From a virus: a stretch of 39,903 nt of DNA. A model generated the notes under the pieces. The model was given only the letters and a program-made list of their open reading frames with translations. It ran no database searches and was not told where the DNA came from. Where the stretch lies: IMG/VR virus record IMGVR_UViG_3300009436_002387, positions 1-39,903 of that record, one strand, 5' to 3'. A program made the translations under genes and the position numbers. This document shows positions 1 through 39,903 of this stretch, in pieces. The first letter of the stretch is position 1. Each line of letters starts with the position of its first letter.

Positions 1-77
1 GAGATTAATATTATGGCGATGATGCTAGAAATAATAATCGATATAAAACAATAATTAATTTAAAAAAGGAAAACGTT

Positions 78-248
78 ATGGCAACATCACAACAATTATT
101 CGAACAGATAAAAGATTTATTTGTAGAATTTGAAACAGAACACAATGGTACAACTAAAGCTGCTAAAGGTAGAGCAAGAAAAGCTATTGGAGAAATCAAA
201 AAGTTAGTAACTGATTACAGAAAAGTATCTGTAGAAGAAAGTAAGTAA
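78..248 (+). CDS. Histone H1-like (Hc1 type) small DNA-binding protein
   Basis: Encodes 56 residues, too short for many gene callers. The middle part (TTKAAKGRARKAIGEIKK, residues 25-42) matches the KAA-x-R-x-RKAM-x-(D/E)-(I/L)-K pattern of the small Hc1 histone H1-like proteins common in Bacteroidota, and the full length is close to the usual 55-60 residues. Those proteins are thought to bind DNA non-specifically and help compact the nucleoid. The start is supported by an AAAAAAGGA stretch 8 nt upstream and by the AACGTTATG context seen again at 31076. It ends 3 nt before the next gene. I infer a role in packing or shielding phage DNA; the family match is by eye. Confidence 0.7.
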   Translation: MATSQQLFEQIKDLFVEFETEHNGTTKAAKGRARKAIGEIKKLVTDYRKVSVEESK

Positions 249-251
249 GAT

Positions 252-521
252 ATGGGAAAAGGTAAAGGAAAAGTAATCGGTATGGGTGGTTCTAAACAAG
301 GACCACCACAAGCCCAAATGAAATTAGACCCAACAAAACTCCCAACAGTAACTTGTGAGAATTGTGATTCTATCTTTTGGGAAGAAGTAACAATGTTTAA
401 AGAAGTTCCAGCGGTACAATCACCAAATGGACAGAAATCAATGTTACCTATTCCTGTAGTTAGATGTGCAGAGTGTGGGCATGTATCGGAAAAGTTTTTA
501 CCTAAAGAATTATTACCTTAA
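252..521 (+). CDS. Small zinc-ribbon protein, function unknown
   Basis: Encodes 89 residues. A basic glycine-rich start (MGKGKGKVIGMGGSKQG) is followed by two CxxC knuckles, CENC near residue 35 and CAEC near residue 73, which would hold one zinc ion. This is a typical zinc ribbon, usually a nucleic-acid or protein contact module. The stop overlaps the start of the clamp-loader gene (TAATG), so the two are translated together. The neighbourhood suggests a replication or virion accessory role, but no specific function can be given. Confidence 0.7.
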   Translation: MGKGKGKVIGMGGSKQGPPQAQMKLDPTKLPTVTCENCDSIFWEEVTMFKEVPAVQSPNGQKSMLPIPVVRCAECGHVSEKFLPKELLP

Positions 522-973
522 TGAAGAAGAAATCAGAAAATACTGTGAAAGCTAAAACTATCTTTCAACATCTGAGTGGTATAAAGGAGAAGAAAGAATC
601 TTGGGCATCTCTATCGGATATGGACAAGAAATCTTTCTCACCTTTTATCATTAATAGATGGTTGAGTATGAATTTAGATTTGTTACCAATTGTAAATATA
701 TTACAAAAGTACACAATCGGATTCTTATCAGCTAGAGATGTTTATAAAGTATATTTAGATTTCTTACCAAAACAAAAAACGTTTGATAAGTACATCAAAG
801 GTAGTAAATCAAGTAAGTATAACAAAGAAGTATTAGAGTATCTATCGAAGTGGTATGGTGTATCTCAAAGAGAGGTAACTGATTATTTAGAGATATTATC
901 TAAAGATGATGTTATCAACATACTAACTAAGTATGGGTTAACTGATAAAGAAGCTAAAAAATTATTAAAATAA
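521..973 (+). CDS. 62: Sliding-clamp loader small subunit (T4 gp62-like)
   Basis: Encodes 150 residues. In T4-like phages gp62 joins four gp44 ATPases to load the gp45 clamp onto primer ends. The sequence follows the gp62/clamp-loader A pattern: FSPFIINRWLSM (residues 40-51), a helix LLPIVNILQKY, then LSARDVYKVYLDFLPK and the basic KYIKGSKSSKYN, then a segment on YGVSQREVTDYLEIL. T4 gp62 has the same order (YSKFMVENALS, then LMAAVPRGKRYGKWAK, then RYQVNTNDAINYKSIL) but is about 187 residues; the marine T4-like versions are shorter, as here. The partner genes 44 and 45 are not in the window and probably lie upstream. Assignment is from pattern and order, not from a search. Confidence 0.78.
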   Translation: MKKKSENTVKAKTIFQHLSGIKEKKESWASLSDMDKKSFSPFIINRWLSMNLDLLPIVNILQKYTIGFLSARDVYKVYLDFLPKQKTFDKYIKGSKSSKYNKEVLEYLSKWYGVSQREVTDYLEILSKDDVINILTKYGLTDKEAKKLLK

Positions 974-974
974 C

Positions 975-1247
975 ATGGGAATACAATTAAAAATACCATT
1001 TAATGATGTAGATTATAATTCAAACGAAGATTTTGGATATTGGAACTATAGAATCATTAAAAGAGAAAATCCTTCAGGTGAAGTTACATATGGTATATAT
1101 GAAGCTCATTACGATATGGAAGGTAATTTAAAAGGACATGGTGAGAATCCAATAAGTCTTATTGGAGAAAGTGTAGAAGATTTGAGATTTGAGATAGAGA
1201 ACCTTAAAGAATCCTTAACAAAAGATGTACTAACATACCAAAATTAA
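975..1247 (+). CDS. Small conserved protein, function unknown
   Basis: Encodes 90 residues with the pattern WNYRIIKRENPSGEVTYGIYE, then YDMEGNLKGHGENPISLIGES and a C-terminal helix with DLRFEIENLKESL. This resembles a small soluble protein family found widely in phages and cyanobacteria, with a beta hairpin start, a YDxxG turn and a GES-VE-L helix. No catalytic residues are evident. It starts 1 nt after the clamp-loader gene and ends 3 nt before the next gene, so it belongs to the same operon. Function unknown. Confidence 0.7.
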   Translation: MGIQLKIPFNDVDYNSNEDFGYWNYRIIKRENPSGEVTYGIYEAHYDMEGNLKGHGENPISLIGESVEDLRFEIENLKESLTKDVLTYQN

Positions 1248-1250
1248 AAT

Positions 1251-1661
1251 ATGGCAGAAATACTAAAAGAAGCAAAAACAAAAGTAGTTCATAGGGGTGA
1301 ACGAACTATTAAAGAAAGTAAAGAAGAAACGGCAATTCAATATTGTGAGAGATTATACCCACAGACATGTAATGAGTTTAAGGTAATCACAGATGAGATG
1401 TATGAAACGTTTTGTAAGAAACAACGTAACTATGGGCCAGGAAACATCTCAGTCGGAACTACGTTGGAAACGAAAGATGATATAAAATTATCACTAAATG
1501 GGTTATGGTTTAGAATGAATGATAAAATTCAACGATTAAAACAATTAGTTGTATTAGGACAGCCCGATGAGGTTGGTGAAAACATTCAAGATACTTACGA
1601 AGATTTGAGTGTATATGGTGTAATAGCACAATTAGTTCAGAGAGGGAAGTGGTCGAAGTAA
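1251..1661 (+). CDS. DUF1599 / nucleotide modification associated domain (Nmad1)-like protein
   Basis: Encodes 136 residues. The centre, KKQRNYGPGNIS followed by KLSLNGLWFRMNDKIQRLK and a C-terminal EDLSVYGVIAQLVQRGKW helix, is the pattern of the DUF1599 family, also named nucleotide modification associated domain 1. These all-alpha proteins resemble nucleotide pyrophosphatases and are often found near phage genes that modify DNA bases; their own reaction is not established. It closes the first operon: the stop is followed at once by an AT-rich hairpin with a T run and by a strong promoter. Confidence in the domain is good, in the role low. Confidence 0.72.
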   Translation: MAEILKEAKTKVVHRGERTIKESKEETAIQYCERLYPQTCNEFKVITDEMYETFCKKQRNYGPGNISVGTTLETKDDIKLSLNGLWFRMNDKIQRLKQLVVLGQPDEVGENIQDTYEDLSVYGVIAQLVQRGKWSK

Positions 1662-1685
1662 TTGTTAATAACTTAACAATTTTTT
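1660..1685 (+). terminator. AT-rich hairpin with T run between operons
   Basis: A 9-bp perfect stem (AATTGTTAA, loop TAAC, TTAACAATT) overlaps the stop of the DUF1599 gene and runs straight into more T. All stem pairs are A-T except for one G-C, so it would be a weak intrinsic terminator. The right arm is also the first part of the 64-nt promoter module repeated at 30983. Stopping one operon and starting the next is a sensible reading; it could also just be part of the promoter. Confidence 0.45.
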
Positions 1686-1736
1686 AACATTAAAATTTGG
1701 TAAATACGAAAAAAAGTCGTATATTAGTACTGTAAT
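1673..1736 (+). repeat. 64-nt promoter module, copy 1 (second copy at 30983-31046)
   Basis: Identical at 61 of 64 positions to 30983-31046, with no gaps. It holds TTAACAATTT, TTAACATTAAAATTTGG, an A run and GTCGTATATTAGTACTGTAAT. The conserved part reaches well upstream of the -33 box, which suggests a UP-like or regulator-binding element beyond the core promoter. Confidence 0.9.
1696..1727 (+). promoter_or_regulatory. Bacteroidota-type promoter P1
   Basis: TTTG at 1696-1699, a 20-nt spacer, then TATATTAG at 1720-1727, preceded by TCG. This fits the Bacteroidota primary-sigma pattern (TTTG near -33 and TAnnTTTG near -7). The spacing is the same in all eight copies in this window. It sits 27 nt before the start of the nuclease gene at 1755. 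Confidence 0.8.
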
Positions 1737-1754
1737 AAGAAATGATATAACTCT

Positions 1755-2702
1755 ATGAAAGAATCAAAGATAAGTAACGTATTTACCTTTGGGGTCAAAG
1801 AACCTCAACCCAATGATATTAAGGTATCATATTCCCAATATACAATGTATGCCAACTGCCCACATCAATGGAAGTTGAACTATATGGATGGTAATCGTTC
1901 ATTCGACCCATCAATACATTTAGTATTTGGTACTGCTATGCATGAAGTTCTGCAGGAGTGGTTGGATACATTATACAATAACTCTATTGAAGAGGCTGCT
2001 AAATTAGATTTAGGTACGATGTTGTATGATAATATGTTGGTTGAGTATAAAAAGATGAGAGAAGATACTGGAGTTGAATTCAGTAACGCATCTCAGATGG
2101 AAGAATTCTTAGAGGATGGTATCGCTATACTCAATGAGGTTACTAAGAATAGGGTTGATTACTTCAACACCCGTCATATGAATTTGGTGGCTATTGAATT
2201 ACCAATATACTCCAAAGCATTAGATTCTCACAATGTATATATGAGAGGATTCTTAGATTTAGTATTCGAAGATACATACGAAAACAAACTACAGATTTGG
2301 GATATCAAAACATCTACCAATGGTTGGAACAAATGGATGAAAGCTGATAAAACCAAAACAGCACAATTGGTATTATATAAGAAGTTCTTATCAGAACAAT
2401 TTGGATACCCATTGGATAGAATCAGTACAAAGTATTTTATTGTAAAACGTAGGTTGATGGAAGGTATGATGTTCGCTCAGAAGAGAGTACAAACATTCGA
2501 ACCTGCTAGTGGTAAACCTACCTTAAATAAGATTACTAAGAGTTTCGAAGATTTCGTTAGAAACTCATTCAATGAGGATGGTTCATATAGAACCGAATCA
2601 GAGTATCCTGCTATGGCTGGTAAGAACAATAAGAATTGTAAGTGGTGTCCATTCAAAAACGATTTTGATAGTTGTCCCAAAGAAAATAGACATAAAGTAT
2701 GA
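1755..2702 (+). CDS. PD-(D/E)XK nuclease with Cas4/AddB-type Fe-S cluster
   Basis: Encodes 315 residues. Motifs in order: YSQYTMYANCPHQWKL with C35; FGTAMHEVLQEWL near residue 58 (the G-x-x-x-H motif); RGFLDLVFED near 164; WDIKTST near 187 (catalytic D-x-K); and TAQLVLYKK near 202 (QxxxY). C295, C298 and C307 at the C-terminus together with C35 make the four-cysteine pattern that holds a 4Fe-4S cluster in AddB, Cas4 and related exonucleases. It is expected to cut or resect DNA, for use in phage recombination or breakdown of host DNA. It lies first behind promoter P1 and overlaps the next gene by 4 nt. No helicase or Cas1 is nearby, so a CRISPR role is unlikely. Confidence 0.82.
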   Translation: MKESKISNVFTFGVKEPQPNDIKVSYSQYTMYANCPHQWKLNYMDGNRSFDPSIHLVFGTAMHEVLQEWLDTLYNNSIEEAAKLDLGTMLYDNMLVEYKKMREDTGVEFSNASQMEEFLEDGIAILNEVTKNRVDYFNTRHMNLVAIELPIYSKALDSHNVYMRGFLDLVFEDTYENKLQIWDIKTSTNGWNKWMKADKTKTAQLVLYKKFLSEQFGYPLDRISTKYFIVKRRLMEGMMFAQKRVQTFEPASGKPTLNKITKSFEDFVRNSFNEDGSYRTESEYPAMAGKNNKNCKWCPFKNDFDSCPKENRHKV

Positions 2703-3232
2703 GAAAGTTAATGTTATTATTAATACCTATTTCATTTGGAATGGGTGGTACACAAACACAACCAATTTCAGTTGAACCAATAGAACCAGCTAAGATTGAG
2801 GTTGAGTTAGTTGAACCTAAATTTGTAAAACCAACATATACCTTAGATGTTGAACCATTGATTCAAGCGATGATTATGGTTGAAAGTAGAGGTAATGATT
2901 CTGCGTATCATAAAGGAGAAAAAGCAGCAGGGTGTTTACAAATAAGACCAATTATGGTTAGAGAAGTGAATCGTATATTAGGTATTCAGAACTCTGAATT
3001 AGAATATACATTAGAAGATAGATGGAGTCGTGAAAAATCAATAGAGATGTTTCACATTGTAAATAATCATCATAATAAAAATAGTAGATATGAAGAAATC
3101 GCAAGAGCTTGGAATGGTGGTCCGAACTGGGCTGAAAAGAGTCTTACAAAAAGATATTGGAAACGGGTACAAAAGCAACTTAAAAAACAACAAAAAGATG
3201 AACGTAGCAATACTGACCTCACAGAAGTATGA
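2699..3232 (+). CDS. Exported lytic transglycosylase-like protein
   Basis: Encodes 177 residues. A hydrophobic start (MRKLMLLLIPISFGMGG) looks like a signal peptide, followed by a P/E/V-rich linker to about residue 50. The rest has the lysozyme-like SLT pattern: MIMVESRGND with the likely catalytic E62, GCLQIRP (usual form G-x-x-Q-I), and ARAWNGGP near residue 143. Such enzymes cleave the glycan strands of peptidoglycan. A basic tail (KRYWKRVQKQLKKQQK) follows. Export before lysis or a role in entry are both possible; it is separate from the endolysin at 16894. The 3' end overlaps the next gene by 35 nt in another frame. Confidence 0.75.
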   Translation: MRKLMLLLIPISFGMGGTQTQPISVEPIEPAKIEVELVEPKFVKPTYTLDVEPLIQAMIMVESRGNDSAYHKGEKAAGCLQIRPIMVREVNRILGIQNSELEYTLEDRWSREKSIEMFHIVNNHHNKNSRYEEIARAWNGGPNWAEKSLTKRYWKRVQKQLKKQQKDERSNTDLTEV

Positions 3233-3593
3233 GAACGTTAGAAAATTAAGAGAGTTTCTTTTTACAATTAAACAAAAAATGGGAACTGATGTTAACATTA
3301 TAACCAGAGGTAACAAAGATGGTGGTGAGAAATATATAAGAAAATACGCATTAGAATTTGGATTTAGATATACAGAATATAATCCAGCATCAACTGTTAG
3401 AAACTTATATAGTGGTATGAGTGATGATTATTATTCAAAACCATATCACCCAACACAAAATTTACATCAATACGATTGTGTTGTTAAACATGCCGATAAG
3501 TTCTTTTACTTTGGTGGTATAAAACCATCAGAACAAAAGCACTTTGAAAAATTATTAAATAGATTTAACAAAAAAGTGAATTATATAAATTAA
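3198..3593 (+). CDS. SLOG/DUF2493-like nucleotide-binding protein
   Basis: Encodes 131 residues from ATG 3198. An upstream in-frame start exists at 3090, but it would add a lysine-rich stretch lying wholly inside the transglycosylase gene, so I reject it. The sequence begins MNVAILTSQKYENVRKLREFL, an N-terminal Rossmann strand, and continues with NIITRGNKDGGEKYIRKYALEFG, in which a G-x-x-x-G-x-D-x-x-A-type loop is replaced by GGEKYIRKYA. This is the layout of the DUF2493/YspA branch of the SLOG superfamily, thought to bind nucleotides or nucleotide-derived signals. No neighbour points to a specific partner. Confidence 0.6.
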   Translation: MNVAILTSQKYENVRKLREFLFTIKQKMGTDVNIITRGNKDGGEKYIRKYALEFGFRYTEYNPASTVRNLYSGMSDDYYSKPYHPTQNLHQYDCVVKHADKFFYFGGIKPSEQKHFEKLLNRFNKKVNYIN

Positions 3594-3598
3594 TTATA

Positions 3599-3607
3599 AT
3601 ATTTATA
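3599..3607 (+). promoter_or_regulatory. Candidate second-class promoter motif before glycan island
   Basis: ATATTTATA in the 33-nt gap before the first glycosyltransferase gene. The same motif or a close variant (TACTTATA) precedes the endolysin, holin, small-protein and Q/P-rich protein genes. There is no TTTG 20 nt upstream, so this is not the host-type promoter. It may be a late promoter read by a phage sigma factor. Confidence 0.45.
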
Positions 3608-3626
3608 CTAAAGAAGAAATATAGTT

Positions 3627-5012
3627 ATGACCAAAATTAAAAAGAAACCACTCATACTTCTGTTATCAGATGATATGAGATTGCATAGTGGTATCGCCAC
3701 AATGTCTAAAGAGATTGTACTTAATACATCTCACATATATGACTTCATACAAGTTGGAGCAGCTGTTAAACATCCTGATGAAGGTAAGTTTTTTGATGTA
3801 TCCGATTCTGTGAATGAAGAAGCTGGTATTGATAATGCTAGTGTTAAAATCATACCTCAAAGTGGGTATGGGAATCAACAATTAATCAGAAATTTAATGA
3901 TTAGTGAAGATGTAGATGCAATCCTACACTTTACAGACCCACGTTTTTGGGATTGGTTGTATGCTATGGAAGATGAAATCCGTAAACAAATTCCTATTAT
4001 GTATTATAACATTTGGGATGATTTGCCAGACCCTCAATGGAATGCACCATTTTATGGAAGTTGTGATTTATTGATGGGAATCTCGAAACAAACATATGGT
4101 ATCAATAAAAGAGTTATGGATAAGTTTGAAATGCCTATGGAAGATTGGCAAATTCAATATGTACCACATGGTGTTTCTGATAAGTTTAAACCTTTGGGTG
4201 AAACTGAAGAAGTATTAAAAATGAAGAAGGATTTAGGATTGGGTGGTAAGAAGTTTATATTATTTTGGAATAATAGAAATATTCGTAGAAAGAATCCAGG
4301 CGATGTGATACTTGCCTATAAAACATTTTGTGATACATTAACAAAAGAAGAAGCTAAAGATGTAGTATTATTAATGCATACAAATGCTATTGATAGTAAT
4401 GGTACTGATTTACCAGAGGTGATTAAAAACATTTGTCCTGATTATGATGTATTGTTTACAGGAAAAACATTCAATACAGATGAGTTAAACCTTATATATA
4501 ATGTAGTTGATGTTACAATTAATATGGCATCTAACGAAGGATTTGGATTAACTACTTGTGAATCTGTAAATGCTGGAACACCCATAATTGTAAACGTAAC
4601 TGGCGGAATGCAAGACCAATGTGGGTTTACTATAGATGGTAAATACATTACACCCGAACAATATATTGAATTAGGTTCATTACACAATAGAAAAGATTTA
4701 CCACAGAATTTAAGTTGGGGTAGTTGGGTAAACCCAATATGGCCAACCAATCTTTCACTACAAGGTTCACCAGCAACACCATATATTTTTGATGACAGGT
4801 GTTCTTTCGAAGATGCAGCAAAAGCAATTAGACAATGGTATGATACAGAACCACAACGTAGAAAAGAGTGTGGATTAGAAGGTTCAGAGTGGATGAAAGG
4901 AACTGAAAGTAATATGACATCCAAAAATATGGGTAATAGATTTATTGAATGTATTGAGGGTTGTTTTAATAATTGGAAACCAAAAAATGAGTTAGTATTA
5001 TGGAAGATATAA
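3627..5012 (+). CDS. GT-B glycosyltransferase (GT4-like)
   Basis: Encodes 461 residues. The N-terminal half begins with a strand PLILLLSDDMRLHSGIATMS, with an SGI loop as in GT4 enzymes. In the C-terminal half, FILFWNNRNIRRKNP (the FGRNxxRKN-type donor strand) leads to SNEGFGLTTCESVNAGTPII, the E-x7-E motif that binds the donor nucleotide sugar in retaining GT-B enzymes. No membrane segment or signal peptide is seen, so it acts in the cytoplasm. It is the first gene of the glycan island, starts in the context ATAGTTATG, and overlaps the next transferase by 13 nt. Donor and acceptor cannot be told from the sequence. Confidence 0.85.
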   Translation: MTKIKKKPLILLLSDDMRLHSGIATMSKEIVLNTSHIYDFIQVGAAVKHPDEGKFFDVSDSVNEEAGIDNASVKIIPQSGYGNQQLIRNLMISEDVDAILHFTDPRFWDWLYAMEDEIRKQIPIMYYNIWDDLPDPQWNAPFYGSCDLLMGISKQTYGINKRVMDKFEMPMEDWQIQYVPHGVSDKFKPLGETEEVLKMKKDLGLGGKKFILFWNNRNIRRKNPGDVILAYKTFCDTLTKEEAKDVVLLMHTNAIDSNGTDLPEVIKNICPDYDVLFTGKTFNTDELNLIYNVVDVTINMASNEGFGLTTCESVNAGTPIIVNVTGGMQDQCGFTIDGKYITPEQYIELGSLHNRKDLPQNLSWGSWVNPIWPTNLSLQGSPATPYIFDDRCSFEDAAKAIRQWYDTEPQRRKECGLEGSEWMKGTESNMTSKNMGNRFIECIEGCFNNWKPKNELVLWKI

Positions 5013-6292
5013 AAAAGTTTTGTGTAGTTAGTTGCCCAATATCTACTAGAAGTGGATATGGTGCTAGAAGTAGGGATTTCGTTAGAGCGTTAATTAACGC
5101 CAGGCCTGAATGGGATGTAAAGATATTATCTCAACGTTGGGGTAATACACCAATGGATGCTTTGAAAGTAGGTGAGGATGATGATTTGTTAAGTAGAGTT
5201 ATTGTAGAAAAAACAGATAAAAAACCAAACGTATGGATTCAGATTACTGTTCCTAATGAGTTTCAATCTGTAGGTGATTACAACATTGGTGTAACTGCTG
5301 GTGTTGAAACAACTATAATGCCACCTGAGTGTTTAGAGGGTATGAATCGTATGGATAAGGTGTTAGTATCATCCGAATTCAGTAAGGAAGTATCAATGAA
5401 AAGTGTGTATGATAAGAAAGATGAGAAAACTAACCAACTTATTGGTAAGTTAGAACTCACCAAACCAATTGATGTATTATTCGAAGGTATAAACTTAGAT
5501 GTATATGATAACAAAAAACCATCAGAACCAAGAATCGATACAATACTAAAAGATGTAAAAGAATCGTTCTGTTTCCTCTTTGTAGGGCATTGGTTAAAAG
5601 GAAACTTTGAGCAAGATAGAAAAAATGTAGGTGGTATGATTAGAGTATTCTTAGAAGCATTTAAGGATAAGAGAAACCCACCAGCATTGATTGTAAAAAC
5701 TAATAAAGGTAATAGTTCACTAACTGATAGGGTTTATACTAAAAAAATGATACAAGCTATTAAAGATTCTGTGGGTAGTAACAGATTACCAAACATATAC
5801 TTACTGAATTCTGATTTAACTGATGCTGAAGTTAATGCATTGTACAATCACTCAAAAGTAAAAGCACATTTATCATTTACTAGAGGTGAAGGTTTTGGTA
5901 GACCTTTATTAGAAGCAACTATTAGTGGTAAACCAATGGTAGTATCAGCTTGGAGTGGACACGTTGATTTTCTAAATAAGAATATGGTAAATCTCATAGG
6001 TGGTGGATTAACTAATGTACACGAATCAGCAGCTGATAAAAAGTTTATATTGAAAGAGGCACAATGGTTTCAAATAGATTATTCTGTAGCTGGTGGGACT
6101 ATGAAGGATATAGTTAAAAACTATAAACCATATTTAGAAAAATCACGCAAACATAGACAATATACAAAGGATAACTTTTCATTTGAAAAAATGCAGGAAG
6201 TGTTAGATATTTATTTGAAAGAAGCTGATGAAGCTAAAGTAACACCTCAACAAGTTGGGTTACAATTACCAAAACTAAAGAAAGTTAAATAG
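5000..6292 (+). CDS. GT-B glycosyltransferase (GT4-like), second copy
   Basis: Encodes 430 residues. It has the N-terminal loop STRSGYGARSRDFVRAL, a donor strand CFLFVGHWLKGNFEQDRKN, and RGEGFGRPLLEATISGKPMV, again an E-x7-E motif, followed by SGHVDFL. It is clearly the same fold as the preceding gene but diverged well beyond a recent duplication. It is cytoplasmic, with a 13-nt overlap upstream and a 1-nt overlap with the next gene. The pair probably adds successive sugars to the same glycan. Confidence 0.85.
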   Translation: MEDIKKFCVVSCPISTRSGYGARSRDFVRALINARPEWDVKILSQRWGNTPMDALKVGEDDDLLSRVIVEKTDKKPNVWIQITVPNEFQSVGDYNIGVTAGVETTIMPPECLEGMNRMDKVLVSSEFSKEVSMKSVYDKKDEKTNQLIGKLELTKPIDVLFEGINLDVYDNKKPSEPRIDTILKDVKESFCFLFVGHWLKGNFEQDRKNVGGMIRVFLEAFKDKRNPPALIVKTNKGNSSLTDRVYTKKMIQAIKDSVGSNRLPNIYLLNSDLTDAEVNALYNHSKVKAHLSFTRGEGFGRPLLEATISGKPMVVSAWSGHVDFLNKNMVNLIGGGLTNVHESAADKKFILKEAQWFQIDYSVAGGTMKDIVKNYKPYLEKSRKHRQYTKDNFSFEKMQEVLDIYLKEADEAKVTPQQVGLQLPKLKKVK

Positions 6293-6804
6293 TGGCATTT
6301 TACAATACACATCTAAGAAAAACATCAGACCCTACTCCAATTACGAAAAGTAAAATGGAGAGGGGTATGGTGGTTAAAGTAAAATATAAAGCACAAGGTA
6401 AAACACCTAAATTGTATTTGATATTGGTTCTTCAACCAAAATGGCCAAATTCAACCGAAGGTAAATTGCATGGGTTATCATTGGATAACATACCACCACA
6501 AAAGTTTTTAGAGTTTGCAAAGGTGTACAAAGAAGTAATTTCTGAATCATCAAAGGTAAAGAAATTAGATTTAGCTAAGATTCAAATTACAGAAGCTTCT
6601 AAAGTATTTTATACATCAGAAATTAAAACATCTAAACAATTAAAAAGTTCATACAGAACATTCAATCTATTAGATATACAATCTATTCAATCAGTTAATT
6701 ATGATTGGGGTAAGTTTGATAAGGTGGCAGCTAGAGATGAACGAAGAAAGAAAATTGAAGAGGAAGCTAGAGAACGTAGAGATAATAATGATGTAACTAA
6801 CTGA
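6292..6804 (+). CDS. Conserved phage protein of unknown function, GTG start
   Basis: Encodes 170 residues from a GTG that shares its G with the upstream TAG stop. The core reads MVVKVKYKAQGKTPKLYLILVLQPKW, then KLHGLSLDNIPPQKFLEF and later SYRTFNLLDIQSIQSVNY. Similar KLHGLNL and YRTYxLxxI patterns recur in small proteins of marine T4-like phages. A barrel-like fold is plausible for the first 60 residues, and a highly charged helix (ERRKKIEEEARERRD) forms the end. It sits between transferases but shows no sugar-enzyme motif, so it may be a virion or replication gene caught in the island. Confidence 0.65.
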   Translation: MAFYNTHLRKTSDPTPITKSKMERGMVVKVKYKAQGKTPKLYLILVLQPKWPNSTEGKLHGLSLDNIPPQKFLEFAKVYKEVISESSKVKKLDLAKIQITEASKVFYTSEIKTSKQLKSSYRTFNLLDIQSIQSVNYDWGKFDKVAARDERRKKIEEEARERRDNNDVTN

Positions 6805-6857
6805 TAATCAGATAGTTGCTGTGATAGTGAACACGATTGAAAATAATCTCAACAATG

Positions 6858-6889
6858 TTTGTTTTTTAGAACATTTTTTTGTATATTAG
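6858..6889 (+). promoter_or_regulatory. Bacteroidota-type promoter P2, inside the glycan island
   Basis: TTTG at 6858-6861, a 20-nt spacer, and TATATTAG at 6882-6889 preceded by TTG. It lies 18 nt before the gene at 6908 and would restart transcription for the second part of the island. The rest of the gap from 6805 shows no gene. Confidence 0.78.
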
Positions 6890-6907
6890 TATCAATAATA
6901 AAACATT

Positions 6908-7534
6908 ATGAAAATAAGTTACGCAGTTACAGTATGTAATGAGTTTGTAGAAATACAAAAACTCATACCATTTCTTTTAGAACATAAAAGACATGAAGAT
7001 GAAATCGTAGTTCTATACGATTCTAAAAATGGTTCTAAATCTATAGAACAATTCCTAAGAGCTAAATCCGTAAATGGTGAGTTTAGTTGGCATAGTGCTG
7101 AATTTGATGGGCACTTCGCTAATTGGAAGAACAAACTTACAGATTTGTGTAACGGTGATTGGGTATTCCAAATCGATGCAGATGAGATTCCAAATGAAAT
7201 ATTGGTAGAGAATTTACATGAGATTCTAACAAAGAATAATGTAATTGTAGATGTTGTATTAGTTCCAAGAGTAAATACAGTCGAAGGATTAACTGATGAA
7301 CATATCAAAAAGTGGGGGTGGAGAGTAGATGATAAAGGTTGGGTTAATTGGCCTGATTTTCAATATAGATTGTATAAGAACTCTGATGATATTAAATGGA
7401 AAAACAAAGTACATGAAGTATTAGATGGATTCAAAACAATATCACATCTACCATTAGATGAAGATTTGGCGCTGTATCATCCAAAGCAAATTGATAAACA
7501 AATAAAACAAAACGAATATTACGAGACATTATGA
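6908..7534 (+). CDS. GT2-family glycosyltransferase
   Basis: Encodes 208 residues with a GT-A fold start: MKISYAVTVCNEFVEIQKLIPFLL, then DEIVVLYDSKNGS and GDWVFQIDADEIPNE near residue 80. The DAD triad is the DxD-type metal and donor site of GT2 enzymes, in the form seen in WaaE/KdtX-like transferases. At about 208 residues it is near the lower size for the family, so the acceptor-binding end may be reduced. It is the first gene after promoter P2 and overlaps the epimerase gene by 4 nt. Confidence 0.82.
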   Translation: MKISYAVTVCNEFVEIQKLIPFLLEHKRHEDEIVVLYDSKNGSKSIEQFLRAKSVNGEFSWHSAEFDGHFANWKNKLTDLCNGDWVFQIDADEIPNEILVENLHEILTKNNVIVDVVLVPRVNTVEGLTDEHIKKWGWRVDDKGWVNWPDFQYRLYKNSDDIKWKNKVHEVLDGFKTISHLPLDEDLALYHPKQIDKQIKQNEYYETL

Positions 7535-8595
7535 AAAAAACAGCATTAGTATTAGGTGGTGGTGGGTTCATTGGAGGCCATTTAGCAAAACGATTAAAAG
7601 AAGATGGATTTTGGGTAAGAGTTGTAGATATTAAATCAGAACATGAGTTTTGGAAACATAAAGATATATGTGATGATTATGTATCTGGTGATTTGAGAGA
7701 CCCTCAAATAGTATCTAATGTTTTTAGATTAGAACATCATAATGATATTATTCAATCATATTCATATCACAAACAACCATTTACTGAGATAACATCATTT
7801 GATGAGGTTTATCAATTAGCAGCCGATATGGGTGGAGCGGGTTATATATTTACTGGTGAGAATGATGCTAACATAATGCACAATTCAGCATTGGTAAATC
7901 TAAATACAGTGTTGGAAGCAAGTAACACTAAAGTTGGTAGAATATTCTACTCTTCTTCAGCTTGTATGTATCCTGAGAGAAATCAATTAGATGCAGATAA
8001 CCCAAATTGTGAAGAATCTTCAGCATATCCTGCTAATCCTGATTCAGAGTATGGATGGGAAAAGTTATTTAGTGAAAGATTGTTCTTATCATTTATGAGA
8101 AACTATGGATTGGATGTAAGGGTAGCTAGATTTCATAACATATTTGGACCGATGGGAACTTGGGATGGTGGTAAAGAAAAAGCACCCGCTGCTATGTGTA
8201 GAAAAGTAGCACAATCTGATGATATGGTAGAAGTATGGGGTGATGGATTACAAACACGTTCATTTCTATATATAGATGATTGTATCGAAGCTATGTTACG
8301 ATTTATGAGGCAAGATAAATTTATTGGACCTGTAAACATTGGTTCTGAGGAAAAGGTTACTATTAATCAGTTAGCTCAGATGGCTATTGATATATCTAAA
8401 AAAGATGTTAAACTGTACAATATTGATGGTGATGATTTCATAGATGAATATGGGTTTCCATGCCCAGTTGGGGTAAGAGGTAGAAACTCTGATAACAAAC
8501 TTTATAAAGAAAAAATGGGATGGGAAGTTTCAATGCCACTAATAGATGGTATGAAGAAAACCTATGAATGGATTAACAAACAAGCAAATGGATAA
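7531..8595 (+). CDS. GDP-mannose 3,5-epimerase-like SDR enzyme
   Basis: Encodes 354 residues of the extended short-chain dehydrogenase family. It has GGGGFIGGHLAKRL for NAD binding (residues 9-22), SSSACMYPE with C145, Y174-x3-K178 (YGWEK) and RFHNIFGPMGTWDGGKEKAP. The SSAC-x-YPE cysteine, the RFHNI-x-GP-x-G stretch and the EKAPAA tail of that stretch closely follow GDP-mannose 3,5-epimerase, which makes GDP-L-galactose and GDP-L-gulose from GDP-mannose. A related 4,6-dehydratase or epimerase on another sugar is possible. Together with the dehydrogenase at 11959 it suggests that the phage makes its own activated sugars. Length is normal for the family. Confidence 0.82.
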   Translation: MKKTALVLGGGGFIGGHLAKRLKEDGFWVRVVDIKSEHEFWKHKDICDDYVSGDLRDPQIVSNVFRLEHHNDIIQSYSYHKQPFTEITSFDEVYQLAADMGGAGYIFTGENDANIMHNSALVNLNTVLEASNTKVGRIFYSSSACMYPERNQLDADNPNCEESSAYPANPDSEYGWEKLFSERLFLSFMRNYGLDVRVARFHNIFGPMGTWDGGKEKAPAAMCRKVAQSDDMVEVWGDGLQTRSFLYIDDCIEAMLRFMRQDKFIGPVNIGSEEKVTINQLAQMAIDISKKDVKLYNIDGDDFIDEYGFPCPVGVRGRNSDNKLYKEKMGWEVSMPLIDGMKKTYEWINKQANG

Positions 8596-9355
8596 GAAAA
8601 CTTTATTATTTACAACCATTGGTAAACTTAATGAGGAAACCTACAAAAACTCTGCAGATGCATTTGAATCTTGGGGTGGGTTTGATGTAGTTGTATTTGG
8701 TGAGGATTTAGAACAACACACACAAATTTGTGATAAGTATGGATTCACATTAGATACTAACTATGAACGTTCAGAATTTGGATTACCATTAGTTAGAGGG
8801 TTATTTCAATCAATTAAGCGATATAGTGGGTATGATGTATACTGTTATCTTAATTCAGATATCAAATTTCCATCATCACCTCAATACATAATTGATAAAA
8901 TAGAAGATGATAACTTTTTGTTAGTAGGGCAGCGATTAGATGTTTATTCTGATGGTAAAGAAGAGTTACATAATCCGGGTGGTATTGATTACTACTTTTA
9001 CACTCCTGATTTTTGGGATTTGAGTGATATGCCAGATTTTAGCATTGCTAGGGGTAGATTTGACCATTGGTTAATGGGTAAAGCATATACAAGTGGTAAT
9101 GGTAATGTAATCGATTTAACTAAAGAATGGATTCCAATCCACCCTGAGCCTATAAAAAGAGTTAGTGGTGACCCTGCTGTTTTATTTGGTAACGACACTA
9201 ATCCTAAAATGGGATACCAAATACTTAGAAATAATTATTGGTTTGCAAAAGCAAGATTACATGGACAAACTGATATGGCTAAGTTCTATGTTGAAGATGG
9301 TAAAGTTAAACAAAGAGATAACAAAGTAAAAAATGAATTTAATATATTGTTTTGA
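8588..9355 (+). CDS. GT-A-like glycosyltransferase (nucleotide-diphospho-sugar fold)
   Basis: Encodes 255 residues from ATG 8588, which overlaps the end of the epimerase by 8 nt; an in-frame start at 8564 would add eight residues lying inside that gene and is less likely. The order KKTLLFTTIGKLNE, FDVVVFGED, RSEFGLPLVRGLFQ, YCYLNSDIKF and FLLVGQRLDV is that of a family of GT-A-like proteins that often accompany polysaccharide genes. NSD near residue 88 is the likely DxD equivalent. Conserved W and H residues follow (DHWLMGKAY). The donor is unknown. Confidence 0.7.
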   Translation: MDKKTLLFTTIGKLNEETYKNSADAFESWGGFDVVVFGEDLEQHTQICDKYGFTLDTNYERSEFGLPLVRGLFQSIKRYSGYDVYCYLNSDIKFPSSPQYIIDKIEDDNFLLVGQRLDVYSDGKEELHNPGGIDYYFYTPDFWDLSDMPDFSIARGRFDHWLMGKAYTSGNGNVIDLTKEWIPIHPEPIKRVSGDPAVLFGNDTNPKMGYQILRNNYWFAKARLHGQTDMAKFYVEDGKVKQRDNKVKNEFNILF

Positions 9356-9641
9356 TTTAGATAATACCTTATGTAAAACAGAAGGTAATTATTATGAAAA
9401 AGCTACACCTATTCAAAGTAGAATAGATAAGGTAAATAAATTATACGATGATGGTAATACCATCATTATAGATACGGCTAGAGGCTGTGTAAGTGGTAAG
9501 AATTGGTGGTATTTTACTGTTGAGCAATTAAAGGGATGGGGAGTAAAATTCCATACCTTACGAACTGGTGTTAAGTTTGGAGCAGATATATTCGTTGATG
9601 ATAAAGGATTTAATGATATAAACTTTTTTGATGGCAAGTAG
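9333..9641 (+). CDS. HAD-superfamily phosphatase of capsule type
   Basis: Encodes 102 residues. It has the HAD motif I FDLDNTLC (nucleophile and acid D8 and D10), motif II in IIIDTARG, and motif IV in VDDKGFND. There is no cap domain, which fits the small HAD enzymes found in capsule and lipopolysaccharide clusters that remove phosphate from sugar phosphates or intermediates. It overlaps the preceding gene by 23 nt and the following one by 11 nt, so it is tightly coupled to the island. A lysine for motif III is not obvious, apart from K68 in the WGVKFHTLRTGVKFG region. Confidence 0.75.
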   Translation: MNLIYCFDLDNTLCKTEGNYYEKATPIQSRIDKVNKLYDDGNTIIIDTARGCVSGKNWWYFTVEQLKGWGVKFHTLRTGVKFGADIFVDDKGFNDINFFDGK

Positions 9642-10962
9642 TAAAAATTACATAAAGAATTCACCAACAATTATTAAGAAATTGTATTATAGTTTAGTTC
9701 CTTTTCATAAAAGATATGGTAACGAATTTAAAAAAACCTATAAGTTTATTTCAGAAACATTAGATTGGAATGCTGATAAACTAAAAGAATACCAATTATC
9801 AGAATTAAAACGTGTTGTTAACAAATGTTATCATAACGTGCCATATTACCATAAACAGATGGTAGATTATGGAATTAATCCAAATATACATACATTTAGT
9901 GATATATCCAAATTACCTATTTTAACAAAAGATATTGTAAGGAACAATTTTGAAGATTTAGTTGATAAACGATATCTAAAAGATGCGATTTTATTTAAAA
10001 CAAGTGGTTCTACTGGAAAGAAGTTTGAGTTCTTAGGTAATGATAATCTTTATAAAAGAGAAGCTGCTTTTGTATTAAGAGCATTTAATTTACATGGAGC
10101 ATCTATGTATGATGAACATACAGTTTGGGTTAGAAGATATTCACCTAAAATGGGTGAACCATTAAGTTATGTTGATTATGAGTTAAATAGAACGTATATA
10201 TCACCTTTTAACATATCAAAGGATACTATTGTTGATTATGTTAATATGATTGATAAGACTAAATCTAAAACATTGGTAACGTACCCATCGTTAGCTAATT
10301 TCATATCAATATTAATGGGTAAGGTTGGATTACGATTCAAATATGTAAAATCAATTCATTGTGCTAGTGAGATGGTTCTTTCTGAATGGAGAGATAATGT
10401 AAAAAATAATTTGGGTATAGAGATATACGCACATTATGGTATGATGGAAAAGGTATCGTTCTTTTGTAATACAAGTAATTCTGATGGTAAATACGCTGAA
10501 AGTTTAGAGTATGGATATACTGAACTTATAGATAACAAAGTAATTGGAACTGGATTTCTAAATGATGTTATGCCACTTCTAAGATACGATAGTGGTGATT
10601 TAGCTATACCATCTAAAGATACGAATATGAGCTATGGTTCTTTACCAATATCAGTAGATGATTTTATAGGCAGACAGACCGATATGATAACTTGTAATGA
10701 TGGTAGGAATTTAGCAGGTGTTAATTTTTACACAATGATGTATAAAATTGAGGGTGTTGAGATGTTCCAAATCATTCAGAAATCATTAAATGATATAGAA
10801 GTAAAATTTATACCATCAACATCTTATTCAAATACTACTAAACAAAGTATCGCAGATGGTATGTTAGATAGAGTGGGTGAGTGTAACCTAACTATAAACG
10901 CAGTAACTGAATTTGAAAGAACATCTTCTGGTAAATTTAAAACAATTATAAATGAATCGTAA
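9631..10962 (+). CDS. CapK / phenylacetate-CoA ligase-like adenylate-forming enzyme
   Basis: Encodes 443 residues from ATG 9631; a TTG two codons earlier is possible but weaker. The motif LFKTSGSTGKKFEF (residues 121-134) is the ATP-phosphate loop of adenylate-forming enzymes, EIYAHYGMMEK is the AMP-binding YGxxE region, RYDSGD is the ribose-binding motif and ERTSSGKFKTII near the end carries the A10-type lysine. This layout is that of CapK and PaaK-like proteins. It should activate a carboxylic acid as an acyl-AMP for transfer to an amine or thiol. Next to an aminotransferase and a sugar-acid-forming dehydrogenase, it could form an amide on a sugar. This enzyme type is rare on phages. Confidence 0.8.
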   Translation: MASSKNYIKNSPTIIKKLYYSLVPFHKRYGNEFKKTYKFISETLDWNADKLKEYQLSELKRVVNKCYHNVPYYHKQMVDYGINPNIHTFSDISKLPILTKDIVRNNFEDLVDKRYLKDAILFKTSGSTGKKFEFLGNDNLYKREAAFVLRAFNLHGASMYDEHTVWVRRYSPKMGEPLSYVDYELNRTYISPFNISKDTIVDYVNMIDKTKSKTLVTYPSLANFISILMGKVGLRFKYVKSIHCASEMVLSEWRDNVKNNLGIEIYAHYGMMEKVSFFCNTSNSDGKYAESLEYGYTELIDNKVIGTGFLNDVMPLLRYDSGDLAIPSKDTNMSYGSLPISVDDFIGRQTDMITCNDGRNLAGVNFYTMMYKIEGVEMFQIIQKSLNDIEVKFIPSTSYSNTTKQSIADGMLDRVGECNLTINAVTEFERTSSGKFKTIINES

Positions 10963-11962
10963 TTTAGATAAAATATCACCATACATTGTTTCCGATAGAG
11001 AATACACATCTGATATGATTTATTTAGATTGGAATGAGGGCTATGAGTTATCCGATAGTATAATTGATAATATCACAGCAGAACTTCATAACACAAAATG
11101 GAATCAATATCCTGATTTATCATCAAAAGATTTATTAGATAGATTATCAGAATACACAAATACTGATAAGGAATTTATTCAAGTATACAATGGAAGTGAT
11201 TCAGCATTAGACCACTCATTTAGAATTCTACTAAACGATGGTGATAATGTAATTATTCCAGCTCCAAATTATAGTCAAATAAACCAAACAATAACATCAT
11301 TAGGTGGTATCATAAAATATTGTGATATTGGTAGGTTAGAAGAAACTATAAAAGAAACTAAAAATTTAAAAGTTGTTTATATCTCTAATCCTAATAATCC
11401 AATTGGGTATGTTTATGATATAAAACCATTAGTAAAAAAATATCCTGAGATATTCTTTATTGTAGATGAGGCCTATTACGAATTTAGTAAACAATATTCG
11501 ATGTTTGATTCCGCTTTTAGGTATCCAAATGTTATAGTTACAAGAACATTTTCAAAAGCTTTAGGATTAGCATCAATAAGATTAGGATATCTCACTTCAA
11601 ATTCGTATATTGTAAGTAAGTTGAGTAAGATAAAGAATTTCAAAGAGGTAAATCAGATAGCTCAAATAGCCGGTAAGGCTGTTTTAGATAATATTCATTT
11701 AGTTGAAGCTAGTATAATTCTTATGAAAACTATTAAAGATGAGTTTTTAGAAAGTATAAAGGGGGTTAGGGTTTATGATAGTCATTCAAACTTTGTATTA
11801 ATTGAACACCCATTGGTTAATAAGATAATATCAGATTTAAAAGATAATAACATATTAGTAAGAGATAGAAGTGATTACATAAATAATACTATGAGAATCA
11901 CTATTGGTAATGATTCTGATATGAAAACAGTTACAAATATAATAAACAAATATAGTGTATGA
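10952..11962 (+). CDS. PLP aminotransferase, HisC-like
   Basis: Encodes 336 residues of fold-type I. Motifs: YNGSDSALDH near residue 80 (phosphate binding), YISNPNNPIGYVYD near 143, IVDEAYYEF with D172, and TRTFSKALGLASIRLGY with PLP lysine K202 and R210. The order and length match histidinol-phosphate aminotransferase-like enzymes. No other histidine gene is present, and similar enzymes in capsule clusters aminate other substrates, so histidine synthesis is unlikely. It overlaps the upstream ligase by 11 nt and the downstream dehydrogenase by 4 nt; the three are probably one functional unit. Confidence 0.82.
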   Translation: MNRNLDKISPYIVSDREYTSDMIYLDWNEGYELSDSIIDNITAELHNTKWNQYPDLSSKDLLDRLSEYTNTDKEFIQVYNGSDSALDHSFRILLNDGDNVIIPAPNYSQINQTITSLGGIIKYCDIGRLEETIKETKNLKVVYISNPNNPIGYVYDIKPLVKKYPEIFFIVDEAYYEFSKQYSMFDSAFRYPNVIVTRTFSKALGLASIRLGYLTSNSYIVSKLSKIKNFKEVNQIAQIAGKAVLDNIHLVEASIILMKTIKDEFLESIKGVRVYDSHSNFVLIEHPLVNKIISDLKDNNILVRDRSDYINNTMRITIGNDSDMKTVTNIINKYSV

Positions 11963-13230
11963 AAACAAAAATATCATTTGTAGGTTTAGGTAAATTAGGA
12001 TTACCATTAGCTACCAATTTAGCTAAAAAAAGATTCTTAGTCGAAGGTATTGATTTGAATCAGAAAACAATAAAAACTCTGCAAAAGGGAAACGCTCCTT
12101 GGGTAGAAACTGATTTACAATCAAACATTGATTTAGCAGAAGATAATATAACATATACAACAAAGTATGATAACGTTCATAAATCCGATGTATCTATAAT
12201 ATTGGTAAATACACCAACTAATAAAAAGGATGGTTCTTTTTCTAATATATATGTAGAACAATCTTTGATTTCGTTATGTAATAATTTTGTAGAGAATGGT
12301 AAAAAATCACATCACTTTATATTATCATCTACAGTGATGCCCCGTTCTATTAAAGATACATTTATTCCATTGATTGAAAGTATCACTGGGTGGACTCTGA
12401 ATAAAGAATTCGGATTCAGTTATGTTCCTGATTTTGTAGCTATTGGTAAGATTATATATGATTTTGAAAATCCTGATTTCTTATTAATTGGTTCATCTAA
12501 TTCAGATTACGCTAATGAAGCAGAACAAATATATCTAAGAACAATCACAAATATACCAAAAGTTAAAAAACTGAATCTTGCTGAAGCGGAATTATCAAAG
12601 GTGGCTCTAAACGCATATATAACCACTAAAATATCATTCGCTAATTATTTGGGTATGTTAGCTGAAAAAGTAGATTCTACTATCAATGTAGATAATATAA
12701 CAAACACTATTGGATTGGATGCGAGAATTGGTACTAAGTATTTTAAAGCAGGTGGACCTTATGGTGGAACTTGTTTTCCAAGAGATACTTGGGCATTTGA
12801 AAAGATTTCTGAAAAGGTTGGATTATCATCAGCTCATATGTTAGCTAATGAAAAAATTAATGATGATATTGTAACTGAACTTTATAAAGATGTTATTGAA
12901 TCATCTCCATCAACTATTGGTTTTATCGGATTAGGATTCAAACCAGGAACATCTGTAGTTACGGAAAGTATGGCTGTAAAGTTGATGAAACGATTAAAAA
13001 ATTATTCTGCTAAAATCTTCGTTCACGATAAGTTAGATGAAACTTATACTAATTTTTACAAAGAAATTAGTGATGAAAAAAAAGATATATCTGAATGTTC
13101 TTCTGTTGATGAATTAATACCTAAATCAGAAGTAGTTGTTTATTGTAATGATGATTCATACGAAAAAATAACCACAATAATATCAGATATAGATACAATT
13201 AAAATAATAGACCCATGGAGAACGATTTAA
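11959..13230 (+). CDS. Nucleotide-sugar dehydrogenase (UDP-glucose/GDP-mannose dehydrogenase family)
   Basis: Encodes 423 residues. It has VGLGKLGLPLATNLAK for NAD binding (residues 8-23), the segment ELSKVALNAYITTKISFAN (residues 211-229) with conserved K214 and N218, and GGPYGGTCFPRDT with catalytic C272. The C-terminal domain includes IGFIGLGFKPGTS. Enzymes of this family oxidise a UDP- or GDP-sugar at C6 twice to give the uronic acid. The RDT after CFP, where PKD is common, is within the known range. The product, a sugar acid, would be a natural partner for the CapK-like enzyme. It overlaps the next gene by 16 nt. Confidence 0.86.
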   Translation: MKTKISFVGLGKLGLPLATNLAKKRFLVEGIDLNQKTIKTLQKGNAPWVETDLQSNIDLAEDNITYTTKYDNVHKSDVSIILVNTPTNKKDGSFSNIYVEQSLISLCNNFVENGKKSHHFILSSTVMPRSIKDTFIPLIESITGWTLNKEFGFSYVPDFVAIGKIIYDFENPDFLLIGSSNSDYANEAEQIYLRTITNIPKVKKLNLAEAELSKVALNAYITTKISFANYLGMLAEKVDSTINVDNITNTIGLDARIGTKYFKAGGPYGGTCFPRDTWAFEKISEKVGLSSAHMLANEKINDDIVTELYKDVIESSPSTIGFIGLGFKPGTSVVTESMAVKLMKRLKNYSAKIFVHDKLDETYTNFYKEISDEKKDISECSSVDELIPKSEVVVYCNDDSYEKITTIISDIDTIKIIDPWRTI

Positions 13231-14285
13231 AAGTATTATTTCTTAAACAGGCACATGATAATTTAGGACCTAAAAATTCTTATGGTTATGATGAAGATAT
13301 TAGTGCGTTAGAATTATTAAATCATTTTAATGGTAAGACAAGTTTATTCGAAAGCTTGTTATATTATAAATGTGATTTTGTAATCATACCAACTAAAGTA
13401 GTATCACCTTGGTTACACACATTATTACAACTTCCTAATTATCAAAAACATTTAGAAGAAAATACCACATCTGTTATAGAACCAACACATATTAATTTTG
13501 ATAATTATGATGTAGTTATAACACACGACCCCATATTACACCCATACATCAATGATTTAAAAGATAAGTATAAGAATACAGTTTTCAGTTACATATCCGT
13601 TGAACATTCAAGTTGGCAAGTTCACCAATATGGGTTTGAATATGATTTATGGTTAGACCATACATTGAATTCGGTATGGAATATTAGTAGATTACCACAA
13701 GCTATAAATTATGTTTTTCCAAGAGTTCCTGATATGGTACAATCTATGTTTGAGGGTGAGAGGGAATCTATATTTATTGATTATAGAAGTTATGGTTATT
13801 TTATATCAAATGGTAATAATAATGTAGCAATAACTCCAAATCAGATAGATGAGTTTAATAAAAATTTAAAATTTGATAATATAGAAATACCAATAGAACT
13901 TATAAGTGAAACCTCATTAAAACCATATATGTTTGTAACGGATGCAAATGATTCGATTGAATTCTATAAAAAAATGAATAGAGCTAAATATTTTGTAACA
14001 ATAGCTAACAGAGTAGGTCAATCTGCATTTGATGCATCTTCGATGGGGTGTTTGGTAATAGGTAATTCAAAATCTAAGATTCATAATCTTATATGCCATC
14101 CTGATTGTTTGATGAATGATGAGTTTACATATAATGATGTTTTAAAATTAATTGAAAAAATAGAATTAGATTCTGATTATTATGATATGTTATTATTAAA
14201 TCAAAATAAAAATTTACAAAAATATGGTGTAGATTATGATATGGATATTTTTAGAAAATCAGTTAAATTAAAAAGAAGTAAATAA
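13215..14285 (+). CDS. Probable glycosyltransferase (GT-B-like), divergent
   Basis: Encodes 356 residues. N-terminal strands (LKVLFLKQAHDNLG, YDVVITHDPIL) and a C-terminal block VGQSAFDASSMGCLVIGN, followed by a region on LMNDEFTYNDVLKLIEKI, resemble GT-B transferases, where a small-residue-rich helix after the donor strand and an E/D pocket bind the nucleotide. The usual E-x7-E is replaced by QSAFDASSMG, so donor binding may differ. This gene is especially AT-rich. It overlaps the dehydrogenase by 16 nt. Family assignment is tentative; a glycan modifying enzyme of another kind is possible. Confidence 0.5.
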   Translation: MENDLKVLFLKQAHDNLGPKNSYGYDEDISALELLNHFNGKTSLFESLLYYKCDFVIIPTKVVSPWLHTLLQLPNYQKHLEENTTSVIEPTHINFDNYDVVITHDPILHPYINDLKDKYKNTVFSYISVEHSSWQVHQYGFEYDLWLDHTLNSVWNISRLPQAINYVFPRVPDMVQSMFEGERESIFIDYRSYGYFISNGNNNVAITPNQIDEFNKNLKFDNIEIPIELISETSLKPYMFVTDANDSIEFYKKMNRAKYFVTIANRVGQSAFDASSMGCLVIGNSKSKIHNLICHPDCLMNDEFTYNDVLKLIEKIELDSDYYDMLLLNQNKNLQKYGVDYDMDIFRKSVKLKRSK

Positions 14286-14288
14286 AAT

Positions 14289-16319
14289 ATGAATACAAAC
14301 AACACATATACTACAGAGACTTTTGATTTTGGCGATTATAAATTTAAGTATGCCCATTGGGGACATCGATTTGTTGGTAAAGCAAAATTTACTTTAGATG
14401 ATATTTTGACTCAAACCACATATCTAAAAGAAGGTGATATTGTAATTGATATAGGGGGGTTTTCAGGAGATACTCCTGTACTTTATGCTAATGCCGTTGG
14501 TAGTACTGGTAAGGTTATTGCATTTGAACCAAACCCACATTCATATAGTGTACTAAATGTAAACGCAGAACTAAACTCACATTTAAACATACATCCTGTA
14601 AATAAAGCAATAACTGAAACAGAAGGAAACTACACATTTCATTATTCAGATGATGAATACTGTAATGGTGGATTTGCAACTGAGATTGATTTCGGAATCG
14701 GTGCTACGGGACACACCATACCATTAGATGTATCTGGTGTTAATTTAACCGAATGGATTGATACAAATTTAACTAAAGATGAAATAAATCGCATATCTTT
14801 CATAAAAATAGATACTGAGGGGTATGATTATAAAATATTACGTTCAAATAAAGAATTATTTAAAAGAATTAGACCAATACTTGAAGTTGAACTATACCCA
14901 GAATTAACTATTAAAGAAGTTAAAGAACTATATTTAATATTAACTGAAATTGGATATGATGTATTCAAACAAAACAATCGTAGAGATTGTTCATTAGAAT
15001 CAATAACACATAGTTTATCCGAATCCCAGTTTATTTATTTATTTAATAATATAAAAAGTGGAGAAGATATCGTAGCATATCCTTCAGAATTAATACCTAA
15101 AAATAAAAAAATGATTACAAAAAAAGATATAAGTTTCATTCAGCCGAGTAGAAACAATTTAAAATACCTAAAATGGTCTTACGATTCAATCAGAAAGAAT
15201 GGTGGACCCGAACCAACTATATGTGTTGCTGATGATTTCAGTAACGATGGAACTTGGGAGTGGTGTGAAGATATGATGGAGAAAGACCCAAACTTCAAAG
15301 CAATTAGAAACGAAGGACCTAAGAGATTAGGACATACGATTCTATATGATGAGTTGGTAGAGATAGCAGATACTCCGATTGTAGGGATATATCATGCTGA
15401 TATGTATTTGATGCCAGGTGCATTAGATTTCGTAGTAAAACATATTAAACCTCTAAGTGTTGTATCGTTGACTAGAATTGAACCACCATTACATCCTGAT
15501 GGTCCTGAGAAAATATTGATGGATTTTGGAATCGAACCTGAAGAGTTCAAAGAAGAAGAATTATTAGATTGGTTCAAAGATGTACAGATGAATCAAGCAA
15601 CAAAACAAACTGAAGGGATATTTGCTCCGTGGTTTATATTCAAAGAAGATTTTACATCAATCAATGGACATGACCCACTATTCGCACCACAATCAAAAGA
15701 AGATACTGATATCTTTAATCGATTCCATTTGAATGGGTATAAGTTTATTCAGACTTGGGGTGGTTGTGTATATCATATGACCTGTAGAGGTAGTAGATTT
15801 GCAGATGGAGCACAAAGAAATCCAAATGGTGAAGTGTTTATGAAAAATAGAGAAACTGATGAGTGGTTAACTCAGAATCAACGTTCAACTCGTAACTTTC
15901 TTAGGAAGTGGGGGCATATGTGTAAGCATGATTCATTGATGAAACCAATCGTACCACCAAAGTACAACATTCAGTTTATAATAGAGAATGGGAATCCTCA
16001 ACTATTAGAACTATTAGAACCTTGGTGTGATAATATTAATATATCAATTCCACAAACTGATATTGATTCATATATAGCAAAAGAACAACCTGATACTAAG
16101 ATAGATTTGAAGGAAAGAATCAACCAAAATGTATCAAATGATATACAAATTGTATTCGATGGAACTAAATTTTCACAAGATTCTTTTAACATAATTCAAC
16201 AGATGTCTGCCATACTTGAGTCTAATGAAATTGAGAGAGGTGAGTTCGAATTGGATATATTCAGAATAAAGGTGAATAGTACAAAAACATATACTCATCA
16301 ATTAATTTATAGAAAATAG
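14289..16319 (+). CDS. FkbM methyltransferase fused to a GT2 glycosyltransferase
   Basis: Encodes 676 residues. Residues 1-250 are an FkbM-type SAM methyltransferase: VIDIGGFSGDTPVLYA (SAM loop near 54), VIAFEPNPHSY, and ISFIKIDTEGYDYKIL. From about residue 275 a GT-A/GT2 domain follows: DISFIQPSRNNLKYLKWS, TICVADDFSNDGTWEW, and IVGIYHADMYLMPGALDF with HAD as DxD equivalent, then DPLFAPQSKEDTDIFNR. About 130 further residues are of unknown fold. One chain could add a sugar and O-methylate it, a way to cap a glycan. It is the last gene of the island, with a 3-nt gap upstream. Both halves look intact and the join is in frame. Confidence 0.82.
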   Translation: MNTNNTYTTETFDFGDYKFKYAHWGHRFVGKAKFTLDDILTQTTYLKEGDIVIDIGGFSGDTPVLYANAVGSTGKVIAFEPNPHSYSVLNVNAELNSHLNIHPVNKAITETEGNYTFHYSDDEYCNGGFATEIDFGIGATGHTIPLDVSGVNLTEWIDTNLTKDEINRISFIKIDTEGYDYKILRSNKELFKRIRPILEVELYPELTIKEVKELYLILTEIGYDVFKQNNRRDCSLESITHSLSESQFIYLFNNIKSGEDIVAYPSELIPKNKKMITKKDISFIQPSRNNLKYLKWSYDSIRKNGGPEPTICVADDFSNDGTWEWCEDMMEKDPNFKAIRNEGPKRLGHTILYDELVEIADTPIVGIYHADMYLMPGALDFVVKHIKPLSVVSLTRIEPPLHPDGPEKILMDFGIEPEEFKEEELLDWFKDVQMNQATKQTEGIFAPWFIFKEDFTSINGHDPLFAPQSKEDTDIFNRFHLNGYKFIQTWGGCVYHMTCRGSRFADGAQRNPNGEVFMKNRETDEWLTQNQRSTRNFLRKWGHMCKHDSLMKPIVPPKYNIQFIIENGNPQLLELLEPWCDNINISIPQTDIDSYIAKEQPDTKIDLKERINQNVSNDIQIVFDGTKFSQDSFNIIQQMSAILESNEIERGEFELDIFRIKVNSTKTYTHQLIYRK

Positions 16320-16335
16320 TATAGTTATATTCACT

Positions 16336-16575
16336 ATGATGTATTATATATTACTTCCCGATGACACCGAAGAGGGTGTACAATATTCAACTAATGTGTT
16401 GGGTGAATCATCTTTCAAAAACTTTTGGGCTGAGCAAGGGTTTGAAATTTTAGAAAGATTGGTAAACAAATATCCTGATACTTTAAACGAAGTAAAAATC
16501 AAAGATGAAAAATCAAAAGAATACACAGTAGAAGAATTTCTAAAAAACATCTCAAAGTTAAATTTAATTAAGTAA
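16336..16575 (+). CDS. Small conserved phage protein, function unknown
   Basis: Encodes 79 residues, with tandem ATG codons at 16336 and 16339 as possible starts. The sequence (YYILLPDDTEEGVQYSTNVLGE, then FWAEQGFEILERLVNKYPDTL) suggests a beta strand followed by helices and looks like a small phage protein that recurs in marine T4-like genomes. No motif gives a function. An AT-rich inverted repeat (ATAGT, 7 nt, ACTAT) lies just before the start. Confidence 0.65.
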   Translation: MMYYILLPDDTEEGVQYSTNVLGESSFKNFWAEQGFEILERLVNKYPDTLNEVKIKDEKSKEYTVEEFLKNISKLNLIK

Positions 16576-16583
16576 GGCCTAAA

Positions 16584-16811
16584 ATGAAAGTCGATGTAAG
16601 CGATTGGGAATCCTATGAGGATTTGGATGAAATGTATGACCAGATGAATCGTACTGAATCAAACATAAATAAAAAAAGAAAACGTGAAAAGCAAAACAAA
16701 CAAAACAACAATGAAAAAGACCTTCAACAATCACAGGGGATGCCTACCGGTTGGAGAGAGGGTGATAGTCATATCGGAAAATCAAAAAAAGCAAGAAATT
16801 ACGGTAGCTGA
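16584..16811 (+). CDS. Small charged protein, function unknown
   Basis: Encodes 75 residues. The first 20 are acidic (VDVSDWESYEDLDEMYDQM), and the next part is rich in K, R, N and Q and probably disordered (NKKRKREKQNKQNNNEKD). The last third of the gene is shared, in another frame, with the next gene over 101 nt. The acidic-aromatic start looks like a real protein; the C-terminal part may be free to vary because of the overlap. Function unknown. Confidence 0.55.
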   Translation: MKVDVSDWESYEDLDEMYDQMNRTESNINKKRKREKQNKQNNNEKDLQQSQGMPTGWREGDSHIGKSKKARNYGS

Positions 16812-16866
16812 CCCATTTGGTACAGAATGGACTATCCCAATTGAGTACGTTTCTTTGAGTTCCTAA
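16711..16866 (+). CDS. Very small SH3-like protein overlapping its neighbour
   Basis: Encodes 51 residues from ATG 16711; an upstream in-frame GTG at 16684 adds nine basic residues and is less likely. The sequence CLPVGERVIVISENQKKQEI, then VADPFGTEWTIPIEYVSLSS, has the alternating pattern and turns of a small beta barrel (SH3 or KOW like), with a conserved-looking D-x-F-G-x-E-W. It overlaps the previous gene by 101 nt, which makes one of the two less certain, but its beta pattern argues that it is coding. Confidence 0.5.
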   Translation: MKKTFNNHRGCLPVGERVIVISENQKKQEITVADPFGTEWTIPIEYVSLSS

Positions 16867-16874
16867 TATTTATA
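16866..16874 (+). promoter_or_regulatory. Candidate second-class promoter motif before endolysin
   Basis: ATATTTATA directly after the stop of the small SH3-like gene, 19 nt before the endolysin start. A real Shine-Dalgarno (TAGGAG) follows at 16881-16886, 7 nt before ATG 16894. Confidence 0.45.
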
Positions 16875-16893
16875 GTAAAATAGGAGAATTAAA

Positions 16894-17775
16894 ATGTTAC
16901 TAAAAGTAGGTTCAAAAGGAAAAGAAGTTAAATTATTACAAGAGTTTTTAGAAATAGGGGCAGATGGTATATTCGGTAAAGGAACTGAGAAATCAGTTAA
17001 AGAATTCCAAAAAATCAATGGTTTGGTTGCTGATGGTATTGTTGGCACTTCCACTTGGGATTGTATGGGTTTGGCTAGTACTGATGATTCGGAAAAAACG
17101 TTTGAAACAGAAAACGGTCTCATAATCAATAGACACTTCCTACCTGAAGGTGAGTATAAAAGTGGTATTACCAAAAAAGAATATTGTTTTTTACATCATA
17201 CAGCAGGATGGCACAATCCTTTTAATTGTATAGACCAATGGGGTAGAGATAGTAGAGGTGCAGTAGCAACCGAATTTGTATTAGGTGGCCCATCTGTTAA
17301 AGGAAACAATACAGATTTTGATGGTGTTATGGTTCAAGCATTTCCTGAAGGTCATTATGGATGGCATTTAGGTAAGAATGGTTCTCAACATATGCATACA
17401 CATTCAGTTGGTATAGAAGTTTGTAACTTTGGATACATTAAGAATGGTAAAACTTATGCAGGAACATCAGTACATGAATCACAATTAGTTAAATTAGATA
17501 AACCATTCAAAGGGTTTGATGTATGGCATAGATATTCGGATGAACAAATAGAATCTCTTAGATTATGGCTACTTTATATAGCAGATAGAGATGGAATTGA
17601 TATCCGAAGTGGCTTGGTAGAAGAAGTGAAACTAAAAGGCGCAGATGGATTCGAATTCAACGAAAAGGCTTACTATGGTAAGGTTAAGGGGTTATGGACT
17701 CACACAAACACCAGAAAAGATAAGTTTGATATGTTTCCTCAACAAGAACTATTAGATATGTTGGTCAGTTTATAG
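16894..17775 (+). CDS. Endolysin: N-acetylmuramoyl-L-alanine amidase with peptidoglycan-binding domain
   Basis: Encodes 293 residues. Residues 1-58 form a PG_binding_1 domain (GSKGKEVKLLQEFLEIGADG, IFGKGTEKSVKEFQ, DGIVGTSTW). From about residue 90 an Amidase_2 domain follows: CFLHHTAGWHNP with zinc ligand H101 or H102, then GWHLG, HTHSVGIEVCN, and THTNTRKDKFDMFP, which supplies the second histidine and the acidic ligand. It cuts the bond between N-acetylmuramic acid and L-alanine. No signal peptide is present, so release probably needs a holin such as those at 22961 and 23228. It has a good Shine-Dalgarno, uncommon in this window. Confidence 0.9.
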   Translation: MLLKVGSKGKEVKLLQEFLEIGADGIFGKGTEKSVKEFQKINGLVADGIVGTSTWDCMGLASTDDSEKTFETENGLIINRHFLPEGEYKSGITKKEYCFLHHTAGWHNPFNCIDQWGRDSRGAVATEFVLGGPSVKGNNTDFDGVMVQAFPEGHYGWHLGKNGSQHMHTHSVGIEVCNFGYIKNGKTYAGTSVHESQLVKLDKPFKGFDVWHRYSDEQIESLRLWLLYIADRDGIDIRSGLVEEVKLKGADGFEFNEKAYYGKVKGLWTHTNTRKDKFDMFPQQELLDMLVSL

Positions 17776-17807
17776 GTACATTTTCGATTTTTTAATTTAT
17801 TTTTTAC

Positions 17808-17815
17808 TATTTATT
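17808..17815 (+). promoter_or_regulatory. Weak second-class promoter-like motif before T9SS cargo gene
   Basis: TATTTATT in the 92-nt gap between endolysin and the repeat protein gene, in a very T-rich stretch. It differs by one base from the TATTTATA motif. No host-type promoter with 20-nt spacing is found here, so this is the best candidate for separate expression of the cargo gene. Confidence 0.3.
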
Positions 17816-17867
17816 GAAACAATAGTATAACACAATAACACAATTAAAAAAGATTTCGGAATATTCT

Positions 17868-20800
17868 ATGAAAAATTATTTAAAATTTCTGTTATTGATG
17901 ATTCCAATGTTAGGAATTGTACAATCAGTAAAAGCACAAACCAGTTGGTTCAACTTAGAGGTTCAATTTGACTTCTACGGCCCTTCTGAATCATTTACTC
18001 TGATTACGCAAGCCGGAGATACATTAGTTAATTATCAACCAACAGTACCGTACGAGTTCTATCAAACATTAGTTTACGCAGATTCAGGTGATGTAGAAAT
18101 ATCACTATATGATTCATTCGGAGATGGTTGGATAGATGCAGCAAACACATTATCAAACATTACTCTATCAAATGATTGTCAAGGAACAATCTTAGATTTA
18201 GATTTAAACTTCGCATTTACACAATACGATACAATAGTTAACTTATTGGCATGTCCACCACCAATTACTGGTTGTATGGACCCAAATTCAGCTTCTTATA
18301 ACCCATTAGCTACGGTTAATAACCCTGCGATGTGTACATATGCAGTTGAGTTTTCATTAAATATGAATAATTACCCAGATGCATTTACTACACCCGGAGT
18401 TAGTGGTGAATTTGATAATTGGTCTGGTAATATTCCTATGTTAGACCCAGATGGTGATAATATATGGACACAAACTGTTTACATATCTCCTGGTCAATAT
18501 AAATGGAAGTATATGTTGGATAGTTGGAACGAACAAGAATTACCAACAAACGTACAGAATGACCCATACGCAAGTTGTTTTGTATTAGACCAATATGGAT
18601 TTACAAATAGAACTTTAGATGTAGGTGTTGATTCAGTACAAACACTACCTACATATTGTTGGGAAAGTTGTTATGATTGTGGAACTGTTTTAGGTTGTAC
18701 AGACCCTACATCAAATACATATAACCCTTGGGCAACCACCGATGATGGAAGTTGTGCAGTTAGTGGACCTACGGGATGTGGAACAGACCAAACATATATA
18801 GAATTAGTATTTACCCCAGATAACTGGCCAAATGAAACAAGTATAATAGTTTATGATGATAACGGAGCAGTGTTTAACGAACCAGTTGGGGCATTCACAG
18901 GTAAACCTGCTGGTATCCCAATTTCACATTTTATTTGTGTAGATACAAATGTATTAGTAGATGTAATTATCGGAGATTCTTATGGAGATGGATTAGCAGG
19001 TTCAACATCAGGTGGTAATGTAGATGGTAATGTACAAGTATTTGATTGTGATGGAGCTGTGTTATTTGATTTACTAGCAGATAATGGTACAGTAAACTTT
19101 GGATACCAATATACATCACCACAATTTAGTACAGGTGATATTTGTTCATATAACAGTACGGATATATTCGGTTGTATGAACCCATTCTCAACAACATATG
19201 ACCCAGCTGCAACAATAGATGATGGAAGTTGTGGACCAGCAAGAGTATTAGGTTGTACAGACCCTAACTCATTCAACTATGATTCTACAGCAAATCAATC
19301 AGAAATAATGCAGGGTGATTACACATTAACACTTAGTGATGGAGCTGCGAACGGATGGAGTGGAACTTGGTTAGGTATTAAACAAGGTAATAATTTATCA
19401 CCACAATATAAGATGGGCCCGAATGATGGTAGTTCAATTACATTCAACAACGTTCAGTTAAATATTTTTGAACCAATTAAACTTTACTTATTCACAACTC
19501 AACAATCAGCACAAACCATAAATCAGGTAGGATACACATTAACAGGTCCGACTGGTGATACAATTGTAGATGTACCTTATTTTACAGCAGGACCATTACA
19601 ATTCCCAGTGTGCCAATCAACAACTGCACAACCATTCTTTGGTGATGTATGTGTTCCTGTAATTTTAGGATGTATGGATTCAACTTCACTTAATTACATT
19701 CAACCAATTGGAGACCCGATGGTAGATGTAAACACAGATGATGGAAGTTGTATTGCAATTGTAGAAGGGTGTATGAATCCTTTAGCATTTAATTACAATC
19801 CAAACGCAAACGTAGATGATGGAAGTTGTATTCCTGTAATCGTAGGTTGTATGGATTCAACACAATATAATTACGACCCATTAGCAAATACACCAGGCGC
19901 TTGTATTCCATTTATTTATGGTTGTACTGATGATACACAATTCAACTATGACCCTAATGCAAATACAGATGATGGTAGTTGTATTCCATTTATTTATGGT
20001 TGTACAGACCCAACATCATTTAATTATGATTCAACTGCAAATACAGATGATGGTTCGTGTATCCCAATAGTATATGGTTGTATGGATTCAACACAATTCA
20101 ATTACGACCCATTAGCAAATACAGATGATGGTTCTTGTATTCCCTTTATATATGGGTGTATGGATGTTAACTCATTAAATTATGACCCATTAGCAAATAC
20201 AAACCAAACATCAGCAACAGATTTATCTAATCCTTGTATCCCAATAGTATATGGGTGTATGGATTCAACTCAATATAATTATGACCCGAATGCAAATGTA
20301 GATAATGGTAGTTGTGTTCCTTTCGTTTACGGATGTATGGACCCGACTTCTTTAAATTACAATCCATTAGCAAATACCAATCAGGTATCTGAAACAGACT
20401 TAACAAACCCTTGTATTGCTATTGTTTATGGTTGTATGGATTCAACATCATTCAACTATGACCCTAACGCTAACGTAGATAATGGTTCTTGTATTCCATT
20501 TATTTATGGGTGTATGGACCCGAATTCATTTAACTATGACCCTACTGCAAATACAAACCAAACATCGGCAACCGATTTATCAAATCCGTGTATTCCGATT
20601 GTGTATGGTTGTACTGATTCAACTTCAGTAAACTATGACCCATTAGCAAACGTTGATAATGGTTCTTGTATCGAATCAATAGTAGGGTGTACAGATGTAT
20701 CAGCTTACAACTATGACCCAACGGCTAACGTATCTGATTCAACTGCATGTTTATACGATGCAGGTTGTGTTGGTGGACCAGGTAATCCTTATTGGTTAAA

Positions 20801-21158
20801 CAATCCTTGTTATGCATGGGTAATTGATGTAGATAGTTATTGTTGTGATACTGAATGGGATTCTGATTGCCAGAGTTTATATCAATATTGTTATGATGGG
20901 TATCCATTAGATATTTCAGAATTAGGTGGTAAGATGATTGCAGTTTACCCTAATCCAACAAAAGATGTTCTTAACGTAACAACATCTTTGAACAATGTTA
21001 AATTTGATTTATTTGATTTATCTGGAAGAAAATTAAGAAGTGGTGAAAACCAAAAAAGAGCAGAAGTTGATATGAGAAATCTACCTATCGGAATTTATAT
21101 ACTTCAGGTAAATTATGATGGAAACATTTATAATAAGAAAATAGTGAAAGAGGATTAA
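17868..21158 (+). CDS. Type IX secretion system cargo: large Cys-rich repeat protein
   Basis: Encodes 1096 residues. A signal peptide (MKNYLKFLLLMIPMLGIVQS, then VKAQ) is followed by a beta domain with DSFGDGW (to about 125), a stretch near 160-235 that looks like an AMPK/CBM48-type carbohydrate-binding domain (VSGEFDNWSGNIPML, then PGQYKWKYMLD), and a second beta domain with GDSYGDGL. Seventeen repeats of the form GC-x-D-x3-x-NYDP-x-AN-x-DDGSC run from residue 135 to 961, thirteen of them in a dense array from residue 601. A CCDTEWDSDC module follows, and residues 1023-1096 (AVYPNPTKDVLNV, LFDLSGRKL, GIYILQV, KKIVKED) are a type A T9SS sorting domain. It should be exported, cleaved and attached to or shed from the cell surface. 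Such proteins are normal in marine flavobacteria but surprising between phage lysis genes. Confidence 0.88.
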   Translation: MKNYLKFLLLMIPMLGIVQSVKAQTSWFNLEVQFDFYGPSESFTLITQAGDTLVNYQPTVPYEFYQTLVYADSGDVEISLYDSFGDGWIDAANTLSNITLSNDCQGTILDLDLNFAFTQYDTIVNLLACPPPITGCMDPNSASYNPLATVNNPAMCTYAVEFSLNMNNYPDAFTTPGVSGEFDNWSGNIPMLDPDGDNIWTQTVYISPGQYKWKYMLDSWNEQELPTNVQNDPYASCFVLDQYGFTNRTLDVGVDSVQTLPTYCWESCYDCGTVLGCTDPTSNTYNPWATTDDGSCAVSGPTGCGTDQTYIELVFTPDNWPNETSIIVYDDNGAVFNEPVGAFTGKPAGIPISHFICVDTNVLVDVIIGDSYGDGLAGSTSGGNVDGNVQVFDCDGAVLFDLLADNGTVNFGYQYTSPQFSTGDICSYNSTDIFGCMNPFSTTYDPAATIDDGSCGPARVLGCTDPNSFNYDSTANQSEIMQGDYTLTLSDGAANGWSGTWLGIKQGNNLSPQYKMGPNDGSSITFNNVQLNIFEPIKLYLFTTQQSAQTINQVGYTLTGPTGDTIVDVPYFTAGPLQFPVCQSTTAQPFFGDVCVPVILGCMDSTSLNYIQPIGDPMVDVNTDDGSCIAIVEGCMNPLAFNYNPNANVDDGSCIPVIVGCMDSTQYNYDPLANTPGACIPFIYGCTDDTQFNYDPNANTDDGSCIPFIYGCTDPTSFNYDSTANTDDGSCIPIVYGCMDSTQFNYDPLANTDDGSCIPFIYGCMDVNSLNYDPLANTNQTSATDLSNPCIPIVYGCMDSTQYNYDPNANVDNGSCVPFVYGCMDPTSLNYNPLANTNQVSETDLTNPCIAIVYGCMDSTSFNYDPNANVDNGSCIPFIYGCMDPNSFNYDPTANTNQTSATDLSNPCIPIVYGCTDSTSVNYDPLANVDNGSCIESIVGCTDVSAYNYDPTANVSDSTACLYDAGCVGGPGNPYWLNNPCYAWVIDVDSYCCDTEWDSDCQSLYQYCYDGYPLDISELGGKMIAVYPNPTKDVLNVTTSLNNVKFDLFDLSGRKLRSGENQKRAEVDMRNLPIGIYILQVNYDGNIYNKKIVKED
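19668..20750 (+). repeat. In-gene tandem array of 13 Cys repeats
   Basis: Thirteen units of about 66-93 nt, each encoding GC(M/T)D...NYDP.AN...C. Two unit types alternate in the second half: a short unit ending in DDGSC or DNGSC, and a long unit ending in NQTSATDLSNPC. Several units differ at only a few bases, so copy number may change by recombination. This is a protein-coding repeat in frame throughout, not a CRISPR array. Confidence 0.92.
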
Positions 21159-21161
21159 AAA

Positions 21162-22283
21162 ATGAGAAACATATTATTAATATTATGTATGTTACCATTG
21201 GTTATGTACAGCCAAACGACTGTAACAATTCCTACAACAAAAAAGGAAGAAGTTAAAGTTAAGAAAACACCTTCTAAGTTTATGAAAACTCTGAAGAAAG
21301 AATTTAAGTATTCTACATTCTATGCAGCATACAATGGTAACAATTCAGTTTCAGATGTAACAAATTATTCAGTTACAGATGGATTAACAACAACTAAAAC
21401 AAAAACCCCATATGATTATTCTGCAGTATTTGGTGTAAGAAAGATTCAAAGATTTGGATACGAACCTAATATTCAGAATAGATTCAAAAATGGTACAGAG
21501 AATTCATTCTCAGATGCAGCAACTATTGGTAGTAAATCAAAAGGATTTGAGTATCTATTCGAATTGGATTATAGAAGGCAGCAAGGTAAAACATTTCTTA
21601 GTCAAGACCACTTCCTAAGATATATTGCTGATAAGTATGTTTTAAAAGTAGAGTACTTAGCAGACCAATTTGCAGATATCAATTACTTTGAAGCATCTCA
21701 GAGATACAGACACAAATTCAATAGAAAGTTCTCAGTAAATATTGGAGCAGCTCAACGATTATCACAACCTTATGGGTTTGACCCATTAGCAGAATGGATA
21801 TTACAAACAGGTGATATACATTTTACTAACTTAGCAATTGAAGAGATGGGTTATGGTGTAGATTTTAGTGATGTAGATAATTATCAATATTTAGACCCAA
21901 ATGGTAATGTAGTAGCAAATTCAACAGATATATGGGAGCAAGTTGTAATTCCACAAATCTTATCAGATTATGTAGATAGAGAAAAAGCATTACTTCCACA
22001 ACAATTTGAGTATTCAATTGTAATGGGTTTTGATTATTATAAATATACTAAAGATTTTTGGTTACATTCTTGGGCAAATGTAATGCCATACCATATAAAA
22101 AGTAACAAACAATACAGTTACCACAAATATAATGGTGGTAATTGGGTAGATTATTCAGGTGGTTTAATATTTGGATATAGATTTACAAAATCATTAGGAA
22201 TATTTACAGAAGGAAAGTACCATAAGTATTGGAATCGTAGTTGGTACGATTTCTCAATGGGTATAAACTTTATTATATTATAA
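21162..22283 (+). CDS. Exported, probable outer-membrane beta-barrel protein
   Basis: Encodes 373 residues with a signal peptide (MRNILLILCMLPLVMYSQ). A short basic T/K/V-rich linker is followed by many alternating aromatic-polar strands, such as KYSTFYAAYNG, GFEYLFELDYRR, FSVNIGAAQRL, FEYSIVMGFDYYKY, GGLIFGYRFTK and YDFSMGINFIIL. The last strand ends in hydrophobic residues with F nearby, as in many outer-membrane barrels. It starts 3 nt after the T9SS cargo gene, so the two are made together; it might serve as its partner or anchor, or alter the host surface. No known family is recognised. Confidence 0.65.
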   Translation: MRNILLILCMLPLVMYSQTTVTIPTTKKEEVKVKKTPSKFMKTLKKEFKYSTFYAAYNGNNSVSDVTNYSVTDGLTTTKTKTPYDYSAVFGVRKIQRFGYEPNIQNRFKNGTENSFSDAATIGSKSKGFEYLFELDYRRQQGKTFLSQDHFLRYIADKYVLKVEYLADQFADINYFEASQRYRHKFNRKFSVNIGAAQRLSQPYGFDPLAEWILQTGDIHFTNLAIEEMGYGVDFSDVDNYQYLDPNGNVVANSTDIWEQVVIPQILSDYVDREKALLPQQFEYSIVMGFDYYKYTKDFWLHSWANVMPYHIKSNKQYSYHKYNGGNWVDYSGGLIFGYRFTKSLGIFTEGKYHKYWNRSWYDFSMGINFIIL

Positions 22284-22294
22284 GGGTAAAGAAG

Positions 22295-22579
22295 ATGGCA
22301 AAAGAATTAAACGAAGAAACTAAAATTACATTAGACCTTAAAACACTGGGATTGGTTTTAGTGGGGATTGCGACTGTAATAGGTATGTGGTTTGCATTAC
22401 AAGCTGATATAGAGGAAGCAAAAGAACTTCCTGCACCACTACCACCAGATGTTACTCGTATGGAATATGATATGAAAGACCAATTGATTAGACAAACGAT
22501 TATGACTACTCAAGAGGATGTGAAAGAGTTGAAAGAAGATTTCAAACGATTAGAAGAAAAAATAGACAAACTTAGATAA
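22295..22579 (+). CDS. Membrane-anchored coiled-coil protein (spanin-like layout)
   Basis: Encodes 94 residues from ATG 22295 (an in-frame start at 22241 lies inside the barrel gene and is rejected). One membrane segment (LKTLGLVLVGIATVIGMWFAL, first 20 residues being the core) near 14-35 is followed by a P-rich hinge (ELPAPLPPDV) and a long helix EDVKELKEDFKRLEEKIDKL with heptad spacing. Such a layout fits an inner-membrane spanin or a membrane tether, and the gene is in the lysis region. Similar small proteins are common in marine phages with no assigned role, so spanin is only a suggestion. Confidence 0.6.
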   Translation: MAKELNEETKITLDLKTLGLVLVGIATVIGMWFALQADIEEAKELPAPLPPDVTRMEYDMKDQLIRQTIMTTQEDVKELKEDFKRLEEKIDKLR

Positions 22580-22588
22580 GGGGTTTAT

Positions 22589-22918
22589 ATGAAAAAGTTT
22601 TTATTTGTAACCACATTTCTACTATTAACCAATTTATTATGCGCACAGGTAGTAGTAATGCATTTCAACGCTGGTTGGAATAGTACTAATGATGTCAAAT
22701 GGATTGAAGAGTTAGAAGATGTTGAGATAGAATTCATCGATATAGCTACGAAACCTAAACTTCAACAGAAGTGGAAAATAGTAGTTGTACCTACAATATT
22801 AATACTTCAGTACGATGAAGAGAAGAAGCGATATCAGGCAAATATTAGTTTCCAAATGGCAGCTACTAGAGAAGAAGTACAGGAAAAAATAGATGAGATA
22901 ATTATGAGTGGATTCTAA
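22589..22918 (+). CDS. Exported thioredoxin-fold protein without active-site cysteines
   Basis: Encodes 109 residues with a signal peptide (MKKFLFVTTFLLLTNLLCAQ). The mature part follows a thioredoxin layout: VVVMHFNAGWNSTNDVKWIE, where W-C-x-x-C of thioredoxin is replaced by W-N-S-T-N, then IEFIDIATKPKLQQKWKIVVVPT with the cis-proline region (VVPTILIL). It lacks both redox cysteines, so it cannot act as an oxidoreductase and may bind a partner instead. An AAGGGG stretch precedes the start. It lies between the coiled-coil protein and the holins. Confidence 0.65.
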   Translation: MKKFLFVTTFLLLTNLLCAQVVVMHFNAGWNSTNDVKWIEELEDVEIEFIDIATKPKLQQKWKIVVVPTILILQYDEEKKRYQANISFQMAATREEVQEKIDEIIMSGF

Positions 22919-22927
22919 TATTCACTA

Positions 22928-22935
22928 TACTTATA
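22928..22935 (+). promoter_or_regulatory. Candidate second-class promoter motif before holin gene
   Basis: TACTTATA in the 42-nt gap before the gene at 22961. A strong Shine-Dalgarno (AAAGGAG) follows, with 8 nt to the ATG. Confidence 0.4.
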
Positions 22936-22960
22936 ATAAACAAACAAAGGAGTTACGGAT

Positions 22961-23206
22961 ATGAAATGGATTTGGAGAAAAATTATGGCATTTGGTAATA
23001 TATTTAAAGATAATAATGATATCAATGAAAAGAATGTAATAGGGTTTATGTCGTTTGCAGTAATGACTATATTCGCAGTAGTAGATTTAACAACTGGTTA
23101 CTTCGGAAAAGACTTAGTAATTAACGAATTCATATATAATTCATTTGTGTGGATTACATTAGGATGTTTCGGTATCGCAGGGATTGAGAAATTCGCGAAG
23201 AAATAA
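22961..23206 (+). CDS. Two-segment membrane protein, holin candidate
   Basis: Encodes 81 residues; the start at 22961 is chosen because of the AAAGGAG element 8 nt upstream, although ATG 22985 would also give a sensible protein. Two membrane segments are visible, VIGFMSFAVMTIFAVVDLTT and FVWITLGCFGIAGIEKF, joined by a short loop (GYFGKDLVINEF), and the C-terminus is basic (KFAKK). The size and layout fit a class II holin or a holin partner. It lies just before the second, more typical holin candidate. Confidence 0.6.
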   Translation: MKWIWRKIMAFGNIFKDNNDINEKNVIGFMSFAVMTIFAVVDLTTGYFGKDLVINEFIYNSFVWITLGCFGIAGIEKFAKK

Positions 23207-23227
23207 CAATTTATTAGAAATCATAAA

Positions 23228-23680
23228 ATGATTATAGCGGAAGAAAAAATGATATTACTAAAAAGCACTCCATTAATGGCGGGGTTAGGATTGACATCGG
23301 TATGTACTTTCATAACAACCTATCTTATGGATTTAACGATGGGGAACTCAGAACAATATATGGCAGTTCTCTTAGTATTAACATTAGATGGTTTCTTTGG
23401 TATTCTTGGTGGTATGAAAAGAGAGGGGTTTAAAACCTACAAAGCTCTTAAAGTTCTAAAAAACATATTCGCTTGGGAATTAATCCTAACTGTAGTATTA
23501 TCTATAGAATTAGGATTTGATGGTACATCTTGGTTATCAGAAACAATCTTAGCTCCCTTTATGGTTTTCCAAATGATATCAGCTCTCAAAAACGCATCAA
23601 TGGCGGGGTTCATTAAGAACGAACTTCTAAACGAAATCTTAGATAGAATCGATTCTCACAAAGGAAAACGCTCTAAATAA
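23228..23680 (+). CDS. Holin of the phi-Cp/TcdE-like type (Phage_holin_4 family)
   Basis: Encodes 150 residues. It has three or four hydrophobic stretches (GLGLTSVCTFITTYLMDLTM, AVLLVLTLDGFFGILGG, IFAWELILTVVLSIELGF, APFMVFQMISAL), and LTLDGFFGILGGMKREGFKT plus a charged C-terminal helix (NEILDRIDSHKGKRSK) fit the holin family related to phi-Cp holin and TcdE. It would form the membrane lesion that lets the amidase out. The endolysin is 5 kb upstream with secreted-protein genes between, an odd spread for a lysis cassette. Confidence 0.7.
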   Translation: MIIAEEKMILLKSTPLMAGLGLTSVCTFITTYLMDLTMGNSEQYMAVLLVLTLDGFFGILGGMKREGFKTYKALKVLKNIFAWELILTVVLSIELGFDGTSWLSETILAPFMVFQMISALKNASMAGFIKNELLNEILDRIDSHKGKRSK

Positions 23681-23700
23681 CCTTTATTCCAAATAATTAC

Positions 23701-23709
23701 ATATTTATA
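23701..23709 (+). promoter_or_regulatory. Candidate second-class promoter motif, leaderless layout
   Basis: ATATTTATA only 5 nt before ATG 23715. If this is a -10-type box, transcription would begin at or very near the start codon. Confidence 0.4.
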
Positions 23710-23714
23710 ATCGT

Positions 23715-23879
23715 ATGAACAATATAAGACAATACGGTTGGAAAGATTGGATTCGTAATCCTCAGAACAAATCCCTATACGAAAAGGATATGAATGAGGG
23801 GTTACGTCAATTCAAAATGGAACAACTCAGAAGAGATAGAGCAGCTCAAGCAGCTGTGTTTAAACAAAGAGGATTATAA
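23715..23879 (+). CDS. Small basic/aromatic protein, function unknown
   Basis: Encodes 54 residues (MNNIRQYGWKDWIRNPQNKS, then a helix with EGLRQFKMEQLRRDRAAQAA). The composition is charged and helical with no membrane segment. Its stop overlaps the next start (TAATG), and both lie behind the ATATTTATA motif, which supports real expression. No known family is recognised. Confidence 0.6.
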   Translation: MNNIRQYGWKDWIRNPQNKSLYEKDMNEGLRQFKMEQLRRDRAAQAAVFKQRGL

Positions 23880-24052
23880 TGAAGCAAATAGAAAAATTAG
23901 TTAATCTTCTTGAAAAGAAGTATGGTAATAAGAATATTACTGAGAGTAGTAAAAGCAAGATTAGAACAATAGTACGTGAAGAGATAGCAAGGGTCATAGA
24001 ATCCCTTGAAGAAGTTAATGATTCAGAAAACTCGATGATATCTAAAAAATAG
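23879..24052 (+). CDS. Small helical protein, function unknown
   Basis: Encodes 57 residues (MKQIEKLVNLLEKKYGNKNI, then SKIRTIVREEIARVIESLEE). Two amphipathic helices with leucine spacing suggest a small coiled coil. It overlaps the upstream gene by 1 nt. The 86 nt after it, to 24138, contain only a 15-codon reading frame at 24072-24119 that cannot be supported as a gene. Confidence 0.6.
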   Translation: MKQIEKLVNLLEKKYGNKNITESSKSKIRTIVREEIARVIESLEEVNDSENSMISKK

Positions 24053-24138
24053 ATATTGATGATTGGGTTAAATGAAACTAAATCTTACAGAAGAAAATCT
24101 AATAGTGATTTATAACTAACAGAAATACGAATAGGAAT

Positions 24139-25239
24139 ATGCCGTTATACAATAGAAAAGATATGCCACAGGTTAATACTCAAAAATTGAGTAAGGCTAT
24201 TGATATGGTCAAATCTAAAGTAAAGGTAACAAAGACTAGGATACTTGCTACAAAGTTAAAAGAATCTCAAGTAGAACTCATACCTAAAAAAGTAAAGGGT
24301 ATAGCTGCAAAATATGATAAACCAACAGATATGAAACCTTTAATCGTATCTAAGGATAATTACATAGTAGATGGGCATCATCGATGGGCGGCTGGTATTT
24401 ACAAATTTGGTAAAGATGTTAAGTTACCAGTCTACATTATACAATTAAATAAAGTTAATGCGATTAAGTTATACCAATCTATAGCTAAATCGTTGAACGA
24501 AGATATAAACGTACCAATTAACGTAGGTGATACTGTGTTAGGTGGTAAGTTCAAAAACAAAAGAATCGTTGTTAAATCAATCGGTAAGAACGAAAAAGGT
24601 GATATTACCATTAACAACAAGCCATTAATGAAATTCAGAATACTTCCTAAGTTAGATGAAACTTCAATTGGAGCTAAAATTGAGTGTGGTAATTGTGGTT
24701 GGTCTTGGAGAGTAGAAGATGGTGGTGATGATTTATACATTTGCCATAAGTGTGGTAATGATAACGAAGCTCAAGAAACCCACGCAACACCTTCTACTGA
24801 TAATGAAAAAACAGCAGGACTTCCACCAATAAAATCAGATGGTAATGGTAGACCTAGTAATAGTTCTCAGTATTCTAAAGTAACAGAATCTACAATCAAT
24901 GAAATCCCAATGGGTGATTTAAAACAAATAGATACATTCGCTGATAAGAAACTCAATCCAGTAGATGTTGTACTTACAGATAAACATTTCTTTGATAGAT
25001 TAAACGACCCAAGAAACAAAAAAGAAATATCTAAAGCAGAACTAATTGGATTCTTTAAACGATTAGCTAAGAAAAAGAAAACATTCTTAGATTTCTTAGA
25101 TAAATACAATCAGGTTGTAGCAGTAGATGATAGAACCGATATCAATATACCTTTTATGAAACAAGCTAACAAAGTGATAGCTAAAACTGTGATGAGAAAG
25201 AAAGATTTCAAAACTCAGAATCAGAAGGTTGAGATATGA
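24139..25239 (+). CDS. ParB/Srx-like protein with zinc ribbon and C-terminal phage domain
   Basis: Encodes 366 residues. Near residues 60-110 lies a ParB/sulfiredoxin-like domain (KPLIVSKDNYIVDGHHRWAA, with D78-G-H-H-R-W83, then VKLPVYIIQL). A short barrel-like segment follows (VNVGDTVLGGKFKNKRIVVK has its N-terminal form INVGDT), then a zinc ribbon on C183, C186, C202 and C205. The last 100 residues (VVLTDKHFFDRLNDPRNKKE onward, then FLDKYNQVVAVDDRTDINIP) form a separate domain. ParB-like folds in phages can be nucleases, CTPases or ATP-dependent modifiers. Being long and composite, it may be a virion-packaged effector; no direct evidence. Confidence 0.65.
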   Translation: MPLYNRKDMPQVNTQKLSKAIDMVKSKVKVTKTRILATKLKESQVELIPKKVKGIAAKYDKPTDMKPLIVSKDNYIVDGHHRWAAGIYKFGKDVKLPVYIIQLNKVNAIKLYQSIAKSLNEDINVPINVGDTVLGGKFKNKRIVVKSIGKNEKGDITINNKPLMKFRILPKLDETSIGAKIECGNCGWSWRVEDGGDDLYICHKCGNDNEAQETHATPSTDNEKTAGLPPIKSDGNGRPSNSSQYSKVTESTINEIPMGDLKQIDTFADKKLNPVDVVLTDKHFFDRLNDPRNKKEISKAELIGFFKRLAKKKKTFLDFLDKYNQVVAVDDRTDINIPFMKQANKVIAKTVMRKKDFKTQNQKVEI

Positions 25240-25275
25240 GAAAAATATTAATTTAACAAACTTTAACACTTTTTA

Positions 25276-25307
25276 TTTGGATAATTCAATTAATTATCGT
25301 ATATTAG
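25276..25307 (+). promoter_or_regulatory. Bacteroidota-type promoter P3, near-leaderless
   Basis: TTTG at 25276-25279, a 20-nt spacer, and TATATTAG at 25300-25307 preceded by TCG. The start codon of the HAD gene is only 6 nt downstream, so the transcript would have almost no leader. Confidence 0.78.
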
Positions 25308-25313
25308 GGTATT

Positions 25314-25925
25314 ATGAAGAAGATAGATTTTATAAACAAAGTATTTAAAACAGAATCAGAGATACTAAACGAAGCACCGCAAGGTAGAATACTCAGAGTT
25401 TTTGATTTTGATGATACACTTGCCAAATCAACTGCATTCATCTATGTAAAACACAAAGATGGTTCTGAGAGTAAGTTAGACCCAGCTCAATATGCAAAAT
25501 ATAATTCTAAAACAACCGATGTGTTTGATTTTAGAGATTTCAACAAAATGTTGAATAACCCGAAGTTAATCCAAAAGAACTTTAAACTCCTACAAAAAAT
25601 GTTGGATAATCCTAACAAAAAAGTTACGATACTTACCGCACGAAAACTTGCATTTCCTGTTACAAAGTTCTTCAAAGATGAATTTGGTATGGATGTGTAT
25701 GTAGTGGCGTTAGGAAGTAATAATCCAAAAGATAAATCTGATTGGATTGAGAAACATATCAAAAAAGGATATACTGATATTGCATTTATGGATGATTCAT
25801 CTAAGAACATCAGAGCAGTAGATAAACTTAAATCAAAATACCCTGATGTAAGGATAAAAACTCACTTAGTTAAAGAGCATATTGATGTAGAAATACAAAA
25901 ATATGTAAATAAACTAATTCACTAA
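25314..25925 (+). CDS. HAD-superfamily phosphatase
   Basis: Encodes 203 residues. After a 25-residue lead (FINKVFKTESEILNEAPQGR) it has HAD motif I VFDFDDTLAKS, motif II ILTARKL, and motif IV FMDDSSKNI. The segment on NPKDKSDWIEKHI holds a possible motif III lysine. The inserted part between motifs I and II (KLDPAQYAKYNSK, then FDFRDFNKML) acts as a small cap. It resembles the phosphatase half of phage polynucleotide kinase-like enzymes more than the capsule type at 9333, but no kinase half is attached. The substrate could be a nucleotide or a nucleic-acid 3' phosphate. Confidence 0.75.
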   Translation: MKKIDFINKVFKTESEILNEAPQGRILRVFDFDDTLAKSTAFIYVKHKDGSESKLDPAQYAKYNSKTTDVFDFRDFNKMLNNPKLIQKNFKLLQKMLDNPNKKVTILTARKLAFPVTKFFKDEFGMDVYVVALGSNNPKDKSDWIEKHIKKGYTDIAFMDDSSKNIRAVDKLKSKYPDVRIKTHLVKEHIDVEIQKYVNKLIH

Positions 25926-25935
25926 TATTAATTAC

Positions 25936-25944
25936 ATATTTATA
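25936..25944 (+). promoter_or_regulatory. Candidate second-class promoter motif, leaderless layout
   Basis: ATATTTATA only 4 nt before ATG 25949, in the sequence ATTACATATTTATAA that is also found at 23696-23710. Confidence 0.4.
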
Positions 25945-25948
25945 ACCA

Positions 25949-26191
25949 ATGAACTACGAAAAAGAAGTAATGGAACAGGCATATAATATACTCACCAAAA
26001 AGAATTTTGAGTGGGGGTCTGAATTCAATTTAGAAATGAAAAAATCATTTCTGAAACTCCTTTTAGATTATTTTACAGAAATTGAACATTATGAGAAATG
26101 TGCGATTATCTTAAAATTACAAAAAAATAGTACGGAGAATATGAATGGAAATTTTAGTAAAACAAATTTCACAGGAAGTGGAATCAGTTAA
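25949..26191 (+). CDS. Small helical protein, function unknown
   Basis: Encodes 80 residues. The first 55 are strongly helical (YEKEVMEQAYNILTKKNFEW, then SFLKLLLDYFTEIEHYEKCA). The last 20 (NSTENMNGNFSKTNFTGSGI) are low in hydrophobics and overlap the next gene by 47 nt in another frame, so this tail may be a by-product of the overlap. It is first behind the ATATTTATA motif. No family is recognised. Confidence 0.6.
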   Translation: MNYEKEVMEQAYNILTKKNFEWGSEFNLEMKKSFLKLLLDYFTEIEHYEKCAIILKLQKNSTENMNGNFSKTNFTGSGIS

Positions 26192-26306
26192 AGGTTGGAT
26201 AGTTTACGTTATGGATGTAAATGGAAGGCCTTTAAAAGCAGAAATATGTGAGTTGGATGAGTTAGTACCAACTATAACAAAATTAGAATCAGTTTTTAAT
26301 ATATGA
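26145..26306 (+). CDS. Very small beta-rich protein, function unknown
   Basis: Encodes 53 residues (MEILVKQISQEVESVKGWIV, then YVMDVNGRPLKAEICELDEL). The pattern is a beta hairpin with a DVNGRP turn followed by an acidic end. It overlaps the previous gene by 47 nt and the ClpS-like gene by 4 nt, an arrangement that suggests translational coupling. Function unknown. Confidence 0.55.
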   Translation: MEILVKQISQEVESVKGWIVYVMDVNGRPLKAEICELDELVPTITKLESVFNI

Positions 26307-26524
26307 AACTATTTATACTAAATGATGATGTGAATTCTTTTGAACACGTCGTTAGATGTATTCAACGATATTTAAACTATCCTTATATGCAAGGGTTATC
26401 TATCGCTGATTTAATTCACAACACTGGGGAGTGTTTGGTGAAGGAATCTGATGATGAAGTGTTAATAAAAGGAATTTACAAAGTATTAGTAAAAGAAGGT
26501 TTACGTTTAAGAATAGAAGGTTAA
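26303..26524 (+). CDS. clpS: ClpS-like N-degron adaptor
   Basis: Encodes 73 residues. ClpS binds proteins with destabilising N-terminal residues and hands them to the ClpAP or ClpCP protease. The sequence follows the ClpS core: FILNDDVNSFEHVVRCIQRY, with N7, D8 and D9 of the (L/Y)NDD motif that contact the substrate alpha-amino group, then DLIHNTGECLVKE with H39 of the V-H-x-x-G motif, then a strand GLRLRIE. Bacteroidota ClpS has NDDVNTFDxV at the same place. The length is that of the core domain with no N-terminal extension, the part that in E. coli inhibits or moves ClpA action. It could redirect host proteolysis during infection. Confidence 0.68.
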   Translation: MKLFILNDDVNSFEHVVRCIQRYLNYPYMQGLSIADLIHNTGECLVKESDDEVLIKGIYKVLVKEGLRLRIEG

Positions 26525-26525
26525 T

Positions 26526-26711
26526 ATGGAAAAGTCAAAAGGTTTAGGAGACACTATAAAGAAAGTTACATCAGCTACTAAGTTGGATGTGCTTGCTGAA
26601 AAGATTGCTCATAGGTTGGGTAAGGCAGATTGTGGTTGTTCTAAACGCCAGGATTATCTTAACGTTAAGTTCCCATATCCTGATGCTATTAATAAATCAA
26701 AGGGTAAGTAA
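26526..26711 (+). CDS. Small Cys-containing phage protein
   Basis: Encodes 61 residues. The pattern KGLGDTIKKVTSATKLDVLA, then CGCSKRQDYLNVKFPYPD, is one I recognise as a recurring small protein of phages and mobile elements: a GLGDT(I/V) start, a helix and a C-G-C-x2-R-Q-x2-L-N-x2-FPY end. The role is not known; a virion or zinc-linked function is possible. It shares its last base with the start of the 811-residue gene. Confidence 0.65.
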   Translation: MEKSKGLGDTIKKVTSATKLDVLAEKIAHRLGKADCGCSKRQDYLNVKFPYPDAINKSKGK

Positions 26712-29146
26712 TGAATTTAAAAGAATTTTTACAAAAAACAATAAAAACTACTATCAATGGTATGATAAGTGAAGATACTCAATTAGACCAAGCATTCAAC
26801 GATGCTAAACCTGTTGAAGAAAGTGCAATGAGTGAATTAGATTTGTTAGCTAGAGAAGCTAGGGATTTAAAATCATTTATTAAAACTGTTTATAAAGAAT
26901 TTGATAATTTACCTAAGAGTAAAGATACCCTAAAGTGGTTAGAAGATATATATCTATCAGTAACAACCGATGAACATATAGAAGAATCAGCTAAAAGAGA
27001 TTACAAAAAAGAATACGCAAAGTACGGAAAATCTGAGAAAGCAAAGAAGTATAGAGCAGAACTAAATAAGTACAATAGAGATAAAGGTACTTATGGTAAT
27101 GGTGATGGTAAAGATGCATCTCACAAAGGTGGTAAGATTGTTGGGTTCGAAGATGAATCTAAGAACAGAGGTAGAGCTGAGAAAAGTAGATTGAAGAAAG
27201 AAGCAACATTCGTACCAAATTCAGGTACTATGAGTGGTGGTGTTCTTCGATTAGATAATAGAAAGTATCAATTAAAAAAAGATATTAAGAATGTAACGAT
27301 TGGTATTTACATAGTAACATTACCTAAAGGAACTATTCTGTATAACATAGCTGGTGGTTTATTCGCAGACCATAAATCTTTAGAACAATATGAAACTAAA
27401 AATCTAAGATACTTCAAAAAATCTACATTTAGAGGAATTCAGATTAAACAAAAAACAGATGTAATAAAAGATATTGATAAAAACTCTAAAGTATTAGAAT
27501 CAATAAACGAATTTGATTCATCTATCAACAAACGAAGAGCTGGTGCTGAATTAAAACAAAAATTAAAAGGTAAACGTTCTGATGGAATGGGTAAATATAC
27601 TGCTACTATTTATGGATTAGATTCAAAAGGTAAAAGAGTTGAATTAAAAAGTTTAAATGATTTAAACAAATACTCTAAATTTGAAATTGATGAATCAGTA
27701 AACGAAGGTAAATACTACATTACTCGTAACTTAGGTAGAGGGCAGGGTAAAGCATTAATTAGAAAGTACGATATAAAAAAGCAAAAAACTAGTGATAAAC
27801 CAACAGAGTTTAAATCATACAAAGATGCTCAAAAAGAAGTAGAGAAACTCCAAAGGGGTGGTTCTATGGGTGGACAGATGACAGCATATATCATTACTGA
27901 TAAAAATATGAATCCATTAACCGAAGAACAAATTGATGAAAAACTAATCACATTCTCAAACAGAGCACCTTATGGACAGATAGTGTTTATGGCAGGTGGA
28001 GCTGGTAGTGGTAAAGGATTCGCAATTGATAACTTTATTGATTCTGCAGGATTCAAGGTAAGAGATGTTGATGAGATGAAGAAATCAGTTGGTAAGTTAG
28101 ACCAATTAGGTAAATTCTCAGTTGATAAGTGGTATAAAAAGTATGGTAAGAAATTATCAGATAAGCCAGGTAAAGATGGTGGGTTATCACCAAAAGCTCA
28201 TATTGAAGAATTTATGTTAGGTAAGGGATTATCTATTTCAGATATCTCAAAAGATTTAAGGAATCCTAATAATGTAGCATCGTTACATTATATCGTAGAT
28301 TCTATGGGATTGAAAGATAAATGGGTAATCTCAATGTTGAGTGGTAAGGATAACAAAGAAACGTTACCAAACCTATTGTTTGATATTACGGCTAAGAAAG
28401 TATCATCAATCACAGAAGTAATCAAACCAATGGTAAATGCAGGCTATGATGTTAAAAACATTCACCTTATTTGGGTACTTGCTAACTTCCACGTTGCAAT
28501 TAAAGCAAATAAGGAAAGAGATAGAATGGTTCCTGAGGATATTCTATTACAAACGCATGAAGGTGCTGGTAAAACTATGTGGGAAATTATGACTAAGATA
28601 TTACCAAAAGGATTAAATGGTAGAATTGATGTTATCCTAAACAAAAGAGCAGAAACAGTTCCTTATGTAGATTCCAATGGAAAGCCAATTATGGTACAAC
28701 CAAATCAGAAAAATAAACTTAAAGATGCACAGATTGTAGTTAAAGGATTCACATCACTACCAATCAAAAAGCAAGGTGGTGGGGTACAACCTGAAGCAGC
28801 TTGGAAGGAAATCTTAAAGAAGTGGATATTGAATAACGCTCCAAAAACAATTGATTTATCTCAACAACTTGGAGAAGGTAACAACGATTACTTTAAAACA
28901 GCAGGTGAAGCAGTTGAGTTCGCTAAGAACGCAGCTGAGAAAAAAGGGTTTGATATTGATGAAGATGACTGGAACTCTCAAATCACTATGGGTGGTAAAT
29001 ATAACAGATTAAGACCAGGTGTTGGTAAAACACATTCATTCCAAATTGGATTACTTAAAAAAGGCAAACCTCAGAGAAAAGGATTAGCTATATCATTATA
29101 TGGTATGGATAGTGGTAAATACGAACTAACACATTACATAAACTAG
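26711..29146 (+). CDS. Large multi-domain P-loop protein of phage type
   Basis: Encodes 811 residues. Residues 1-90 are helical and acidic. Residues 95-160 hold a basic motif (KKYRAELNKYNRDKGTYGNG, GKDASHKGG, then NRGRAEKSRLK) like an HNH-related or DNA-binding segment in phage proteins. Residues 165-250 look like a beta domain, and 330-395 a smaller one. A P-loop lies at 429-436 (GGAGSGKG), in a zeta toxin/PNK-like context (QIVFMAGGAGSGKGFAIDNF), with DVDEMK and a later IHLIWVLANFHVAIKANKERDRM that could carry the lid. The last 90 residues form another domain (FKTAGEAVEFAKNAAEKKGF). It is perhaps a packaged or early-acting kinase-like effector. Confidence 0.68.
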   Translation: MNLKEFLQKTIKTTINGMISEDTQLDQAFNDAKPVEESAMSELDLLAREARDLKSFIKTVYKEFDNLPKSKDTLKWLEDIYLSVTTDEHIEESAKRDYKKEYAKYGKSEKAKKYRAELNKYNRDKGTYGNGDGKDASHKGGKIVGFEDESKNRGRAEKSRLKKEATFVPNSGTMSGGVLRLDNRKYQLKKDIKNVTIGIYIVTLPKGTILYNIAGGLFADHKSLEQYETKNLRYFKKSTFRGIQIKQKTDVIKDIDKNSKVLESINEFDSSINKRRAGAELKQKLKGKRSDGMGKYTATIYGLDSKGKRVELKSLNDLNKYSKFEIDESVNEGKYYITRNLGRGQGKALIRKYDIKKQKTSDKPTEFKSYKDAQKEVEKLQRGGSMGGQMTAYIITDKNMNPLTEEQIDEKLITFSNRAPYGQIVFMAGGAGSGKGFAIDNFIDSAGFKVRDVDEMKKSVGKLDQLGKFSVDKWYKKYGKKLSDKPGKDGGLSPKAHIEEFMLGKGLSISDISKDLRNPNNVASLHYIVDSMGLKDKWVISMLSGKDNKETLPNLLFDITAKKVSSITEVIKPMVNAGYDVKNIHLIWVLANFHVAIKANKERDRMVPEDILLQTHEGAGKTMWEIMTKILPKGLNGRIDVILNKRAETVPYVDSNGKPIMVQPNQKNKLKDAQIVVKGFTSLPIKKQGGGVQPEAAWKEILKKWILNNAPKTIDLSQQLGEGNNDYFKTAGEAVEFAKNAAEKKGFDIDEDDWNSQITMGGKYNRLRPGVGKTHSFQIGLLKKGKPQRKGLAISLYGMDSGKYELTHYIN

Positions 29147-29153
29147 GGTAGAT

Positions 29154-29429
29154 ATGAAAGTAACATTCAAACATGAGGGAAGTAAACATACTGTAGTATT
29201 TCAAACATCTACAAGTAGATATACTGATATAATTACATTGGCTAAAACTTCTAAGGATTTAGATGTTCTACACCCACTTACAAAGAATGGTAGTAGACCA
29301 ATTCAAGAAGCAATCAAACAAGTAATCGAAAAGCAATTAAACATCCCAATCAACATTGACCATAATTATGATGGAGCTGGATTTGGATTTAACGTAGATT
29401 TCTACGGAGTTATAAAGAAGTTAAAATAG
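29154..29429 (+). CDS. Small conserved protein, function unknown
   Basis: Encodes 91 residues. Strands (MKVTFKHEGSKHTVVFQTST) and a helix (PIQEAIKQVIEKQLNIPIN), then DHNYDGAGFGFNVDFYGVIK, suggest an alpha/beta domain. It starts 7 nt after the large P-loop gene and is in the same operon. Similarity to the last domain of that gene (both pair a helix with a Y-rich strand) is too weak to claim a common origin. Confidence 0.6.
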   Translation: MKVTFKHEGSKHTVVFQTSTSRYTDIITLAKTSKDLDVLHPLTKNGSRPIQEAIKQVIEKQLNIPINIDHNYDGAGFGFNVDFYGVIKKLK

Positions 29430-29442
29430 AAACACAAAAGAT

Positions 29443-30204
29443 ATGAAAAAGGTATTACTTGTATTATCAGTATTACTAATTGGGTGTACAACATACAAAC
29501 CAATCACATCAGTAGACCCAATCTATGGGTACACTACAAACACAATAGAAAACGAGTTCGAACTCCAAAGATTACTCAGAACTGATTTCAAATTTAGATA
29601 TGATTTCGCTCAATTTGCGAAGAGACAACCATTGACGTGGCAATGGAGTAATCGAATATCCCCTTACAGATTTAACAGATACAACTATTGGAATCCATAT
29701 AGCCCAATGGATTATACTCAAATGTGGGATGATTGGTTATGGGGATTTAATGGTTGGAATTCTTGGGGTTCACCACATAGATGGTCACCATTTGGATATG
29801 ATAGATGGGGTTATGGAATCCACTATGGTTGGAATAATCATGGTTGGGGGTATAATGGATACTATGGTAATAGTTGGTATTGGAGAACCCGAATGAACAC
29901 ATTCGCATGGCAAAATAGAAATAGAACTAATACAGTAAGTGTTAATGGTAGAAGAGGTTCAATTAGTAATGAAGTAATCAATAACAGAAGAGTTAGAACT
30001 ACTACTAATAATAATGTAAGAATTAGAACTAATACAAAACCCAACAATGGTATCAGAACACTATATCCTTCAGGATTTATTAATTCGAATCCAACTACCA
30101 GACCTAATAATGTGAAACCAAGAGTTAATAATAGACCTGTAATTAATAGGAGTTCAACTCCACGCATTATAAAACCAACAACACCAAAAAGAGGTGGGAA
30201 TTAA
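29443..30204 (+). CDS. Lipoprotein, W/Y/N-rich
   Basis: Encodes 253 residues. The signal sequence MKKVLLVLSVLLIGC has a lipobox with C15, so the protein is probably lipid-anchored at the outer membrane. Residues 75-150 are rich in W, Y, N and G (WDDWLWGFNGWNSWGSPHRW, then YGWNNHGWGYNGYYGNSWYW), and the rest is rich in N, R, T and P. The second half is probably disordered. Such proteins occur in flavobacteria, so this may be a host gene gained by the phage, an outer spanin, or a surface protein that blocks other phages. Its end runs into promoter P4. Confidence 0.7.
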   Translation: MKKVLLVLSVLLIGCTTYKPITSVDPIYGYTTNTIENEFELQRLLRTDFKFRYDFAQFAKRQPLTWQWSNRISPYRFNRYNYWNPYSPMDYTQMWDDWLWGFNGWNSWGSPHRWSPFGYDRWGYGIHYGWNNHGWGYNGYYGNSWYWRTRMNTFAWQNRNRTNTVSVNGRRGSISNEVINNRRVRTTTNNNVRIRTNTKPNNGIRTLYPSGFINSNPTTRPNNVKPRVNNRPVINRSSTPRIIKPTTPKRGGN

Positions 30205-30236
30205 TTTGGTGTTTTACAAATAAATTCGTATATTTA
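30205..30236 (+). promoter_or_regulatory. Bacteroidota-type promoter P4
   Basis: TTTG at 30205-30208 directly after the lipoprotein stop, a 20-nt spacer, and TATATTTA at 30229-30236 preceded by TCG. It is 23 nt from the ATG at 30260. The box continues as TATATTTATATT and so also contains the second motif (ATATTTATA). Confidence 0.75.
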
Positions 30237-30259
30237 TATTAAAATTTAAAAGGAATATT

Positions 30260-30526
30260 ATGGCAATAGAAAAAACAACAACATTTATAAATGTAACAGC
30301 ACTTCCACCAGGAGACGCATCAGCTTCATCCGATACAAATACGGCACATCCTCAATTGATGGTTATGGAACAAATCACATTGGATGATACTGAAGATGAC
30401 ACATTACCAATTTCACAACAAACCAGAAGATACATTAATAGATATGTAGTAGATGGTGGAGTGGCAACAAATGTATCTTCAGAAGATGCATTAGTACAAT
30501 CAGTTGCAGGAGCAATCTGGAGTTAA
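30260..30526 (+). CDS. Small acidic protein, function unknown
   Basis: Encodes 88 residues. It has a beta-like start (IEKTTTFINVTALPPGDASA), an acidic middle (LDDTEDDTLPISQQTRRYIN) and a C-terminal helix. An AAAGGAAT element precedes the ATG. The alternating pattern and the T/S-rich start recall small virion proteins, but no family is recognised. Confidence 0.6.
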   Translation: MAIEKTTTFINVTALPPGDASASSDTNTAHPQLMVMEQITLDDTEDDTLPISQQTRRYINRYVVDGGVATNVSSEDALVQSVAGAIWS

Positions 30527-30528
30527 TA

Positions 30529-30693
30529 ATGGAAGATAAAGCACGTTATGATAAAGTAGTTACTTACGTTTATACAAATTATAAAACGTATAAAAATAAA
30601 GAACTAATTATTAAAGAAATGGATAGTTGTTTTCATATCCTAATTCATAAAGATGGTTCACCTCTTATATTGGGAAAAGGTATATTAAATTAA
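30529..30693 (+). CDS. Very small protein, function unknown
   Basis: Encodes 54 residues (MEDKARYDKVVTYVYTNYKT, then DSCFHILIHKDGSPLILGKG). It starts 2 nt after the previous stop. Strands and a KDGSP turn suggest a compact beta domain. The stop codon is inside the left arm of the long inverted repeat that follows. Confidence 0.55.
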   Translation: MEDKARYDKVVTYVYTNYKTYKNKELIIKEMDSCFHILIHKDGSPLILGKGILN

Positions 30694-30764
30694 CAATTAT
30701 ATGTAAATGGGTATAATTTAGCACCAGATGGCTGTATTATACCCATTTACATATAATTGTTAAT
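30689..30764. repeat. 29-bp perfect inverted repeat with 18-nt loop
   Basis: Left arm 30689-30717, right arm 30736-30764, no mismatches. The arms are AT-rich with one GGG/CCC block; the loop (TTAGCACCAGATGGCTGT) is the most GC-rich part. A perfect stem of this length is far beyond an ordinary terminator. It may be an RNA-processing or termination structure, a cruciform or replication signal, or a protein-binding site. The right arm's end shares 16 nt (TAATTGTTAATAACTT) with 1659-1674, which also lies before a promoter. Confidence 0.92.
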
Positions 30765-30785
30765 AACTTTTTAAAATAAATCAAT

Positions 30786-30812
30786 AAAAGCTTGGATATT
30801 CCAAGCTTTTTT
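30786..30812 (+). terminator. Intrinsic terminator overlapping a promoter
   Basis: Perfect 11-bp stem (AAAAGCTTGGA, loop TAT, TCCAAGCTTTT) ending in a run of six T at 30807-30812. A textbook rho-independent terminator for the operon that ends at 30693. The left arm provides the CTTG of promoter P5 and its T run is directly followed by the -7 box. Confidence 0.85.
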
Positions 30813-30822
30813 CGTATATTTA
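30791..30822 (+). promoter_or_regulatory. Bacteroidota-type promoter P5, built into the terminator
   Basis: CTTG at 30791-30794, a 20-nt spacer made of the terminator hairpin and T run, and TATATTTA at 30815-30822 preceded by TCG. The gene at 30831 starts 8 nt downstream, so its leader would be a few nt at most. Confidence 0.75.
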
Positions 30823-30830
30823 CATAGTAA

Positions 30831-30986
30831 ATGAGTGATAAGAAAGAACATATAGACAAAAAGGATAAGAAAGCTCTAAAGCTTACTCAGTTCTCAATGC
30901 AAGAGATATGGGCTGCTATGAGGGGAAATGTGCATAAATCAAAGAAGCATTATAACCGAAAAGAAAAGCATAAAGGAAAGATTTAA
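30831..30986 (+). CDS. Very small, strongly basic early-type protein
   Basis: Encodes 51 residues, about a third lysine (MSDKKEHIDKKDKKALKLTQ), with a short hydrophobic middle (FSMQEIWAAMRGN) and a basic end (HKSKKHYNRKEKHKGK). It lies alone between promoters P5 and P6. Such tiny basic proteins made from a strong promoter are typical of phage host-takeover genes, but there is no direct evidence of a target. Confidence 0.6.
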   Translation: MSDKKEHIDKKDKKALKLTQFSMQEIWAAMRGNVHKSKKHYNRKEKHKGKI

Positions 30987-31046
30987 CAATTTCTTAACAT
31001 TAAAATTTGGTAAATTCAAAAAAAAGTCGTATATTAGTACTGTAAT
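30983..31046 (+). repeat. 64-nt promoter module, copy 2 (first copy at 1673-1736)
   Basis: Identical at 61 of 64 positions to 1673-1736. It begins inside the stop region of the small basic gene. The left arm of the hairpin found at copy 1 is missing here, so what is conserved is the promoter and its upstream region, not the terminator. Confidence 0.9.
31006..31037 (+). promoter_or_regulatory. Bacteroidota-type promoter P6
   Basis: TTTG at 31006-31009, a 20-nt spacer with an eight-A run, and TATATTAG at 31030-31037 preceded by TCG. It drives the deoxyribonucleotidase gene with a leader of about 30 nt. The start there has the context AACGTTATG, like that of the gene at 78. Confidence 0.8.
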
Positions 31047-31075
31047 GAGTGAGTGTTTAACCCTTTAAAAACGTT

Positions 31076-31531
31076 ATGAATACAAAGAAAAAAATAGTTT
31101 ACTTCGATATGGATGGAGTGTTGGTTAATTTCCAAAGTGGAATTGACCAATTAGATTTACATGATGTAATAGAATACAAAGGTAGATATGATGAGGTTCC
31201 AGGTATCTTCGGAACTATGAAACCAAATACCGAAATGATTTCTCTATTTAATGTAATGAGTTCAGATGAAAGATATGATTGTTATGTATTATCTACAGCA
31301 CCTTGGGAAAACCCATCGGCATCATCTGATAAAGTAGAATGGATACAGAAATACCTTCCAAAAGCATATAAGAGATTGATTCTATCTCACAACAAACACT
31401 TAAACGTTGGTGATTATCTTATAGATGATAGAACGGCTAATGGTGCTGGTGAGTTCGGTGGTGAACTACTACAATACGGAGTTACTCACACTATAGAAGA
31501 TTTAAAAGAATTGTTCCTAAATAATAATTAA
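31076..31531 (+). CDS. 5'(3')-deoxyribonucleotidase (NT5C family)
   Basis: Encodes 151 residues. It has VYFDMDGVLVNF with D10 and D12 as the HAD nucleophile and acid, a short cap (DEVPGIFGTMKPN), CYVLSTAPWENPSASSDKVE, where the ST/SA region is motif II, K116-like lysine in LILSHNKHLN, and YLIDDRTANG as motif IV. The TAPW and ID-D-R features are typical of the bacterial and phage 5' nucleotidase, deoxy (C) family. It removes phosphate from dNMPs, adjusting nucleotide pools or recycling host DNA. It stands first behind promoter P6. Confidence 0.85.
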   Translation: MNTKKKIVYFDMDGVLVNFQSGIDQLDLHDVIEYKGRYDEVPGIFGTMKPNTEMISLFNVMSSDERYDCYVLSTAPWENPSASSDKVEWIQKYLPKAYKRLILSHNKHLNVGDYLIDDRTANGAGEFGGELLQYGVTHTIEDLKELFLNNN

Positions 31532-31542
31532 AATAATAAAAA

Positions 31543-31731
31543 ATGATTAAAACGTTTCTAAAAAGTGCACTATATGCATATAACGAATTAGCACTATCCT
31601 TATGGGTAGGTGTAAATGGTGGTTACATAACAACCGATGAGTACATCGATATGATGCAATTACAAAATTTATCAGATGGTTCTGAATTTGATAAAGAAAT
31701 GGCATTGGAATCCGAAAACATAGAATTTTAG
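31543..31731 (+). CDS. Small protein, function unknown
   Basis: Encodes 62 residues (MIKTFLKSALYAYNELALSL, then WVGVNGGYITTDEYIDMMQL) with a mildly hydrophobic helix, a turn and an acidic end. It may associate with the membrane but has no clear membrane segment. It lies in the operon of promoter P6, 11 nt after the nucleotidase. No family is recognised. Confidence 0.55.
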   Translation: MIKTFLKSALYAYNELALSLWVGVNGGYITTDEYIDMMQLQNLSDGSEFDKEMALESENIEF

Positions 31732-31734
31732 ATT

Positions 31735-32130
31735 ATGAAGGATGGTATGAAAACAATAGTAGTGCATATCCCCAAACGTTGTAGAAAACCTAAGATGGAT
31801 ATCTTTGATGACCACATTGATAAAGTAAACAATGCTCGTTCAAAGAAATATCTTCCCGAAGATACTAATATCATAGTTATGGGAATGGGTGGACAGGGTT
31901 TGATTGATTCGTACAACAAAAAATACTTTGGTATTCCGATACCTAATAGACCACCACCACAAGAACCAACTCCTAAGCCACCTAAGAAGGTTATTAAGAA
32001 GAAACCAACTAAGAGGAAGGTTGCTAAGAAGAAAGTGGTTAAGAAGAAGGTTGTGAAATCGGAGTTAAAACAAGCATTCGAAAAACAAAAAGCATTTATT
32101 AATGGAGAAACTGATAAAAACTTTTGGTAA
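31735..32130 (+). CDS. Protein with histone-like lysine-rich tail
   Basis: Encodes 131 residues. The first 75 form a folded part (MKTIVVHIPKRCRKPKMDIF, then TNIIVMGMGGQGLIDSYNKK), followed by a proline stretch (RPPPQEPTPKPPKK) and a tail of KKVIKKKPTKRKVAKKKVV type, then a final helix. The K/V/A/P tail resembles H1-type histone tails and would bind DNA or RNA without sequence preference. With the Hc1-like protein at 78 this is the second potential DNA-coating protein. The codon repeat AAGAAG in the tail suggests expansion by slippage. Confidence 0.6.
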   Translation: MKDGMKTIVVHIPKRCRKPKMDIFDDHIDKVNNARSKKYLPEDTNIIVMGMGGQGLIDSYNKKYFGIPIPNRPPPQEPTPKPPKKVIKKKPTKRKVAKKKVVKKKVVKSELKQAFEKQKAFINGETDKNFW

Positions 32131-32154
32131 ATCCAAATTAATTTTGTATATTAG
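32123..32154 (+). promoter_or_regulatory. Bacteroidota-type promoter P7, near-leaderless
   Basis: TTTG at 32123-32126 in the last codons of the preceding gene, a 20-nt spacer, and TATATTAG at 32147-32154 preceded by TTG. Only 6 nt separate the box from ATG 32161. Confidence 0.78.
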
Positions 32155-32160
32155 TATATT

Positions 32161-32340
32161 ATGAGTAAAACAAAACAATACATAGAAGCAGAAATGGAGA
32201 AGGGGAATGATGTATTACATCCAGAATCCCAACATTCAGATGATGAATATGAATATCAGAAGTGGTATCATTATTCAGGTATGCCATCACCAAAAGCATA
32301 CGAAAAGAAAAACATAAAAGAAGATACAAAGGATGAATAG
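32161..32340 (+). CDS. Small acidic protein, function unknown
   Basis: Encodes 59 residues (MSKTKQYIEAEMEKGNDVLH, then DDEYEYQKWYHYSGMPSPKA). It is acidic and aromatic, with a charged end, and first behind promoter P7. It overlaps the next gene by 8 nt. No family is recognised; size and promoter suggest an early host-directed protein. Confidence 0.6.
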   Translation: MSKTKQYIEAEMEKGNDVLHPESQHSDDEYEYQKWYHYSGMPSPKAYEKKNIKEDTKDE

Positions 32341-32680
32341 TAAATCTATATTAATAAGTTTGATGTGGTTCTTTATTGCTCACATAGCTGTATGGTTTCA
32401 ACTCAATGGACAATTCAAATGGGATTGGTTTAAAAATAATGAGTGGGTACTAGCATTATGTGGTATTCCAATATCATTCTTATATTTGTGGGGAACAAGA
32501 CACGCAGTAGATGGGTTTGATGGGTTACTATGGCCAGGTAGATTCATAGGATTTGGAGTAGGTATGGTAGTTTACGCTATATTTACGGGATACTTCTTTA
32601 ATGAAGGTATTAGTGTTAAAACAACCATATCACTAGGATTGGCATTAATGTTAATATCAGTACAGTTATTTTGGAAATGA
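32333..32680 (+). CDS. Four-helix membrane protein, DUF486-like
   Basis: Encodes 115 residues with four membrane segments (ILISLMWFFIAHIAVWFQLN, VLALCGIPISFLYLWGT, FIGFGVGMVVYAIFTGYFF, TTISLGLALMLISVQLFW). The layout, with a WFQLNGQF-like first loop and a polar GxRHA turn after helix 2, is similar to small DUF486-type transporters, but the resemblance is loose. It overlaps the genes on both sides closely, in a run of short early genes. It may alter the host inner membrane. Confidence 0.6.
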   Translation: MNSKSILISLMWFFIAHIAVWFQLNGQFKWDWFKNNEWVLALCGIPISFLYLWGTRHAVDGFDGLLWPGRFIGFGVGMVVYAIFTGYFFNEGISVKTTISLGLALMLISVQLFWK

Positions 32681-32681
32681 A

Positions 32682-32918
32682 ATGAAAGCAATCTTAGAAT
32701 TTAATTTACCAGAAGATAACCAAGAGTTCAAACTAGCAACCAAAGGTTCTGATTGGTGGCATGTTTGTTGGGAGATGGACCAATGGTTGAGAAGTCAATA
32801 CAAATATATGCCTGATGAAGAGTATAGTGAGGATAAGTATAACGCATATGTTGAGGTTAGAGAAAAACTTAATGAACTGATGAATGAGAATGGTGTAAGT
32901 TTAGATGATGTAGAATGA
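32682..32918 (+). CDS. Small conserved phage protein, function unknown
   Basis: Encodes 78 residues (MKAILEFNLPEDNQEFKLAT, then WWHVCWEMDQWLRSQYKYMP). The pattern, with a strand LEFNLPED, a helix with W-x4-D-x-x-LR and an acidic region, is that of small proteins often seen in marine phage genomes. No known activity. It overlaps the next gene by 4 nt. Confidence 0.65.
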   Translation: MKAILEFNLPEDNQEFKLATKGSDWWHVCWEMDQWLRSQYKYMPDEEYSEDKYNAYVEVREKLNELMNENGVSLDDVE

Positions 32919-33142
32919 AAAGTGTAAACGATGTATATAATAGTGTTTGGAATCAACAATTAGTTTTGTTGAAAGTAATAAAGAATACAATCTATAGTAG
33001 TGGTAATCTAAAAGGGATACCACAATGGAGAGATAGAAAGAGATTTTATCAGTTAGAACAGAAATATTCAGCTGGAAATTACCTATTATCAAAAAAAGAC
33101 TTCCAATTTTTGGAAAGTTTGTATTTTAAATATAAAGTTTAA
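32915..33142 (+). CDS. Small basic protein, function unknown
   Basis: Encodes 75 residues (MKSVNDVYNSVWNQQLVLLK, then GIPQWRDRKRFYQLEQKYSA). It looks helical and basic, without zinc or membrane features. The 4-nt overlap upstream supports translational coupling. The AT-rich stretch after it holds a second-class promoter motif. Confidence 0.55.
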   Translation: MKSVNDVYNSVWNQQLVLLKVIKNTIYSSGNLKGIPQWRDRKRFYQLEQKYSAGNYLLSKKDFQFLESLYFKYKV

Positions 33143-33150
33143 TACTTATA
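33143..33150 (+). promoter_or_regulatory. Candidate second-class promoter motif
   Basis: TACTTATA overlapping the previous stop, 16 nt before ATG 33167, followed directly by TATAAATG, one base from the T4 late consensus TATAAATA. Either could be the functional box. The start context AATAGTTATG matches the one at 3627. Confidence 0.35.
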
Positions 33151-33166
33151 TATAAATGAAATAGTT

Positions 33167-33400
33167 ATGAAAGATTTAAAAACAGTGTTTTGGGCATTAT
33201 TTGGATTCATAGTAGTCCTAATATTGTGGGTATTAATATTTACTTCACCATTCTATTGGATGTGGAATTGTATTATATCCCCCAAATTCAATTTACCACA
33301 TCTAACATTCACAGAAACGTTCTTTATCATATTGGTAATGAAGTGGTTATTTAGTACGTCTGATATCAAAAGTATCAAACAAAAAATAGATAATAAATGA
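33167..33400 (+). CDS. Small membrane protein
   Basis: Encodes 77 residues with two membrane segments (ALFGFIVVLILWVLIFTSPF and TFFIILVMKWLFST) separated by WNCIISPKFNLPHLTFTE, and a basic end (KSIKQKIDNK). The MWNxxI-x-P-x-F-x-LP-x-(I/L)T pattern recurs in small membrane proteins of marine phages, with no known function. It overlaps the HNH gene by 4 nt. Confidence 0.65.
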   Translation: MKDLKTVFWALFGFIVVLILWVLIFTSPFYWMWNCIISPKFNLPHLTFTETFFIILVMKWLFSTSDIKSIKQKIDNK

Positions 33401-33999
33401 AAAAAGGTGATGTAATGCCAAACGGATTTGTGTTGGGAAGGGGAAGAGAACCTCTCAACTTAACTGAAGCTCAGATTCGGTATGCGATGAAGAACTCCAA
33501 ATCCAATAGTGGTGCTGCTAGATTCCTTAATATATCACTTACAACATATGAGAAGTATTCAAAAAGATACATTGATTCTGAAAGTGGTAAACATCTTTGG
33601 GATTTACAAAAGAACAAAAGAGGTAAGGGTGTTAAGAAACCATACAATATCACAAAGGGTAAATACGCACTTAAAGATATATTAGAAGGTAAGTATCCAC
33701 AATATTCAGTACATCAGTTAAAGAACAGATTATTGAATAATTCAGATAAGGTTGATTTTAAACCTTGTTGTCATAATTGTGGGTATGATGAGAAACGTAT
33801 TACAGATGATAAAGTACCATTGATATTAGACCATATTAATGATAATTGGAAAGACCATATTATAGAGAACCTTAGATTCCTATGTTATAATTGTTTCCAC
33901 AATTTAAAAGGTAATCTAAGAGGTGGGCAACCACAATGGAGAGTAGAACAAATTCAGAAAGCAAAAGCAACTATTAAATCAAATAAAAAAGAAGAATAA
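33397..33999 (+). CDS. HNH endonuclease with N-terminal helix-turn-helix
   Basis: Encodes 200 residues. Residues 15-60 look like a DNA-binding helix-turn-helix (LTEAQIRYAMKNSKSNSGAA, then FLNISLTTYEKY). From about residue 122, CCHNCGYDEKRITDDKVPLI is followed by LDHINDNWKDHIIENLRFLC and YNCFHNLKG, an HNH nuclease core in which two CxxC pairs bind a structural zinc and DH-N-H are active. Such proteins in T4-like phages are commonly free-standing homing enzymes or cut host DNA. It is placed between an operon of tiny genes and the chaperonin operon without disturbing any gene. Confidence 0.82.
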   Translation: MKKGDVMPNGFVLGRGREPLNLTEAQIRYAMKNSKSNSGAARFLNISLTTYEKYSKRYIDSESGKHLWDLQKNKRGKGVKKPYNITKGKYALKDILEGKYPQYSVHQLKNRLLNNSDKVDFKPCCHNCGYDEKRITDDKVPLILDHINDNWKDHIIENLRFLCYNCFHNLKGNLRGGQPQWRVEQIQKAKATIKSNKKEE

Positions 34000-34002
34000 G
34001 TT

Positions 34003-34191
34003 ATGAAAGAAAAAGTAGAAAAACCGAAAGTAGAAGAAACACTTCCACACTTAGATGCAAATGATATAAATATTTTATATACATTAGTACAACAATCAAA
34101 TATCAAAGTATCGGATGTACCAGTAGTATCTCCTGTATTAGAAAAGTGTAAATTAATCTTAGAATCAGTAAATCAAAAAGTAAACGGATAA
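34003..34191 (+). CDS. Small protein upstream of groEL, function unknown
   Basis: Encodes 62 residues (MKEKVEKPKVEETLPHLDAN, then DINILYTLVQQSNIKVSDVP). It is an acidic start followed by helices and is not a GroES: no mobile-loop or beta-barrel motifs are seen. It sits in the place where GroES would normally be found and ends 6 nt before groEL. The context AAGTTATG is shared by both starts. Confidence 0.6.
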   Translation: MKEKVEKPKVEETLPHLDANDINILYTLVQQSNIKVSDVPVVSPVLEKCKLILESVNQKVNG

Positions 34192-34197
34192 AAAGTT

Positions 34198-35802
34198 ATG
34201 GGTAAAGAAATATATCACGGAAAAGAAAGTAGAGAGAAGCTACTTAAAGGTGTAAATGAATTAGCAAATGCAGTTAAAGTTACATTGGGACCGAGAGGTA
34301 GAAATGTAATCATCGAAAGAGATGGAGCACCTCACATTACAAAAGATGGTGTAACTGTAGCAAAATCTATAGAGTTTTCAGATTCATCAATGAATTTGGG
34401 AGCACAGATTATAAAAGAGGCATCTCAACAAACTGCTGATAACGCAGGTGATGGAACAACCACATCTACAGTATTAGCTCAACATATCTTTAATGAAGGT
34501 ATGAAGCAGGTTGAGAATGGTTCTAATCCAATCGAACTATACAGAGGTATGCAGATTGGTGTAAAAGAAATTGTTAAGAATCTTATTGAAGTAGTATCTA
34601 AAGATATTAAATCAAATGAAGCAATTAAGAACATCGCTACAATCTCAGCAAACGGAGATGAAGAAATCGGTGGTATTATTTCAGAAGCAATTCATCAGGT
34701 AGGTAACGATGGTGTTGTAACTGTAGAAGAAGGAAACTCAAATGAAACTTCATTAGAGATTGTAGAAGGATTAGAATTTGATAAAGGATACCTATCTCAC
34801 TTCTTTATGAATAATCAATCTAAATTGGCTAGTATCTTAGAAGAACCTAACATTCTATTGTTTGATGGTAGGATTTCACAAATGGATGATATCTTAGGAA
34901 TCTTAGAATCATCATCTATGAACAACAAACCAATCGTAATCATCGCTCATGATGTAGATGGTGAGGCATTGGCAAGTATGGTTGTGAACGCAGCTAGAGG
35001 AACTCTAAAATGTTTAGCAGTAAAAGCTCCTGGCTTTGGTTCTGAAAGAAAAGAGATTCTAAAAGATATAGCAGCTCTGACTGGAGCAACTGTTGTTGGT
35101 GATGAATTGGGTGTTACATTGGAAGAAGTATCAGAAGAGCATTTTGGAACTTGTGATAAAGTAGTATCAGATAAATTGAAAACAGCTATCATTGGTGGAC
35201 ATGGAACTGAAGAAAATATTCATAGTAGAATTGGTTTAATCAAAACTGAAAAACTAAAGGTTGAATCTGATTTCGAAAAGGAAAAATTAGAAAACCGATT
35301 AGCAAAACTAAGTGGTGGTGTAGCAGTTATCAAAGTAGGAGCAGAATCTGAGGTTGAATTGAAAGAGAAGAAAGATAGAGTAGATGATGCTATCTTATCA
35401 ACAAAAGCAGCATTAGAAGAAGGTATTGTTCCCGGTGGTGGAGTTGCACTGATTCATTCTAAGAACCAAACCGATAGACCTAGTGGATTATCAACCGATA
35501 GAGGTATTGGTGTAGATATTGTGTATTCAGCATGTGAATCACCATTCAGAGCAATTATTGAAAATGCAGGTATTTCAGCAGATTCATTAATTGAAAAACT
35601 AAACTCACCACTAGCAAATAACTCAAATGTAGGTTATGATGTTAGAACTGAAGAGTTTGGTGATTTGATTGAAGCGGGAGTTGTAGACCCTACAAAAGTA
35701 ACTAGAACGGCAATTGAAAAAGCAGTTTCTGTTGCGGGTACACTACTTACTACTGAATGTATGGTAGTAATGGAGCCCGAGGTCGATGAAAGTAAATCTT
35801 AA
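34198..35802 (+). CDS. groEL: GroEL-type chaperonin without GGM tail
   Basis: Encodes 534 residues, close to 548 in E. coli. It has VTLGPRGRNVIIERDGAPHI (residues 29 onward), ITKDGVTVAKSIEF, AGDGTTTSTVLAQ (nucleotide loop with the catalytic-aspartate region), AVKAPGFGSERKEILKDIAA, and GIVPGGGVALIH. The equatorial, intermediate and apical domains appear complete, but the end is MEPEVDESKS without the GGM repeats that line the cavity floor in bacterial GroEL. Phage chaperonins of this kind can work with or without a GroES. No groES is in the window. Its last codons overlap the J-protein gene by 17 nt, so the two chaperone genes are coupled. Confidence 0.94.
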   Translation: MGKEIYHGKESREKLLKGVNELANAVKVTLGPRGRNVIIERDGAPHITKDGVTVAKSIEFSDSSMNLGAQIIKEASQQTADNAGDGTTTSTVLAQHIFNEGMKQVENGSNPIELYRGMQIGVKEIVKNLIEVVSKDIKSNEAIKNIATISANGDEEIGGIISEAIHQVGNDGVVTVEEGNSNETSLEIVEGLEFDKGYLSHFFMNNQSKLASILEEPNILLFDGRISQMDDILGILESSSMNNKPIVIIAHDVDGEALASMVVNAARGTLKCLAVKAPGFGSERKEILKDIAALTGATVVGDELGVTLEEVSEEHFGTCDKVVSDKLKTAIIGGHGTEENIHSRIGLIKTEKLKVESDFEKEKLENRLAKLSGGVAVIKVGAESEVELKEKKDRVDDAILSTKAALEEGIVPGGGVALIHSKNQTDRPSGLSTDRGIGVDIVYSACESPFRAIIENAGISADSLIEKLNSPLANNSNVGYDVRTEEFGDLIEAGVVDPTKVTRTAIEKAVSVAGTLLTTECMVVMEPEVDESKS

Positions 35803-36355
35803 AAAATTAGTATATCAGTATAGATACTTAAATTTAGAACTGGGTGAACTCAAAGACCAACAAGCAGAGTTGACAATTGAGTTTGAAAGTGAGTTTAGTG
35901 ATATTATTAAAGATGATGGTAAAACACAAATACCTGAAAATAAAGATACTAAGACTAAATCGGTACATACAGATGAAAGTGTAAAAGATATATATAAAAA
36001 GACAGCAAAGAAATTACATCCTGATAAGGGTGGTGATGAAGAAGAATTTAAGGAATTAAATAAACGTTACAAATCTAACGATTTGTTAGGTGTAATTGAT
36101 TTAGCTGTTGATAATAAGATTGAAATTGATTATAGTGAAGATGATTTGGAATTAATGAATTCATCAGTTGAAAATTTAAAAACTAAAATAGAAGATTATA
36201 AAAATAAAATAGCCTATGTTTGGAAATATGGAACAACACTTCAGAGAAAGCAAGTGTTAAGTACATTATCCAATCATTTGGGTAGACCTATAGATGTTGA
36301 AGATTTAACTGATGAACAAAAAGTAAAAATAGGAATAGATTTGGATATTAAATAA
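35786..36355 (+). CDS. J-domain (DnaJ-like) co-chaperone
   Basis: Encodes 189 residues. A helical N-terminal region (about 1-40) is followed by a short J domain near residues 65-100: VKDIYKKTAKKLHPDKGGDE with the HPD motif that stimulates Hsp70 ATPase, and EEFKELNKRYKSNDLLGVID. The rest is helical and acidic (ENLKTKIEDYKNKIAYVWKY). The G/F region and zinc repeats of full DnaJ are missing, so it would direct host DnaK to a specific task. It overlaps groEL by 17 nt and its 3' end carries the TTTG of promoter P8. Confidence 0.8.
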   Translation: MKVNLKKLVYQYRYLNLELGELKDQQAELTIEFESEFSDIIKDDGKTQIPENKDTKTKSVHTDESVKDIYKKTAKKLHPDKGGDEEEFKELNKRYKSNDLLGVIDLAVDNKIEIDYSEDDLELMNSSVENLKTKIEDYKNKIAYVWKYGTTLQRKQVLSTLSNHLGRPIDVEDLTDEQKVKIGIDLDIK

Positions 36356-36371
36356 ATCTTTCGTATATTTG
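36340..36371 (+). promoter_or_regulatory. Bacteroidota-type promoter P8
   Basis: TTTG at 36340-36343 inside the end of the J-protein gene, a 20-nt spacer, and TATATTTG at 36364-36371, an exact match to TAnnTTTG, preceded by TCG. The leader to ATG 36438 is about 60 nt, the longest in the set, with no other feature seen in it. Confidence 0.8.
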
Positions 36372-36437
36372 TATAAATAAACAAACTAAGTTTGTATAAA
36401 CGTTAAAATATAAACAATACTTATTAAAAGCAGTACA

Positions 36438-36698
36438 ATGAAAAGTAGTATTATGAAGTGGGGTAAGGAAATTACTTACTCAATAGAGAAGAATGAATCT
36501 TGGATGGTAGTATCCGAAGGTGGATGGAAATGGGTTTATATGACAACCCCAATTAAAACTCCCGAATTTCAGGAATTAGCAGCAGGTGTAAGACCTGATT
36601 TTGTTAATAGAAAGGGTATGAGTATCCTACTAGCACATTTTGGTGTTGGTAAAAATGTAATAAATAAATTATTTGAAAGAGAAGAAGAACGTGCTTAA
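36438..36698 (+). CDS. Small protein, function unknown
   Basis: Encodes 86 residues (MKSSIMKWGKEITYSIEKNE, then GGWKWVYMTTPIKTPEFQEL). A W-rich beta part is followed by a helix with RKGMSILLAHFGVGKNVINK and an acidic end. It is first behind P8. GVGK is not part of a Walker A motif here because the flanking residues and strand are wrong. No family is recognised. Confidence 0.6.
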   Translation: MKSSIMKWGKEITYSIEKNESWMVVSEGGWKWVYMTTPIKTPEFQELAAGVRPDFVNRKGMSILLAHFGVGKNVINKLFEREEERA

Positions 36699-36702
36699 TC
36701 TG

Positions 36703-36879
36703 ATGTTTGAAGATACAATATTTGATAATACAAAAGCTGTAACGCAAACGAGCGCATTTCAATATGCACGTATTTTAGTTCCTTTAAATAAAAACCCCCA
36801 AATGACCATACTTATTTGGGAACGGTTAGTTGATATGATGAGTGATGAAAGTAGTTTGCGGAATTCTGATATGGAATGA
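36703..36879 (+). CDS. Small protein, function unknown
   Basis: Encodes 58 residues from ATG 36703; a TTG at 36673 in the same frame would overlap the upstream gene and is less likely. The sequence (MFEDTIFDNTKAVTQTSAFQ, then LVPLNKNPQMTILIWERLVD) looks like a small alpha/beta protein. It overlaps the Nudix gene by 35 nt in another frame, and its last residues (SLRNSDME) may only reflect that overlap. Confidence 0.5.
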   Translation: MFEDTIFDNTKAVTQTSAFQYARILVPLNKNPQMTILIWERLVDMMSDESSLRNSDME

Positions 36880-37243
36880 CAAGGTTTTAATTGGTAAAAG
36901 AAAGTTAACCAACGAACATCAACCAGGTAAATGGGAATTTCCTGGTGGTAAGATGGAAGAAGGAGAAACAATTGATGAAACAATTATTAGGGAGTTCAAA
37001 GAAGAGTTAGATATTGATATCTATCCTTTTCACGAACTTAGAACCCTCGAAGAAGAAAATATAGAATTTACTCCAATGCTAGTAAGGTTATTGGGTGGGA
37101 AAGCGAAACTACTTGAACATGATGAAATTAAGTTTGTTAAGAAGAATGAGTTCTTTAAAACAGATTTAACAAATTTGAGTAAAATGGCAGGAAGAATCCT
37201 GTTTGATTCGTATAATATATTTTTAAAAACAGAGGAAGAGTAA
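36845..37243 (+). CDS. Nudix hydrolase (MutT-like)
   Basis: Encodes 132 residues from ATG 36845; a GTG codon directly before is also possible. It starts with KVVCGILIWNDKVLIGKRKL and carries the Nudix box G-x5-E-x7-REUxEE-x-GU as GGKMEEGETIDETIIREFKE followed by ELDI. GKWEFPGG before the box is typical of MutT and other 8-oxo-dGTP or dNTP pyrophosphatases. It may clean the nucleotide pool or hydrolyse another diphosphate such as an ADP-ribose or cap-like nucleotide. The next gene starts 3 nt after it. Confidence 0.86.
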   Translation: MKVVCGILIWNDKVLIGKRKLTNEHQPGKWEFPGGKMEEGETIDETIIREFKEELDIDIYPFHELRTLEEENIEFTPMLVRLLGGKAKLLEHDEIKFVKKNEFFKTDLTNLSKMAGRILFDSYNIFLKTEEE

Positions 37244-37246
37244 TTT

Positions 37247-37432
37247 ATGTTCAAAAAGTTGTTTCTTAGAGTTTCATTGGGATGGTGGATTCTAAAAGAA
37301 AGATTTAAAAAAGAAGAAAAAGAAAACTATTGGCAAGAAGTATGGCCATCCGAAAGTAGTAGTACATATATTTGGGATAGGGAATTCTTAGAGAATAAAA
37401 TCAGTAAAAATAAGGAATTAAATGCAAAGTGA
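37247..37432 (+). CDS. Small basic protein, function unknown
   Basis: Encodes 61 residues (MFKKLFLRVSLGWWILKERF, then KKEEKENYWQEVWPSESSST). An amphipathic N-terminal helix with W residues could contact the membrane. It is coupled to its neighbours, with an 11-nt overlap downstream. No family is recognised. Confidence 0.55.
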   Translation: MFKKLFLRVSLGWWILKERFKKEEKENYWQEVWPSESSSTYIWDREFLENKISKNKELNAK

Positions 37433-37682
37433 AATATCAAATATAATTATTGAAGATGAGTTTATCATTATAGTAACATTAGATGGTGATAAACATACTA
37501 TTTCAATAGATAATCATAACCAAACACATAAAACATTTGTAGATAATATAATCTCAATGGCTACATCATTGGTAAGTGAAACTAATCCCGATAGTGATAT
37601 GGATATGGATATGGGTGGTTTATATGGACCAGATGCACCTAATCAATGGGGTGATTATTCAGATGAGTTAGAAGATTATTAA
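37422..37682 (+). CDS. Small acidic protein, function unknown
   Basis: Encodes 86 residues. A beta hairpin start (SNIIIEDEFIIIVTLDGDKH) is followed by a helix and an acidic, Met- and Asp-rich end (DSDMDMDMGGLYGPDAPNQW, then DYSDELEDY). The DMDMDM stretch comes from a short GATATG codon repeat. The acidic end could mimic DNA or bind a basic protein, but this is speculation. It is the last gene before the second-class motif at 37709. Confidence 0.55.
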   Translation: MQSEISNIIIEDEFIIIVTLDGDKHTISIDNHNQTHKTFVDNIISMATSLVSETNPDSDMDMDMGGLYGPDAPNQWGDYSDELEDY

Positions 37683-37708
37683 AAATTAGTGTAATTTAAA
37701 ATATTTCC

Positions 37709-37717
37709 ATATTTATA
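37709..37717 (+). promoter_or_regulatory. Candidate second-class promoter motif before Q/P-rich protein
   Basis: ATATTTATA in the 66-nt gap between 37682 and 37749, preceded by CC and followed by TAAAAGAATAAAAG. No host-type promoter lies in this gap, so it is the likely start of transcription for the gene at 37749. Confidence 0.45.
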
Positions 37718-37748
37718 TAAAAGAATAAAAGATTAAGGGAAAACAATT

Positions 37749-38831
37749 ATGGCAGCATCTCCAGCAGTAATGCAACAAATGGCACAGGCACAGGCACAGG
37801 CACAACCGCAACTACAACAAGCGGCACCTGCTCAATCGATACAACAGGTACAACCACAAATACAATCGGCAACACCGACAAGTTTACCTCCTGTAATGCC
37901 TACTCCGGCACCAGCACCACAAATAGGTGGTGAACAATCGTTAACACCCGGACAAATCATATTTACAGAGTATCAAGCTAGAGTATTCAACCAAACAGAA
38001 GCAATGTATAAGACTAGTGGATTTTTAGGAGTTTCATTATTTGAAGATTCATATCTATTATCAAAAGCTACTGCTAATTATATCGTAGGTAATATTGGGT
38101 TAGCTGGAACGATGGATTCAATAAACCCATCAGCATCACAAACATATAGAGCAGTATTAGGAATACCTAGTCCAGTAGCTCCACCACCAGCTCCACCAAC
38201 ACCCCCTACTTCACCGGTTAACCCAACTAAAGGTAACGTAACGGCTGTACAATCAGCAGTTACACCAACGAAATTTACACCACCAACAAATGTATCACCT
38301 GTTTCAGTATCACCTGTTTCAGTATCACCTAGCCAAGTACCAACATCGTTAACTGCGATTACAAACGCTGGTAATAACCCATCTGTTTATAATTCAACAA
38401 CTCCAAATATTGGAACTAGTGGAATGAGTGCAGGTGGAAGTAAGATTATTTGTAATGAACTTTACAGACAAGGTTACCTATCAGAAGAAATGTGGGATGC
38501 AGATGAGAGATATGGTGAGATGATGTTCGAAAAAGACCCTAAATTGGTAATTGGATATCAGATGTGGGCTAGAAGTGTTGTTAAGTATATGAAGAAAAAT
38601 CCTAACAATACTAAAATGGCAGCATGGTTATTCAAACCTTGGACAGAATATATGGGATACAAAATGGGTGTTGTTGAAAAACCAACACTTAGAGGTAGAT
38701 TCACAAATTGGATAGGTTCTCAATTCTCTTATATGGTATTTGATTTATACAACGGAAAACGTTTATTAGATAAGTACAACTATAAAGTATTCAAATCAGA
38801 AAATAACATTGGTGAATATAAAATAGCTTAA
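37749..38831 (+). CDS. Q/P-rich protein with conserved C-terminal domain, possible virion protein
   Basis: Encodes 360 residues. Residues 10-70 are Q-, A- and P-rich (QMAQAQAQAQPQLQQAAPAQ) and include three CACAGG DNA repeats at 37783-37800. A helical part follows to about 140, then a P/S/V-rich linker with PVSVSPVSVSP from a 15-nt repeat (two full copies at 38292-38321). The last 120 residues form a folded domain: ICNELYRQGYLSEEMWDADE, YGEMMFEKDPKLVIGYQMWA, then KPWTEYMGYKMG. The end domain resembles one found in tail or neck-associated proteins of marine phages, but I cannot name it. It stands alone between a promoter-like motif and a terminator. Confidence 0.6.
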   Translation: MAASPAVMQQMAQAQAQAQPQLQQAAPAQSIQQVQPQIQSATPTSLPPVMPTPAPAPQIGGEQSLTPGQIIFTEYQARVFNQTEAMYKTSGFLGVSLFEDSYLLSKATANYIVGNIGLAGTMDSINPSASQTYRAVLGIPSPVAPPPAPPTPPTSPVNPTKGNVTAVQSAVTPTKFTPPTNVSPVSVSPVSVSPSQVPTSLTAITNAGNNPSVYNSTTPNIGTSGMSAGGSKIICNELYRQGYLSEEMWDADERYGEMMFEKDPKLVIGYQMWARSVVKYMKKNPNNTKMAAWLFKPWTEYMGYKMGVVEKPTLRGRFTNWIGSQFSYMVFDLYNGKRLLDKYNYKVFKSENNIGEYKIA

Positions 38832-38853
38832 AATTAATTATAAAAATATTAAT

Positions 38854-38883
38854 AGGCCTGAAGCTAACGTTTCGGGCTTTTTA
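38854..38883 (+). terminator. Intrinsic terminator
   Basis: Stem GCCTGAAGC (38856-38864), loop TAAC, GTTTCGGGC (38869-38877): nine pairs, two of them G-U, followed by TTTTT. It ends the single-gene unit of the Q/P-rich protein, 23 nt after its stop. Confidence 0.85.
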
Positions 38884-38897
38884 ATTAAAACTACCCT

Positions 38898-39503
38898 ATG
38901 AAAAACAATCTACGATTACTACTAATACTATTATCATTCCAACCATTATTTGGATTTGGACAAGGTGATACTCCAATCAGAATCAAAACAGATATATTTA
39001 CAGTTGTGTACTCAGAAGTATATGAACAACCACTACAAGTAAATTATAAAGTACTATGCCCGATGGGTGATGCTAGTAGAGAAGGTTTAGATTTCCGTAA
39101 GTATGAGGGTGTTAAAACATCAGATAAGTATGATTATAGTGATAATCCATACGATAAAGGGCATATGGCTCCTGCTGCAGCGTTTAATTGTAGTAGGGAT
39201 ATGGTAAAAGCTACATTCTCATATTTGAATTGTGCATTACAACATCAAGGATTAAACAGAGGTCCTTGGAAAGAATTGGAACGATTTGAAAGAAACCTCG
39301 CTAAAATGTGGGAAGATGTTAATGTAACTATATATGTAGAATTTCACAATGAACCACAATATGTTAAAGGTGGAGCACAAATACCTTCTGGATTCAGAAA
39401 AATCATAGAAGTAGAAGGTGTTGAATCTTGGGAATTCTATTTTCCAAACAAAGATGTATCAGGTATTGATTGGATTGAGTTCCAAGTACCACTCTCTCGA
39501 TAA
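38898..39503 (+). CDS. Exported DNA/RNA non-specific endonuclease (NUC1 family)
   Basis: Encodes 201 residues with a signal peptide (MKNNLRLLLILLSFQPLFGF). The mature enzyme has the NUC1 motif as YDKGHMAPAAAF with catalytic H89 (the usual form is DRGH), followed by SYLNCALQHQGLNRGPWKEL with the metal-binding N120 and the LNRGxW helix, and E127. Such enzymes, related to Serratia nuclease, cut DNA and RNA without sequence preference. Being exported, it would act in the periplasm or outside the cell. It has no close promoter, except for read-through of the terminator before it. Confidence 0.88.
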   Translation: MKNNLRLLLILLSFQPLFGFGQGDTPIRIKTDIFTVVYSEVYEQPLQVNYKVLCPMGDASREGLDFRKYEGVKTSDKYDYSDNPYDKGHMAPAAAFNCSRDMVKATFSYLNCALQHQGLNRGPWKELERFERNLAKMWEDVNVTIYVEFHNEPQYVKGGAQIPSGFRKIIEVEGVESWEFYFPNKDVSGIDWIEFQVPLSR

Positions 39504-39549
39504 GTTCTAAACGTAGAACACCAAACCAATAAATAATTTAGGAATCAAA

Positions 39550-39903
39550 ATGTTAAAATCCTTCATATCTTTGAAGTGCCTCTTTATGTCAACACTCATA
39601 TGGGCGCAAGTGTGCGATGTTGCTATTACTGACTTTAATTTTACTACAGGAGATCTTGTGGTAGAAGTTATTAACTCAGAAAAATGTGGTTGTAATGACC
39701 TCACTACAATTGGAAATACCTGTGAAAATTCAAGCAGCCCAGTTGTACAAAATAATACAGATGTAAGCCACCTTGTTCTGGGCCTACACTTAAATGGTAT
39801 TGATTATCAATATTATGATTGTCTTACTGCAATTAACCATCCAGGTTGGACATTTAAAGTTAAATCATTTTTTGGAAATGGTGTTTTAGAAACTGGAGAT
39901 ACA
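39550..39903 (+). CDS. Exported protein, truncated by window edge
   Basis: The first 118 residues are present and the gene runs off the window. It has a signal peptide (MLKSFISLKCLFMSTLIWAQ), then VCDVAITDFNFTTGDLVVEV and a Cys-containing part (EKCGCNDLTTIGNTCEN). This is the style of flavobacterial exported surface proteins, and a T9SS sorting domain may lie beyond the edge. Its codon use (more CTT, CTC, GGC and TGC) differs from its neighbours, hinting at recent gain. A 6-bp hairpin (GTTCTA, AACG, TAGAAC) precedes it. Confidence 0.65.
   Translation, partial: MLKSFISLKCLFMSTLIWAQVCDVAITDFNFTTGDLVVEVINSEKCGCNDLTTIGNTCENSSSPVVQNNTDVSHLVLGLHLNGIDYQYYDCLTAINHPGWTFKVKSFFGNGVLETGDT

Follow-up and report, generated by a model that had tools for sequence, protein, structure and literature searches.

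Cryo-EM of the Escherichia coli ClpAPS complex has placed the N-terminal extension (NTE) of the adaptor ClpS in the grip of the ClpA pore loops; blocking NTE entry inhibits substrate delivery, and the force exerted on the NTE is believed to reshape ClpS and thereby release its substrate (PMC9663308). ClpS is also degraded by ClpAP in vivo, and truncation of the NTE abolishes this degradation (PMC12974527). Since truncation stops degradation, a form of the protein reduced to its core should be stable. Older NTE truncation studies, those of Roman-Hernandez in 2011, Rivera-Rivera in 2014 and Torres-Delgado in 2020, reportedly agree.

Reviews and genome papers have already mentioned ClpS proteins encoded by phages (PMC7824862; PMC6102473). 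Such genes are common in IMG/VR, where our scan of viral contigs recovered at least 218 ClpS stretches, and the novelty that a sequence-only reading of the present locus had implied for a phage ClpS finds no support. The unusual part of this locus is its N-terminus, which has no NTE. The jumbo and huge phages Agrobacterium phage Atu_ph07 (gp708), Serratia phage BF and its relatives, and LR756502/LR745206, like the uncultured marine phage that encodes A0A8D9CC24, carry a ClpS domain that in some cases is near 35–38% identical to ours, but the proteins we looked at are longer (A0A8D9CC24, 96 amino acids; LR756502, 93 amino acids with an NTE), and some of these phages also encode Clp ATPases (PMC6102473). 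One putative viral record of 121.7 kb, G015 (L155 7958–11147 and L156 9326–10015), encodes an NTE-bearing ClpS, two genes downstream of it a ClpC-type ATPase of 850 amino acids and, about 56 kb away, a ClpP-family protein scoring 243 bits to PF00574; the huge phages LR756502 and LR745206 pair ClpS with an ATPase related to that of G015. In the literature that we searched, with most subscription papers outside its scope, no natural NTE-less ClpS is described. We put the chance at about even that the protein reported here is a core-only binder of N-degrons, competing with the host ClpS–ClpCP system instead of serving it.

A core-only ClpS-domain protein on a phage record

The window, meaning the whole stretch of 39,903 nucleotides that was analysed, is an IMG/VR virus record (IMGVR_UViG_3300009436_002387) and is syntenic with records of 169 kb and 113 kb that encode a tail sheath, a baseplate wedge, a DNA polymerase, a sliding-clamp loader, a DnaB-like helicase and a head maturation protease. 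Judged by these tail, baseplate, replication and head-protease genes, the window represents part of a marine, T4-like myovirus of Bacteroidota; we infer the host from a protein with a type IX secretion sorting domain (PF18962) in the window and from the resemblance of the phage ClpS to Bacteroidota ClpS. The gene under study is the following.

26303..26524, + strand: core-only ClpS-domain protein of 73 amino acids (evidence: PF02617, AF2 and Foldseek, 13 relatives, pocket tally)

This open reading frame of 73 codons, which starts with ATG and stops with TAA, matched the PF02617 (ClpS) profile over positions 7–65 of 80 with E=9.4e-10 and 38.6 bits, above the Pfam gathering cut-off of 23 bits; it missed the NCBIfam ClpS equivalog cut-off (best 28.2 bits versus 117), where the models describe full-length proteins. 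A homologue-based AF2 model, built from an alignment of 52 sequences, reached a mean pLDDT of 97.2 and displayed the order strand-helix-helix-strand-helix-strand (strand 2–6, helices 13–24 and 28–41, strand 43–48, helix 52–64, strand 68–72). When this model was compared with the PDB by Foldseek, ranks 1–38 were all ClpS proteins at TM scores of about 0.7–0.87, and phage ClpS were among its matches in a viral library. With a profile built from the phage family only, the best PDB sequences were E. coli ClpS (E=8e-4) and Caulobacter ClpS (E=6e-3), while a wider profile matched ClpS of several bacteria, Plasmodium and Arabidopsis. TetR and hexokinase, which appeared beside ClpS at E values of 0.02–0.3 in a single-sequence PDB search, were dismissed as chance on the strength of the profile searches. 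For the 73-residue protein a ClpS-core fold is a high-confidence prediction. The sequence-only reading had proposed a ClpS-like protein on a phage, to be abandoned if there were no ClpS profile match or a different fold; with PF02617 matched and a ClpS fold predicted, the proposal is upheld by profile, fold, degron-contact residues and phage context alike. Its placement of the NDD motif at residues 7–9 and of the V/I-H-x-x-G motif, here I-H-N-T-G, at residues 38–42 was also correct.

An in-frame stop excludes the NTE

26297..26299, + strand: in-frame TAA one codon 5′ of the ClpS ATG (evidence: sequence; equal spacing in 14 of 14 loci)

The protein begins at its first core strand (residues 2–6 of the model), and an in-frame stop stands exactly one codon ahead of the ATG both in the window and in all 13 viral relatives (IMG/VR loci, 58–89% identical over the full length). 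This stop excludes an in-frame NTE and rules out an overlooked upstream start; the absence of an extension, claimed earlier from the single sequence, is thereby strengthened across 14 loci. A ΔNTE E. coli ClpS construct (core 27–106) has the same extent and likewise starts at the first core strand, but that construct is a laboratory truncation, whereas the phage gene is natural and conserved.

Bacteroidota ClpS genes leave more room. In flavobacterial ClpS, 26 residues precede NDD (80/80), and a more diverse set of 28 Bacteroidota ClpS had open frames of 26 codons or more ahead of NDD, 26 being the minimum. Of 80 Bacteroidota genomes drawn, 78 carried ClpS, with every ClpS open frame at least 91 amino acids long; no Bacteroidota ClpS gene examined could, from stop to stop, encode so short a form. 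Nearly all of the other phage ClpS (106 loci, including some duplicate copies of identical contigs) have room for at least 24 residues ahead of the motif, and most other Bacteroidota-phage ClpS retain the NTE. A separate phage clade of nine distinct sequences (L227, L251, L254, L265, L267, L269, L270, L275 and L278) has 12 residues ahead of the ND motif, corresponding to an NTE of about six residues, with an in-frame stop nearby. This is apparently an independent shortening of the NTE and would be a partial parallel to the NTE-less family, which itself forms a single clade (support 99/99) on a long branch in a tree that, at 72 columns, does not tell host from phage ClpS as its origin.

A fixed gene cassette surrounds ClpS

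The ClpS gene is the fourth in a cassette whose other members are as follows.

25314..25925, + strand: HAD-type phosphatase, polynucleotide-kinase-phosphatase-like, first cassette gene (phrog_415 E=6e-9; kept in 13 of 13 relatives)
25949..26191, + strand: p80, 80 amino acids, overlaps p53 (adjoins ClpS in 13 of 13 relatives and in a second phage lineage)
26145..26306, + strand: p53, 53 amino acids, predicted beta-beta-beta-alpha fold, its TGA overlapping the ClpS ATG
26526..26711, + strand: p61, 61 amino acids, directly 3′ of ClpS (in 13 of 13 relatives; weak PHROG matches)

The order HAD phosphatase, p80, p53, ClpS, p61 was the same in every relative (13/13), and the overlap between the p53 stop and the ClpS start read ATGA in 14 of 14 loci, an arrangement which suggests translational coupling of the two genes; a −1 frameshift fusing p53 to ClpS is conceivable and would count against a core-only product. 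The p53 model is confident, but its best structural match, at E about 1, was not significant, and the idea of p53 as a recognisable partner was dropped.

A second, distantly related phage lineage (L046, L048, L051 and L053) keeps the order p80-like gene, small gene of 70 amino acids, ClpS, with the genes overlapping or adjacent. Profiles matched its p80 (E=2e-12) and its ClpS (E=5e-15), and the middle gene weakly, the homology between p53 and the 70-residue protein being weak (E=0.0017, probability 15%). ClpS of this lineage is extended at its N-terminus by about 20 residues that are highly basic in composition, and the L051 protein has a Met where the proteins of the window family begin, which suggests that the extension could be lost by simple relocation of the start to this Met.

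Other genes nearby and elsewhere were recorded. In the huge phage LR756502 (L167 7390–7914) a HAD-type phosphatase gene lies directly 5′ of ClpS, recalling the HAD gene of the window cassette; this may be chance. Directly 3′ of the cassette, positions 26711–29146 of the window encode an 811-residue protein that contains a P-loop kinase-like region (phrog_5268). Its N-terminal MNLKEFLQ helix recurs in several proteins of these phages and is possibly a head-targeting sequence. A zinc-finger/HNH homing-endonuclease-like protein (33397–33999; PADLOC HEase profile E=5e-5) has counterparts of about 87% identity in both G006 and G004, and L046 and L051 encode a similar protein near ClpS. A GroEL chaperonin (34198–35802; phrog_5725 E=2e-160) is overlapped by a gene for a partial J-domain (35786–36355; PF00226 E=4.5e-6, just under the cut-off), so that, with ClpS, three proteostasis genes fall within a 10-kb stretch. 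Positions 17868–21158 encode a 1096-residue repeat protein whose N-terminus is signal-like and whose C-terminal part is a type IX secretion sorting domain (PF18962 E=1e-11); this protein is apparently addressed to the host T9SS, and G004 encodes a homologue at 80775–84287. Positions 3627–16319 hold apparent glycosyltransferase, sugar-nucleotide and methyltransferase genes amid conserved core genes; the run is partly swapped for other genes in G004 and G006 and looks, from its sequence, like a variable surface-sugar cassette.

Purifying selection on the family

Across the family 30 columns are invariant, including N7, D8, N11, F13, V16, H39 and G42, and the N-terminal octapeptide MKLFILND does not vary. 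The pairwise pN/pS has a median of about 0.2, although in many pairs the synonymous sites approach saturation; by this measure the gene is under purifying selection. Taken together, the 13 relatives, the low pN/pS and the fixed gene order make the reading frame more than chance. A selfish or decaying, functionless remnant of a host ClpS might be suspected from a protein so short and divergent (about 28–34% identical to flavobacterial ClpS) that falls below the NCBIfam equivalog cut-offs. We regard such a remnant as highly improbable, given the pN/pS, the invariant octapeptide, the confident fold, and an operon position and start context that are fixed in 14 loci.

The degron pocket and the Clp-docking face

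In Caulobacter ClpS the α-amino group of the degron is contacted by N47, D49 and H79 (PMC12493166), and these residues map to N7, D9 and H39 of the phage protein. Among ten distinct phage sequences N7, D8, N11, F13, V16 and H39 were invariant, and D9 was replaced by Asn in one. The predicted specificity pocket comprises I5, L6, N7, D8, N11, F13, V16, A35, I38 and H39; it matches the Bacteroidota ClpS type at positions 11, 13, 16, 35, 38 and 39 and differs at position 6, which is Leu in the window protein versus Tyr in Bacteroidota ClpS. The residues for the α-amino group and for the side chain of an N-degron are, on this mapping, kept, and degron binding is predicted. Relative to E. coli and Caulobacter ClpS, the phage protein shares the fold (TM up to 0.87), the Asn/Asp/His α-amino contacts and the set of pocket positions, but lacks the NTE and has a one-residue insertion in α3; the gatekeeper Met40 of bacterial ClpS is Phe in the phage protein, as it is in flavobacterial ClpS. 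N11, F13, V16, A/S35, H39 and a GKC.VK stretch after the His are common to the phage protein and its flavobacterial and Bacteroidota counterparts, although flavobacterial ClpS is only about 28–34% identical and has the NTE and a QAEQC helix motif, both of which the phage family lacks.

The docking face is less uniform. Of the E. coli ClpA-docking residues E79, E82 and K84, only E79 has a likely equivalent, E52, which was kept in nine of the ten distinct sequences; the positions of 82 and 84 differ, in flavobacterial ClpS too, in a part of the alignment that contains an insertion. Conservation was 0.96 on the β1/loop side of the pocket versus 0.52 in α3, the Clp-docking face in E. coli, with an overall value of 0.76. 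This asymmetry would suit a reader of N-termini that works without proteolysis, in which the pocket would chaperone or scaffold processed phage proteins, or p80/p53, and Clp would play no part; the tight coupling to p53 and p80, and the p80–ClpS pairing retained in the second lineage, point the same way. Other phage ClpS that possess an NTE, however, scored 0.32 in α3 against 0.51 overall, so α3 is relatively as variable there and offers no specific sign of lost docking. For the same reason we dropped the idea that loss of the docking face had accompanied loss of the NTE. We know of no ClpS that works as a non-proteolytic reader, and consider this role rather unlikely for the phage protein.

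The host pathway and the proposed role during infection

Likely hosts of the phage hold a complete ClpS N-degron pathway, as judged from their gene content: ClpS was found in 78 of 80 Bacteroidota genomes and L/F-transferase in 19 of 20, and a ClpA/C-type ATPase with a Clp_N domain was present in nine of nine. The best-scoring models for this ATPase were ClpB/ClpA, below their cut-offs, and the region in which the UVR motif of ClpC lies gave a weak McsA-type match. The records of the phage family, most of which are fragments, yielded no Clp_N protein and no L/F-transferase. A phage that brings its own Clp machine was rejected, since no Clp_N was found in the mostly fragmentary records of the relatives and the one ClpP-like match, in the close relative G006, scores best as a head maturation protease. 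Membership of a known anti-phage-defence family was also rejected, as PADLOC gave no match.

According to the competitor hypothesis that we prefer, the phage ClpS would, during infection, bind proteins whose N-termini are destabilising, the N-domain of the host ClpC-type ATPase, or both. Having no tail for pore threading, it could not be remodelled for substrate hand-over and would act as a stable competitor which damps host ClpS-dependent N-degron proteolysis. N-degron-bearing phage or host proteins would then be spared and/or ClpCP would be freed from the host adaptor.

The phage protein might instead be a working delivery adaptor, if Bacteroidota ClpC needs no NTE, and steer ClpCP to chosen N-degron substrates. 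These would be host factors or phage proteins after processing, and jumbo-phage ClpS has been proposed to act in this way. The intact pocket, the strong constraint, the resemblance of most other Bacteroidota-phage ClpS, with their NTE, to plain adaptors and a published suggestion for phage ClpS (PMC7824862) are consistent with delivery; nevertheless none of the 14 loci has an NTE, for which every host ClpS leaves room, and delivery in E. coli depends on the NTE (PMC9663308). We hold a delivery role to be a serious but improbable alternative. Between active substrate choice and competition, the conserved absence of the NTE, combined with the need of E. coli ClpAP to pull on it (PMC9663308), tilts the balance towards competition or sequestration; the NTE requirement is a rule of E. 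coli ClpAP, and the ClpC of Bacteroidota may not follow it.

A natural core-only ClpS would be a substrate trap supplied by evolution, one that could reveal the N-degron proteins that are important in infection, and it would directly test whether ClpC-type machines obey the NTE rule of E. coli ClpAP.
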